From contig CM065887.1 of the NCBI GenBank assembly GCA_033439255.1, positions 2,232,001 through 2,296,000 on the forward strand: DNA of 64,000 nt, written 5' to 3'. The translations under genes and the position numbers were made by a program. How positions within the stretch are numbered: the first letter of the stretch is position 1; each line of letters begins with the position of its first letter. This DNA comes from Hericium rajendrae. Taxonomy: Eukaryota; Basidiomycota; Agaricomycetes; Russulales; Hericiaceae. Below, one piece after another: positions 1 through 64,000 of this stretch. The notes under the pieces were generated by a model, which saw nothing but the letters and a program-made list of their open reading frames with translations, did not search any database and was not told the DNA's origin.

Positions 1-467
1 AAGCCGCAAGTTAGAGCCTTTGCCCTGCTCGGCGACGGAAGAGCGGTCTGCAGGCATGAAATTGAGTACAGTTGGTGTGGGGCGTCAAGGAGGGATGCAA
101 AGGAGCAATTCAGCAGCTCGATGGCTTAGGCGATGGCAATCTATCGCTCGCGCGCGGTCCGATCATCTCCGATACAGATAGGCCATAGATCAGAATACAT
201 GATGCACTCTGACGCACTCCATAGAGGCATAGATCAAGCTTGTTTGATTGCGAATTCAGATAGTGTTCGTGATCCCGGAGCAATAGGTTGAAAATCAGCA
301 ACTATCAGCATCTGACCAAGGCGTGTTCAGCATACAACGCATGAAAGGGGATCTAAGAAGCATGTAATGCAACTACGTAGCCAATGCAGCTCGTCAAAGT
401 TATTAGATATTTATGAAGATGTTAAGTACTGATTCTCATGACGCTCATGCTAGACTCACAGGTGGTG
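1..467. other. intergenic, no gene seen
   Basis: This is the 3' flank of the minus-strand protease gene that ends at 468. Only short, incoherent frames are present on either strand, and I recognise no motif or repeat. Confidence 0.5.
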
Positions 468-2676
468 TCATTCAAGGCACTTCCTGAGGATATCCTCACG
501 TATTTTCGACATGAGCACGATACGCGACAGCAGCTCCTCGCGATAATCGTGAATAGCGGCCTTTTTCCAGAACGTATGGCGTGCATCCCAGTCTGACAGC
601 GAAGTGTTCTATTTCATCTTTCTAGGGTCCGTTTCATTGAGCGAGGGCGTACTCACTGCAATCATTTCCTCCGTCTTATCAGGGTCTTCCATGAACACAC
701 GCACAAAATGCAGGAGATACAGGCCGCAATCATACGAATTTGACTGGTGAGGGACCTGTTAAAGACAAATTAAAGGCATCGTTTGTACAGAGCCATCCAC
801 AGTCAATACCTGAACATGCACACCATTCGCCGGATTAAGATGTCGTACATTCTTCTTGTCTGCAGCCTCGGCCTGTAAGTATGAGTTAAGCCGAGAAATG
901 ACTTCATAGTGTTCGTCCCCGATTGAATCAAGGATATATATGGAAGATCTGTACAAACTCGAAGTATTAACCCACTACGTGAAGCATATACTGATATGAT
1001 TACCTGGATTCTTTTGACACCTTGCATCCTCCCTGGTGTTCGACCCTTGAAGATCGTACGAGCTAAGGATAAGGAATTGGTGCAATTAGATCAAATCGAC
1101 GAAGCGGTCCAAATTTCCAGGTGGACTGCCCGACAAACACGCATCACGAGACATCTTACATACAGAAACCAGCGTTTCAGATATGACGTCTTGCGAGTAC
1201 GAGGACAGCATGTAAGAAGGATGGGATATAACTGCCAAGTACCAGTGAGTCCTGTAAGGTGAAGGATCTTGTGGGAAAATGAGGATTGGGCGAACTTGCA
1301 TCGACATACGCTTCGTTGATAGGGACGATTATGTACTTTTTGTCAAATATATCGACATTCGATGTCCACTTCCGGACTTTGGCAAAAGCTGCCTCGGGGC
1401 TTCATAACTCAACGTGAGTGGGCCGGGTCTATATCGGTGGCACGGGCAAACGTACCTAGATGCTCCCGCGAGCTGATGATTAAAGAAAGAGTTGAACGTG
1501 TACACAGTTTGAGCAAGCTGCGGTAGCGTCTCTTCGAGGTTGTTATACCATAGCCTGGATATGCGAAATGCGTGATGCATGATGCGTGAGTCTTGATAGA
1601 GAAAATCTGAATGAAAGCGGGAACTGACTTCAGTCCAAACTCGATCAAACTGTCGTTCATATACTGCCCGGGCTTTAGACGCTGGACATCCCGCAAGCGA
1701 ATCACAACAGCGCCTTTCTTTCCTTTAGGATACTCCAGGACCCTGCAGAAAAAGGTCATCGTGAATGTCTAGGATGAAACAGATAAGAGCGACTTGCAAA
1801 AGCCCTTCATGAACGTCATGCTGTCGACCAGAAGTTATGTAACTACTGAAATGAGTTACTCTACTTGTCGAAGAGAATAGATGTTTTGCATACCTATGGT
1901 GGCCGTCTCGTGCGTCTGGGAGTACGGGATGCATATTCGTCGGGCACAGATAGCTAGCCTCTTCTCCCTGCGATAAACCAATTGCAGATATTGAGGATAC
2001 GTGGGGTGCCTGTTGTATTTATGTTCAGAGGTCAATTCGAACAGTTCATCGAATGAAGTGATACCTGCTGCATGTCAGGTGAGCGCGTCACGGTAACCAA
2101 GTCACTTAATCGACGGACAAGGCGGATATAGCTCTCCTTGTCCCAATCAATGTGATCCACAGCGAACTTAAAGATGAGGTGCCCATCTGGAGAATTAGAA
2201 CCTGGATAGAATCGTTATGATGGCACGGAGGCCGTACGGCCTAATAGCTGCAAATCATCAAGGACTGACCAGCCTTCAAACCCGCCCGGAGCTCTCCTTG
2301 TCCATCCCATTCGGTACTACACATCATTTGGATAAGGACGTCCGATGCAAATTTCTAGGTATGGTTCATTGCTTGAAACTCATCTGACGAAAGAACTCAG
2401 ACGAACCTCAACGTTTACCGCCCACACAAGCTGTAGACATTGCTCCTTTAGTTCGAAGCAGAGAAGGCAGCAATTACGATTGTCATCAGGCCGTGCCATC
2501 AGTAACAGCATGTTACTATCTTCCTGCCAATCAAGCCAAAAGGGACCTTGTCTTGTGTGATCCTCGGAGGACAGCTTCAAACCAACGGCCCACGCGTGTA
2601 ACGGTAAACGCCATACATTGGCTTTCTTGGCCTGTGAATTCCACATCTGTCGAAGTCGCGAAAGTATGCCAAACAT
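468..2676 (-). CDS. Ulp1-family SUMO protease (C48 cysteine peptidase)
   Basis: Predicted to cut SUMO precursors or SUMO conjugates (isopeptidase), acting in the nucleus or at the nuclear rim. Read on the minus strand as at least six exons. An upstream exon (about 2380-2676) has the WRLPLHAWAVGLK stretch often seen before Ulp1 domains. The next coding piece carries RLKPGQYMNDSLIEFGLK, the usual entry to the catalytic domain. The triad is visible: His in THWYLAVISHP (about 1190-1240), Asp in YILDSIGDEHYE (about 930), and Cys in SNSYDCGLYLLHF (about 700-745). The last exon ends ILRKCLE then TGA at 468. Introns are about 50-75 nt; one runs from a GTATTG donor near 809 to an AACAG acceptor near 758. 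The first exon is uncertain: the frame of the 2676 Met is closed by a TGA just upstream, so the true N-terminus may lie further up in another exon. Family assignment is firm; exon edges are approximate. Confidence 0.88.
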
Positions 2677-3426
2677 GCGAGAGTCGTTTGCTGCGAATTC
2701 TAGATCTCAAAGACTGTGTGGTACATCAAGACACTGGCGAGCAATACATATTGTAATTAGCGCACACGATTTCCTCCCCGCCAGTCGCAGGCCACGTGGT
2801 CGAGACGCGCGGGCCTCGGACCGCTCACCTCCGAGCCCGGATCCACTCCACCCTACTCCACCAGCCTGAGGCGAGGTGCATGACGCGGCACTGTTTGAAG
2901 AGCAAGCTCCTGACATACGTCGTGCAGGGGCCCCAATGTGTAGATAGGCAGATTTTCGATGGCAGGACTCGGGGTAGATGCTACCGCAAAGTTCCAGCGT
3001 ACGAGCAAAGCAGCTTGCGCAGAGCGGATTTGCGCAATCACGAACATCATATTACGTGGAGCCTTCTGAGCGCATTCATTCAGGATTAAAAGGCGTCTCT
3101 AGGCTAATATTGGTGCGCCCGGATCTGCTCTCCATGCATGAGCTGGCTCATTAATTGCCGATGAGCTGCTCCCGATGAGCCGCTCCCGATGCGAGCACGA
3201 CTCCGTGGGCGCATGGCCCGCATCGAGCCTCCTTGCCGGTCTTCATGTGCGCATTTATCTCAAGCTCAAGTTCAGCCAGTCACCCAGGAGCACAGTGAGG
3301 TTATATCAATGCAAAAAGCTAGTATCGATTACACGGAATTTAGGCCTCCACAAGTACGCAACTCTGGCAATCTAATTGGCTACGGTGAAACTATGTCGTA
3401 CGTAGTGGCTATATGCGTAGAGATCT
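2677..3426. other. intergenic; small GATGAGC-GCTCCC repeat
   Basis: No convincing gene. Open frames at 2700-2920 overlap on both strands and do not read as protein, although an upstream protease exon could lie here. A short imperfect direct repeat (GATGAGCYGCTCCC, about 2.5 copies) sits near 3160-3200. Confidence 0.4.
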
Positions 3427-4192
3427 TCAAATCTGATAGTAGTAACGGAATGTGATGTAAGTTGCCACTGAGGTGGGAAATACACAAAGTATGAGAATGA
3501 AAAGGAAGCTAACGATTGCCCCCGACAGAGAGTCTATCTGGATGTTACGGCGTACAGTCTGATTCATGACAGCCTGAACGACATCAAGGCGCTCTTTGTG
3601 GCTGTCCATGCGTTCATCTTGGGTGTCGGAACGTCCGCCTTGCTCCTCCAACTCAAGGCTAAGCTCGTGGATTCTTCCTTCGACATCCTTCAGCTATTTC
3701 AGAAGCTTGATTAGCAATGCGAGGCTTGGACACAATGGTAGAAAGGCTTACTCTGCTGACCAAGGCGGAGCTGTCGAGAGAGAGCTTCCGTGAAGAAGCG
3801 AAAGAGCCGTGTGCCGACAGAAGACCGGTTCTGACACCAGCGCTCTGAAGAAGTGTAAAGACCCCATGAAAGGCGATCACAGAGCGGCGGGCTCACCTGT
3901 GAGTCTTGAACACCTGACTGCAAAGCCATCTGTCGTCCTCCCAGAGCGAAGGACGATAGAGCAGAGGTGAAGCTATGACTCGCAGCGCTCAAGGACGAGC
4001 CGGATGGTGACAAAGTGCGGGGGACACTGGCAGGCTATGAAGACGTCAGCCTCTTTTGATGACAGGAGGCCCACGGTGACTTACATCGGCATCTGAGTCC
4101 ACTGCACCTTGAAGCGCAGAACGGCTGGATGGAATGATGGTGCCCACGGTAGGCACAGACTCGGCGGATGGAGCTTCGTCGATAATGTTCAT
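3427..4192 (-). CDS. small tail-anchored coiled-coil membrane protein, unknown function
   Basis: Four exons splice cleanly on the minus strand to about 190-200 aa. Exon 1 (from ATG at 4192) begins MNIIDEAPSAESVPTVG and ends at a GTAAGT donor near 4085. Exons 2 and 3 are Ser/Ala-rich. The last exon holds a charged coil (LKDVEGRIHELSLELEEQGG), then IVSFLFILILCVFPTSVATY as a single transmembrane helix about ten residues from the C-terminus. There is no signal peptide. This is the layout of a tail-anchored protein with its N-terminus in the cytosol, inserted in ER, mitochondrial outer or nuclear membrane. I do not recognise a family. The gene lies 0.75 kb upstream of the protease gene and in the same orientation. 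Confidence 0.7.
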
Positions 4193-5302
4193 GGCCTGAT
4201 TACGTTAAGTCGAAGCCAATATCGATCCATGGATGGGCTCACCTATGTGATGATACTTCACTTTGCAATGGAAAGGACAGAGGAATTAAGCGGAGAGATG
4301 GAGCGGGGAAGTCTGGCCAGCTGGAGCTTGGAGAGATGGGTCGTTTCTGCGGGCTTTTATATCTTCGCCTCAGGACAGCACGGTGCGAGAGCCCGTTTCC
4401 GGGCAGATATTGCGTTAGATTTTGAAATTATGATCTCGATTACTCGTGACGCATGGATCCCTTCAGGTCTACCTCATGCCCGAACTTCTTTTCGCCTCAT
4501 GTAGGAGAGAGTGAGATGGAGGAGATGTATTTGCATGCAATTGAACACCTCCCGAATGCCGCAATGATATAAAATAAAGCCTAGTGTCTCTTTATCCAGT
4601 CAGCATCTTGTCTTGGGATCTTTATTGTTCAGATTGCTGTGATAGGATCCTGCTGCGTCTAGTAGTCGTCGACTTCAGTCTCCATCACGCGACACGCAGA
4701 CCTCGTGCATTCATAGAATCCGATACACGACGTTCTAGGACGCACCCTCGCATAGCTCCGATCGTTCGGAACGATTCGAAGAGGAATATATTGGGGACAT
4801 GAATCGATAGTTATGGGTACAGAAGTTCATTGCAGGAAGTTCGATTGAAGTTGTTGTCAAAATGCTTATCTGTGGGCGCCCTAAGGCCAGCACTGTTAGC
4901 TCCGATGAGCCGCGCTCTGGGCTGCAACCCACTCACCCTCGAGGCTTAAGCGCTTATTGTTCAAGCTTTCAACCGCCTTTCAGCTCCATTGCTGCCTTGC
5001 CCTTATTTCGCCGAGCCTCCTTCCTTTAAATGCACAGGCCCATATCGTTTCGTTCTCCCTACGTTGTGAATCCGGGTCACGAGCCATCATGGGCCCGGCA
5101 CTCTTTATATCTTCGAGAGTTCCCCTTCCTCGGCCCTTGGAAAACGGTGGTTGCGGAAACAAAGTAGCTGTTGGCGGTGCGGACAGGCGAAATGTATGGC
5201 ACCAAAATGCACATTTCTGTTGTTGCTGACTTCGATGTCTGGTTGTAGGTTCGAAATCATTTCGCAGCGTCCATTGTGTTTGTGTGGTTCTATTTGCTTC
5301 AG
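4193..5302. other. intergenic between divergent genes
   Basis: Shared upstream region of the minus-strand tail-anchored gene and the plus-strand RING gene. Frames on both strands overlap and read as shadows. An AT-rich TATA-like stretch (GATATAAAATAAAG) occurs near 4566. No repeat was seen. Confidence 0.4.
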
Positions 5303-5967
5303 ATGCTGAGTGGAATACGAGCGGCATGGGATCTTCGCAAGGCAGTAAGTACGTTTTATTTTTGACTTCCTTCAAGTTTCCATATGCACTTCTCGGATGG
5401 TAGGAAATGGAGATAGCGCACTTAAGTGCCCTGATGAAGTCCGAGCAGGAGACTCGCCATGCGAAGATCGGTGAATTGGCTGCCATCCTCAGTCAGGTGA
5501 GTATCGGGGCGGATATCCAGTATTTTGTGCAGGCTGCCAGATTGACGTCGGGTTTTCTCTGCTCTTGAATCAGTCTCTCCGATGTCATATCTGTAATGAC
5601 ATACTGGCAGATCCGCATCTGTACGTCATTATATCTCTTCTTTTCTACAGTGCTCATCGTGCTCTGCTTTAGCTTGCCAGAGTGTGGCCATATCTTCTGC
5701 GCCAATTGCCTGCAGCAGTGGACACAGATTGGATACCTTCTTTTTGTGCATGACCACCAGGACTTATGCCACCTCCACGAGCATCTCCGACTAGCCACGG
5801 CCTCCGAGATCAAGCTGGCTATTAGCAATGTCAGCGAACGGCTTCCCACATTGCATTGTCCTTCATGCGATACTCAACTCAGAGGTGAACCCGTCCGTCA
5901 GTATCAGATTCAACGATTCTTCGACACGTTGGGTAGGGTTCAGTCGACGCTGGAGGGGTTGGAGTGA
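5303..5967 (+). CDS. RING-finger protein, probable E3 ubiquitin ligase
   Basis: Short RING protein of about 180-200 aa in four or five exons. Exon 1 starts MLSGIRAAWDLRKA and stops at a GTAAGT donor. Exon 2 is helical (EMEIAHLSALMKSEQ) and ends at GTGAGT. Exon 3 has the first zinc pair in LRCHICNDILADPHL. After the next intron comes LPECGHIFCANCLQQW, and later LHCPSCDTQL gives the last Cys pair, so the CxxC, CxH, CxxC and CxxC ligands of a C3HC4-type RING are all present. The tail is RFFDTLGRVQSTLEGLE. The stretch between the third and fourth pairs is long, which is common in basidiomycete single-RING proteins. Such proteins bind an E2 and transfer ubiquitin; no substrate can be inferred. The start is the first Met that keeps the coil in frame, and an extra 5' exon cannot be excluded. 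Confidence 0.8.
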
Positions 5968-6600
5968 ATAGGCTTTGGAAAGCGGCATCTCTTATATCTT
6001 TTCCCGCAGAACTTGTATGAGCGAAGTCTGTCTATCTCAACGTACTTAAAAGTCTTATTCACGTTGTGTTTGTTGTGATGTGCTGCCAACAAAGCGAGGA
6101 AATCACTCGCATCTTGTCGTCTCGCACGCTGTCGGGCGGTTCATCTACACCAGTGTCGGCCACAAATGGCCACCCGCATACATATCTGGCATGCAGCGGA
6201 ACTCTTGAGTTGGAGCGCCTTCGCGTGGGGCAGTTGATTGCGCTTGCATGCATGGGATGCCATAGCAGCACGGTCACGGCAGCGTGCGAGCACGGACCGC
6301 CCACGCTCCAGATGCTGCTCTGGATGGGCGAATTCCCTGCTATTAATGACCGCCACATCCTCATGTCCTACCTTCGTAACTTGGATGCCAGCCTCTAGTA
6401 CTGTTCGGCATTTGACTCGTGCACGTCGCAAAACAAGATCATGCTCATCCTTACGACGATATACTAATCCAAGCTCATATGCAACTGAAGGAAAGGATTG
6501 ACCAAACGTGGCGACACTATGACCACTTCATCTAAAAGTCTCATACATCTGCACGGCTGGCGTGGAACCAATTCCACTGAAGCCTTTGCTTCAAGATGTC
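5968..6600. other. intergenic, no gene seen
   Basis: Lies between the 3' ends of two convergent genes. Frames near 6066-6500 overlap on both strands without recognisable protein character. Confidence 0.4.
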
Positions 6601-7519
6601 CTACGTGACAATTAATATGACCAAGTGCCAAGATATGGCAGAAATCTGGAAGACGTACTCGGAGGATGAACCCTGTCGTTGACGTGAGTTCATTGTTGAA
6701 TAGGAATGGGGCTTCACCCAGGTAGGCTTCCGGTCCTTGCGCAAACGGAGTTTACGACCGTCTATGAAGGGATGATAAGATCCCTGCTCGACAACATCCC
6801 ATTCGTGCTCTGAATTCCGAACCCAAAGTTGTTCAATCTCGTTTGCAGTGTTGACATGCATATATATGTCTCCATAGCTGACGCCAGGCAAATCCGCAGG
6901 AGGTGAAGACAGAGACGCAGGACCGAATGTCTTGTAGAAGGCGGTTGATCCTTTCCCCGTGTTCTTGGGAAACAGCCGAACACGTCTTTTCGGGACGAGG
7001 CTACTACTTTCCTCAGAATCGCCTTCAGTAATCGATGTCGTCGCGGTCGATGTCGTTGACGGACGGGGAGGGCGAGGGTGAGGGCGAGGGCGAGGCGCTC
7101 CAATGTTCGTGCGACCACGATCTGGTCCCAGGGCTGGAGTTTGAGTGAAAGGCTGTTGGGGGGGATTATTAAGCGTATGCGCCTTTGGGTTCTGGCCAGA
7201 GCTCTCGCTTGGTGGATCTGTCAATAAATATGCATCAATGAATTGCATCAGAGACCGTCGCAGCTGAGACTTACATTTCCATAGCAGACCGAGCAACGAA
7301 GGACGCCGAGATACTGGAAGACAGTCAGTACCATTATGCTGCATCCATGTCGGGGCGTTGTTTGAGCTAGTATATTCCGACGGCACGGGCGGAGGCCTAT
7401 CATTATCATTTTCTGGAATTCAGCACCATCATTTCCAGGAAATAATGCACATTTTACCTAGCCAAGGCACAAGATGACTGACCACTGTCGCAATATACGG
7501 GAAACTGTCTCCTCCTCAT
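6601..7519 (-). CDS. unknown protein with C-terminal GDIYMH-type domain (copy 1 of 3)
   Basis: Function unknown. A short first exon from ATG at 7519 (MRRRQFPVYCDS) is followed by an intron, then a Ser/Pro-rich disordered stretch (PPPVPSEYTSSNNAP), another intron with a GTAAGT donor near 7273, and a long exon. The long exon has a basic, Pro-rich linker (RPRPHPRPPRPSTTS) and a folded-looking C-terminal part of about 55 residues: GDIYMHVNTANEIEQLWV, a W, then GSYHPFIDGRKLRLRKDRKP and TWV. The plus-strand gene at 21344-22303 has the same order (GDIFVH, IWMW, W, HPILRGHRL, IPTWV) and the same short first exon, so the two are paralogues. The domain looks lineage-specific. The exact C-terminus past TWVKPHSYS is uncertain because a terminal intron is possible. 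Confidence 0.65.
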
Positions 7520-8169
7520 CGGGTTTGCCTGTTATGCTGCATCAAAACCAACCGAATAAAGCCTTAAGGCCAGAAGGTCACTAGCATACCTGCAAATCTT
7601 GTTCAAGAGACGTCCTAGGATCGAGCCCGACGTACAAAGTGTCGTCTCGTTTCAACATGCTTCAGGCAAGAGGAAAAGAAAGGAAATCATGGCAAGTACT
7701 TTAGTCCTTATCGAATGATCCCAACTGGGACCGTTTTGCGCTAATTCGAAGCACGTCTGGTTATCAAGCGCAAAATACGAATCAATTCGGCGCAAATTCG
7801 GCACTTGCATCGTTTGATCCGTCCCCGTGTAGCTCAGTATTAATATTGTAGCCTTCACCAAACACGACGTAACTGCCATACAACCAGCGCGCACAAGAGT
7901 TGTATAGCATTTCATAAAGTATGGAATTCTTGGCTACACATGGTACCATCTATCTTTGATACTGAATGGGATTAGGCATGAAAATTGCGGCCAATGTGGT
8001 CCAATTGTGAGTGTACGCAAGTGAAATACATAGCTACTAAGTATCAGGGGTCGAGCGTGGAAGCAGGGGGGGACGGCGGTAGCTGGGCACACTCACATGA
8101 ACGCATGGTTTGCCAGTCCACACGTGTGGACGTCTGCCTCGAACATGCGGAGCGCTGGTGCGGTGTTCT
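7520..8169. other. intergenic, no gene seen
   Basis: Upstream flank of copy 1 of the GDIYMH family and downstream flank of the transporter relic. One AT-rich frame at 7652-7915 (-) has no recognisable features. Confidence 0.4.
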
Positions 8170-8570
8170 ACTTACCCATGGCCAAGAGGAGAGGTCGTCG
8201 AAGAGGTGCATGAGAAGGGGTCCGGAGATCGACCAGTCCAAGGCGCGAGGCGTGAGTGTAGCGGGTCACGGGCACGAGGGCAGAGAGGAGAGAAAAAGGC
8301 GAAAGCTGCACGTTGGGACCTAGAGGTCGCCCGTCGAGTTCGTGAAAACCATCTCGAAGCAAACTCCAGGGATTCCAGAGGCAAAGCAGGTGGCGGCAGT
8401 GGCGGCGGCGGCGAGGAAGCCCTTGAAAGCATACATGGTGCGCGCGTCGTGGCAAGGGGATGCGAAGAGACCCTTTGCGGCACGGCATAGAATCTGAACG
8501 ATGCCCACACCCGCAAAGAGGACGAACCACTGAAGTGGGGAGGACTCCTGCTACAGATTATTGTGTATGA
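8170..8570 (-). pseudogene. relic of SLC35A-type nucleotide-sugar transporter
   Basis: On the minus strand, after a plausible TTCAG acceptor, the sequence reads SPLQWFVLFAGVGIVQI, which matches the TM segment of UDP-galactose/CMP-sialic-acid transporters that follows the QLKILTTA motif. It is followed by KGFLAAAATAATCFASGIPG and VCFEMVFTNSTGDL, equivalent to the family's GFAGVYFEKVLK region. The match then continues in another frame as NVQLSPFSLLSALVPV (family: RNIQLS-F-LL-ALVPV), and then shifts back to a frame with SGPLLMHLFDDLSSWPW. So at least two frame changes lie in about 200 bp, and neither the N-terminal TMs nor the C-terminal half is found. Intact family members are about 330-400 aa Golgi membrane proteins; this is a 110-residue remnant. 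A residual upstream piece (FRANSFLPSPFTIWQ, near 8640) may be another decayed exon. Confidence 0.6.
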
Positions 8571-8956
8571 TTGCAGGGGCGGGTAAGCGACATGACACAC
8601 GAGACGCGGGATAGGTGCTTGCCATATGGTAAATGGAGAAGGAAGGAAGGAGTTAGCTCTGAATACCTCGTTTCCTATGCGTCCACACCGGGTGAGAAAA
8701 TCTCGCAAGAGGATGTAGGCTAGTCTCCCGGGGGGCAGAGTAGATACTGAACTCAACTTTCAGCGTCAGGAAGGTCTAATGGAGGTTGCCACGTGAGACC
8801 AGCGTGATGCATGGAGGTGGGATAAGATCTAGGCTGATATTTCAATTTCCGACAGCCAAGTACTCCTTCCATTACATTCTCGACGCGGGCCGTTCCCAGC
8901 CGAGTGATGAGGCAATGAGCTGATATTGATAAGCAGTAATCACGATGGCTCGAACG

Positions 8957-8964
8957 GCTGGAAT
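8957..8964. repeat. left 8-bp target-site duplication of hAT-like element
   Basis: GCTGGAAT directly abuts the left terminus of the element and is repeated without mismatch at 10545-10552. Eight base pairs is the duplication length made by hAT-superfamily transposases. Confidence 0.85.
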
Positions 8965-10544
8965 TAGGGTTCGACACGAGTGCACCCGCGGGTGACCCGG
9001 ATCCGAACCTGCAGGTATTCAACATGCTGCAGTGGCTGACCTGGATCTGCATGGGTTTCAGCCACCGAGTGATCCGGAGCCGCGGGTCAAGTACCCGTGA
9101 CATCACGGGTCACTCACAGGTCAGTTTGCTTTTTTCGATTGCGACACCATTCTCTTCGCCATTTTCCTCAACTCGACGGTAGGGATGGGTTTGGAGGGGG
9201 TTTTAGGAGCTCAAGGTGAGTCTCAAGATCTTTCGTAGCATCGTACGATACTAACCTTTGGAGTCTCACTCGTTATCGGGCGAGACTCGTTTTTCGTTGT
9301 GGATCTACAGTACGTATCAACTCAATTCCGTGCATCGGCCTCCACGCATCACACACGACCCGCGCTCGCATGCGCGAGAGATTTTGTCTCCCACCTGCCC
9401 CCCAAGAGTGCATAGGACCGGCGTAGCATGCAGAAAACCAGCAACGACCAGTCTCAAGTCTCGTTGCGAGGCTCGCGTCCATTCAATGTTCGTCACCTGC
9501 GCGGGACTGCATGCGGTGATTTCAACACTGCACCGACGCCTGTGTCCTTCTCGCCCCACTCTCAAGACTTGTTACTCCATCCACGCTCCCATGCGTCTCC
9601 TGGCTCGGCCTCCGCCCATCTCCCACGACCCGCGCTCACGCGCAAGGATTCTACCTTACCACCCACACCCTCACAACCCCAGTTAGCGGGTTATCACCCA
9701 TGCAACGGCTTCAGCACTGCGCCCATGCCCACGCCTCTCCCCGGACACTATGCAATTGCGCGCACAGTTTCGTACGCACTCGCACTCTAGGATGTCATAC
9801 AGCCTGCTGAGGACATTGAGTGGGGCTTTTAAGGTGAGAGTCTTCAAACAAGCTTAATTGTAACTATACTGATCTCGCGAGTCTCGCTCGGTTTCGAGCG
9901 AGACTCGTTTTTCGTTATTCTTCGACATTCCACAACTCTCCAACATGACGCCTACCTATCGTCACTGTCCGCGCTCGTCCTCCTCACCCGTGTTGACGAT
10001 GATCCCTGGCAGTGCCTAACTGCACCCCCATCAACAATTCAACCCGTCGTGCACGACCTTTGCTTATATGCGTGAGAGGTATTCATCCCACCACGCCTTG
10101 CAGAGCACACTGCCCCGGGTGCAGGAGGAAAGCCATGATGAGCTGTCGAGCCTCGTTGCAATAGGGAGCCTCGTTGCTATTGCAACGAGGCTCGATTGGT
10201 GTTTGTTGATCATCGTCCCGGGGCCGCACGCACTGACCATTACTTTTCATCTGCGACCCGAGCACAGAGGGAGAGTGCATTGTGTAGTTATTTAGTGAAC
10301 ACGACATATGTACATTAGGTAGAGATTTTACGAGACATATATGTCTTGACCAATAACAAATGTCTGGGTGGCAAATCACCTGCAGGTTACTTGCGGGTCA
10401 GCGAATTTCAGTAAGACCTTGACCTGGATCCGCACAGGTTTCAGCCACCGAGTGATCCGGATCTGCGAGTCAGATACCTGCGGGTAAATTTCACGGGTAT
10501 ACCCGCATTGACCCACGGGTGACTCTGAATCATGTCGAACCCTA
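8965..10544. mobile_element. non-autonomous hAT-like DNA transposon (1,580 bp)
   Basis: Both ends are inverted: TAGGGTTCGACACGAGT at the left and its complement (TGTCGAACCCTA in outline) at the right, flanked by the same 8-bp direct repeat GCTGGAAT. Subterminal regions (about 8985-9110 and 10380-10530) carry multiple degenerate copies of ACCCGCGGGT/GACCCGGATCC boxes, such as expected transposase-binding sites. The interior has no transposase frame; it holds two related segments (about 9180-9420 and 9815-9940) with a GAGTCTCGCTCG hairpin followed by TTTTTCGTT, and another perfect hairpin at 10148-10193. It must therefore have moved with a transposase supplied elsewhere. The perfect target-site duplication suggests a fairly recent insertion, with the TIR ends slightly diverged. 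It lies directly downstream of the TET/JBP gene. Confidence 0.85.
10148..10193. repeat. perfect 17-bp hairpin inside the hAT-like element
   Basis: GAGCCTCGTTGCAATAG at 10148-10164 is repeated in inverted form at 10177-10193 with a 12-nt loop that itself restarts the arm sequence. It has no gene context; it may be a slippage product within the element. Confidence 0.8.
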
Positions 10545-10552
10545 GCTGGAAT
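10545..10552. repeat. right 8-bp target-site duplication of hAT-like element
   Basis: GCTGGAAT, identical to 8957-8964, directly follows the right terminus. Confidence 0.85.
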
Positions 10553-10572
10553 ACACCGAATTCAGAGACATT

Positions 10573-12345
10573 TCAAAAGGATGTATAGGCGAAGCAGGTG
10601 GCAACATCTGCCTGGCGCTCTGAGAGCAACGAATGAAATTCCAAACCTCCTTGCCACCTTTCTTCACCCTGTTTGTCTATATCTCGTTTCTTCGCCGGGT
10701 CAGTCGCTTCCAGCGTTGTCCCCGCACAGAAGCCATAGTCGACATAGCGGACCAAGCCGCCGGCCATGTACTGCGTGACCGAAGCACGTCGTTCGGAGGC
10801 TGCGATTGGCGTGTTGCCATGCGTAATGGCCGCAGACGGTATGAGTACTGTTGCGCCAGGTGGGAACTCCACTATGAGCCTAAGCTCCCAGAAGTAAAGG
10901 TGGCCACCTTTCCTGTGGTCGTAACGACCCAACGCAGTGATCGCACACAAGCCGTACGCCACATTCTGACTGTCCACGTGAGCCTCTGTGACGACGTTTG
11001 ATCCGCAGTTGAATGCAATAGTGGGGAACACGCTGTTTGTGAAGTTTTTCTTCAGTTCGGGATGGTGCGCGCGAACAGCATTGCACACGGAGTGATAGTG
11101 CATGTACAGTTTTGGAGCTGCGATGGCCAAGGCATCTGGAGAGATGTAAATACTGGCTGCAGGAAGCAAAAGACGATAAACACAGACTGCTCTGAAAGTG
11201 AGCGATCCGCTTGATGTCGGCATTGGCAAGAAGTGCGTCTGCACACTTTGCATTTGCAACATTGTAAGGTTGCTGGCAACAACAATGAGGCATATGTAAA
11301 CCAGATAACGGCAAGGTAAGCGTACCTGGGGTCCTCCACCAAAGCTCATCCCTGCGGATACAACGGGATAGTCTCCACGAGATTTCTTACAGCGAGCGAG
11401 GTTGTTATCAGATGCGACATTAGTCATTGCTTGAGCGGCGCGTGTATTGGAACTCTCCCAGGTTTCAGCGGGCGGACATGCGGGAGGGTCGTCGGGACGG
11501 CCGATGAAATGGACAAAAGCTCGGCCCACATCTGTGGGGATTATCATCTCATCTCTGTAATGATACAGTCATTGAAAGCCGGTTAAAACAAATAAGGGTT
11601 ACACGAACCTGCCATCCCACGCTTTGTACTCGAAACCGAGAGCAAGTAATTCCTTAACTGCGTATACCCTCTCCTCCGCGCGTGCAGACGCGTCCCCAAT
11701 CCAACCAGGCTTTGAATGAGGTATGGCGGCGGCATCGATTACTGGGCCAACAGCTGCCGGCGAGCAATGTTTAAGCACTGCTTTGAGCCGAAGAGGCAGA
11801 ACGCCACGTTGTTCCAAAGCTCGCCGCTTTCTCATCTTTTTGAGATGCTGATATTGCTGTTGACGCGAACGGCCATTGGTACTGGCTAATTCTGGACCTG
11901 CAAATGAAGACGAAACAACCGGCGTAGAATTCGTAGACGTAGTCGATGGAGCCGCAATTGGCGTAGAAGTCGTAGACGTAGTCGATGGAGCCGCAGCATC
12001 GGCTGTCAGAGCACACCGCATAGCGGCTGTAATGGAGATGCCAAAGTGGTAAGACACCGACGGACGCAGAATGATTGGTGTCGACGAGGACTCTGAGGTG
12101 CCCATGTCCATGGCAGCTGCCGTGAGTGCCATAGAATGATAATCGCTTGCCACGGAAGATAAATGTTGCTGCCCGGCAGCAGCTTGTTTTGCTCGTGTCA
12201 TGGATCGCGTCTGGCGAAAGGTTAGGTATACTAATGAAAGGGCGTATGTTAAATTGCGCACCATGCGTGCTGAAGATGACATAGAGGCAGCCTCTACAGT
12301 ATTTGGAACAAACGAGAGGACCAGTGGACCCTGCTCGATCGCCAA
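10573..12345 (-). CDS. TET/JBP-type 2-oxoglutarate/Fe(II) DNA dioxygenase, intact copy
   Basis: Predicted nuclear oxidase that turns 5-methylcytosine into hydroxymethyl and further oxidised forms using Fe(II), O2 and 2-oxoglutarate. Four exons splice in frame: about 12345-11609, 11554-11326, 11245-11188 and 11156-10573, giving about 535 aa from the first Met, or 487 aa if translation starts at Met 12201 (MTRAKQAAAGQ), which I find likelier. The N-terminus is low-complexity (Ser/Thr) with a basic MRKRR patch and leads to LGFEYKAWDGR, the conserved entry motif. The catalytic core is complete: iron ligands HVD in EAHVDSQNVAYG and His in ITHGNTPIAASERR, plus GGHLYFWELRLIVEFPPGA and the Arg/SVTQYMAGGLVRY strand that binds 2-oxoglutarate in this family. 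No internal stop or frameshift was seen. Such genes spread in basidiomycetes alongside KDZ transposons; no KDZ transposase is visible here. Its 3' end is 20 bp from the duplicated target site of the hAT-like element. Confidence 0.88.
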
Positions 12346-13760
12346 CGTGCCGATGGTACAAGTGACGCACGTGAAGATTGGCTGTAAGAGGACCGGTGGA
12401 CCCTTCAGACAGCGTCTCCAGAGGGTGAGAAACTAATCGAGAACTTGGGCGAACAGCTCGGTTTTAACTTCAAGGTGGAAGGCATCGCCGTCGTCAAGAA
12501 GCGCGAAAATAGATTTAGATCGCCGTCACAGGCGATTTAGCATGACATATGGGTTTGGCTGTGGCGTTCTGCAGATCACCGTGTAATGCTTGGCACCAAT
12601 TTAATGAAGCGGGAATGTGCTGCAACATGGATAAAGAACGGACGCGCCTTTCGTCCGGGAAACGCCGTCACATCATATTGAGATTTTCGCAGAGAGAAAC
12701 AGGATACATTGGAAAGGATCATTAAAGCGTACGTAGGGACCCTGCCGACTATTGCGGGCGAAACCGAGTTGCTATGCGATACGTCCTGACAAGTAAAAAC
12801 GTTGGAGATTGAGCTCGATGGCCGTCAATAACGCTCAGGCCGAAGACGAGGCGGGCGGGACGGCGAGGGAGAGGGACTGGGGCACGGCTGGCTTAGGTCG
12901 GTGGTAAGCTCACGGCGGACACGGCAGAGTAGGCTCTGCAGCCAACTGGAACGCTCCATCAAAAGCCCGAATTTAGGGCCGGGCTATCGACCTCAGCTTT
13001 CGTCAGAATGGGAGGATGTCGTTGCGAGGCCCATATCCTTCTTATTTTACGGCCTTGGACACCTATGCTCTTTGGCTTTCTCCTGAGGGTTACAGCTCTT
13101 CTAGACAGCTGATAGCCCATATGCGTCCTTCTCTATGGCGATGCTGCTCCACGAGAAGGGACGCACATCGCACATCCACCCTGCGAGAGCGCTGTCTGCG
13201 GTAGTTTCGCGTTCGGGTTTGGCACAGGTAGAGAACGCGCAAATTCTGTGTGGCAGAGAATACGATGGCTTGCTGTGCGAGCTGTCTCTGAACGCACCTG
13301 AGAGTCCGGCATCCCATGTGCACTGCCGCAAACATGGTGACAACGCTTGCCAGTCACCGAAAAGTGGCAATTACTATCGCCTTCGCAAATTACACGGACG
13401 TGGGCATTCACGTTCAATTACATCCTGAATGATCCCAGCAGTAGATGTTTGTTTCTGAACACAAAGGTCGGGGAGAGAATGTAAAAAAACAAGCCTAAGA
13501 AATGTTATGCAGCATAGATTGAGAGATGACGATAAGGCAAGAAATGAAATGAAAAAGAGATAAAGCGACCAAATTTGTTCCGTACTCAGTTCAGTCAAAA
13601 GCGCAGAGCGAGACTGGAAGAGATAGTGTGCGGAAATGAAAGGAAGGTGAACTTGAAAAGAAAAAGGGATGGGAAACAAAGGGATGAATTCGAGGTGGGC
13701 TCATGAACTATCCAGAAGCTAAGTGAGTGCAGCATGGACGACGATTCATGGATACTTGCC
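12346..13760. other. intergenic with one short protein-like frame
   Basis: Mostly featureless. On the plus strand near 12410-12540 a frame reads EKLIENLGEQLGFNFKVEG, continues to RFRSPSQAI and stops; it may be a gene fragment but matches nothing I know. Frames at 13016-13430 on both strands overlap and cannot be ranked. An A-rich purine stretch occupies about 13480-13680. Confidence 0.35.
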
Positions 13761-14767
13761 TCAAAGCGAAGAAAGCACCTCAGAACAATCCTTCAGCCCT
13801 CCGCTGCGAGTCAAATTAACGGCCAACTCCTTGAGATGCGATGCAAGCTTAAAATCGAGATTTGGCTTCAAGCGCTCTGATAATAGACCGGTTAAAGCAG
13901 CAGCGCTCTCATCCTCTAGGCTGCGCTGCACAAGGTCTACAATGCGCCAGCTCTCTGCAACCACATACTTCATCCAAGGGAAGAAGCAAGAAAGGCGCTG
14001 CATCGAAGCCAGCTGGGAAGCCGTCACCACGCAGCGGGCCTTCACCGGAGCGTCCAGCATCTCCGATACATCTGACAGGAAGGACTTGTGCATGTCGCTG
14101 ACCTTGCCTTCCAGATATATTAAGTCACCCCTCGCGATGATGCTCCACAGAGTAGTGGGATGCAGAGATTGGCCGAAGTCCTGTAAAAAATTGTTGACGA
14201 TCACTGTAGACTTTGCTACGGGGAGTCTCTCTTGGACCTAACATGCCAAGCAATGAGTCAGCACGTCATCGTTGGACCTACATGAGACAGATTCACCATG
14301 AGCGTCGCGTTAAGCCTAGAATCTCGTCAGTCAGCCTCAAAGCAGTCTCGCGGTCTGCAATGCGGGATCACTGCACCTGTCAGCAACGTCATGCAATGAG
14401 ATCAAGATCTGCTGAAGTCCAGCCCCCGTCCGATGCGCATTGCTTGCGAATTGAAGAAGACTAGCAGCAATTTCGCTGTCATGAGGGAGTTTGGTGACAT
14501 ATGTAGCGGCGATTAATTCTGATATCATGAAGGGAGGCGTAGATCGACTGCCATTGACGGGACAAAGCGAAGCAAGATGAGAAAGATTGACGTAGGCACA
14601 TCTTTCTGATCTCTGCGCAAGCATGAGAACTGGAGCTAAGATTAATAACCTGTACTCACCCCCGAGTCCAGACCGGATAATATGGGAAGTTCTCCGTATA
14701 GCGACGCCAAACCTACAAACAAGAACGTACTGACGAAAAGCTGGAAAGCCTCCGCCCAGCGATTCAT
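13761..14767 (-). CDS. unknown protein with N-terminal signal anchor
   Basis: Five exons join in frame to about 265 aa. Exon 1 from ATG at 14767 reads MNRWAEAFQLFVSTFLFVGL, a likely signal anchor, and ends at a GTGAGT donor. Exon 2 is the helical segment with ISELIAATYVTKLPHDSEIA and ends LHDVADR. A very small exon (about 20 nt, LNATLM) sits between a 61-nt and a roughly 60-nt intron. The last long exon reads VQERLPVAKSTVIVNNFLQD, later LWSIIARGDLIYLEGKVSD and MHKSFLSDVSEML, and ends CSEVLSSL. The mostly alpha-helical, leucine-rich composition is coherent, but I recognise no family. The complementary strand also has a long frame (13723-14241), which I reject because it does not splice to anything. 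Confidence 0.6.
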
Positions 14768-15496
14768 GGCGGAGAAATAGGTTTGCAGGTTTGGAGAGGC
14801 AGACTGCAGACGAATGGAGGGATGGATTGGGCGTGAAGATACTGCATTATGTTATAAGGCAAGCAGCAGGCATACGGTGAAATGAGGCAACAGAGAAGTC
14901 GATAATCATGGCGACGGATTCAGATATTCTGTCTCGGAAGATCTGGGAAATGTGATACCAGATCTAGCGTTGGAGTGGCCTAGGGCAGGAGCTGAGCCCA
15001 AGGTGATAGCAAGGATGATGAGCTACTCTACATGAGGCGAGCCTGCTATGGACACTGCTGACTAAGCCTCGGCTAACTCCGGACTCCTCTTAACCTCTGG
15101 ATCTAGGGAGCCCTCAGCTCCCTAGTCCAGCGTCTGTTTACCGGGACTTTGGCCAAGCGGGCAGGCACTTACAGAGGAGATATTCCTCGTACAAATATCA
15201 CAGATACATCGTCTTTCGCTCTATCAACCAATCTGTGATAAATGAACCGTGCCCCATGCTCGTGCCACGCTGTTGACATGCGATAGGCACTCCATGAAGC
15301 AGAAGTTGGGGAGGATCGGCGCCGGAGCATGGCCCTTTGTACTCCCAAATGGCGCCTGGTATTAAGGTCTCAAGTCCGTATACCATTCGAGAAGCCCCTC
15401 CGCCAATCCACGCCGCACCGCTCCCGATGACTACCCGCAGCCAAACCAAAAAACTACTCCAAAAGGTGCCTTGTTACTCTTTCGTGATACTTATTT
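14768..15496. other. intergenic; possible upstream exon of the next gene
   Basis: No clear gene. A plus-strand stretch near 15330-15360 could be a 5' exon of the F-box/LRR-like gene that follows, but no splice pair stands out. Confidence 0.3.
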
Positions 15497-16621
15497 GAGA
15501 TCCTTACGTTCCTCCCTCCAGGCAATAATGAATACGCAGGCTCAGGTAGTGCCCATACGCCTTCCTTTGACAAAGTGCTGACGATCGACGTCCAGGACTG
15601 TGTTAGAATCGGAGACGTTACCGATCTTAAGAGATGGGTAGCAATATGCAATTGAAACATACTCGTCTCCACATCCATCGAAATTCTGGAAATCGACTTA
15701 CCCATCGAAAGCGGCGTACTGCCTATGATTCGCCAGTTGCTCAACAGTGCGCGCCGCTTCCATGCCCTGCGTCTTCATTATGCGACCTCCTCCTTCCGTT
15801 GTATACCACCTTCTGCAATTTTCAACAGCCTGACCCTATTCGATACAACGCTGCCGCACAAAGTATTAGTTGATTTCATCGACAACCACCCACGCATCAC
15901 CAATCTCATCTTGGGGCCTTGCGGGACCTCCTCGCTGTGCCCCCTACGTGGATCCTCCCTTGTATTCCTCGAACAGCTCTCCTGTCCCCCTGCGTGCCTA
16001 TCTGGACTCGTTCCCCAGTCCGCCTGGCATGTTGAGACCGTGTACAAAGGCCGGCGAGATCTGGAGTTATCTTCCCGCGTCGTAACGAAAACTTTCAAGA
16101 TGCTAACGGACCTCACGACGCTCCATATCGACTTCAACCCGACGGAGATCGACTTCCTAGAGCATCTAGCTGAGGCGGCACCCTCCCTGTCCAATTTGAA
16201 GCTAACGGAGAGCTCATTCAAGCCACGCGTATGCGATTCTATCTCCCTTAATCGCCATGTTGCTGACTTGCTCTATGGGAAGAGCACTGCAGGTACTGCT
16301 GGCCCTGTCTTTCGAGACGTTCCGCGATGGACCGCGCAGCTACTTGCCTTCCCCAATCTCACCACCCTATGGCTCAAGATCAATGGCGCTTTGGTGCTAC
16401 CTGCCGATAATGAAGAGGCACTTATCAGAAGTTGGGTCGTGTCGCATGGCGTCGCTCTGCACCCGAAATTGTCGCGGTTGTTAGTCTGGACGAACTCAAG
16501 GGCCCACAAAGGAAACCTAAGTATCTGGCGAAGAATTGGTCGGTACTGGAACAAGGTATATCAGCGAATTGTACCGGAGGATTCCACGGCAAAGATTGAC
16601 GAGGAGGCTTTCCACCACTAA
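15497..16621 (+). pseudogene. F-box/LRR-like protein with in-frame stop
   Basis: Resembles the large basidiomycete family of F-box-associated leucine-rich proteins (HALRLHYATSSFRCIP, FIDNHPRITNLILGPCG, LTDLTTLHIDFNPTE, LTTLWLKINGALVLP). The family is thought to present substrates to SCF ubiquitin ligases, but no F-box itself is visible here. A coherent frame runs from about 15497 (EILTFLPPGNNEYAGSGSA) through DVTDLKRWVAICN, meets a TGA at 15653-15655, and resumes in the same frame with ILVSTSIEILEIDLPIESG into the 298-residue frame from Met 15725. I found no intron phase that removes the TGA. Either the gene is inactivated or translation starts at 15725 and the N-terminal part is lost. A degenerate tandem repeat follows its stop. 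Confidence 0.6.
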
Positions 16622-16739
16622 CAGGTGAGCGTTGTTCTTCGATTTTAGTGCGACACAGGTTTCATTTACTATGCTATATCCGCATAGAATAATGCCCACC
16701 CTAGAATGTGGCTGCCTTTCCCTACTTTCCAACACCTAT

Positions 16740-17110
16740 GCCCATTTATGCATATGTCCCATGCCACGTGTATCATATGTCATGAGCGCGGAGTCAGTCC
16801 AACATATGTCCGTCTTTCCCTATCAGATCATTGGTACTTGTCTAAAAAAAAACATCGCACTTACCTTGCTCTTTCGCTCTCACCACAAGCGCAGGTTCGA
16901 TCTGAAATGTGTTCGTCTCTCGCTATGTCATGCCTATCTTCATTCGTCAGACCGTTGCTACTATTACTTGTCAAAAAACATCATACTTACTTTTCGCTTT
17001 TCCTTTCTCACCACGTTAATCCAGAGATGTGTTCGTCTTTCTCCGTCTATATTCATTCGTCAGATTTCCCGTCCTTGGTTTATAAGAAACATACTTAGTC
17101 CTAACCTTTC
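16740..17110 (+). repeat. degenerate tandem repeat, about 120-130-bp unit
   Basis: Three or more diverged copies of a T-rich unit containing a TCAGA-TTG-TACTTGTC-AAAAAACAT core, a CACTTAC-TTTCGCTTTTC segment and an AGATGTGTTCGTCTTTC segment. The open frame across it (16632-17171) is an effect of the repeat and is not annotated. It may lie in the 3' untranslated region of the preceding gene. Confidence 0.55.
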
Positions 17111-19044
17111 GCTCGTCCCGTGCTCTCTGTTTCGAATTTCTTGTTTCGAAATTTCTATTGGCCACCCTTGAAATTGATTCGTCCCTCATACTGTAATGTT
17201 TCCGGAAGTGGTCGGGAATAAGAGAGTCTGCACGTTAGTGACTACATGGCCGCACGTCCGTCCATTGCTCGAGCGATGCACTTGTCGCCCCAGTCGTTGT
17301 GGCGTCCGATCCGCGTGGGACACAGGTTTAAACACTGTTTAAACTCAGCTGGTGACTCACCGTAGTGAGAGAGCCAGGACTTGCAGCTCAAGCACTCAGT
17401 CCTGATGCGGACCTTGACTTACCTTGACGCGTGACGGCGTGTGTGAACGCTGAACGTGCTGAACGTTGAACATTTGAACGGCCAGCTGTACGTGTAGGAC
17501 TATGTTCCATCATTGTGGCGGCTGGCTAGGTGGTGCGTTTCTCTTCTTCCCTGCCCTTCGTTTGCAGGTTAATGACTGTGACTGCACGCAGTGGGACTGT
17601 TTCTCAAGGAGGGCATTGTGCATAACGTGCCGCATCGGTGCTGCGTGTGCATGACAATACGAGGGTTGCGCTTTGCTAGTAGTAGTACTACCGTAGGTCA
17701 GGATTTCGGAGATAAGGACCGACACGTGATTACGCGGCGCCGTTAATCGAGAGGCGTCCTCCTCCTTCACGTGCTTTATATCGCAAGTATCCCCCTCGTT
17801 TCTCATTTTTAACCACTCTAGAGTGGAACTCAAATGTTCGTGCTATCATGAAGCAGAAGATCAGCCTCGATCCTCCCCAAACTAAGGTCTCTGGGCCCAG
17901 GTGCGTCGATATCTGCTGATCTCCCATATCCTTCTCGTCGTGCCTCGTAGCCTTCCGTCTCATATACAATTCACAAAATATCAGAGATGCATGCGATATG
18001 TGAGGCTTCGGAGGCGAGGTACGACAACGCTCACTGCTAGCACGGCAAGCCCATGGCTTTGCGAACATCACGGCTACTTCGCCGCTCGAAACAGTCACTC
18101 TTCTATCCCTGTCCCAGCACAGATTACAGAACTGGTGTTATTCAATCAAACGGCTTTGCTGTGAGTCAATTTCTTCTGCTGTTCTTAAGGATCTCCTACT
18201 AACAGCAAATCGATCACTGACGCAGAGCGCCATCTCCACTGTCACCGACACGATTGCACAAGCTCGTCCTTGCCAACGGCGGCTAACAGCGAGTCTCCTG
18301 CGCAATCCTCTGCACCGTCTTGAAGCGGCACTTTACTGAAGAGGATTGCTCAAGGCAGGACGCTATGCGCACGTACCTCCGCGTCAAAGTTGGCGATGTC
18401 GCCCTTGCTTGTTGCTCTCAGGCCTCTGTGATATTGGAGGACTTGATATCGACGCTAATGCTAGGTCGACTATCATCTTATTCAGTCTGCTTAGAGATAT
18501 TATCGCTGCGCGCCCTCGACAGGTTCATTGTAAATGGGTTTTGTGCTGTACCACCGGAGTCAGATAGTTTCGAGCCTTCTGTAACCGACTCCTAGAAGAA
18601 AATAATACAATCCTTGCAAGTATATCAGAGTGATCTATGTCTATAGAGCTTACTGAACTCGTATCAGACGCCGGTTGGTGTGGTTTGGTATATTTGCGAG
18701 CGAGATCTAAGCTTGTCATTGTTATATTGTTAATGAACTTTGTCCCAGATCGTGGACCGAACCACGAGGCAGAATCGCCAAGGACTCTGAGAAGGGGCGA
18801 GTTGGCTGCATACATACACATGTCAGACCCACACTAAACAGACCGCCCGGAATATTTAGAGAGTTTCATCTAATGAATACACTACACCACGCATCGCGTT
18901 TTCCCCCGCAGAGTACATGAAATATTCTAATGCTTGACTAGATCTCCGCCAATCCAGGCAAGGTTAAAAGGCCCCACGTCTGTGTGCACGGTCGCTGTAC
19001 TGCCATCGAGTCCCCAGTGAACTGCCATAGCACTGTGTTCTTCC
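17111..19044. other. long gene-poor stretch
   Basis: No supportable gene. Two GTTTAAAC palindromes lie 3 bp apart at 17326-17344. Frames between 17500 and 18840 overlap on both strands, and none splices into a recognisable protein. Confidence 0.4.
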
Positions 19045-19828
19045 ATGGACTCTACAGGGAAGAATAAGCGGCGTCGTGTCAACGAGCTTGAAAACTCCCT
19101 TGCGCAAAATCCCCTGCCTGCGTCTGATGTGGTACGTCGGCATGTAACACGCTACTCCCTGACATTAACCCTCCACAAAGACGCCGTCGAAAGAGGCACA
19201 TGCCCTCAAGATCGAGCCCGTTGAGCTCTCGCCCTTCACTCTCCCTGCGGTTTCGGGGGTTCGCACCTTGGTCCAGCGGGAGGGATCGCCTTCAATTTTC
19301 CGGCAGGTGAGCGCACTACTTACTCCCTTGCTTCATAATTCGTCTCTGAGAGGTGTCCATCAGGGAGATCATGATGTCCGACAAGACCCCCTTCAACAGG
19401 ACGCAGCGAGTCAGCCGCAGGTCGACATGATGGCAGAGGAGCAGCTCCGGCACATACGCCAGATTTTGCAGCCCATGCTGGAAGAAGAGACGGAGTGGGA
19501 GCGAAAAGCGATAGTAGAGGCTCGGGATGGGGTGGAGCGTCTGTTGAAGGTATCCGAACGTGAGGAGAAGGTGCGCGAACGTGAATATCAATGCAATCGT
19601 AACGACCAGAAGATGCTGGACAACAATCGCCGGATGGAAGAGAATAGAACCAGGATGAGGGAGCTCGAGCAGCGGGTTATTGAGGCTGACGCCAAGGTAC
19701 GGCTTTGGGAGCAAAGGGTGCAGGACAACGAGCGGAAGATTTCGAAGGCCAAAGCCGAGTTCGTCGCTTTGAAGGGAATCGTCCGCGGTCTCGAAAATGC
19801 GATCAATGCCTTTGGAGAGAAGTTGTAA
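19045..19828 (+). CDS. coiled-coil protein, unknown function
   Basis: Three exons give about 215 aa. Exon 1 from ATG at 19045 begins MDSTGKNKRRRVNELENSL, with a basic KNKRRR patch that could be a nuclear signal, and ends at a GTACGT donor. Exon 2 (TPSKEAHALKIEPVELSPF) ends IFRQ before GTGAGC. The third exon is almost wholly charged heptads: EEQLRHIRQILQPMLEEETE, REEKVREREYQCNRNDQKM, RMRELEQRVIEADAKVRLW, ending ENAINAFGEKL. This should form a long parallel coil, as in scaffold or tether proteins. Nothing identifies a partner. The small size and the fast-evolving look suggest a lineage-specific gene. Confidence 0.72.
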
Positions 19829-21343
19829 TCCTGTATGTCACCGTGTTTGACTTTATGATGTCGCTTGTTTCCTCTACCATCACCTCCTTGTATATTAGCT
19901 TCCTTTTCCTGACAATATAGCATGGTTCTGATAGCTTGTTGTATGTGTATGACCTCGCGAGCTTCCCGTGTTGTCTGCTGACGCAGGTGTCCACTTTTTT
20001 TTATCGTTTTCTACTGCATTTTCGCATTTCTCGGTACCAGGCTCTATCTCTTCATCTCCATCATCGCTCCCCTCTGCTTACTTTGGATCTCTTCCCACCC
20101 CGCTTCACGCGCAAACGCACGGTTGACGCCTTCCCATTCTTGACGCATTAGCACAAATTTCCCGCACATCACGCCCTCGGAATTCGTCGGGCACGGACTT
20201 GATACCTGCCACCGCCGCCCGATGAAACGATATCGAGGCACGATGGTTGAGTACTCGTCTATTCTGCCTCAGGGAGACTGCCAGTAATGCCGCTTCTTCG
20301 GATCCCCTTGTCCCTGCCGCTTGCTGACTCTGTTACTCCGCCACGTCTTCAGGCGTGCTGTACCACGGCGTTCCTTCGCCAGCATCCTGAGCCTTATTGT
20401 CATCAGCATCGCCGTCGTCGCGGACACACCCGCTGCTATCCACTGCTTCCCGCCCCACTCGCCTCGTACCCCCGCACTGCAATGCAAAGTACGGGCGCGT
20501 GCACGTCGTTCCGGGGCGCAGGGCGCGACGCGGGACAAATGACACACAACACACAGGACACGAGACGCGGTGCAGGGGTGATCGCCTTAAAAGAGGTCTA
20601 TTCCACACGTGTTTTCTTGAAGTAGTCTCTCACATAGCGTTTGCTTTGCGTAGATAGTGCGATGAATGGGCAAGTCAAACAGCTTTGGTTCTTCTCGAAC
20701 CTGTCCAGGTGAAGCCCATCAACGACAAGTGCTGTGCCTTCACCAAAGGTGCCCGCTTGGCGCTCGATATCATTGAGTATGAGACTGGCATTGAGCTGAG
20801 ATCGTTCAGTTGGAGACTTGGAGTCGTCTCTAATAAGTTTGTCAGAAGGCTTGGTGCGCATATTTTCCCTTCGCGACGATCTTGTTTCTAAAGCGTCGAC
20901 TGACGATCGCTCCACGCGTTTCTTTATGCACCCGGCAGGCACAATCATGAGCATCGTACTTCTTTGCAGAGCCAGATCTCCGTTTCTAGACCTCCATCTC
21001 TTTGGCCCATGTTACACGTGTGCGGCGCATTGCAAGGAGGACTGGTCACTCGCAGCCGCAATGCATAAATGCTTGTCTTTCTCTCCCTTTCTGTCTGACG
21101 GCATGTCAATCATATGGAAGGCCCTTTCACTCGCAATGCTCCTTCTTCTTTTTGTCTTGTTGCTTTGACTGTGTCGTCCCATTACTCTGACTTCGAAATG
21201 AAAGGTCTCAGCGACCTCAAAGGACAGACGACTAGTTCCGACATGGCTGGCTGCCGATATAAAGATGCGTCCGTCTATGATAAAGCCAACAGGATATCCC
21301 CACTCACTCGTCTTCGACTGCAACACAATAGATTTCGTCCAGA
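19829..21343. other. intergenic; scattered weak frames
   Basis: Possible decayed coding sequence near 20186-20540 (+) with a hydrophobic ASILSLIVISIAVVADTP stretch, interrupted by stops; I recognise no family. Minus-strand frames at 20598-20954 and 21012-21326 are also possible but overlap the promoter of the next gene. Confidence 0.3.
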
Positions 21344-22303
21344 ATGAAGGCCATTACCACTTTTCGCGTGTGTCGTTACTCTGCGCATCCATATCGTCCG
21401 GTCCGACAAGGAATGCGTGATGTATGTTTTTTTTTCCTTCGTAATTTCTTTTGGTACCCTGCGTTAATTACTGTCTTCTCTTAGACGGCTTTAGTTCATT
21501 CGAAGCCTTCCCAGATATGCTCTCCATCAGCGCCCCGGATCAGTCCTGAATCCATATCTTCACGGTCCTCGCGGTCGTCGCCACCTCGTGATGATTACTA
21601 TTCTCCCACCACTCTCCCGCACTCCCCGATTTCCAGCGTCCTTCCGGGTCTCGCTACAGAAAGCTCATCCTCCTCGCCATCGTGCGAGCCTTCCTTCGAC
21701 GACTTCCCACCGATCCAAATTAGCTCCAAACCCTTATCTTTGCGGTCCCCTTCTTACTCCGCGCCTTCTACGACTATAGAACCACCTTCACCATTTTTGT
21801 GTAACACTTCTTCCAGCGACTCCGGACCTCCGTCTATGCCTCCCGTTTCTAGTGACTCTTCCTCCAGCGACTCCAGACCTCCATCTACGCCTCCCATCTC
21901 TCCTACTGCCGATGCATCTCCATCCTCCTCTGGGCCCGCACTTTTATCGCCATCCACTGTCGTCGTGCAGCTTTCGGGCCCTGAAGTTCAGGCGCACGAA
22001 CAGAAGATTCGCGGCATCGAGGAATTCATGCGATGGTTTTCATCCGTGGGCATCGACAAGTTGGCTCGCCCGCCTGCGACGAAGTCTCCGAACAACGGCG
22101 ATATTTTTGTTCATATGTATTCCGGACGGGTTCAAATATGGATGTGGAGTAGCTGCACACAGTGGGTGGAGGTCGCGGAGAACCACGCTCACCCTATCTT
22201 ACGTGGGCATCGGTTGTGGATGAAGTCGGGCAACATCCCGACCTGGGTTTCACGGAAGACTGTTAGCACCTACAAGGGCAGGGCGAAGAAACGAACCTCG
22301 TGA
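21344..22303 (+). CDS. unknown protein with C-terminal GDIYMH-type domain (copy 2 of 3)
   Basis: Two exons give about 298 aa. Exon 1 is 21344-21421 (MKAITTFRVCRYSAHPYRP), donor GTATGT. Exon 2 is 21485-22303. The middle is a disordered Ser/Pro tract, including a short internal repeat (SSSDSGPPSMPPVSSDS and SSSSDSRPPSTPPISP). Then come a helix (AHEQKIRGIEEFMRWFSSVG) and the C-terminal domain: GDIFVHMYSGRVQIWMW, W, HAHPILRGHRLWMKSGNIP, TWVSRKTV, with a basic end (GRAKKRTS). The same domain and exon plan occur in the minus-strand gene at 6601-7519, and a decayed copy lies 2.4 kb downstream. Function unknown. The basic tail could mean nuclear or nucleic-acid association, but that is inference. Confidence 0.7.
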
Positions 22304-23131
22304 GTCGCTGAGTCCATGTCGTAAGCTGGCCATCGAGGCTGACGCATTGATATGCAGTGTCCTTTGAGCGCCAGTAGCTCTTACTCTCAAATAATGTTGC
22401 TTCCTTCTTTAGCCTCTGTTTCATGTATACTATCTCATATCTTTTACCAATGCTCGTTCTAATTCTCGCCCTCGAAACCTAATTTGCCCCGATGATGATT
22501 AACTCCCCAGATCCTTCCCAGCCTCTGGTTCGTACCTGGAGCACTTGTGTTGTTTGTACGTATTTGTATTCACCCCATCATCATTCCGAGCATAATGCAG
22601 GCCGCCATCCTTGGTTCTCTCATCATAAGATTCTGAACGATTTACATGTCTTTGATTGTAGTGTACTATGACGGCCGTACGGTCCTGTCGTTCTGTCGTG
22701 GGATCACCTGACGTCCGGTGTCTAAGCTGAAACGATGTTGGTATCTCTTTCGGAAGCGATTGTATTCTATTAATTTTAACTGACACTCTGTCTGCGGTTT
22801 TTACGCTACTGTGTCTGTCCTTCAAATAGTCAGTCACCCGAAGGATCATTCCACATAACGTTCTCAAATCGCTGCGCATGAGTTGAACAACGAGTGCCCG
22901 CTGAGCAACTCCATTTCTTGTCGATCCTTCAGTGTTAGTGTTGCCGCAAGCTGAAACTGATGTGATGCTCAGCCTGGCCTGACCTGAGAGCAATGCAACT
23001 TAATGGCCTCATGCCAGTCAAGCCAAGCTTTCAGAGACATTATGATCAAGCATCTGAATCCCTATTCAACTGATAGCATGAGTCTAGATTCGAATACAGG
23101 TGTCGACAACATTAGATACCCCAAATGTAAG
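22304..23131. other. intergenic between converging genes
   Basis: The first 100 bases (TGGCCATCGA and GATATGCAGTGTCCTTTGAG) recur near 25670-25730 and mark the shared 3' region of the GDIYMH family. A minus-strand frame at 22499-22993 has no recognisable features. Confidence 0.45.
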
Positions 23132-23842
23132 TTACGGGGCACTGAACAAAGTCTGACATTCAGACTGGGTGAATCCCACCTGGATCAACGCCTCCTCAAC
23201 ATGCGGCTTTTCACGTTCCCCCACTTCCTTCAGAAAATTGATATCGCTGATGGACCGAATACCCAGCTTCTTGAAGCGCCGAAGAACAAGTTCTATGTCG
23301 TGCATGTTGATGCTGCACAGGAACTCGATGAATTCGACGAATTCGACAGTATTGAGGTTCCAGCGCTCGCCATGATGATCATGGTCTGTTGCAAGGATAT
23401 GAGCATGCAAACGAAAGATAACACTCTCAACACCAGATTCGATAGCTAGAGATGATCACTTACCATCGCCTTCGGCCTGCACATTGTTCACGATAGGATT
23501 ATCATGTTGCATATCAGCAATGTTGATGGACTCCAAACCTGCGACGAGATACTTGTCGTCGATGTTGTTGGCTTTCCATTGCTGGACATGAATATTGTCT
23601 TCAGTTAGATCGTCCCAAGAATGGTTCTCGACTGCTCTGCGAACAGTCCGAATAGAACATTGATGCTGATCTGCGAGGGAATACATGCTTTCGCCGCCCC
23701 GCCACTTGAACCGAAGAACAGCCCGCTCGGAGCGAGTGATGACATGCCGAGCGACAGCGCTGCAATGCCGAGTAACAGTAAATCGTGCTCTGTTCATAAA
23801 TAAAACCCCGACGTACGACATTTTATTCAAGTATGTAGACAC
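23132..23842 (-). CDS. HTH plus SAM-like domain protein, unknown function
   Basis: Two exons. Exon 1 starts MSTYLNKMSYVGVLFMNRA and contains a helix-turn-helix-like segment (RAVLRFKWRGGESMYSLADQ followed by HQCSIRTVRRAVENHSWDD). It ends QAEGD at a GTAAGT donor near 23460. With the CAACAG acceptor about 78 nt on, exon 2 reads DHDHHGERWNLNTVEFVEFI, then a helical SAM-like region (MHDIELVLRRFKKLGIRSIS, DINFLKEVGEREKPHVEEAL), ending CQTLFSAP. Total about 210 aa. DNA binding through the HTH and self-association through the SAM-like helices is a reasonable guess but is not shown. The plus-strand frame over exon 2 (23003-23449) is its shadow. Confidence 0.6.
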
Positions 23843-24740
23843 AAGTTAATCGCACAGAATATGTTGCTGTGCTAAACCTGCAATTAGAACGTCAATAGAA
23901 GTCAGGGAGAAAGATTTAAAATGAGCTTACAGCTGACACAAGATCGAAAATGGCACAGAACACCACGGTGTAGAAACAGAGGGAGATGCAAACCTGAACC
24001 CTGACGAGAGTCTGCTGGTTGATGAGGGTGGAAGAGAGCACTGCTCTGATCTCTTATATCCACGCAGCTCGGGCGGCGACTTCACGGCGCAAGCGCCTCA
24101 CAAATGGGTTGTGCTTCACAGAAACTCTGTCAATTCATGCTCGTTAGCACAATTGTCCAACACGTGGATGCCCACGTTATTGACTTCACCATGTCTGTCA
24201 CCAGATTAGCACCAATGACGATCCCGATAGCACTCAAACCCTGGCTGCTTACACGTCAATTTCCTGTCTCAGCATCACATAACTGATCAACGGTACCCTC
24301 CTTGACTTCACCGTGCCCTCTGACCGCCCGACAATTGTTGCTGACCATTGTTGCCGACGAATCAACATGATGGAATGCCGTCAGTATACTAGTCCGCTTT
24401 TTCATACCAATCGTCGTCGTCCGTGATAGAATGCCCCGCTGTGAACTGACCCTATGACTCCGAGCAGAGGTAATCTGCTTCCGGACTCCCCTTCCGGAAG
24501 TAGTAATTTTGTTATCTTATCTTATATCAGCAGAGCACTCCCCGTCCCGGGCTTCACCTCAGGCCACACTCAGGCCACCCACTCGCGTCCGTATGCTTCG
24601 ATCATAACTTGTGTGTTTGTCACCGACAGCCCTTATCGTAACTGAATAGCTCTAGTTCTGGCAGCCGAGTAGTGTTGCTCTTAGGGTAAATATCGCTGGG
24701 TGAACGAGCACGTATTTTCAGGCTCGATATCAGCGTCTCT
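23843..24740. other. intergenic, no gene seen
   Basis: Upstream flank of the HTH/SAM-like gene. No coherent frame or repeat was seen. Confidence 0.4.
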
Positions 24741-25740
24741 TTTCGGGTCTGCACACATCTAGTTGTTGCCTCTGCTTCGCGTGCCACCCGTCCTGCTGAT
24801 TCACCCTCTTGCCAGACTGAGTCCAGCGATGATCCCGTCAGCCACCGCCCCCAAAGCGATAGCGCACTGTCGCACTCACCCCGTTCTCAACGGATTCCGA
24901 CCTCCTCTTCCTGCCCAGTGGGACCACCTCCTCGTCCTCCATCGGCTCGCCAGAACTAGCCTTCAAGGCCGTAGGCCGGCGAATGCGCGAGCTGGACACG
25001 GTTCGAGCGTTCATGCATATCGAGCATTCCATATTGAGCATTCTGTGCAGCAGCAGCGCAGAGGTTCAGCGGTGGTAAGCACACGATTATGGCCGCTGAA
25101 CACCGGGGACTTACGCAGATCACAATCATTAATCCCGCATGTCGCACCGACAGTTCTTTACGCTCTCATAGCGTGTCGAGCTGTCCCCAGTATACACCTT
25201 CCTCGTGTATCTTGGCATCCTAAATCGCTTCGTAGATCTCTTCATCTACTTTTGATGAGCATGCGTTTTCTTCTCCGAAATGCCGTATACACCTGCTGGC
25301 ACGTCCGATGACATCATGCTAGATTTAGGCAGGTGCCTGTATCTAGCGGTCTTCTGAGCTATTCAATGACTCGTTATAATGGCTGACTATTGTCCTGAAC
25401 AGCGGTCCAGTGGCTGACATGAGGCAATCTACAGGCGCGGCGACGTTCACGTTCGGTCACTTCAGCTACGCGCCCGGGCTCTTTCTCTGGTAGACTTAAG
25501 ACAGTTTTCATCTATGCCATGCTGTCTCTGCATGGAGTCTTCTCCTCGTACCTCATTCGCCATTCTCAGCCTTCCCACCGCACGTTGCAGCACTGCTCAT
25601 TTCCTCAGACTTTCATCGATGTCGTGAACAGGACATTCCAGACCTTTGACACAGTCGAACTTGTGAGTTGGCCATCGAAGCTCGATTTTTGATATGCAGG
25701 GTCATTTGAGCACGTTTAGCTCTTATTCTGAGAAAGATTT
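24741..25740 (+). pseudogene. decayed third copy of the GDIYMH-domain family
   Basis: A Ser-rich segment (DSDLLFLPSGTTSSSSIGSP) is followed by a helix (FKAVGRRMRELDTVRAFMHI) in the position held by QKIRGIEEFMRWF in the 21344 gene. Near 25630, ACATTCCAGACCTTTGAC corresponds to the IPTWV codons of that gene. From about 25665 the last-intron/3' region is clearly homologous: GGCCATCGAAGCTC, GATATGCAGGGTCATTTGAG and TAGCTCTTATTCTGA match 22330-22400. The central GDI..H part cannot be read in one frame and several stops intervene, so I treat it as a broken tandem duplicate of the 21344 gene in the same orientation. Confidence 0.5.
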
Positions 25741-27719
25741 GCATCCCCTGTCGCTATTGTCTTAACGAGCAGCACCGCCCGCATGCTCTCTGTTCCCTCT
25801 GCCTCCGCGCCGCAGCGTCCGCATGCGCATGTGGGTGCGCTGAGCAGTGCCGACTCGCCGCCCAGCCGCAGCAGCTCGCACGAGAGAGCGCGAGACAGCT
25901 GCGACGGCCCTGCGTGCACTCTCAATGCAACGCGTGCAGCGCATGTGCAGGCATGTGCATGCGGCGATACATGGACTGCGTAAGTCGCCTAATTTGAAGG
26001 AGGGGTCCGCGCCTGAGGCGCCGGACTTCTATTGCTTCCATATCTACTCGGTCACTAGCCCAGCCAATACTAATGAGTACTATGATCTGCGCAAGGCGAG
26101 GATGAAGTGACGTTGTGCGGCATTGCCTGCGAAGCCAACATATTCACTTCATGTATATCTCCACAGCTCCCGCAACCACTCACGCACTCTGGATCCCGAA
26201 CGTTCTCTCCCTCACGCCCTTTCGCCCTTGTCTGTAACATTTAAAACGATATGTTATGATGCTGGAGAGGATTGTCATCGCGGTGTGAGGCGTCGTATGG
26301 GCGAGTCCCAGCAGCTTGGATACCTTTTATGTAATGAATATAATATGAGTATATAACATGATGCGCACGAAGATCCTCCAGCACAATATCGCCGACGTGT
26401 AATTTATGCTACATGAGCTGCACCAGCATGGACCCACATGCATCACAAATCTATAAACACAATTATTTGGGCGAATGGAGAGAACGGCGAATAACAGACC
26501 ATCTGATATCGTGTCAATGTAGAAGCTCCGTACACGATGGGCGTGGGAAGCGAATTTTCTACAATACAGAGTAAGAAGAAGCACCTCAGTGAGCATACAG
26601 AACTCACCTTTAGAGCCATGCTCATAAGTTGGCAGATTTAACGATAATCCATCCATGGCGTGCTTGTCAACAACTCCATAGTAACTGCCGCGCGATGAAG
26701 TTGCACAATACCCTCGGGCGCCATATCCATGACGTGGTCACACTCACTGACTACACATGTCGCCTGCACGGCGACTTCCTTCGCAGTAGACCGTTGGATG
26801 AAGCAGCTCAGCACAGGCCGGATGGTGCGGATGAGGTAGAAAGGGACCGTTGACGACAGGAACTAGTTTACTGCGATCATCATGAGAATCTGCAGCTCTA
26901 TACCAGAAGGTCACACACCTCAACAAAACGTTTGAAAGCTATTCGCCATCGTCATCGTACGGCTACAGATTAGGATGAATATTTGACCGATGATGAACTA
27001 GAGCTCTGCAGTAAGTCAGACTCGCTCATTAACTTGCGCATAGCGATCGAGGTGGAACACACCAAGGATGCATACCCTCAAGCCGCTAAGTATATGCCGT
27101 ATGTAGTGTAGTCAGCCCGCAGTACTCACAGTACGAGGACTTCAAGATGAGCATATCGCAGACGGCTGCATGTCAAACCAACGCGCGATGCAGATGTCAT
27201 TGTAATCGAAAGTGGAAATTTACATAATCCTGATGAGGCGTCTGTTTGTCCGTTGAGTGCTGTTCAGTGCTGGCACGTAAGAGTCCTTGCACGCGCCTGG
27301 GCTCCTACTGGTGACCGAGTCTCTCAAACGAAACGCAATGACGGACGAGCCGAGTCAAGGACCTGACCGATTTACTGGTAGCCTGGAACGTGGAGCATTT
27401 GAACCGTGGCGATCGACATCCGACATTCGAAGGTTTGCATGTGGGCGCCGCACACTGGTGATGCACGACAGGTGTAAGCCGCATGTCTGCGAATATTTCC
27501 GGATTTTTTGAAGCTGATTGATATTCTTCGTCGAAATATTTGATGCATAAGTGCCTGCTAGCTGGATCCCGCATCATGATGCAGCGCTCAGCTGTGCCTC
27601 TTCCATATGAAAGCGGTATATATCAACGACTCTTGAAAGCTGCCCATCCGAATTTGCTTCTTCGCCCAGCTGAGTACTTCCTGCCTCCCTCCCCTCCGGA
27701 CCCCGATCCCGCAACCACC
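25741..27719. other. long gene-poor stretch
   Basis: CpG-rich, low-information frames at 25760-26000 overlap on both strands. AT-richer sequence around 26330-26640 has one minus-strand frame without features. I see no gene. Confidence 0.4.
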
Positions 27720-29322
27720 ATGGCGAATGAGATCTACGAGTGAACTTTCATTCTGAGAGACGACAAAGTCACGACGGTGTCCTGTCTGACATTCTCTTCG
27801 GATGGAGACATACTACTCTGCGGAAGTTCTGACGGTACTCTGACAGCCTGGGATACTGCGACTAGGGCAGTTCTGCATCAGCTCAAATTTCCGAATCAAA
27901 TCACTTGCATGCAATGGCATCCTATTTCGCCGAAGAGCTATTTTTTTGGAACCATTTCCGCCGCATACTTGGTGCGTGGATTTCAGGTGCGTCTCCATTT
28001 TCGCGGTTCAGTACGGAGCTCATGACAAACTCGGAAATTCGGCAGGATAAAGGGCACCACGTACTCACAGGCCTCGCAGCCCGTGTGTACAGTCTGTCTT
28101 TCGACTCCTCAAGCAAGCTGCTAGCACTGGGCATAGGAGCAGAAGTGCAGATAGCGAGACAGTTAGATCATCGTACGTTTTGGTTTCTGGCCTGCCTGAT
28201 TATAGTCAACTGACTATTCGGTTTCTAGTTCATTCTTTCTCAACCTGTGTTCTGCTCCCATCCCCTTCTCAGCATACAAACCAGACACCATTGAAGTCCA
28301 TCAGAGCACAATCCATCCATTTTCTGACCGGAGGGGATCGTCTCGTCGTATCTTACTTGCATCATGGCGCGATGTGAGTTATTTCGCTCGCAGGCCCATA
28401 TTTAGTACTCAAGTTTGCTCCAGTTGCTGGGACGTCAAAACGCGTAGTCAGATATGGCACATTGAACCGCGCTATGGCGATGGCACGATGTATACCTGTT
28501 ACTGTCTTTCGTAAACTCTAGTTGCTAATCACCCTTTTCAGCGGACACACCGACGTTTCAACCAGAACCGGCCTATTGGCCCTGAGTAATTACTGTGACA
28601 GGGATGGGATGGAACTATATCGATTTGGGAACGATAAGTTCATTCGTACCTTCACGCATAAAGCCTCGCGATCAGGCTTCGATTACGCTCTGCAAGTCCG
28701 TTTCCTTCATGATGGTCAGGCCCTCGCTTGCGGCTCCACCAGAGGAGAGGTGCAAATCTTTGATATGAGCTCGGGAGAATCTTTACAGATTTTACCGCAC
28801 CAAGGTAAGTTGTCACCTGAACCCTAAACATCTCCGGGCTCATCTGATTTGCTTCTCCTTGCAGATGGACAGTTCCTAATGATCTTGACGGTGAGGCCGT
28901 ATCGTGGCTTTTCTTCTGTTTCAGGGAGCTCACTTCCATCCAGGCTTGTGAAACATTTGATAAGAGGTTTATTGCGACTGCTTCTGTTGATGCCACTGCC
29001 AAACCGGAGATTCAGATCTGGAAGTCTCAGCCAGGCCGAACTGTTCGCGGAAGGTCTCTATTTTCACTTCTTACTTCTGTTTCCGTTCTGACCACCTTTT
29101 CTAGAATACAGTCACTGCGCTACATGAGTAGACAAGTTCTTTTTTTAGAAACAAAGTGAGAAGTTTTTGACGTCCAATAATCAGACGGCCCTGAATATCC
29201 TGAGGGTGTTTTGGACTGCGCTCAAGCACAATCAGGTCTGGCTCGCCGCCACTGTTTTGCTTATTTCGACTCTGGTATTCCTCTATCTCAATCTCCCTTC
29301 TAAAGTACGTGCACTATTTTAG
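27720..29322 (+). CDS. WD40-repeat protein with C-terminal membrane anchor (copy 1)
   Basis: About eight exons. WD-type blades are visible in VSCLTFSSDGDILLCGSSDG and LTAWDTATRAVL, RVYSLSFDSSSKLLALGIGA, HFLTGGDRLVVSYLHHGAM, CWDVKTRSQIWHIEPRYGD, VRFLHDGQALACGSTRGE with VQIFDMSSGESLQIL, and FIATASVDATAKPEIQIWKS. The last exon encodes ILRVFWTALKHNQ and a transmembrane helix (VWLAATVLLISTLVFLYL) just before the stop at 29322. This suggests a beta-propeller held on a membrane as a protein-binding platform; no partner is implied. The only candidate start (MANEIYE, ATG at 27720) is followed in frame by a TGA at 27741-27743 before ILRDDKVTTVSCLTF. No intron of normal size removes it, so this copy may be silenced or may start elsewhere. 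A paralogue lies at 40339. Confidence 0.68.
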
Positions 29323-29941
29323 AATCGGCTCTAGTGTTGACGTCCGTATTGCTCTGGAAGACGGCCATTATGGATCAAGCGCAACTTTTCACGAAATGGC
29401 TTGTCATACAGAGGGTGTTGCTTTCATCAGTCGTCGAATCTACTCGACAGTCTTTAGTCGCCGACTTCCGCAGGTGTCTCCTGGATTTTGCGCTGTTCCT
29501 TCAAGATTTAGCAGCACCGGTGCAGCGCATGGAGGTATTGGGACTTGGTGGTTTATTGGGACTTGATGGTTGAACCATGCTCCTCCGCATTCTAGTTAAC
29601 ATTAGGGTAGGAATGCGATCTCATTGATTGTCAGCACGTAGAGCAATGGCATGCAAATCGACCTCGCAGACATTTATGCGTGACGTGGTGTTGGGGACTG
29701 AGCGAATGGCGTCGATGGAGAGTCAGTGACATGCGACGCTCGGCAATGCCCGCGCGCGACGCGGCAGGACGCGGCTCACCGTGACCTCCGCCTGCGCGCG
29801 ACAGACCTTTATGTACCACACGCGACATCGCACTGTCTGCAGGGGGCATACGCAACACCGGTGCATTTCCCTGGTCGCAAGTAGTATCTCAAGCCACGGG
29901 ATCCCCAACTCAAGCAATTACTCAAATAACTCAAGCCCGAT
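29323..29941. other. intergenic; possible extra 3' exon
   Basis: A plus-strand frame at about 29320-29573 (SALVLTSVLLWKTAIMDQAQ, hydrophobic and helical) could be an alternative last exon of the WD40 gene. It is not in frame with the transmembrane exon without an unseen intron. Confidence 0.3.
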
Positions 29942-31188
29942 ATGGACCGCCTGCCCGATTTCTTGTCAGAGAACGTCGATGGAGTTCGTCTTTCCTCTGT
30001 TGCCTTCACTCCTTCTTCCGCAGAGCCTTCTGCCCTTTCGAAGTCTAGTCTACCGACAGAAATAATACACCATATTTTAGCGAAGGTCATTGGCGATTAT
30101 TTCAGCTTCATAGTTATCTCGCCGACCAATCGTTCAGGGCATCTGAAAACACTTCCATCGTCACTCGCCGTATCCTGCACATTCTGTGCCTGCACCCTTG
30201 AGTTTCTTCATCTCCTGTGGGGAGAAGTCCTTGTTGTTCGAAGGGAGGGCTACTATCAGTGAGCACCTTGTTCATACTCCGAGGTTACAGATGCCCTTGC
30301 AACTGATTACGCAGCCTTGTCCAAGGATATGGTCATGCAATCCTGGCTTTATTTAGGCTTGGGAAATTAGTGCACACATCACCACATGATGCCTTCGCAG
30401 AATGCTCAGAGTCGTTCCTTCGGAAGATCTTCAAGGAGAGATTTAAACCCTTTCCTTCCCAGCCCCCGATATGCATGGCAATATACTTTCTGACGAACAC
30501 GACACTCGCCCAGTCCTACATTAGCGGGGCACTTAATCACAAAGCATACACGCGCCGCAAAATCTGGCACGGAAACGTGCAGATCTCTGATATCTTTGAT
30601 CATGCCGATTTCGAGGATTTGTGTTGGATTTATCATTCCATGTCAGAGGAAGCACAGACGTCGTTGATGGGTGATATCTGGGCTGGGCTGTCACAACAAT
30701 TCACGGTCTGGATAAGAGGTAAGGCGTACGAAACCGTGCTGCACGATCTAACTGAATATCGTTGTTAGTTCGCTCTTTAGCTCACTTGATTCAAGAGTTG
30801 TGTCAATTAGTGATTATAGAGCTTAGAAGCAGGACGGTGGGTCATATTTGAGAGGGCTAAGTGGAGATCTGTCTGACCCTACACCAAGCAGGAGGTGCCA
30901 GTTCATAAACAAATCGATGTCAAGATCCGACTGAAGAATACGCTTTCGGAGACACTGCAGGTTGCGAGCTCGCTGAAAGCTGTGCTCGATCATTTCTGCT
31001 GCATTGGTCAGATTGACAAAGCCCCGCATCTGGTTGACGTGCATCTCCAATGCACGGGAGTCCCTCGGATCCTTAAGGCTTTGGACAAATTAAAGTTACG
31101 TCCTGGCCATTTATCGGACATAAGTCAGTTAGGACGTGACTGCATCGCCTCATTGCTTTATGACGAAGAAGTTATGCAGTATATGTGA
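29942..31188 (+). CDS. F-box-domain protein
   Basis: Four exons give about 340 aa. Exon 1 begins MDRLPDFLSENVDGVRLSSV and carries an F-box-like start (SSLPTEIIHHILAKVIGDYF), with SLAVSCTFCACTLEFLHLLW continuing it, up to a GTGAGC donor. Exon 2 reads VQGYGHAILALFRLGKLVHT and then DAFAECSESFLRKIFKERF. A short exon (SLEAGRWVIFERAKWRS) follows. The last exon begins VPVHKQIDVKIRLKNTLSET and ends LYDEEVMQYM. This plan (F-box first, then about 280 helical residues without LRRs) is typical of the expanded basidiomycete F-box-like families. The F-box would bind Skp1 in an SCF ubiquitin ligase; the substrate is unknown. Introns are about 50-110 nt. Confidence 0.7.
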
Positions 31189-32364
31189 CTCTTCCAGCAG
31201 TTTAAACACAAGCTATAGTCAAGTAACTTGCACCGGCGTCTTCTCTTTCTTGCGCTGAGGTGGTTCTCTTGAATTTTAAGTCTTATTCTCACTGTTCTCA
31301 CCGTATTACCTCTTTAGTTTGTATTCTACTATAGTCGCATCTTCTTCTAACACGGATTGTCTACCTGCCAATATTCTGCATTGACTGCGTGATCTCATAT
31401 GCGAACCCGTGAACGTCTCTGGCTCCGATCTTCGGCCTTCATTGGAATTGTTCTTGGGTCTGTACCAAAGCTGGGAGGAGGTTTACGGAAGGATGCCAGA
31501 GACAAACATGCGATGGAATGCGGACAATGAGCCCTTGATCTGATCGGGACCGGTCAGACGCGCCCTGTGACCAGAAACTGGCTGAGGAAGGCAAAAGTCA
31601 AGGCCTTTCCTGGTTTAACCACTGGCAATGGTTTGGGCTTTCGTCTCTGCATTTGGTCGAGTTCGCGTGTTCAGTCCCAATGGTGCTATGATAGACCCGG
31701 CCATGTCCTTCAAAGTCAACGGACAGCCTACCGAGGCGGTCGCGTCCATCACATGACTACCCTTACCAGGTCCTTGCCCCCGTCTCGGGCTATGTCCCGC
31801 TCCGCCTCGTGTTCCGCTCGGCGTCTTGCTGTACCTGGCCCTGTTGTGCATCCTCTCCTATCGCCTTCAGCATTGAATTTCTTATCTGTACTATTACTGT
31901 CACAAGTTCCAACTATTTCTTGTATCTTTACGAATAAAACACATGCTGCCTGCATACTCTCTGCACGCGGCCTATGCAACTTAGCAGGCAAGGGTCTTGC
32001 CGCCGAAAGGCGGCCCTTCGAGGTCTTTGCTAGTACTTACACCCAGAAAGCAACTCTAAAGCCGGGTAGCGTGCATTGCCGTGCTCTGCACGCGCCCACG
32101 ATTATCAGAGTTGCAAATATCGTACGTTCTTATGCCTCGGAATATCTATCATCTTGCGCACGAAGAGTTGACAGATCTCAATCTCGATTTCGTGGGCCGG
32201 GCGCTAATCTTGTGAACATGTTCGTTTGCCAAACGCAGGATCACTGCCTGGACAACTAGATTTGCAATTGTTTGCATAGCTTCATTTTTGAGGAATCGTG
32301 GTAGTTCACCGGCAAGTCCTCTGAGTCAACCATCATGGTTCTTGGATGAGAAACTTACACTGAC
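31189..32364. other. intergenic with one unassigned frame
   Basis: From 31629 on the plus strand a frame reads MVWAFVSAFGRVRVFSPNG and AMIDPAMSFKVNGQPTEAVA before a stop. It looks protein-like but I recognise nothing, and a longer overlapping frame (31567-32259) is equally unconvincing. The rest shows no gene. Confidence 0.3.
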
Positions 32365-35300
32365 ATGAGTGAACAAATCTTCGTTCAATTTTTATATGTG
32401 CACGATGCAAACACGAGTAGATCTTCAACGTCAGACCCCTGGACCTACACGACGAAATTGCGGCTCCGCGGCTCATATCAGAAGCAAATTCATGCATGCA
32501 GCATCATGTCGCATGGCTTTAATTATCCAATCTTAGACGCGTGCAGAGGACAAAGGACCAGATTTCACAGGTATTGCAAAGAAAGGCCGTGTGAGGTTCG
32601 TCCTTTCCTTCGCTCTCGTATGGAGCACCACAGCGACCCTCCTGCGGATGGCGATTCTATGCCTCAATCTACCAATTCTGGAGATCTTTCTGGAGCGTCA
32701 GCCATGGAGCACCACCGCGATCCTCCTGCAGAAGGCAGTTCTATACCTCCATCTGCAAATTCTGGAGGTCCTTCTGGAGCGTCAGCTATGGAGCCCCACC
32801 GCGACCCTCCTGCAGAAGGCAGTTGTATATCTCAATCAACCAATTCTGGAGATCGTTTTGGAGCATCGAACACCGAAACTCGTCCACACAACCATCCGTC
32901 CCGTAAGGTCATCATCAAAGTTCGACCAATCGCACGCGGCTCGACTGAGGGAGCTCCAAGACAGTTAGGAAAGAGAAAAATGGATTCGGAGACAGAAAGC
33001 ACAAGCGGTGCTGCAGGGGTGCATGAACGGAGAGACAATGATCTCGTAAATTGCGAGCAGAACACCTCACTCACATATTCAGGTGCAGGCGGCGATGCTC
33101 AGGAAGACGGAGATGAGTATATGTCCATCAAAAAGCAAAAGTTGGATCATTTAGGTCGCCCGTTAGGAGATCAGGTATGTCTGAGAGAACTCTGTGCTTA
33201 GATGTCCTGCTGATCTCTGCTCCACTAGTTTTCGGTAACCGAGTTCGATCAATACATGGCTTTAGCAACAGATCAGGTATTCCACAGTGCCTTTTTACTT
33301 CGGTTTCGTATTGAGAGTTGTTTCAGGCGCCGGATCAACCTACTAAAGCCCCAGGTGCCAGACGGGGCAACCCATATTCGTCAGTACACAGGCCAGGAGA
33401 TATGGTACATTTTCCTCGTTCATTTCGTAAGTCTCGTCGATTTGATGCATCATATAGGTAAATCCTGCATCAGCATCCTTGTCAGCGGATCCTAGCAATC
33501 TTCATGAACATGCTTCGACGTCGACTTCTGTAATGGGCATGGTGCGCTGATCTATTTTGCTCTCGGGAATGATGTCACTGAGCTTCTAGCCAGGACATCG
33601 TAGACGCTGCCCCCATCAGCGTCCATAGGAATGCGGTAAGTGTCTTCGATAGTCAGATCCACTTTATGAATCGAATTAACCTCTCCCATTTTCTGTGAAT
33701 GAAAGGGTTTTGAAAGCATCGACAATACGGTCGGCTCTGCGATTTGGGATAATCAGGTATCAACGTTCATGTAACACGGTGTATATAGGCCTCTATTAAC
33801 AATAACTACGAATAGGTTGCGGCCGCAAAAGCGGCGGAAGCCAAAGATGCAGGAGGGCATTTCATGAATGCGAAAGATAATGTGAAGCTTGAAGTATGTC
33901 CGTTTCTCAATTTGATTGAACACCATTATTTAATACCTCACACGTGCTAGTTGGAAAATCCAAGTCCCGGTTCACCCGTGTCGAATTCGCTGATGACAGA
34001 CCTGAAGGAAAATGAAGAAGACTCAACGGATGAGGATTATCGAAGCTCACAAGGGTCCGATGACGATGACGATTCAGATGAGTCTATCGATGGAGGAAGC
34101 CCTGGAGAATTGTCAGAGCGAGATGCTTCAATGACGCTGCAGGTGGGAGAGCTGGAAAGCCTTACCCAGCCTGAAGGTGAGGCCGAACTGCTGCTTATAT
34201 TGGTTGGGTATTGTCATAATATCCGTTGCTCGCAGCCCTTCCACCCGTGAACGTACCTATGCCACGCGTTCAAGGCGGCAGCTCGCAAGCGCTTCCATTC
34301 TCCCAGAGTATGAGGCAAGTCAACCATGCGCAGGAAGGGATGGGGCATCCGCATCAGTCTCCGGTGCTGAGCCGTGGCGGCACTCCGCAATCAGTGCAGC
34401 AGCATCTCACTGGATTGTCTCGGACTGGCCAGGCACCGAGTCCGATGTCCGGTTATTCTCACAGTTCGGTACCCTTGCCAGGATCATCGAGGTCGCCTTC
34501 GCAGATGTCACAGCATTCCATGTCGGCAAACCAGCCATCACATCAGTCTGCGATTCTGAGCCGCGGCGGTACTCCGCAAACAATGCTGCCGTATCCTCCT
34601 AATCAAGTTCCCGGCACTGGTCAGATGCTGAGTGACCGACCGCCTTCTGTATCGTTACATGTGAGTTCGATGGGGTCTTCTCGCGGCATCGTGCCTTTAT
34701 CAGGATCGTTGAGGCCTCCCTCTCGACTGTCGCAGCATTCCATGTCAGCGAACACAATGGGGCCGTCTCAACAGTCTGCAATACTGAGCCGCGGCGGCAC
34801 TCCGCAACTGATGCAGCAGCACTTCACTGGATTGTCCGGTACTGGCCAGATGCCGGGTCTGATGGCCAGTCATCCTCGCAGCTCAGTACCTTCGCCAGGA
34901 TCATCGAGGTCGCCTTCGCAGATGTCACAACGTTCCATGTCAGCAAACCAGCCATCACATCAGTCTGCGATTCTGAGCCGCGGCGGTACTCCGCAAACAA
35001 TGCTGCCGTATTCTCTCAATCAAGTTCACGGCACTGGTCGGGCGCCGAGTGAGCAACCGCCTTCCGTATCGTCGCACACGAGTTCGATGGGGTCTTCTCG
35101 CGGCATCGTGCCTTTACCAGGATCGTTGAGGCCTCCCTCTCAACTGTCGCAGCATTCCATGTCGGCGAACGCAATGGGGCCGTCTCAGCACTCTGCAATG
35201 CTGAGCCGCAGCGGCACTCCGCAATTGATGCAGCAGCATTTCACTGGATTGTCTGGCACTGGCCAGGTGCTGGGTCCGGTGGCCGGTCATCCTTGCAGTT

Positions 35301-38300
35301 CAGCGCCTTTGCCAGAGTCATTCAGGGCCCCCTTGCAGATGTCGCAGCATTCCATGTCGGCGAATGCAATGAGGCTGCCGCATCATTCTGTAATGTCGAG
35401 CCCCGGTGGTACTCTGCCAAGAATGCAACCGTATCCTCCTAGTCTTCCCGGTGCTGGCCAGATGCCGAGTGAGCGACCGCCTTCCGTATCGTCGCACGCG
35501 AGTTCGATGGGGTCTTCTCATGGCATCGTGCCTTTACGAGAATCATTGAGGCCTCCCTCTCAATTGTCGCAGCATGCTATGTCGGTAAACGCAATGGGGC
35601 CGTCTCAACAGTCTGAAATGCTGAGCCGCGGCGGTACTCCGCAATCGATGGAGCAGTATCCTCCTAGTCTTCTCGGCACTGGTGTGGCATCGGGAAACCA
35701 AGCAGTGCAGCGTTCTGCATCCAGATTGGCGTGCTCAAGTTCAACGGGAGCTCCCCCGCTGCCACACACTAGCGAGAGTGGCCCGCAGACATCTTCTGGA
35801 TGGCTTAGACCATCCTCTCAATCATCGCAGCCGGTGCCGGCAAATCGCGCCATGCAAGAAAGACCTGGAAGTACACACCAACCCTCCCTGTTGAGCCAGG
35901 AGGGCGACGCGCGGACCGTCCATCCACAAAGTACAGGACAGCCTTACAATGAGTACTCTCCGAGCAATCCACCAGTGGATGTTTATAGTCACGCTCAAAT
36001 CGTTAGACCTGTGCCCGTTGCCGCCAGTAACAATCAGATTGATGGCTTGTCATCAACACCAGTAATTGGCGACCGCGCCACATGCGGTGCTCCGTCTTTG
36101 GCACAACAGCTGGAGATTCAACGCTATGCCACCTCGGGACTTCCGGAAGATGGCGGACAACATCATAATGAGCAAGGGAGCAATGGGCAGCACAATATGT
36201 ACAAGCAGCAGGACGAGTACGAACAACAGCATAATCCCGAACAACAGCAATATTACAGTCATTTGGATTCCCGGAATCAGCCGCAATACCCTCCTCAGTG
36301 CTACTACGGTCTGGATGAGTATGGAAACCAAGTGGTATACTACTCGCCGCAGTTAATGAGCGAGGAGGAGCGGTTCCTTCGCCTACAGCAGCAATACATG
36401 CATGAAATGCAGCAGCTCGCAAATATGCAGGCGTCATTCGCTCATCCGCGGCAGGAATGGCTTACTGCCCAGCAGGAATGGCTCGAACAAGAAATTCCTG
36501 ATAACTGCGAGGGCGCCCCTTCTACTTATGTTGGTCACGACGTGCCTTCCCTTGACAATGATCCACAACAACATGGAACATTGAATACGAACCTTGGACT
36601 GCATCAGGTACGCTAGTCGATTTTGAGCAATTCATTGTGCTTATTATACAATACTTATTATATATCGTTGTTCAGCCGCAGGTTACCCGTGCAGAGGAGG
36701 GCTCCCAGCGCGACCCGGCTTATGGGTATGCCTTCAAATTGTTACTTATGTCAGGCGGCTCAGTCATTTGAGTCTTTTCTTTTCTAGCGATCAAGTATTT
36801 CCTAGGCAAGATGGTATGATCAGCCAGCAGCCGAATGTGTCGTCAATGCCGCTGTTGGAACCTCCCTTCCTTGAACAAGAGACCCCAAATGCAGGGCCCT
36901 CACGGTGGTATATGGACCGCCATGACGCAGGCTCAACCAGAGCTGAAGAGGAACACAACGTCATGAATGGCACCGAAGTCAATTCCATGGAGGTAATTAG
37001 TATCAGAATTATTGCTTCAGGCTACCCGTACTGATTCACGATATTTAACGCCGACAGGTGGATGTGGGCGCCAAAGAACGAGGTTGTACCAAAGAACGAC
37101 ACAAGAAAAAAGTATGGTCTCAGCCGAATCCCTGAACATTGCTAAGTTTTATATATCCATTTCTTATAGAAGCTGAAAGTACCAAAGCCCCGGAAGGTCT
37201 GCTCAGATCAGGCTCGCCTGGACACCTCCTGACATAGTTTTCCCTGCAGGAAAAGTCCAAACCCTCTGCCCGTTCAGCGAACCCCAAAGCATTCGGTTCG
37301 CCCATGGCAAGGGTGAGTATTTCCGCTGTCTGACATCAAAACTGCTGCTCAGAGCGATTGTCAAAGGATGTGCTGGGACTCGCCGACCTGGTGCAATCGT
37401 CCATCCCATCTAGGCTTTCGGAGGACCTTATCGTCCGCCAAGCAGATATGGGAAGCGACGAGCCGAATGTTCCACATATACCTTTCGCAGGTAACAATAA
37501 CCGCGGCGCCGATCTTTCCGCAACAGATGGGGTCAGTACTGCAACTATCATTGTAGGAAATGTACTTGACCCGCCTTTCAGATTGCACCAGGGATCCCTG
37601 GTCAGGCGGAGGATACTGTAATGTATCACGATGGTTCAGCCGATGACCCAACCCTGTTGGTCGAACATCACGACCATGAGCCCACATTTCAGACTCGTTC
37701 CGGAAACCACGCCGAATTCGGCTTTGATATTCATGGCGCGTCGAATGAGGGCGATCCAACGACCGCCTTCCCGTCTAGTCATCCCTCGAACATGCCGAAA
37801 GTATGAACCGACTTCGCTTTGCTTTTTCTTGTTTAGTGAATTGATCGTAATTTCCCAGGATTTATCGAAACAGTTCATGCAAGAAATTAACAAGAAAATA
37901 GATCATATGCAGCTCGACGTGGGCGACCGACTTACGCGGGTAGAGCACTGGATGTTTGGTACCCAATCAAGGACACCTCGTTCATCCAAGAGCACGAAAG
38001 GCAAAGAGAAGCAACATGCAGCCAATAGCGACAAGTCTGGTGCCGAATGTTCGGACACCGGTGATGACGGTGACGACGACGACGATGACGATGGCGACGA
38101 CGACGGTGACGGCGACGGTGACGGCGGCGATGACAACAGTGACAGCGACAGCGACGATGACAACAGTGAGGAAGAAGAAAAGCACAGAAGGGCAAAGAAA
38201 AAGAAGAAGAGCAAATCTAAGTCGGTTGGCGATACGGCTCGACATCGAACGGATGCACATAACGAATTCCTGGTACGTCAATCCGTAGCAAAGTGGTGTC

Positions 38301-39345
38301 AGCAGGAAGAATCTCAACTCTGATATTCCAGAAATCAATCCGAGAGCATACTGCGTATCTGATGACAGGGAAGCAGCCTCGCAACGTGAAGAGAGCCAAT
38401 CCTACTTGGAAGGGCGTGGTCAACCTTGATGACCAGGCTGCTCTGGATTACAAGTATATTGACGAGGAAGGTGAAACATGCAACCCATGCTGCTCGGAGG
38501 CGGAATTCCGTGTAGACCTTCACAGGGCCCCGCGCTGCGATTGGAATCAGTCTGCTGCCGATGTCTTCACGATGAGCTATATCAACAAACCCCAATACAA
38601 GGAGAAAGACTTCATGAAAATACGCGATGCGTTCCTCATCCATATAGATTACCTTGCTGGGAAGAAATTCAAGCGCTTCAAAGACAAACAGACGAAAGAA
38701 CCAAACAAACTGACGGCGATCCAAAAACACGAACACTTGTCTAGACAAGCATCCCGCACCAGATCGGTAAGGGCCATGCGATTAATATTCTCCACCATCT
38801 TAATCGAAATCATTGCAGCTCTACCTACGTCGATTGAAGATGTGTGAGGAGATACCCAAGCTGCGGAAGTGCAGACCCATGGTGAAGAGACTCGGACGGA
38901 ATTTTATGAGCGACGACGAGACCGACTATGAAGCCAAACAAGTCGGCCAGCGGCAATTTCACATTCTGCACGTACTGAGCAGGAATCCCAAAGTCACCCC
39001 ATGGCTCCGTTTGATGGATCAAGAGTACGCAGAGTATTCTGTAGACAATGCCGGTGCTGCCCCTCACGTCCGCGTAGAGTCCACCAAGCCTCAAACACGG
39101 AAGAAGGCGGTGAGGAGGGGTCTGCCTCACACGGCATATGACCCAGCCTGGCTCGCTCAGCTGGACGAAATGGGAAAGATGAAATATGGTATCAAGGTGA
39201 AGGAAAACTACCAATTCATACACGACGAAGAGATGATGAAGTTAGTTCGTCTCTTGTTATGCGCTTACGATTACTGATCCACAATTTCAGACGTCAAAGC
39301 GATCGAGCAGACAGGGCGAATCCCAGGGTACAGAACTCCTTGTGA
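32365..39345 (+). CDS. very large repetitive low-complexity protein with conserved C-terminal domain
   Basis: One plus-strand gene of about 18-20 exons and roughly 1,900-2,000 aa. The 5' exon has three copies of a 28-residue repeat (MEHHRDPPAEGSSIPPSANS type). Eight or so short exons follow with GT(A/G) donors (MALATDQ, VNPASASLSADPSNLHEHA, VAAAKAAEAKDAGGHFMNAK). A 2.4-kb exon (about 34236-36616) is Ser/Pro/Gln-rich with ILSRGGTPQ-type repeats and a QQ-rich end (EQQHNPEQQQYYSH). Near 38050-38175 is an Asp/Gly tract, then KRRAKKKKKSKSKS-like basic residues. The C-terminal domain is conserved-looking and aromatic: KSIREHTAYLMTGKQP, YIDEEGETCNPCCSEAEFRV, RNFMSDDETDYEAK, HVLSRNPKVTPWLRLMDQEY, GLPHTAYDPAWLAQLDE. 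I know this last part as a recurrent Agaricomycete domain with no assigned function. It ends KRQSDRADRANPRVQNSL, stop at 39345. The start is uncertain (Met 32365, 32506 or 32620). Confidence 0.7.
32620..32872 (+). repeat. 84-bp minisatellite, 3 copies, in coding frame
   Basis: Three in-frame copies of an 84-bp unit encode MEHH(S/R)DPPA(D/E)G..-type 28-mers within the first long exon of the large gene. Differences between copies are mostly substitutions, so the repeat is under frame constraint or is young. Confidence 0.8.
34320..35690 (+). repeat. coding tandem repeat with SRGGTPQ motif
   Basis: An imperfect higher-order repeat of about 410 bp built of two related halves. The motif LSRGGTPQ (or SRSGTPQ, SPGGTLP) recurs about eight times, alternating with RPPSVSxHxSSMGSSRGIVP and QMSQHSMSAN blocks. 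It keeps one frame throughout the large exon. Confidence 0.8.
38055..38180 (+). repeat. GAC/GAT-type triplet repeat encoding an acidic tract
   Basis: Imperfect GACGAC/GATGAC/GGTGAC repeats in the large gene encode an Asp/Gly/Ser run just upstream of a Lys-rich run. The opposite strand has long frames here only because of the repeat. Confidence 0.8.
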
Positions 39346-39794
39346 AGGGAGTGAAGCGTCAGATCTCACAGGGTCTCTTTAGTTCTGACAGACAGTCCGG
39401 CTTGCGACCACCCGGCAGGAGGTTGCATTGGAAAACGTATATAGTGGCCTTTAGCGTTAAGTCGGAAGCACAGCCTTGCATCGGCTTCGAGGCCGTCTCT
39501 CTCTCCCCATAGAGAATAGTTAGCTACTGCATAAAGGTATAGCTTCGTATAGACTGCGGCTCGGAATGTGTGCCTGTGCCGTAACGTTTGTCCAGCCTCG
39601 TCTGGCGCAATCTTAAGACAAGTCGAGTCTGTTGCAAAGGTTGGCAAAAGCCCGACGAGTCAGCCGGAATGGACGCGGAGCAGGCCGAGGGCGGGTCAAC
39701 CGCGCTTCGCAATTTCTCGCAGACGTTGGAAAGAATTGAGATTGCAGTACAAGCAACGAGAGACGTGTAGTAGCGTGCCAATCGAAGAGGGCGA

Positions 39795-39846
<52 letters not shown>

Positions 39847-40338
39847 AAAGAAACGAGTAAATGAATGAGTCACCGAGCGACAAGTTCAAGACCCCCTTAG
39901 AGATAAATTAGTGTATACATGATATAATTAAGCACACTAGAGCCCGCAGCCAAAGTACCCTAGTTGAATACCGAACACAAATACGGGCGGAAGACAAAAG
40001 AAAGTACTAAAAATGTGAATACTTGGTGTTTTGGTTCGGGAAAAGATGAGGATAGAAAAAATTTGAGAGCTAATAGAAGTCGACTCAGTCACCTATGATA
40101 GAGAACGCGCGTCGACACAGCGAAGAAGATGAGTAAGTCGATTTGACGCATTGTTTACAGGAGACGTAGTCCATGACCAGCTGGACGTCCTCGCAAACAA
40201 TGTCAGAATTGAAGGAGTGGAGGATACCTCGCTGTCGCTCGGTGGCAGTATCGAGGCCAGTAGTACCCTTTATGATCTTGAGTCTAAAACTTGGCTGGCG
40301 TACTTATTTCACTTCAGAGCGCCAGAAGGAGCAAGAAA
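39346..40338. other. intergenic with microsatellite
   Basis: 3' flank of the large gene and upstream region of the second WD40 gene. A plus-strand frame at 40151-40369 preceded by a TTTACAG acceptor may be a 5' exon of that gene, but the phases do not fit well. Otherwise only the tetranucleotide repeat at 39792-39853 stands out. Confidence 0.4.
39792..39853 (+). repeat. (GAAA)n microsatellite
   Basis: About 15 copies of GAAA with a single interruption near the 3' end, between the large gene and the WD40 gene. Confidence 0.9.
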
Positions 40339-41926
40339 ATGGCAGGTTATACTTGCTCTAAAACATTGACAACCTTTGGCGACTCTATCAATTGCATTGT
40401 CTTCTCTCCAGACGGGTTTTATCTTGCTATAGGCAGCGACGATTGCACTCTTCGCGTACTGGACCATCGGAACGGCGCACAGCTTCGCAAGATCTGCTAT
40501 TCCAATGCTATCACAAGCCTCGCATGGCATACCACCCAAACGCATGTGTTATTTGTAGGAAATCATGACGGGGACGTTGTACTCGTCCACTTCGGGGAAG
40601 GACAGGTACAGAGACGAGCTTCACCGTTTTCTTTTTTTTTTTGAATGCATTTAACCATCAAACATGACAGGACCTACCTTTGCATGTTCCTCTGCGCACA
40701 GGAATCAAGGCACCAGTAGAATGTATGTCATTTGACACTAAGTCAGGTGCTCTGGCAGTAGTTGTCGGCACGGAGGTGATCGTTTACGACCGCTTAGAGG
40801 ATAGTCAGTGATCGTTCTTTCATCATCTATGCTGTCCCCGGACTTTGCGTTCACCATACGTCGCATTCTTAGGTTCATATGCACATGGCCGTAATCTGCC
40901 AAGGCCTTCAGATCATGGCGTTCCTACCTTATCGCACGTTCTACCTCGCTACGTGCATTTTTGCAAGGCGGGAAGCTCCCTTGTAGTTGCATATTTTGAA
41001 CATGGCATTGCGTACGTCGTTTCCGCACTCCTGATTCTATCAAGTGATGAATCAACTAGAGTCGAGCAGAATCTGGCCATCAGTGAAGTCGCATACGGCG
41101 AGGATGATATGTCCGATTCACCGTCGTATGTGCGTAGTCTGGCTTTGTGTACACACGTCTCTCACTGATAGCTGCTCAGCGGGCAAGCAGCTATCTCGCC
41201 AAATGAGAAGCTGATTGTGATATGCAATCTATGCGACGGTTTTGACGTATATGATATCTCAACTGGTGATCACACCCACCACTTTCCGATTGTTCTGACT
41301 GATAATTATGTCCTCCCTGTCCTATTTGTCCACAGCGGGAAGGTCTTGCTCTGCGGGAGTCCTTGTGGTTTTGTAACGCTCTTCTCCCTTCAAACTAAAG
41401 AAACAATTCACGTTCTTTCTCATGGTGAGATGACTATAGACTCGTCGAGTGTCTGCACTAACTATCTGTAGATAAGTCTGTCATCACAGCCATCGTAAGT
41501 GAATACCACTAAAATCTCTGCATGCTCTGATCTTATATAGGCTTATGTGGAGAGGGAGCATCGATATATCATCACGGGCTCAGCTGGGACAGGGTCAAAC
41601 ATATTTATCAAACTTTGGGAGGTCTCAAAGCGCGGTCCCAAGGGCCCAAATCTCGCTCGCCGACAACCCCGTTTTTGTCAAGTGTGTCTTTCCTATATTA
41701 AAAGAAGGCGTCGTATATGATGAACTCACATTTCATTCTATCCGAGCCTTCACCCTATTCTCTTGCTATCATCAGCACTACAGCAATCATGTGTCTCTCT
41801 CTACTGTTAAATGCTCCCAGCTCAGCACGGCAGTTCACGCGGTCGAACATGATAAAAGCAACATGCTCAATAATTCCTGTAGTCCAGAAACTGATGCCCG
41901 GGTTGTTTGAACAAGTACGTTGCTGA
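40339..41926 (+). CDS. WD40-repeat protein with C-terminal membrane anchor (copy 2)
   Basis: Paralogue of the 27720 gene. From ATG at 40339 it reads MAGYTCSKTLTTFGDSINCI, with blades in IVFSPDGFYLAIGSDDCTLR and VLDHRNGAQLRKICYSNAIT, SLAWHTTQTHVLFVGNHDGD, MSFDTKSGALAVVVGTEVIV, YVHFCKAGSSLVVAYFEHGI, EKLIVICNLCDGFDVYDIST, VLFVHSGKVLLCGSPCGFVT and YIITGSAGTGSNIFIKLWEV. A hydrophobic helix (SLAIISTTAIMCLSLLLN) near 41760-41810 is the likely membrane anchor, as in copy 1. About eight exons with short introns. The order of blades and exons mirrors copy 1, but protein identity is low, so the duplication is old. Unlike copy 1, the start is open. The end is uncertain: a further frame at 41907-42224 could be a 3' exon. 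Confidence 0.7.
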
Positions 41927-44900
41927 TAATTTCGAAAGACAAATTGCTAAAACCTCATTCCAGTCGCTTATGGACCACCTTGAATCATGCAGAGCGTTGA
42001 GGCCGATTGAGTCCGCTTTGTTATCAGAAGGTTATGTCCATGGCCGCAGTACGAAGGTGAGTAATAGAATAAGACTGCTTGAGAAGTCCCAAGCCCGATG
42101 GTTTTGGGGCACTCTCCGGGTGACATCTGACATATTTTTATTTTCTGGTGCAGTCGCCATCTTCGCTTCCATATCAGGAAGCCCATCGGAAACTGCAAAA
42201 AACAGATCACGCGGAGGGGAGTAGGGAGAGTACTACATCTTCCGTGGTATACAACAGTCATACGATGAGCTCAATCGTATTTAATTAGTCATAAATCTTA
42301 TCTGGACTGCATGTTGTACTGTTATGCTGAGGATCTATGGGAATGTTTAAGGGTCACTGTGAGGAGGTTTTAAAGCAGTGCACCGTATTCATGCATTGGT
42401 CTAACACACTGTCGGTTTATGACTGGTTACCGGGTACGTGTTGTTGGCCCGCATTGTGCGTGACACATGACGCGTGACGGACGACTGCGCTCGATTGCCC
42501 TCGGCGACTGCTCCACACTCTGCTCCCCGACTGCCAACTTGAACTAGGACTGCCTACTACCCGCAGCTGCTTACTCTCCTGATCCGACGCTGACAAACAC
42601 CTGTCATCGAGACACACTCGCGTTTTGAACTGTCTGAATTGTCTACCCTAGGTGTTCCAAACTACCCGTGACAAACATGCTCAATCGGAGACTTCAGGAA
42701 GTATCGTCTTCCCATCTTAGGCTGAGCATATCGCTCTCGACATAGCCTGCAACCCCACTCGATGCTGGTCTGTTTACAACCCACCACTTTGTAATATCCA
42801 TCGACGTATCTCTGTCGCTTTACCTTTTTATCTCTAGTCAAATGATGATACTCAATCGTATTGCTTCATGCTTCGCTGCGTGAGTCTCTATTATGATGCA
42901 TTCCAATGGCTCCTGAATTACCTGCTATCTCTTACAAGCTATGTATTAAAGTTCATCGACATGAATGGGACTCCTGATTTGATGTTTGCTGGACGACCAT
43001 TCGCGCTGTTGGGTTGGGAACGGTGCCTTCCCCTCCGGATCTGAGATTGCTGATGTTTTCTAGCTGGGGCGAGGTCCAGATGCGATGACCGTGGTCAAGG
43101 CGGTTGAGCGGCAGGCGGAGCTGTGGACAGGCGGGAGGGCAGCTGTACAACAGACTGCGCGCGCACATCATGCAATGCCGTGCGAGAATGGGTGTTCGAA
43201 CTCGCTTTCTCTCAATTGCCATCCGAGCCGGTATGATCAATCGTCTAACCCCCAGGTCTTCAGCACTGCAAGTCTTTCCGTTGTAAAACAAGGTCGGAAC
43301 GATTCGCATTGAGTTGTCTGCAAACGCAGCTGATACATTTCGTTATCATCGAGGGACATGCATCTCTGGTGGCCATTTGTCACGGTGCCATCATCACAGC
43401 TTGATCTACAGTGAGAGGTGCTCGAGATGGGCTTGATGTTGAAGGTGCGCAGTATGCAGCCCGCATTGCCTGTTCGTGAGATCTGCTCACCTATTAAGAC
43501 CTTGAATCCGGGCAGCGCTGCAGCACCAACATGATCTTTTGCGCGAGGGTTCCTCACGCGCTCTCTTTTGAAGGTGTTTTTGTGAGGCGCAACCGACTCG
43601 TAAGCTCTATGGCTTAGCAACAATACTTTGGATGACCACGGCGTGTGGCGCCTAGTTTGAGCGACCGCCGGCCAGTCATACTGGTTCCATATACTTCATC
43701 TGCTGAGGAGTGTCTGGCATTCGTGAAGGAAACTGCATCAAGATTAGACAGTAAATTACAGAGAGCTTTTCGATATTATCTAGCTGTCTTCCAGTGGCGA
43801 TTCTCTCGCACAAGTGGGCCAACGCTAGTTCGTGCTGCCCATCTTTCGGATGGCGGGCAGATATTATAATTGACCACGGCGTCGCGTGATTATGGTGGTA
43901 GTCGAGCGGTATCGCAAGATCGAGATCGATCGGCCCGCGTGGGAAGCCAGGATGCTGGTGTGGTCGATTTTTTACCTTTACTAAGCCTGACGGCGTGGCA
44001 ACTGATATCGACGACATCGTCCTGAGTCCAACTCGATGCACGAGAGCAGTGTGAGTAGCGAGCAGCGCCCTTCCGCCCTGCCATCTTTCTCCTACGGATC
44101 GCACAAAAAAGCCCGGGGCATCTCCTTCGCACGTTAAGATGTCCTGCTCGTGACGATGCTGACGAGGGCGATGGTGTCGTAAGTGAGTTTGAGCTCAATT
44201 TTGCACGCACGAGCATACTTACATCCTTCCAGAAGAAATTTGGGAGTAAGACTATGCCCCATTGGCCTTGAACAATCCCCAACTTTATCGGCGTCAAGGC
44301 GAAGGCGAGCTTGCGACGCGACGCATAGAGGGGCCGCCTGCCGCACATTAACCCTGATGCCGATGCCTGCACGTCTCCAGAGCAAGAGTCGAAGGAGCAG
44401 GAAATCCCAAAAATCACTCACCAGGTTCCTGGCGAGGTTCAAGTTGATCCGTAGCAAGACCCTTCACGCCGGACGGGCTGAGGCGCATGAGCGAGCTAGG
44501 GATGCGCGAGCACCGCATTGCAACGTGTCATGGCCGCTCTTCATTCCTGGATATTAAGAACAGAGAACTGGTACGAGGATTGGCACGTACACGCTACAGA
44601 ACCACGACTGATGGTCCACGTCCCCCTCGCTCTTCTTCAGCTCGAGCACATCTTTCTGTTCTGTAGCCGTTATCACCACCATCAACATGGGCACCACCCA
44701 TCCATGCACAACAAATCACACGCACCAGTGCGGACTGCCGACATTGCATCCCCTCACATGTTTGCACTGGGTGCGTTTTATTCCGGTCTTCCCAGCGCAG
44801 TCGCCTGCACGGACGCGAACGCGAATAGTTCCTCGCGCGACGACGTAGGAGATCTGCTCGGTCGGAATCGAACAATGACTTGTTAGTGTCCGAACGCAAG

Positions 44901-44960
44901 ACCTCGCAGGCGCATGATGTCGAGTCGCCAAAGAAGATGAGACGAGCGGGACGTAGGACG
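41927..44960. other. gene-poor stretch; composition changes here
   Basis: No recognisable gene. Minus-strand frames at 43237-43623 and 43676-44104 (HPGFPRGPIDLDLAIPLDYH) look weakly protein-like but do not splice to anything I know. From about 43-44 kb onward the sequence is visibly richer in G and C than the first two-thirds of the window. Confidence 0.4.
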
Positions 44961-45812
44961 CAGGACGGCCGCGAAAACCAAAAATTCATCACCTAGACAC
45001 TCCCGCCCAGCATCGTCAGCCAGCAATCAAACAAGAAGAGAGATCAAGCAGACTAGCGTTCATGAAGGACAGCCCCGTCCACTGGACGAGGTACTCAATG
45101 CCAAGCAGGAACTCGGGTGCGAGGCCCAACGAGAGCTAGTCGACTTCATCGGCTGGCAGAGGCCCGCTGCGATCATGCCCCAGCGAGACGGTGACGAATG
45201 TGAGTGAGTAGTTAGATCGGACAGTGGTCCTGAATCCATGTGGCTAGCTGGTCAAGCGTTGGTGGTTTTTTAACCCCTGCGTTTGGCTTCGTTTGCTTAG
45301 TCGCTTTCAAAAGGCTGCTTTGGGCGCTTTGCACGACTAACACAACGACCACCATCCACCAGGACGACTCTACAGCACCCCACACATATCCTCCCAAGTC
45401 TACTACTCATGTGCCTATTTTCGTTCCGCTCTCTTATCTCCTTTTGGCGGCGTCTTCGTGTGCTTTGGGCTCGCCCGAATGGTGACAGCGGGGAGGTGGT
45501 GAGCATGGCAAGCGTTCCGGCCGTGTACGAACTCGGGTAAGTGTGTTTTCTGTGCATGCAGGAGCTAGTACTCATGGTTGCAGGGCTGAGGCTCCGGCTG
45601 CTCTGATGGCCATCATGCCATTCGGTTTGGAGGTCATTCAAGAGGCCGAGCAGGGTGATTTGGATGGTGGAGGAGAGAGCGACGGCGACGGCGAGGAGCC
45701 TGGGCACGGCGCAGAGGGCGCCGAGCGAGACGAGGACGAGCAAGGCGCTGCCATGGCCCTGACGCCGTTCGGTTTAGAGGTTATACAGGAAGAAGCAGAG
45801 GGCGAGCAATAG
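44961..45812 (+). CDS. possible exons of an unrecognised acidic protein
   Basis: Two plus-strand stretches read like exons. The first, after a CGTAG acceptor near 44960, contains RPASSSASNQTRREIKQTSV and PLDEVLNAKQELGCEAQREL, then VDFIGWQRPAAIMPQRDGDE before a GTGAGT donor at about 45199. The second, about 45581-45812, has a duplicated 9-mer: MPFGLEVIQEAEQ near its start and TPFGLEVIQEEAEGEQ at its stop, separated by an acidic GGGESDGDGEEPGHGAEG tract. Whether the two belong together is not known; the sequence between them (45200-45580) has a hydrophobic frame that may be another exon. I recognise no family. Confidence 0.35.
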
Positions 45813-46383
45813 AGATGCTCCCTCTGTAAGCCGTGATTTCTTGTCATCTTGGCTATCTTTGCTTTGACTTTTCATGATCTATGTGGTTATTCGATCTCGC
45901 CCGAACGACTGCGATTCACCTTGGGGTACTCTGTGCGTGTATGGCTCTGTGTTCGTCGTCAGGCTTGGGCAGCCCGTTCGTGCAACGCCCACAAGGTAAG
46001 TGGCTCAGAAAGCTTCTAGTTCATCGCCGCAGGCTCGCAAGACATGATTGGTGAACCCCCACATCGCCACGGATCGCGACGTCCAAAGGCGTCCCCGACA
46101 AGGCTTAATTCCTGCCCGTGATGCCCCCGCCGCCAGGTGTGCAGTTTTCTGCGCTCCCTTCCCCCGAGGGCCGGACCGTGCTGCTGTGCGCGTGTATGCA
46201 AGACCGCACTAACTCGGTGCAGGTGCTCGTCACTCGCCCCAGAGAAGGTGGACAATGTGATGGTCAAGTGGGGGGGGGGGACACTTCAGTATCCTTGGGC
46301 CGGCTGAAGGTATGTTCTTCCTCCCATGTAGCCTCACGTTCGCTGATGGCATTTCAGGAGTCTTCGTGAAGCCCTCACGTCCG

Positions 46384-47036
46384 CAGGCGAAGACATGCCC
46401 GGCGTGAAGCTTCTCAGGAAGATGGGCTGGCATCCGGGTGGGGCGTCAATCCACGCCTCACCTGGCGGCAGCGCAAGGCCCAGGACCTGGTCGCCGCGGT
46501 CAAATCGCTCAACGACATCGACATCGACGTGCTCAACGACATCGACGTCGATGCGCTCAACGACGATGAGGAAGCCAGGATGCATATGTACCCGCCGCGG
46601 GATACCGTACCTACGAGGTACGCGGGAAAGGAGGAAAGCATGGCCTCGGGTATGTGGAGAAGCTCGAGCTGCAGGGGTCGCTCGGGCAGAAGCGCAAGGG
46701 GCCATCGGGGCCGTCCTTATCTGGTGAGTGTGGATTTCGACGTCGCCTTCTTGACAAAAGAGGACGCTAGCTGATCGCTTTTGTGTTATAGCTGCATCTG
46801 GACTGGGCGCGCTGAACGAGACTTGAGGAAGATGAGACTGATTTCTACGATTTCTCTGCATGCGCAGAGAGGACGCACATGGCATTTGACGTATCGGATC
46901 CTGATGCTGAGGACGTGCGGCAGGTGCACCGCGAATGGTGTGTGATCGGCGTCTCTCAATGGGCCCATTCACTAATCTTGCAACAGGTGTTTACGGATCT
47001 GCAGAGTTCGACGATGGTACGCCAGTGGTAAGTGGA
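46384..47036 (+). pseudogene. GPATCH1: fragment of a GPATCH1-like G-patch splicing-factor gene
   Basis: After a CCGCAG acceptor the frame reads MPGVKLLRKMGWHPG, the start of the G-patch of GPATCH1-type spliceosome-associated proteins, which is followed in intact members by the conserved RLTWRQRK block. Here that block (NPRLTWRQRKAQDLVAAVKS) is in another frame. LNDDEEARMHMYPPRDTVPT follows, then a further frame gives HGLGYVEKLELQGSLGQKRK. After an intron (GTGAGT...TTATAG) come SGLGALNE, EDETDFYDFSACAERTHMAF and, past another intron, EFDDGTPVVSGFILAE, matching the family's F-DG--VLPGF block. At least three frameshifts break it, and both the N-terminal region before the G-patch and the C-terminal half are missing. 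Introns are retained, so it is a genomic-DNA copy and not a retrocopy. Confidence 0.75.
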
Positions 47037-48260
47037 TTCATACTTGCAGAAGTTTTGACATGCAAAGGCGACTGTTTATATATCCTATCGTGGTTATCTC
47101 ATTGTTCATGTTTGCAGATTCGACAGGAGCATCGTGCTCCTCGAGGGCGTTGCTGTGCCGGGAAAAACGATCAGCGTGACGGTTGGCAATGTCGAACCGC
47201 ATGTCAGGCAGGTGCGTTCGTCCCGGTGGGGAAGGGGGCAGATTCATCTGATTTTGAGGCTGCAGGAGCACCTGCTGTTTACCATTGACTATGTACAACC
47301 TTCCGAGACAGAAATTCCAGATGAACGGAAACTTGACTCAAATGATCTCACTGAGATCCACAGTCCCAGACTCTAGGATGCGGCGATAGAATCTGGCGCG
47401 TCTGTCTCCAGGGTCAGGTTCGCGTAGATTGTCGACCTTCTCGCTGGGGACGGCGTCGGCAGAGCCATTCTGGACGGTATTAAGTGAGTCGTGTCCTTAT
47501 CGGCGTGCATTTTAAGGCTAATGATGTCGTATGGATGAGGCATACGTCGCGATATCACGAAACTCTATCTGTTGAGGTGTCCCCACGTTGACGGTGCTAC
47601 TTACGAATAATCATACTTGCTGTCGACAGGCTCGACTTCGATTCGTGCCGATTCGCGAGGACAATTGTGGAGGCCTCGACAGGGTTGTTACATGGCATGC
47701 AAATGATCGCCATTGCTGTCGACTTACAGGGCTTCCATTCGTGTCGATTGGCAAGCAGGTGAGTGTCGACGGCGATTGCTGACGGCAATTGTCAACGGTG
47801 ATTGTCCATAGCCACTGTCAACTGCCGTTGTCCACAACCACAGATGAGTCGAACCACAGTGGCACTGTGGACTGTCGTAGTGGACAATGGACAATGGACA
47901 ATGGACAATGGACAGTCAAGATATTTTTTTGAAACACTTAAGCAGAAGATCCTTGGAAAATTTGAATAGTACGTCCAGTATTCCGTTTAATAGAATGTAA
48001 AGCAGATTTAAAAATCGCGGCATGTTTTCCATGGATTTGCGCTGACAAGAAACTTCAATTCTCAGGTGCGAAAAAAAGTTGAGAATATTGACGGCAGATT
48101 TTATGTTCTCTGTGTATTCTCTTCGAGCTATTGTGTATTGAGAGTCAGAAATAATTTCCTGATAGTATGAGGAGCATGTTTGGAGGAAGATTTAAGATAC
48201 AACGAGATATTTGCTACGACTTTTCAGGACACTCTGATTTGAGATTTCAGGTGCCAGCTT
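47037..48260. other. intergenic; change from GC-rich to AT-rich sequence
   Basis: 47134-47376 has a plus-strand frame (VLLEGVAVPGKTISVTVGNV) that may be decayed coding sequence, family unknown. 47590-47880 is rich in GTCGAC/GTCCAC-type words. A 7-bp repeat lies at 47881-47912, and from about 47915 the sequence turns strongly AT-rich. Confidence 0.4.
47881..47912 (+). repeat. (TGGACAA)n 7-bp tandem repeat
   Basis: Four and a half perfect copies of TGGACAA at the junction between GC-richer sequence and the AT-rich island. Confidence 0.85.
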
Positions 48261-48419
48261 ATGTTTCGTAGATCAGTAGCATATCTTGGATTAAGAGACG
48301 AAGAAAGTGCTGCGACATTGATGGATCTCCATAACAACAAACACATCAAAAGAACGAAGGAGTATTGGAAGTCGTCCTGCAGAGAAGATCTTGAAGAATA
48401 TCGGAAGGAGGCTCAATAA
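48261..48419 (+). other. short protein-like frame inside AT-rich island
   Basis: Within an AT-rich patch (about 47915-48545) that contrasts with its surroundings, a frame of 52 codons after a TTTCAG acceptor reads MFRRSVAYLGLRDEESAATL and then HIKRTKEYWKSSCREDLEEY and stops. It is lysine- and glutamate-rich and looks like the last exon of something, but I recognise no family. Confidence 0.3.
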
Positions 48420-48556
48420 CTTCCGTGCCGGAACAAGCTACGAAGATTCCCTAGATTATTTCAAATCTTCCTCCGACTTTCTCCGACGTTACATCTATCG
48501 CTGTTTTGACGTCTTTACTCTGATATTATTCACATATTCTTGGGCGTAAAATTGGG

Positions 48557-50196
48557 CTATGCCTGCAGTGCAGCAGCCGCAGACACACCAGCTGCGAGGA
48601 ACAGGGGGGCAGAGCTCTGAGCGACCCCGCTTGGTTCCTTTTCCTGCAGAGGATGAGGCTAAGAACAAGGTCTAAATGCATTTCATACCCATACCTTCCA
48701 TTTCTGCCCTGTTTCAGCCATTGCCTGCTCACTGCCCTCGCCCTCGCCCTCGCCCTCGGCCTCGCCCTCGGCATCGCGGTCCTCGTCGCTGTCCTCGTCG
48801 CTGCCCTTGCTGTCCTCTTTGCTGTCCTCGGGGGCCTTCTCGCCGTCGTCCTCGCCGTCGTCCTTGTGGTCGTCCTTGTGGTCGTCCTTGCGGTCGTCCT
48901 TACGGTCTTCGCGGGCCTCCTTGCGGTCACCCTCGCGGTCGTCCTCGTCGCTGTCCTCGCCACTGTTTTCGCCGCTATCCTCGCCGCTATCCTCGTCGCT
49001 GTCCTCATCGTTGTCAACCGTCTACCCAACAACCACAAATTTCAACACCGACATGCAGCAGAACAACGCGAGCTTACTGGAGAGCGTGGTGCTGCCCTGC
49101 CCCTTCCCCGGCGACGTGCCTTCCATGACTGGCTGACCTCTTCCTAACAAGGGGTGAGGATGGATGAACTCGCACACTCCCCCAACGGCAGCTTACCTCT
49201 GCTATCTAACCACCGCCAAACACATTCATGGTCATCAGATCTATGTCTCAAAGCAGGACAGCACGAGACCATGGCATTACCTTTCGCACATGTGTGCTTG
49301 GATGCCTCGCATTATCAATAGTCAGTTTCACGAACGGAGACCAGTCACCAAATTTTCGCGTATGCGATGTATCGATCGGCTCCACTGCAATTTGCAGGAC
49401 GTTGCACTTTTGCGACATGTCTCGATCAGGCACCCAGTAATTGTCGCGGAATGGGCAAGACGAAAAGATGGCTATCCGGGCAGCTCGGTGTTTCTCTTCT
49501 CCCTTAGCCCACGCCGCCCAGTTGTGCTGGTTTTCCAGATCACCTGCGAGAATCCTCAGGATGACGTCCGATGCTGTGGCTGCAGGTGGACCACGTACCA
49601 AAGTTCAGGGGGTTGCCAAATTGCCTAAGGGCCTTCAGTTTTGGCCACTCCTTGACATCGTCCTGCACCAGAGGGCCCTGGCTGTGGTACTGAAGCAAGG
49701 CCCATGCATCTACCAAAGGCCACCTCCAGGTTTCCTCCCAGGGGGATTGGTCGAGCGCCGTGGAGAGGACCGAGTGGTAGAAGTGATAGTGCGCATCCGT
49801 GTGGACAAGGTACGTGTCCGCAATGCTGGATTCTACCCTTCCCTCAGCCTTCTCCTCCTCCAGGGCAACTCGCTGCCACACGCAGTCGTTCAGTATCTTC
49901 AGCAGAAACCGCATGATGCTAAAATAGCGAGGAGGGAAAGAGCGGCCCACAAGGTCGCCCTTCTTCGTCATTACAATTTTCTTGCCTTCCTGGCCTTCCC
50001 TCACTGAGAATCTCTTTTTGTGGACACTGTACCATGGGGCATTGTCCTTGTCCGTGTTCAGTACCAACACGTGCATGACACGTGGGACTTTCGCGGGCAC
50101 CTTCTCTGGGCCTAGGACCAAACTCCTGAGGGTACTGAAGCCTTCCTTGCTGACATAGTCTTCCTCGGCACTGGCAGATGGCGGCTCGGACGGCAT
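48557..50196 (-). CDS. unknown acidic-tail protein, module copy A
   Basis: Minus-strand gene. Exon 1 from ATG at 50196 (MPSEPPSASAEEDYVSKEGF) runs through KKGDLVGRSFPPRYFSIMRF, NDCVWQRVALEEEKAEGRVE, SSIADTYLVHTDAHYHFYHS and DAWALLQYHSQGPLVQDDVK, and ends LNFG at a GTACGT donor. A 55-nt intron brings in DLENQHNWAAWAKGEEKHRA, IAIFSSCPFRDNYWVPDRDM and FGDWSPFVKLTIDNARHPS. Further exons lead to a long Asp/Glu tail (DNDEDSDEDSGEDSGEN) coded by an imperfect hexanucleotide repeat, and a last exon reads EKEPSGVAQSSAPLFLAAG, stop at 48557. The splice between VRK (near 49260) and the tail exons is not settled. Copy B at 52736-54816 matches it throughout the first two exons. Function unknown; conserved W, H and C residues suggest a folded domain followed by an acidic, histone-like-binding tail (inference). 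Confidence 0.62.
48720..49020 (-). repeat. imperfect hexanucleotide repeat coding the acidic tail of copy A
   Basis: On the plus strand it reads as GTCCTCGCCGTC-like and CCTCGCCCTCGG-like hexamers; on the minus strand it codes alternating Asp/Glu with Ser, Gly and Lys in the frame used by the gene. Long plus-strand frames over this segment are by-products. Confidence 0.65.
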
Positions 50197-50698
50197 CGTT
50201 GTTGTAGTTGGGGAGTTGGGTGGACAGCGTGGTTCGCTTTGAAGCCTTTGCATCTGCAAACGTGCCACTTAGATGCTGCCCCTAAAATGGAAATAGGCAT
50301 TCAATCTCCACATACTCCGACCCTTGGATGCAGCCACGCGGCGATGACCCTTGCAGACAGCACTTTACCACGTCACGCACACATATCTCATTGCCGAGTG
50401 TAGCTTGTATGTTTTGGTCCACGCACATCTACAATCCCCAGTCGCGCCAGCACAATTCACACTGCCCGGGCGTGTATCTGGCAATCGGGCTCTGTGATTG
50501 ATTAATAAGAGATCAAGATCCACTTACTAATGAGCCAATCTCACGGCACGAGTCAACACCGGACCGACATGCGAAGATCGTGGTCACCCGATATAGGTAA
50601 ATCTGCACAGCCACTGATTGATTGCACTCGCTGGCGGTTCGTCTTTGCTGGTACTGTCTTCTCTCTTTCCTCCTCCTACCACCATCCCCCCTCCTCGA
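50197..50698. other. upstream region of copy A gene
   Basis: 50525-50680 (starting CTTACTAATGAGCCAATCTC and containing GATTGATTGCACTCGCTGGC) recurs nearly unchanged at 55552-55700. It separates the gene from the minisatellite in both copies and is the best promoter candidate. Confidence 0.5.
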
Positions 50699-51460
50699 TG
50701 TCTGCTGGCAGCTGCTATCAGCCGACGACGATGCGGGGTTGGGTTCACGGCGTCTTGCTGGCGGCTGCTATCAACCGATGGCGACATGGAGGAGGGTTCA
50801 CGGCGTCTTGCTGGCGGCTGCTATCAACCGATGGCGACATGGAGGAGGGTTCACGACGTCTGCTGGCGGCTGCTATCAACCGACGACGATGCGGGGTTGG
50901 GTTCACGGCGTCTTGCTGGCGGCTGCTATCAACCGATGGCGACATGGAGGAGGGTTCGCGACGTCTGCTGGCGGCTGCTATCAACCGACGACGACGCGGG
51001 GTTGGGTTCACGGCGTCTTGCTGGCGGCTGCTATCAACCGACGGCGATGTGAGGTTGGGTTCGCGGCATCTGCTGGCAGCTGCTATTAGCCGACGACCAC
51101 GTCGCAGAGGGCTCACGGCGTCTTGCTGGCGGCTGCTATCAACCGACGGCGGCATCGCAGAGGGTTCACGGCGTCTTGCTGGTGGCTGCTATCAACCGAC
51201 GGCGACGCGAGGGAGGGTTCGCGACGTCTTGCTGGCGGCTGCTATCAGCCGATGACGACGTGGCAGAGGGTTCGCGGCGTCTGCTGGCAGCTGCTATCAG
51301 CCGACGGCGACATGGCAGAGGGTGCACGACGTCTTGCTGGCGGCTGCTATCAACCGACGGCGACGTGGGGTTGGGTGCGCGGCGTCTGCTGGCGTCTGCT
51401 ATCAGCTGAGGCCGGCGTGGCAGAGCATTCACGACGTCTGCTGGCAGCCGCTACGGGTGA
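50699..51460 (+). repeat. G-rich minisatellite array A, about 53-bp unit, 14 copies
   Basis: Units contain CTGGCGGCTGCTATCAACCG then ACGGCGACGTGGGGTTGGGT and a TTCACGGCGTCTTG end, with variants (GGAGGAGGGTT, GGCAGAGGGTT). The unit is about 51-55 bp, so all three plus-strand frames stay open for long distances. The G-rich half (GGGGTTGGG) could form quadruplexes. Array B at 55720-56395 is built of the same unit. Confidence 0.85.
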
Positions 51461-52735
51461 CGGCGACGTCGCAGGATGGCTGTCGTCCGTTCGAAATGCC
51501 TATGTTCACCTCTCGGTTGGTCCGCACCAGGCATGTGTGCTGGTGCTCTGATGGCAGCCGCCGTGGCCCTGATGAACCTAAGCACCCACAAAACACCCGT
51601 GGTGCCCATGCCTAGGCCATGCCCGACCAATGCAGGCACAGGATCCTGCAAACACGGTGGCCCCCCCCGCAGCTAGGGCATCTGCGTAATGGAAAGGGTG
51701 GGGGGCATGAAATCTGCCACACAGGACGGCGGGTCATCCCTCCTCGGTCCCGCATTCTGCGCAGGTAGGTTTGCCTCCCCTCCACGCCGCCTACACACAG
51801 GTGACCACTCACCCTTCCTCTCCATCCCACTACCGAGTTCTCCCTGCCCCCTCTCCTTTCTTCCCACATATCGCCCGCCACCCCCCGCTTTTGCTCCCCT
51901 CAAGACTCTGTGTGATCCACAACTTCCCGTGCTCCATCTGGGCACATGCAAGCTTCCCGCTATGTTACCCACACCCTCCTTGGCTCCCGGTATGCCTTCG
52001 ACACCGGCTTGCGGGCTAGCCACTCCATGCGCCCCTGCTGCAGCCTGCAAAGTCAGCGCTTATCCTGAACAGTGCCTATCACCCTCAGCGCCAGAAGCGG
52101 GCGTCTCATGTCTATGTTCGCCTGCCAGAGGTATGTGCAAACATTCTGCAGCCCCCCCCCCCCCCCCCCCCCAACCCAGGTGGCGCAGCAACACATAGCA
52201 GGTGCCTATGACCCATGCTGGCCATGTGTCAGGTGCCAACAACGTGCGCACACCCCCCGCCAGATGCCAGCAAAGCTCGCAGGGCCTCAATAGCCCGCCA
52301 AGCGATAGCAACGCGTGTGCAGGCTGCCAATGACATGAGCGGGTCATCAAGGACATATACGCGACCCCCCCCCCCCCCAGCACGTGGGCATGCTGTGCGC
52401 CAAGCACGCCGGGTCCCGCAGGGCGTGCCAGACGCAGCAACACAAACGGCCTCACCGCCGCCCCAGCAACATGCAGGCAAGTCTCGACGGTGTGCGCAGG
52501 ACCTTCAACAGGCTGTCACTTCCATGGGCCCTTGTAGACAGTACTCATGTCATCCCCTCATGTCATACGTTGTGTAATCATTATTTGAATGCTATTGACA
52601 TGCTACCCTTGTGGATGCTATGAGGCGGGCCTGATCATCTCCAGCCAGCAGTCCTTGGCCAAACCCATGTGGCAGCTATCCCTCTCCTGCCACCTATCTA
52701 CTTAATTGCCCGCCGGCATTTCTGTTTGCCAGATG
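51461..52735. other. spacer between module copies; homopolymer C tracts
   Basis: No gene recognised. Runs of 21 C at 52152-52172 and 14 C at 52365-52378 are prominent. Pro/Ser-rich plus-strand frames (51689-52198) reflect C-rich composition. Confidence 0.5.
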
Positions 52736-54816
52736 TTATTTTTTCCCTGCAGGGCTGACCCTGTTGTCTCTCCGGCGTCGCTTAACGTCTGCGACATGGC
52801 CGGAGGGCTTCTGATCGGATAGCTGGATGTAGGTGACGAGTGAGTGCTTCAAATCAACTATGAACTGCGTGGATACGACTGACGCACCTGTCGCTCGTGT
52901 TTGTTGCTGACCGCCATGCTCGGCCCAGCCCTCTTTACCCGGCCACGGCTGACCTGAGGGTCACCATCATTGCCTGAACCCTGTTCGATATCCATTGCGT
53001 CCTGCCCATTGGCCCCAAACGTGCCACCTAAAGACACAGTGGCAGGGCTCGTGACAACTGGGCTTAGTTCCTTTGTATGTGCAGGATCAGAGCAACAGCC
53101 GGTGTGATCTTGATTCGTATAAACACACCTTCGCTTCCTGCCCTATATCGGCCATTGCCACGTCGGTTTCTTCCACCGGGACAGTGACAGACTCTGCAAG
53201 CGTGGGCGCACGCTGCTCACCCGATTTCTCCCCCCTTCCTCCCTCGTCCATCTTATCTTCGTCTCTTTCCTTTGTTGGGGTGGGCTGCAGTCGCTGGATA
53301 TCAAAAAGAAGTCTATGGGCATGCCATGACCACTTACCTTGCTGTCACTGTGCCAGCTGTCATCGCTGTCCCAGCCGTCCGAATCGCCACCCTGTGTGTC
53401 AGACACGTCACTGTCTAAAAAAAAAAGGGCCGTAAATGTCTGATATGGACATACCTCCCGCCCTGGTTGCAACTGGTTGCCGCCTGCCTTTGACCGGAGC
53501 CCCATCACGTGGGGAAAAAAAGGAAAGATAAAGCATCGCTCACCTCTGTCTCACCCTCTTCTGACTGGCCAGCCCCGCTGCCCTCGTCTTCCTTCTCTGA
53601 TTCTGTGCTCTCCTCGCTGCTGCCGTCAACCACGGCATTGTTGTCGATGTCAATTATCTACCGCACAGTGATGAATTTCAACATGCAGCACAACAACGCG
53701 GGCTTACTGTAGAGTGGGGTGCTGGCGTGCCCCATCCCCGGTGATGCTCCGTCCGCAATTGACTGGCCTCTTTCTAAGAAGAGAGTGAGGATGGATGAAA
53801 TCGCACGCTCCCCCAACGGCAGCTTACCTCCGCTATCTAATCATTGCCAGATGCATTCATGATAATCAGATCTGTCTCAAAGCAGGAGAGCCTGAGACCA
53901 TGGCATTACCTTTCGCACCTCTGCATTTGGCTGCCTCGCGTGTTCAAGAGTCAGTTCCACGAATGGAGGCCAGTCACCACTTTCTATGTCATCTGACACG
54001 TCCACCGGCCCCAGTCTCACTCCCAGCTCCTTGCACGTTCGCACTGCATCTCGATCAAGCACCCAGTTCTGGTCGCGGAACGGGCAAGAGGAGAATATGG
54101 TTATCCTAGCAGCTCGGTGTTTCTCTTCTCCCTGGGCCCACGCCGCCCAGTTGTACTTGTTTTCCAGGTCATCTGCGAGAATCCTCACCATATCCCATGC
54201 CGTTGCTGCAGCCAAACCACGCACCAAACTTCAGGGGGTCGCCAAGTTTCCTAAGGGCCTCCAATTTTGGCCACTTCGTGACATCCTCCTGCACCATAGG
54301 GCCCTGGCCATGGTACTGAAGCAAGGCCCATGCATCTAGCAAAGGCCACCTTTCACTGTGGTTCCCAGACCTTCCCTCGACCGCCAGCATGAGGGTGTTG
54401 AAATAGAAGTGATACTGCGCATTCGTGTGGACAAGGTACGTGTCCGCGATGCTGGACTCTACCCTCCCCTTTGCCTTCTCCTCCTCCAGGGCAACTCGCT
54501 GCCAGACGCATTCATTCTGTATTTTGACGAGGAACCGTGCGATGCTAAAATAGCAGGGGGGGATGTCGCCGATCTCGAGCTCGCCCTTCTTGCGCATGTG
54601 AATAAGGCCTGCCTTTCGGTCTACCTCAAAACGAGTTTGGTAGAGGTGGAACTCTTTTGCTTTGTCATTCCCCATTCCTTGCACCAACCTATGCGTCCAA
54701 CGCGGGGCTTTCTTAGGCACCTTCTCCGGCCGGGGGAACAAAAATGTGAGGGAATTCAGATCCTCCTGGCGGACGTACACTTCCTCCGTGCTGGAAGATG
54801 AAGGTTTGGAGGCCAT
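52736..54816 (-). CDS. unknown acidic-tail protein, module copy B
   Basis: Paralogue of the gene at 48557-50196. Exon 1 from ATG at 54816 (MASKPSSSSTEEVYVRQEDL) has the same landmarks: IPPCYFSIARFLVKIQNECV, WQRVALEEEKAKGRVESSIA, DTYLVHTNAQYHFYFNTLM, DAWALLQYHGQGPMVQEDVT. A 52-nt intron (GTGCGT...CTCGCAG) leads to DLENKYNWAAWAQGEEKHRA, SSCPFRDQNWVLDRDAVRTC and SGDWPPFVELTLEHARQPN. Later exons supply an acidic tail (IIDIDNNAVVDGSSEESTES, DSDVSDTQGGDSDGWDSDDS), then LSPVVTSPATVSLGGTFGAN and a basic end (VKRRRRDNRVSPAGKK), stop at 52736. The basic end could be a nuclear signal and is absent from copy A, whose tail is shorter. The join just after AEVRK is not certain. Function unknown. Confidence 0.62.
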
Positions 54817-55719
54817 GGCTGTTGTAGTCGAGGAGTGATCTGCAATCAATCGATGGCACGGTTTGTTTTGAGGCCTCGGCGCCTGCTACATATATTCTGC
54901 CACTAAAAATGGAAATATGGGTGGAAGCTCGGCGTACACCGGCCCTCGAGCACAGCCACGTGGCTCGCGCTCGCAGATGGCATCCCGCCTTGTTACTTTT
55001 CCCTGTTGGTCCGCTGACCACCTACCACCTCCACCAAAAACTGCAAGAGATCAACGGTTTATGGGGCACGTCTTTGTGTTTGTTTGCCACCCCTCGCGCT
55101 TTATCACGTGGTATCCAATGCCATCGCGATGTGCCCTTGGTATGTCTTGTGTGCAATTATGTACCAAAACCTCTTCCAATGGAGTCCATTTCCTCACTGT
55201 CTCAGACTCTTTTGAGCGGGAGTCCAAGAATTCTTGCTCGCTGCAGATGATGTTATGGTGGTGCCGCAGATGAAGTCTGGTAGTTTTGCCATTTGAAACC
55301 ACATCCTAGGCCACGAGCAACGTCTCCCTTCGTCAACCATGTTTCCGTTCAGGCCACCTCATCGAAAAGGTCACCGGACGGGGCACCGGAATGTGGCCAA
55401 ATTCTCCTCTTCTCCTTCGTTCCTGTCCCCTTGCGGCCCTCAGGAACGACTCTTCGCCAAAATCCCATCTCGTAAATTCCGGTGGCGGCCGGCACAACTT
55501 GCGCTGACTTACGCCGCCCAGATGCATACTATCAAGAGATCAAGATCCACTTACTAATGAGCCAATCTCATGGCACGCAACGCCGGACCGACATGCGGAG
55601 ATCGTGGTCACCCGATATAGGTAAATCTGCACAGCCACTGATTGATTGCACTCGCTGGCGGTTCGTCTTTGCTGGCACTGTCTTCTCTCTTTCCTCCCGC
55701 CATCCCTCCTCCTCGACGT
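54817..55719. other. upstream region of copy B gene
   Basis: 54890-55540 shows no gene and has no clear counterpart in copy A. 55552-55700 is the block shared with copy A at 50525-50680. Confidence 0.5.
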
Positions 55720-56395
55720 CTGCTAGCAGCTGCTACCCTGTCCCCCGCGATCTCTGCTGGCGGCTGCTGTCAACCGACGGTGACGTGGGGTTGGGTTCAC
55801 GGTGTCTGCTGGCGGCTGCTATCAGCCGAAGGCGACGTGGGGTTGGGTTCACGACGTCTGCTCGCGGCTGCTATCAGCCGAAGGCGACGTGGGGTTGGGT
55901 GCACGGCGTCTTGCTGGCGGCTGCTATCAGCCGACGGCGACGGCGTCTTGCTGGCGGCTGCTATCAACCGACGGCGACGTGGGGTTGGGTTCGCGGCATC
56001 TGCTGGTGGCTGCTATCAACCGACGGCGACGTGGCAGAGGGTGCACGGCGTCTTGCTGGCGGCTGCTATCAACCGACGGCGACGTGGGGTTGGGTTCGCA
56101 GTGTCTGCTGGCGGCTGCTATCAGCCGACGGCGACGTGGCAGAGGGTTCGCGGCATCTGCTGGCGGCTGCTATCAACCGACGGCGACGTGGGGGTGCACG
56201 CGTCTGCTGGCGGCTGCTATCAACCGACGGCGATGTGGGGTTGGGTTCGCGGCGTCTGCTGGCGGCTGCTATCAACCGACGGCGACGTGGCAGAGGGTGC
56301 ACGACGTCTGCTGGCGGCTGCTATCAACCGACGGCGACGTGGGGTTGGGTTCGCGTGTCTGCTGGCGGCTGCTATCAGCCGACGGCGGCGTCGCA
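55720..56395 (+). repeat. G-rich minisatellite array B, about 53-bp unit, 13 copies
   Basis: Same unit as array A, more homogeneous: CTGGCGGCTGCTATCAACCG followed by ACGGCGACGTGGGGTTGGGT. One short unit (near 55930-55950) lacks the G-rich half. The open plus-strand frames of 236-365 codons across it are not genes. Confidence 0.85.
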
Positions 56396-56396
56396 G

Positions 56397-56775
56397 AGGA
56401 TGGAAGATGCCTGCTGCGATGGCTGAAGCCTACCCTCACCTCCTGGTCCCTGCGGCTCAAAGGGGACCCCAGTTCGATGGCTGGCAGGGGCCATCAGCCG
56501 CCGGCGCTCTGATGGGAAGCCACAGGGCCCTGATGTCTGCTGGCACCTGCCCCAGCCAAACGGCGAGGTCGCTGGAGGATGGAAGATGCCTGCTGCGATG
56601 GCTGAAGCCTACCCTCAGATGCCTGCTGCCTGGTCCCTCACCTCCTGGTCCCTGCAGCTCAAAGGGGACCCCAGTTCGATGGCTGGCAGGGGCCAGGCCA
56701 GCCTGCCGGCGCTCTGATGGGAAGCCACAGCGGCCCTGATGATGCTGAGCACCTGCCCCGAGCCAAACGGCGGAG
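56397..56775 (+). repeat. tandem duplication, about 180-200-bp unit, 2 copies
   Basis: GGATGGAAGATGCCTGCTGC at about 56398 and again at about 56577 starts two copies that share CTCAAAGGGGACCCCAGTTC, GATGGCTGGCAGGGGCCA and GGCGCTCTGATGGGAAGCCA. The second copy has a short insertion (CAGATGCCTGCTGCCTGGTC). It follows array B directly. Confidence 0.8.
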
Positions 56776-58877
56776 GTTTGTTTGCAGGCAGGCTGGAGGG
56801 GCAGGTAATCCTACGCCTCATGGGAAGGGTGTAAAAATGGGCCTGTCCCACAGGCCTGGTGGCATCTGCTGGCCGCCACTCCGGCTGGCGGTGAGGCCAC
56901 GTAGGGGTTCGGCGGCCCATCCCATCCCCTGTCATACCTGTGGGCAGCCCCTTGCGGCTCATGGCCATGCGGCCGGGCGATGGGCAGGCTCTACCCTGGC
57001 GATGCTGCCCCGGCGACCGCGCCCACTCCCCTCTCTGCCCATTCTTCCTTAGCTCGAACGAAGGCGCGTGGCCAGAGTTTGAACCCAGCACGCAAACCAA
57101 ACTACCTGCCCCTCATTCATAAATCTGTGAGCAACGACTTCGAGTACATCGGGGTGTTGAATGGGCGTTGCCATTTGGAAGGCGCCCGCCCATTTTCTGG
57201 CCTGCAGGCCTGCTCTCTGGTCTCTCTGTTTGCCAGTGCAAAAAATCGTTGTCTGAGTGCCTGGCATGTGCCCTGGAGCTGGCAGCACAAGGTGGCTTTG
57301 CCCTGTGGGCAGCTCTGCTGAGTCATCACTGTAGACAGCCATGGCCTGGCGGCAGGCCCCCCCCCTGCTCCCTCCCAGGCAGCCAAGGAGCTGGCGCACC
57401 GCCAGGACTTCCCACACCCCTCCTCCTGCTCCCGCGGCTCCGCGCAGCCACCTTTCCCTCACCCAGTGCCCTTCAGTCCGTGTCGCCAAGGCCTGCTCGC
57501 TGCGCTGGTGCTGGCCGAATGCGCTTGGTCAGTTGCAAGAGGCCCCGGGAGTCAGTTGTTGGCAGATTTGGCCGGGGCAACTGCTGTCGTCTGAGATGCT
57601 CCTGTGGCCGGAAAGCTTGTCTTCGCAAGGCACTCGAAGCATTACCGAAGGCAAGGCTGCTGGCCTCCATCAGCCAGGGGAGTGGCTTCGTGATAGGCCT
57701 TGTGAAGGTACTCTTGTGCCCGCCCGGGAATGGGCTCCCTCATCTTGGCCGCAGCTGGTCGATAGCCACGCACAAAAACGTGCCACGTGTCTCAGGCTTC
57801 TTGTGCTCGGTTTGCCAAGACTCGAGTGCCGCCGCCGCCGGCGGAGCCCTTGCTCGGAGTTCGAGTTCAGCTGGAAGGCCTGACGGTGGCCAACCTGGAG
57901 GTCATCGATCATCTTCTGAAATTGGACATTATCATGTGATGTGCCTCTCTTTATAACGCCAGTATCTAGTTTTTCGTTCGAATTCTCTTTGACAATGCCA
58001 GGATCAAGGTTAGCTGAGGATGAATAGTCAGCCGTTGAGGGATCAAAGCTCTGAAGCCAGAGTCGCGCATTACCTCGCCCATAAGTACCAATAAGAGTGT
58101 TGGAGTGCATTCGTGCTCAATACCCGACGGTCTGGTTTGTATGCCAGTGCGATGAGTTGCGCAGTCAGTGAGTAGCCAGTGCCCAACACGATGACTTCAA
58201 CATGAGATCACAGTTGACGTCATTCGAAGCAGAAAAGGAAATTTTATCCTAATAAGGCATTTGTTTGTTCGAGGACGCTGTGCCTGCACGATTTCACACA
58301 GCATTGTGAGACTGGAGAGCCTGCTCTCCGAGCAAGGGATCTCTGGCACGGCTCGGGATGTCGACCACGTGGCTCTGCCTCGTTGCGTCACAGTCGGATC
58401 GACTAGCTTCGGCCTTAATAAACCCCCCAGTTGTCATCAGACATATCACCCATGACAGCCAAGCGTAGGCACGCCAGTGATCTCATCGACAGGCTGCCAC
58501 CGTGGTGGTACCTGCCTATACACCCAGCACTTCTGGGTAGTGATCTCGCACCTTGTCGAAGTCCACGAAGTGGCATTTTTTTTTTTTAGAAAAACTCGAA
58601 TTCATCTTTCATTTACTGACTCTAGGGACCTTTTTTCGAAGTTGAGGCCCATTTTTCACGAAGACGAGCTTTGGATTGGGCGGAGAAACGACGCATCCAC
58701 CAAAATGCCGACGGATGGGCCCAGCCGCTTCCACAGAAGTGTCACCTCATTTATGAGATCACCTGGAGCCGGCTGGGAACGAGCCTAGTGCTATTGCAGA
58801 AGGCAGGCAGCTGGGAAGCAGGCGTATTCCTAGAAACAGTACGTAAAGATCGACAGATATTTACATAATAGGAGCTT
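56776..58877. other. GC-rich stretch, unassigned frames
   Basis: Minus-strand frames at 57049-57490 (KWAGAFQMATPIQHPDVLEV) and 57473-58110 (KPETRGTFLCVAIDQLR, FDPSTADYSSSANLDPGIVK) have some protein character and may be exons of a decayed gene. I recognise no family, and plus-strand frames here are equally long. A T-run sits near 58577. Confidence 0.35.
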
Positions 58878-60547
58878 CTACGGGGAGCCGAAAACTTCAC
58901 GCTGGTCAGCAGCCAGCTCGTAATAGTTGGAGAAAAGCCGCCTGCACTTCTCACGACGAGCGCCGCTAGGCCCGTCCACTCCTCTCTTTCCGCCGGAGTC
59001 ATTTTGCCGACCGGACGGTTGCCGCAGCACTGCCACTGGATCAGGGCGCCAGGGCAGTACTGGGTAAAAGAATACCTGGTTTCACCAGGCTGGATTGGCG
59101 TGTTCCCATGCCTCAAACAGGCAGAGGGAATCAGGACGCTGGCGCCCGGGGGGAACTCCACGGCAAAGCCAAGGTCCCAGAAGACGAGGTGGCCACCTTT
59201 CTTTGGGTCGAAGTTCCCCAAAGCCGTAATTTGGCAATATCCGTAAGGGACGTTCTGCGAGTCCACGTGAATGCAGCATGCAGTGGCGGGCCCCAGGTTG
59301 AAGTTGGTGGAGGGGAAGATGCTCTCTTTGAACAGCGGCGTCAGTTTGTAGTCCTCATATATAGGTTTGAGGTGATCAGCGTAGTGCTTGTAGACTTTAG
59401 GTGCGCAGTATGCCAAGGACTCTGGATGCCAAAATCAGCATAGGCCCACAAACAGGAAAATGAATACTTGCTGCTTCCATACGCCGCAATTCGCTTGATT
59501 GCTGGCATCGCGACCAGTCGGTCGACCAGCTCCTGGTTCTTCTTCGTATTCTTGCGGTACCCCGGCACCTGCACCTCCCTTATCAGCCAGGCGCCTCGTA
59601 TGGGAAACAACGGGCTTACCGGCCTACTGCTCATGGGGGCGTGCGAAATGCCTGCGGATAGCGCAGCAAAGATGCCCCGTTTGCCGGACGATTTCAGCCC
59701 GGGCTCCAGGTTTCCATCTACATGAACCTGTTCGAGGGCTGTGGCCGCCTCCGCCGCCACTGTTGGCCAACCAGGGTCATTGGGTTGGCCAAGGAAATGG
59801 GCGATCCCATACTTCATGAGGTCAAGCGCCTCCATCGGATAACTTTGAAGAGGGACACGTAAACAAAAACCGCGCAGCCAGCATGGACACTTACCGTCCA
59901 TCCCATGGGATAATATCGAAGCCGAGGTTGTTCAGCTGCTCGATAGACAATGGCCCCGTCCCGATTCTGGCTTGACGCTTCCCCACGTATGCATTCTGGG
60001 TGGCAGAAAAGTCGCTAGCTTTGCAGTTGACTTCAATAGCTGGAGGCGTTGCATGCCTCTCAGCGATTCAGGGCTTGAGCTTGAAGTCGAAGGCGCTGCA
60101 GGCCTCCCTGTTGGCCTCTCGTCTACGGCGACGGCAGTTATCGCTTCCTTTCTCTTTGCCACCACCTTCGTCGAACACTGCCTTCGTGGCCCGTTCCTTA
60201 TCTGCGACTGTTGCTGAAGGCACGGCTTGGGGATCTGCAGGAAGTTGGCCCGGGGAGAGGCTGGTCGGAGGTGGGAAAGGTGTGGCACTGGCAGCGATGC
60301 GTGCAAGCGGGGCAGCTGGGCGCGACATGCCCGTGGAGCCAAGATCCTGGGGCACAGCCGCCGTGTCGATGCTGCCAAAGCCAGCCTTGCAGCCACTGGC
60401 GGACACCTCCACAGCCACACCTGTCCCTTGGGCGGCAGCTGCCTCACCGCCAGTGCCAGCATCCTGCAGCGCGCGATCCATCAAAGCGAACAAGCTGGCT
60501 TGTGTCTGAATGACCTGCGCTGGGATGTCTCCATCCTTCGTGTGCAT
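58878..60547 (-). pseudogene. TET/JBP-type dioxygenase, damaged second copy
   Basis: Same family as the 10573 gene. Exon 1 (from Met 60547) ends in CRRRRREANREACSAFDFKL, is broken by an in-frame TGA near 60065, and goes on in frame as IAERHATPPAIEVNCKASDF and QLNNLGFDIIPWDGR. The next exon holds MKYGIAHFLGQPNDPGWPTV, ISHAPMSSRPVSPLFPIRGA and ELVDRLVAMPAIKRIAAYGS. The last exon has the whole catalytic core: CIHVDSQNVPYGYCQITAL, KKGGHLVFWDLGFAVEFPPG, CLRHGNTPIQPGETRYSFTQ. A one-base frameshift after REEWTG moves the C-terminus (EKCRRLFSNYYELAADQREV) to another frame, with the expected stop at 58878. So two lesions, both outside the iron and 2-oxoglutarate residues. It is better conserved against the family consensus than copy 1 in the core. 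I saw no intron that would remove either lesion. Confidence 0.82.
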
Positions 60548-61495
60548 CAGGGCCTGTGGAAAAAAGAGAAAATACCTGACATACGGCGCCAGCTATGCCT
60601 GCTGAGGCCTGCCCCTGATCTGCGTGGGATCAGACACAGTCAGCACGTAGTTCCATGCAGAAAAAGAGCCACGTGCCCTGTCCGATGGTTCCAGACAAAA
60701 CGCCAGCTGGGCCCTCGTAAGGGCGCGGCAGCCTCCCACCACGACTCCAGCGAATGAGGTCACCGGGCTGCCCGCTCCAACGTAAACACAAAATGAGTCG
60801 CTCACCATAGCATTGGTCCATGCTGGAAAGCAAGAAAGAGGGGGGTCGCTGGGAAGGTTGGCTTTGGAAAGAAGATGCCTGCGAGCTACCGTTAAATACC
60901 CCATTCAAACGCCACAAGGCCGCAACGGGCGCCGCAGCCTTTTCATCTCCATGCGCCCACCGCACGGCCAACGTGCCCGACAGGTGCCCTCTAATTATCC
61001 GTTGAAACGTCAAAAGGCAGCCATGGCCCCGGCAGCCTCGCCATCCCCACGCTGATCGCACGACTAACTGCGCGCCTTGTACGTCATTGCAACGTGTTCA
61101 GAGCAGATGCCGGTCACTTGGCAAGGAGCCAAGCAGCTTTCATGCAGACGCCATATGCTGCTTTCAATCGACAATTTTCGCATACACGCGGGCCAGCTCG
61201 CATCAGAGAGGTTCTCAATCGTCTGACAACCCCGTTTCCAAATTTGGAAATCCCATCCCCGAGAAACAAAGCTCAATAGATCGGTGAAAATCGATGGGTA
61301 GATAGGCAAGCGCTAACGGCCCGATCGATAAACACAAAACCCCAAGCCACTGGAAACGTGCCCTGCCAAATTAAGCTGTTCCAGTTGCCGGAGCACTCGC
61401 GTGGCTGGCTGGTGCACGATGCATCGATATCGAGCTTGACCATGCACAGCAGGATATGCTGAGAAAGCACGGCCTGTGTTTCATCTTCTGCTGCC
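60548..61495. other. intergenic between divergent TET/JBP and GRF-like genes
   Basis: Shared upstream region. Frames at 60593-61061 overlap on both strands with no recognisable protein. Confidence 0.4.
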
Positions 61496-62700
61496 ATGTC
61501 TCGCTTTACCGGCTCACAACAAGCTGTTGCAGTTACTATTGACCCCAGCCACCTACTGGTCATGTGCTGGTGCACACCGCCCTGTATGGCGAAAGGCGTG
61601 TGCTCAAAGCAAGGGCCCAACAAGGACAAGATCACATGGATCTGTCGCTGGTTCAACAAAGGCGACTACCGACATGACAGTGACCCAAAGCCATGCGGGT
61701 TCCGTGGTGCATGCTGTTGCTCGAGATCGGTCTGCCAAAGCTGTGGGTGATGCCTTGGCCCAGTATATGACTGCGCACTGGACGGCCGCCAGCACCGTCT
61801 TCCGCCCTCAAAGGCATACACAGACGCGTGGGCGCGGGTCCAAGAGGACATGCAGCAGTTACGGAAGGAGCGGCAGCAGGGTATGCGTTCTTTGCCTGCG
61901 TGGCGGGCAAGCTGACAGGTTTGGCACAGAACGGCGGCCGGTGAGCCCCGAGACATCAACCACAGGGCAGGAAAGCAGCCCGTCGTGGGGACTGGCTGGA
62001 AATTCTTCGCCTGGCTCCGTCCTCGGGAAGCGTGAGCGGGTCGGCGCCCAGGGCGCCCAAGATGGGAGCAGCCCTAGGCGCATGCGTTGCGTAATGGCTG
62101 GCCCATCATCTCCTGCAACACCAGTGCAGGAGGAGGCGACGGGAAGGGACGGGTCAGGTGGAGAATTGCTGACGTGGAGGTATTCGCTTGTCAGCCTGCG
62201 AAAAAGTGAGATAGGCAAGGAGAAAGGCAAGGAGAAGGCTGGCAGCAGGGAAGGTGGGGACGGACCTTCATCAGTATGCTTTCCCTGTCTCCTTTGCGTC
62301 TCAAATTTTGTGACTGGGCCTTTGGCAGGATAGTGTTTCACATCTGAAGGCCCGTGTTTCAGTGTGAGTGCGGCGTGCTTTTCTTTGCCACCAGTGCTGA
62401 GTAATGCAGCGAGCAGGCAGGCCGAGGAGTTAGAGGTGCAGAAAGGGATGCTCCTCGAAAAGATGGTCGTTATCCAAGCACTGCAGGAACAGTGCCAAGA
62501 GCTGAAGGAGGAGAACTCTTCCTTACAGCCGTTTGCGAAATTATGCGGAATCGCCGCGCATTTTTCAGCCAGCGGTGGCGTTCGGTCCACACCGGTCCGG
62601 AGATTAGTAAACACGACGTGTCGTGTCTCAGACTCTCACGTGTCCACGTCAATGTTCATCGTTCAATCTGCTTGACATATCTATAATCCCTTCGCACAGA
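61496..62700 (+). CDS. GRF-like zinc-finger plus coiled-coil protein, possibly degenerate
   Basis: From ATG at 61496 (MSRFTGSQQAVAVTIDPSHL) the frame gives MCWCTPPCMAKGVCSKQGPN then KDKITWIC and KPCGF. The Cys spacing and GPNK core resemble GRF zinc fingers (C-C-GxNxGRxFxxC-CxF), which bind single-stranded nucleic acid, although the usual GR pair is KD here. It continues in other frames with AKAVGDALAQYMTAHWTAAS and AYTDAWARVQEDMQQLRKER. A 49-nt intron (GTATGC...GCACAG) joins exactly to RRPVSPETSTTGQESSPSWG and GSVLGKRERVGAQGAQDGSS. A final exon is coiled coil (RQAEELEVQKGMLLEKMVVI, QEQCQELKEENSS). Two frame changes between the finger and the coil have only unusually short introns as an explanation (about 17 and 22-37 nt), so frameshifts are likely. 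It is divergent from the TET/JBP copy 0.95 kb away. Confidence 0.45.
62523..62610 (+). repeat. left arm of 88-bp inverted repeat
   Basis: Begins TTACAGCCGTTTGCGAAATT and ends CCGGAGATTAGTAA. It matches 63308-63394 in inverted orientation with two substitutions and one 1-nt gap. The sequence beyond either end of the arm does not match, so the repeat edges are sharp. Confidence 0.85.
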
Positions 62701-62743
62701 GCTGGTTGTCGTAATGCTCTATACCGTACAGGAGCAGACAAAG

Positions 62744-62812
62744 GTATGTCAGCCTGGTGCAACGGAAGTTCGCATGGAATTTCGACTTGTGTGGGTGCGA
62801 CTTGACTTATGC
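62744..62812 (+). other. tRNA-like sequence with A-box and B-box (relic or SINE head)
   Basis: TGGTGCAACGG at 62755-62765 fits the RNA polymerase III A-box TRGYNNARNNG, and GGTGCGACTTG at 62795-62805 resembles a B-box GGTTCGANNCC with one key change. Spacing and the intervening TTCGCATGGAATTTCGACTT fit a tRNA arm layout, but no clean acceptor stem forms, so it is not a working tRNA. It lies between the arms of the 88-bp inverted repeat. Confidence 0.35.
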
Positions 62813-63307
62813 TGTTTGGCTTTGGCTTTCGGCAACAGCCGGATGCGTCCCGATGGATTCCCATTGTGGCAGGTCACAGCGCTCTGTGCCGAGCGCGCTG
62901 CGGTAAATATTGTTTGCGAGCCTCAAGGCATAGCAAAGAACTATGCATGTGCAGAAAGCTCACAGACTGAAAGCACTGAGCAAGACAGCACTTTCAAAAG
63001 TGCTAATCTTCTTTGCCGGTGCGACATCTCGCAACATACGACGGCCGAGTGTTTAGGGACAGCGCTTATCAAGACACTGTTTGAGGCAACCGAGCCCGGC
63101 CGCTCTGGCCGTTTTAAGCTGCAGCCTTGACAGGATATGTTTTTCGAAGACACACAACACTCAAAATATGATACTCTTGGCCAACAGGTTTTCAAAATGT
63201 GATTATAATGCCTCTTTAGAAATTTTGAGTCCCAAGCAGTCTACAAAAGACAGAGTACATAGAACTTTGCAGCAAAGAGTTGTCGATGTGTCACAGCTCG
63301 AACGCAC

Positions 63308-63394
63308 TTACTAATCTCCGGACCGGTGTGGACCGAACGCCACCGCTGCTGAAAAACGCGCAGCGATTCCGCATAATTTCGCAAACGGCTGTAA
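63308..63394 (-). repeat. right arm of 88-bp inverted repeat
   Basis: Inverted copy of 62523-62610. Together the arms bound an 872-bp segment with TTAC...GTAA outer ends. No target-site duplication is apparent at either end. Confidence 0.85.
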
Positions 63395-64000
63395 GGGCCA
63401 CGCTGGAGGAATTTGAGAAGGCGTTCAGTGGACAATGAGCTGCCCGGGCAATTGTTTACATATCTTTCCACAGTCTGCCACTAAACACTGCTGCTGTGCC
63501 GCTAGTGGGTTTGAGCTGCTGCGTTTCGGCCAATCACTGCATGCCGCGCCCTGCATGTCTTAGGAACAAAATGTCGCAGTCTGCCATCAGGCCTGCCATC
63601 ATTCTTACGACCCTACTCTGCCTTCCATCCAAGCATTTCAATTATAATTTGAACTTTCACTCTAATGTTTTCAAAGACACTGCCACCGCCGTAAACCAAC
63701 CCATCACCCGCTGCGTTGACCTACCCCCGCCCGCTGATCGCACGGCTACCTACATAATTGCGAGGCGCCCGGAGCAGATGTGGGTCAGTTATTTCTCAGA
63801 TCCTGGCTGGCCCTTCAACCCAGTGCGCGGCCACGTGGTCACGCACGTTCTCTTCACACGTACAAGTACCTACCTCATGGGCGCCACGGCCTATGCCTGT
63901 CCTTTACCCTCCCACCTACGCATCCGACCCACATCTGACCCTGTCTCTGCCGTTCTTTTTCTCTCACCCCTGAACTCTACAGGACCCACCATGGATCTGG

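Follow-up and report, generated by a model that had tools for sequence, protein, structure and literature searches.

A tandem gene pair with upstream minisatellites in a probable subtelomeric duplicon

Introduction

Two modules lie one behind the other, in the same orientation, in the 64,000-base stretch analysed here (the window: bases 2232001-2296000 of C10, a contig of 2306246 bases in an assembly of 46.77 Mb and 19 contigs; L and R denote the left and right end of a contig, e.g. C9L, C10R, C11L, C11R). In the initial annotation, each was described as a minus-strand gene of an uncharacterised family, with a conserved block and an array of one 53-bp unit upstream of it, and the repeated arrangement was taken to suggest a functional or mobile unit, perhaps one in which the array controls expression. 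Is this pairing of gene and array a unit that moves, a unit that regulates, or neither?

Results

Layout of the two modules

The features of the window are as follows:

48557-50196, minus strand: module-1 gene (manual splice-consistent open reading frame, GT-AG introns, 449 aa)
50196-49599, 49543-49281, 49205-49197, 49143-49078, 49021-48695, 48643-48557, minus strand: exons of the module-1 gene (manual model)
52858-54816, minus strand: module-2 gene (manual splice-consistent open reading frame, 8 exons, GT-AG introns, 495 aa)
54816-54225, 54172-53910, 53836-53828, 53773-53708, 53657-53555, 53414-53338, 53293-53129, 53070-52858, minus strand: exons of the module-2 gene (manual model)
50507-50673, no strand: module-1 upstream block (97.6% identical to the module-2 block; 11 genome matches)
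55534-55697, no strand: module-2 upstream block (97.6% identical to the module-1 block; genome matches)
50703-51453, no strand: module-1 minisatellite array (TRF: period 53, 14.3 copies; genome search)
55753-56391, no strand: module-2 minisatellite array (TRF: period 52, 12.7 copies; genome search)
48571-64000, no strand: part of the probable subtelomeric duplicon inside the window (blastn against stretches of C9L, C11L, C11R and C19)
47617-48570, no strand: right terminal inverted repeat of a ~97.7-kb insertion (94% inverted match to C10:2182836 onward)

Both modules contain a minus-strand gene with the motifs of the initial annotation (SSIADTYLVHT, WAAWA-GEEKHRA and SSCPFRD) and an acidic tail, and short GT-AG introns are present in both manual models. 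In each protein, a ~285-aa N-terminal region encoded by exons 1 and 2 is followed by an acidic low-complexity tail; the former is probably a domain and the latter probably disordered. Upstream, at 310 bases from the ATG in module 1 and 717 in module 2, lies the conserved block of ~165 bp, 97.6% identical between modules. The two arrays found by TRF have one 52-53-bp unit in common, as is also seen in the unit distances, which are about the same between array types (~0.13-0.17) as within them (0.11-0.17; 154 of 170 units, 50-55 bases long). Long plus-strand frames run through the arrays; a coding role for them was nevertheless rejected, because the frame is not kept across units of 52 and 53 bases and, read by eye, the unit has no stop on the plus strand. 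The layout described in the initial annotation is thus borne out, and because copies at 93.9-99.2% identity exist on several contig ends, the two-module arrangement of gene, block and array is real and far beyond chance.

Copies on other contig ends

The module pair sits in a longer collinear segment common to C10R, C9L, C11L, C11R and C19. Matches of more than 2.5 kb between the window and the other ends are 93.9-99.2% identical by blastn, the lower values being found across arrays, while array-free stretches are 98.8 and 99.2% identical between ends over 5.9 kb (~1% difference). C16, which begins inside the duplicon, carries it in part, and C19 holds two copies of the segment. That C19, a small contig (191,581 bases) of uncertain placement, has two copies and that C16 starts inside the duplicon would fit an assembly artefact such as duplicated haplotypes; however, the copies on C9, C10 and C11 differ from one another by indels and array length, C10 further carries the ~97.7-kb insertion and C9 an insert, and we regard an artefact as highly improbable.

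The same segment bears on whether gene and array transpose in one piece. Both in the tandem modules and on several contig ends their order is indeed the same, as a mobile unit would have it. But on every end compared the copies lie within the same collinear, longer segment, with homology running past the pair, no target duplication was seen around the pair, and whole-genome searches found no interior copies of gene, block or array. Neither shared outer ends nor target-site duplications around the module were seen in the immediate flanks, by alignment or by eye. Since the pair is embedded in the same segment on all ends compared, the proposal of a mobile unit is unsupported and largely refuted, and we give it almost no credence.

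To map the family, exon 1 of module 2 was used as a query, giving 24 matches in the assembly, all 24 within ~135 kb of a contig end: C9 left (26-45 kb), C10 right (25-133 kb from the end), C8 left (12-16 kb), C11 left (81-134 kb), C11 right, C16 left (1-2 kb) and C19. A divergent member used as query returned the same loci, together with one C6 match at E 0.58 that was not counted. Divergent members occupy ten loci (C9:44 kb, C10:2173 kb, C11:98 kb, C11:130 kb, C11:134 kb, C11:2232 kb, C16:1 kb, C19:156 kb, C8:12 kb and C8:15.5 kb). The contig ends are presumably chromosome ends; TTAGGG x4, the sole telomere unit searched, has no match in the assembly.

Insertion at the left edge

The module had been given an edge at 48557, which is wrong: the shared segment stops at 48571, where a transposon-like insertion begins. 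On C9, both ends of C11 and C19 the segment runs on across that point, and on C10 its preceding part reaches up to 2182835. The intervening ~97.7 kb is bounded by inverted repeats of ~965 bp (47617-48570 against C10:2182836 onward, 906 of 965 columns, 94%). Comparison of its junctions with the uninterrupted sites on C9 and C11R reveals CAC..GTG termini and a CAG target duplication; by its termini, inverted repeats and 3-bp target duplication, the insertion is EnSpm/CACTA-like. Its target lies in a 242-bp repeat, which has 3.1 copies on other ends, within the 3' part of the module-1 gene. The C-terminus of this gene therefore differs in the window from that of the copies; the last 14 bases of the gene model fall inside the insertion.

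The inverted repeats differ by 6%, against ~1% for array-free duplicon between ends, and so have probably diverged before this insertion took place; a nested or composite origin is possible. Related inverted-repeat pairs, 76-79% identical, occur on C7 and C12, with spacings of ~9 and 11 kb, and on C6, where the two repeats adjoin. No transposase match was obtained in the 18 of 39 open frames of at least 140 aa scanned in window 1-48570; of the left half, ~1.5 kb was read. With 123 of 166 candidates scored, none of the Plavaka matches listed falls in the insertion interval. Plavaka-type transposase matches are abundant in the genome, at least 132 being found in that same search; together with the short GT-AG introns, this would suit an agaricomycete-like fungus.

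Divergence between the two modules

By blastn, the gene bodies align at 74.9% (49008-50216 against 53644-54836) and block plus array at 82.7% (50507-51443 against 55534-56416). The interval between ATG and block gives no blastn match, and is 73.5% identical over 302 columns in a forced global alignment. Along the modules, identity is 74% in exon 1 (a second value is 57%), 79-85% in introns, 80.5% in exon 2 and 97.6% in the block. For exon 1, dN is 0.31, dS 0.61 and dN/dS 0.51; its pN/pS of 0.61, with a bootstrap interval of 0.45-0.79, shows that exon 1 is under purifying selection, yet the proteins are fast-evolving. Exon 2 has a pN/pS of 0.74, not clearly below 1 (interval 0.48-1.31), and comparisons of either module with the more divergent members give 0.66-0.78, at a dS of 1.6 to saturated.

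In contrast to the dS of 0.61 between modules, exon 1 in the window is 99.2-99.7% identical to the copies on other ends, so that the gene duplication is much older than the spread between ends. Neither indel nor stop interrupts exon 1 of the module-1 gene in the five of five copies compared; the C11R copy of module 2 has a 2-bp deletion in exon 1.

Protein relatives

The two spliced module proteins (2 of 2) hit no Pfam family at E values up to 1. Of three exon-1 relatives, all but the one on C8 were equally without a Pfam family; that one gave NinE (E 0.054) and DUF5677 (E 0.15), both below the cut-off. Four exon pieces had no NCBIfam match, a five-member profile found nothing significant among PDB sequences (the best match, pantothenate kinase at E 0.07, was not counted), and none of 184 pattern matches in viral contigs is a relative. 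Structure prediction, suggested in the initial annotation for the N-terminal domain, did yield an exon-1 model of mean pLDDT 69 (42-54 for the other four models); this modest model had no PDB match at E ≤0.001, a result of little weight. The protein family thus has no significant Pfam, NCBIfam or PDB relative. At gathering scores, Rfam has no match in the window. A literature search returned no paper on such a gene or on the insertion, which does not amount to absence from print.

Could the genes be accessory leftovers, selected weakly or not at all, of transposons that gather at chromosome ends? Transposon-like repeats in and beside the duplicon, the lack of a significant Pfam relative, the high dN/dS (0.51) and one frameshifted copy would all be consistent with this. 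On the other hand, exon-1 pN/pS lies below 1 together with its bootstrap interval, divergent members too have their exon-1 boundary behind the same GDPLxFG motif (read by eye), and no element ends were seen around the genes. We consider this origin unlikely.

Distribution and variation of block and array

In genome searches, the match counts of which are lower bounds, the block is matched at 11 places, each belonging to one copy of a module gene (5 beside module 1 and 6 beside module 2), all 11 near contig ends within the same ~135-kb limit as the family. The array gave at least 85 matches from 12 candidate places, confined to module-1 and module-2 sites, and is present at 11 of 11 module gene copies. 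The expectation that it recurs upstream of other family members holds for the 11 module copies and fails for the divergent ones: their ten loci are outside every block and array match, and TRF (periods of at least 15, at least 3 copies) saw no such array at the six of ten to which it was applied, i.e. those other than C11:98-134 kb and C19:156 kb. Family members devoid of the array thus exist in the wider family, and the array is not general to it.

On every end, the same four fixed differences separate the module-1 block from the module-2 block, with no chromosome-specific sharing. Beyond these, the module-2 block of C11R has one single-base change and that of C10 lacks 3 bases. The block has probably been homogenised between modules or constrained. 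Module-1 arrays range about threefold, from 11.3 to 33.6 copies. The module-2 arrays, two of which are cut off by the ranges compared, have a starting order of unit types common to 5 of 6 and are variable thereafter; the internal array on C19 differs in its starting order by one unit. That internal C19 copy, which starts inside an array at C19:113225, also has a module-1 array, with the module-1 gene and block absent from the search matches. On the other side of C19:113225 are transposon-like repeats, and the position was not counted as an array break site or as evidence of recombination.

These data bear on the idea of block and array as a regulatory unit, in which the block would be a promoter and the CpG-rich array would tune or insulate expression in a CpG-depleted subtelomere. 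The block is 97.6% identical where the interval from ATG to block has no blastn match, all 11 gene copies have an array, and CpG observed/expected is 1.17-1.19 in arrays against 0.80 in the duplicon in the window (0.97 in the insertion). Such a CpG content would suit an unmethylated island and may just reflect the composition of the unit. However, the distance to the ATG differs (310 against 717 bases), module-1 array length varies threefold, divergent members are without block and array, and exchange between modules accounts equally well for the identity of the block. Regulation by block and array is therefore a tentative possibility, with the odds against it, and an array required as an expression switch is similarly doubtful; it is more likely, and on balance we favour, that the array is a passive or recombination-prone passenger.

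Discussion

We consider it likely that the locus is part of a subtelomeric duplicon with an old tandem gene pair, copied to several ends by subtelomeric exchange. Under this model, a fast-evolving fungal gene confined to contig ends would first have been duplicated in tandem. After the genes had diverged and before the spread, block and array would have been exchanged between modules or kept alike, because the block is 97.6% identical against diverged genes and its differences are fixed on every end. Finally, the pair would have been copied to several chromosome ends by subtelomeric exchange, within a duplicon of tens of kilobases. The GC-rich array would be a minisatellite of unstable length, with the ~165-bp block as a putative upstream control region.

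This makes a clear case of a gene family without recognised domains that is confined to the contig ends of a basidiomycete-like genome, and the five or six near-identical copies per gene on different ends offer material for studying how ends exchange sequence. The module is shown not to be a mobile unit, and the greater oddity at this locus may be the very long EnSpm-like insertion that borders it. More speculatively, and in our judgement with a rather small chance of being right, a minisatellite and ~165-bp block, inherited together upstream of two lineages of an end-confined, undescribed and fast-evolving family, might serve as a platform on which expression is controlled or ends recombine. 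Such a role, if true, would be comparable to that of the repeat arrays that precede subtelomeric contingency genes elsewhere among eukaryotes.

Trypanosome VSG genes have 70-bp repeats upstream. The modules resemble them in having a repeat array upstream of subtelomeric genes, but nothing at this locus points to gene switching or to coding regions being converted by way of the array. The neighbouring insertion shares with fungal EnSpm/CACTA elements the CAC..GTG termini and 3-bp target duplication given as EnSpm features in PMC12730594; it differs from them in its length of ~97.7 kb, in inverted repeats of ~965 bp and in that no transposase was found in the parts scanned. In Agaricus bisporus var. 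burnettii and other fungi, RecQ-like helicase genes are found in subtelomeres (PMC7473861). As multicopy subtelomeric genes of a basidiomycete they resemble the module genes, in whose two proteins no helicase or other Pfam domain was found. Lastly, PMC8381367 defines fungal subtelomeres, which contain duplicated gene families. The present locus differs from these in its unassigned gene family, in having a minisatellite immediately upstream of every copy of two gene types and in that TTAGGG x4 repeats, the only unit searched, were not seen; it resembles them in sequence shared by several ends, in an end-confined gene family and in tandem repeats.

CpG depletion and variation in the subtelomeric duplicon

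Across much of the duplicon, the subtelomeric segment (window 48571-64000) common to several contig ends, CpG is depleted and TpG/CpA is raised, both in the window and at the contig ends compared with it. By 4-kb piece, the duplicon CpG observed/expected ratio is mostly 0.6-0.9, with a few pieces at 0.98-1.15, whereas it is 0.89-1.05 in the transposon-like insertion bordering the duplicon's left edge. Depletion of CpG together with raised TpG/CpA is as would be expected if these repeats were methylated. The copies also vary: at C11:2250969-2251602, exon 1 of a module-2 gene copy carries a 2-bp deletion. The C9 duplicon copy contains a transposon-like insert (C9:36823-39518) with relatives on many contigs.

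A palindromic repeat, GCACGAGGACAGCTGTCCTCGTGC, in part arranged as 52-53 bp arrays, was found at no fewer than 53 sites when up to 2 mismatches were allowed, and the backward control gave 0. On C8, C9, C11 and C19, the sites lie within about 155 kb of a contig end.

Locations of the palindromic repeat
C8:1-730 and 62.5 kb
C9:1-11 kb
C11:153 kb and 2179-2203 kb
C2:4476-4493 kb
C13:2050 kb
C19:83-105 kb

Several contig ends share an open frame on the distal side of the family genes (the module genes and their divergent relatives); its C9 and C8 copies give weak Pkinase and APH matches with scores near the cut-offs.

Copies of the shared open frame
C9:13072-14001
C10:2299805-2300734
C11:2263531-2264460
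C8:5567-6511

At two further places, one in the insertion and the other in the duplicon, there are weak matches to the Tet_JBP and 2OG-FeII_Oxy_3 families that score under the curated cut-offs.

Window 10573-11547, minus strand, in the insertion
Window 58751-59416, minus strand, in the duplicon

A large EnSpm/CACTA-like insertion

The whole insertion spans C10:2182836-2280570 (± two bases; ~97.7 kb), its right half being window 1-48570. With CAC..GTG termini, ~965-bp inverted repeats that are 94% identical, and a CAG target duplication, it resembles EnSpm/CACTA elements. Within it, window 43881-45805 and C10:2219908-2221832 are inverted copies (96%). Window 34365-35656 is a tandem repeat (unit 417 bp, 3.1 copies) contained in a Ser-, Pro- and Gln-rich open frame of 796 aa. 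At ~97.7 kb, the insertion far exceeds the enlarged En/Spm families of 16-20 kb in a red alga that are cited in PMC6431247.
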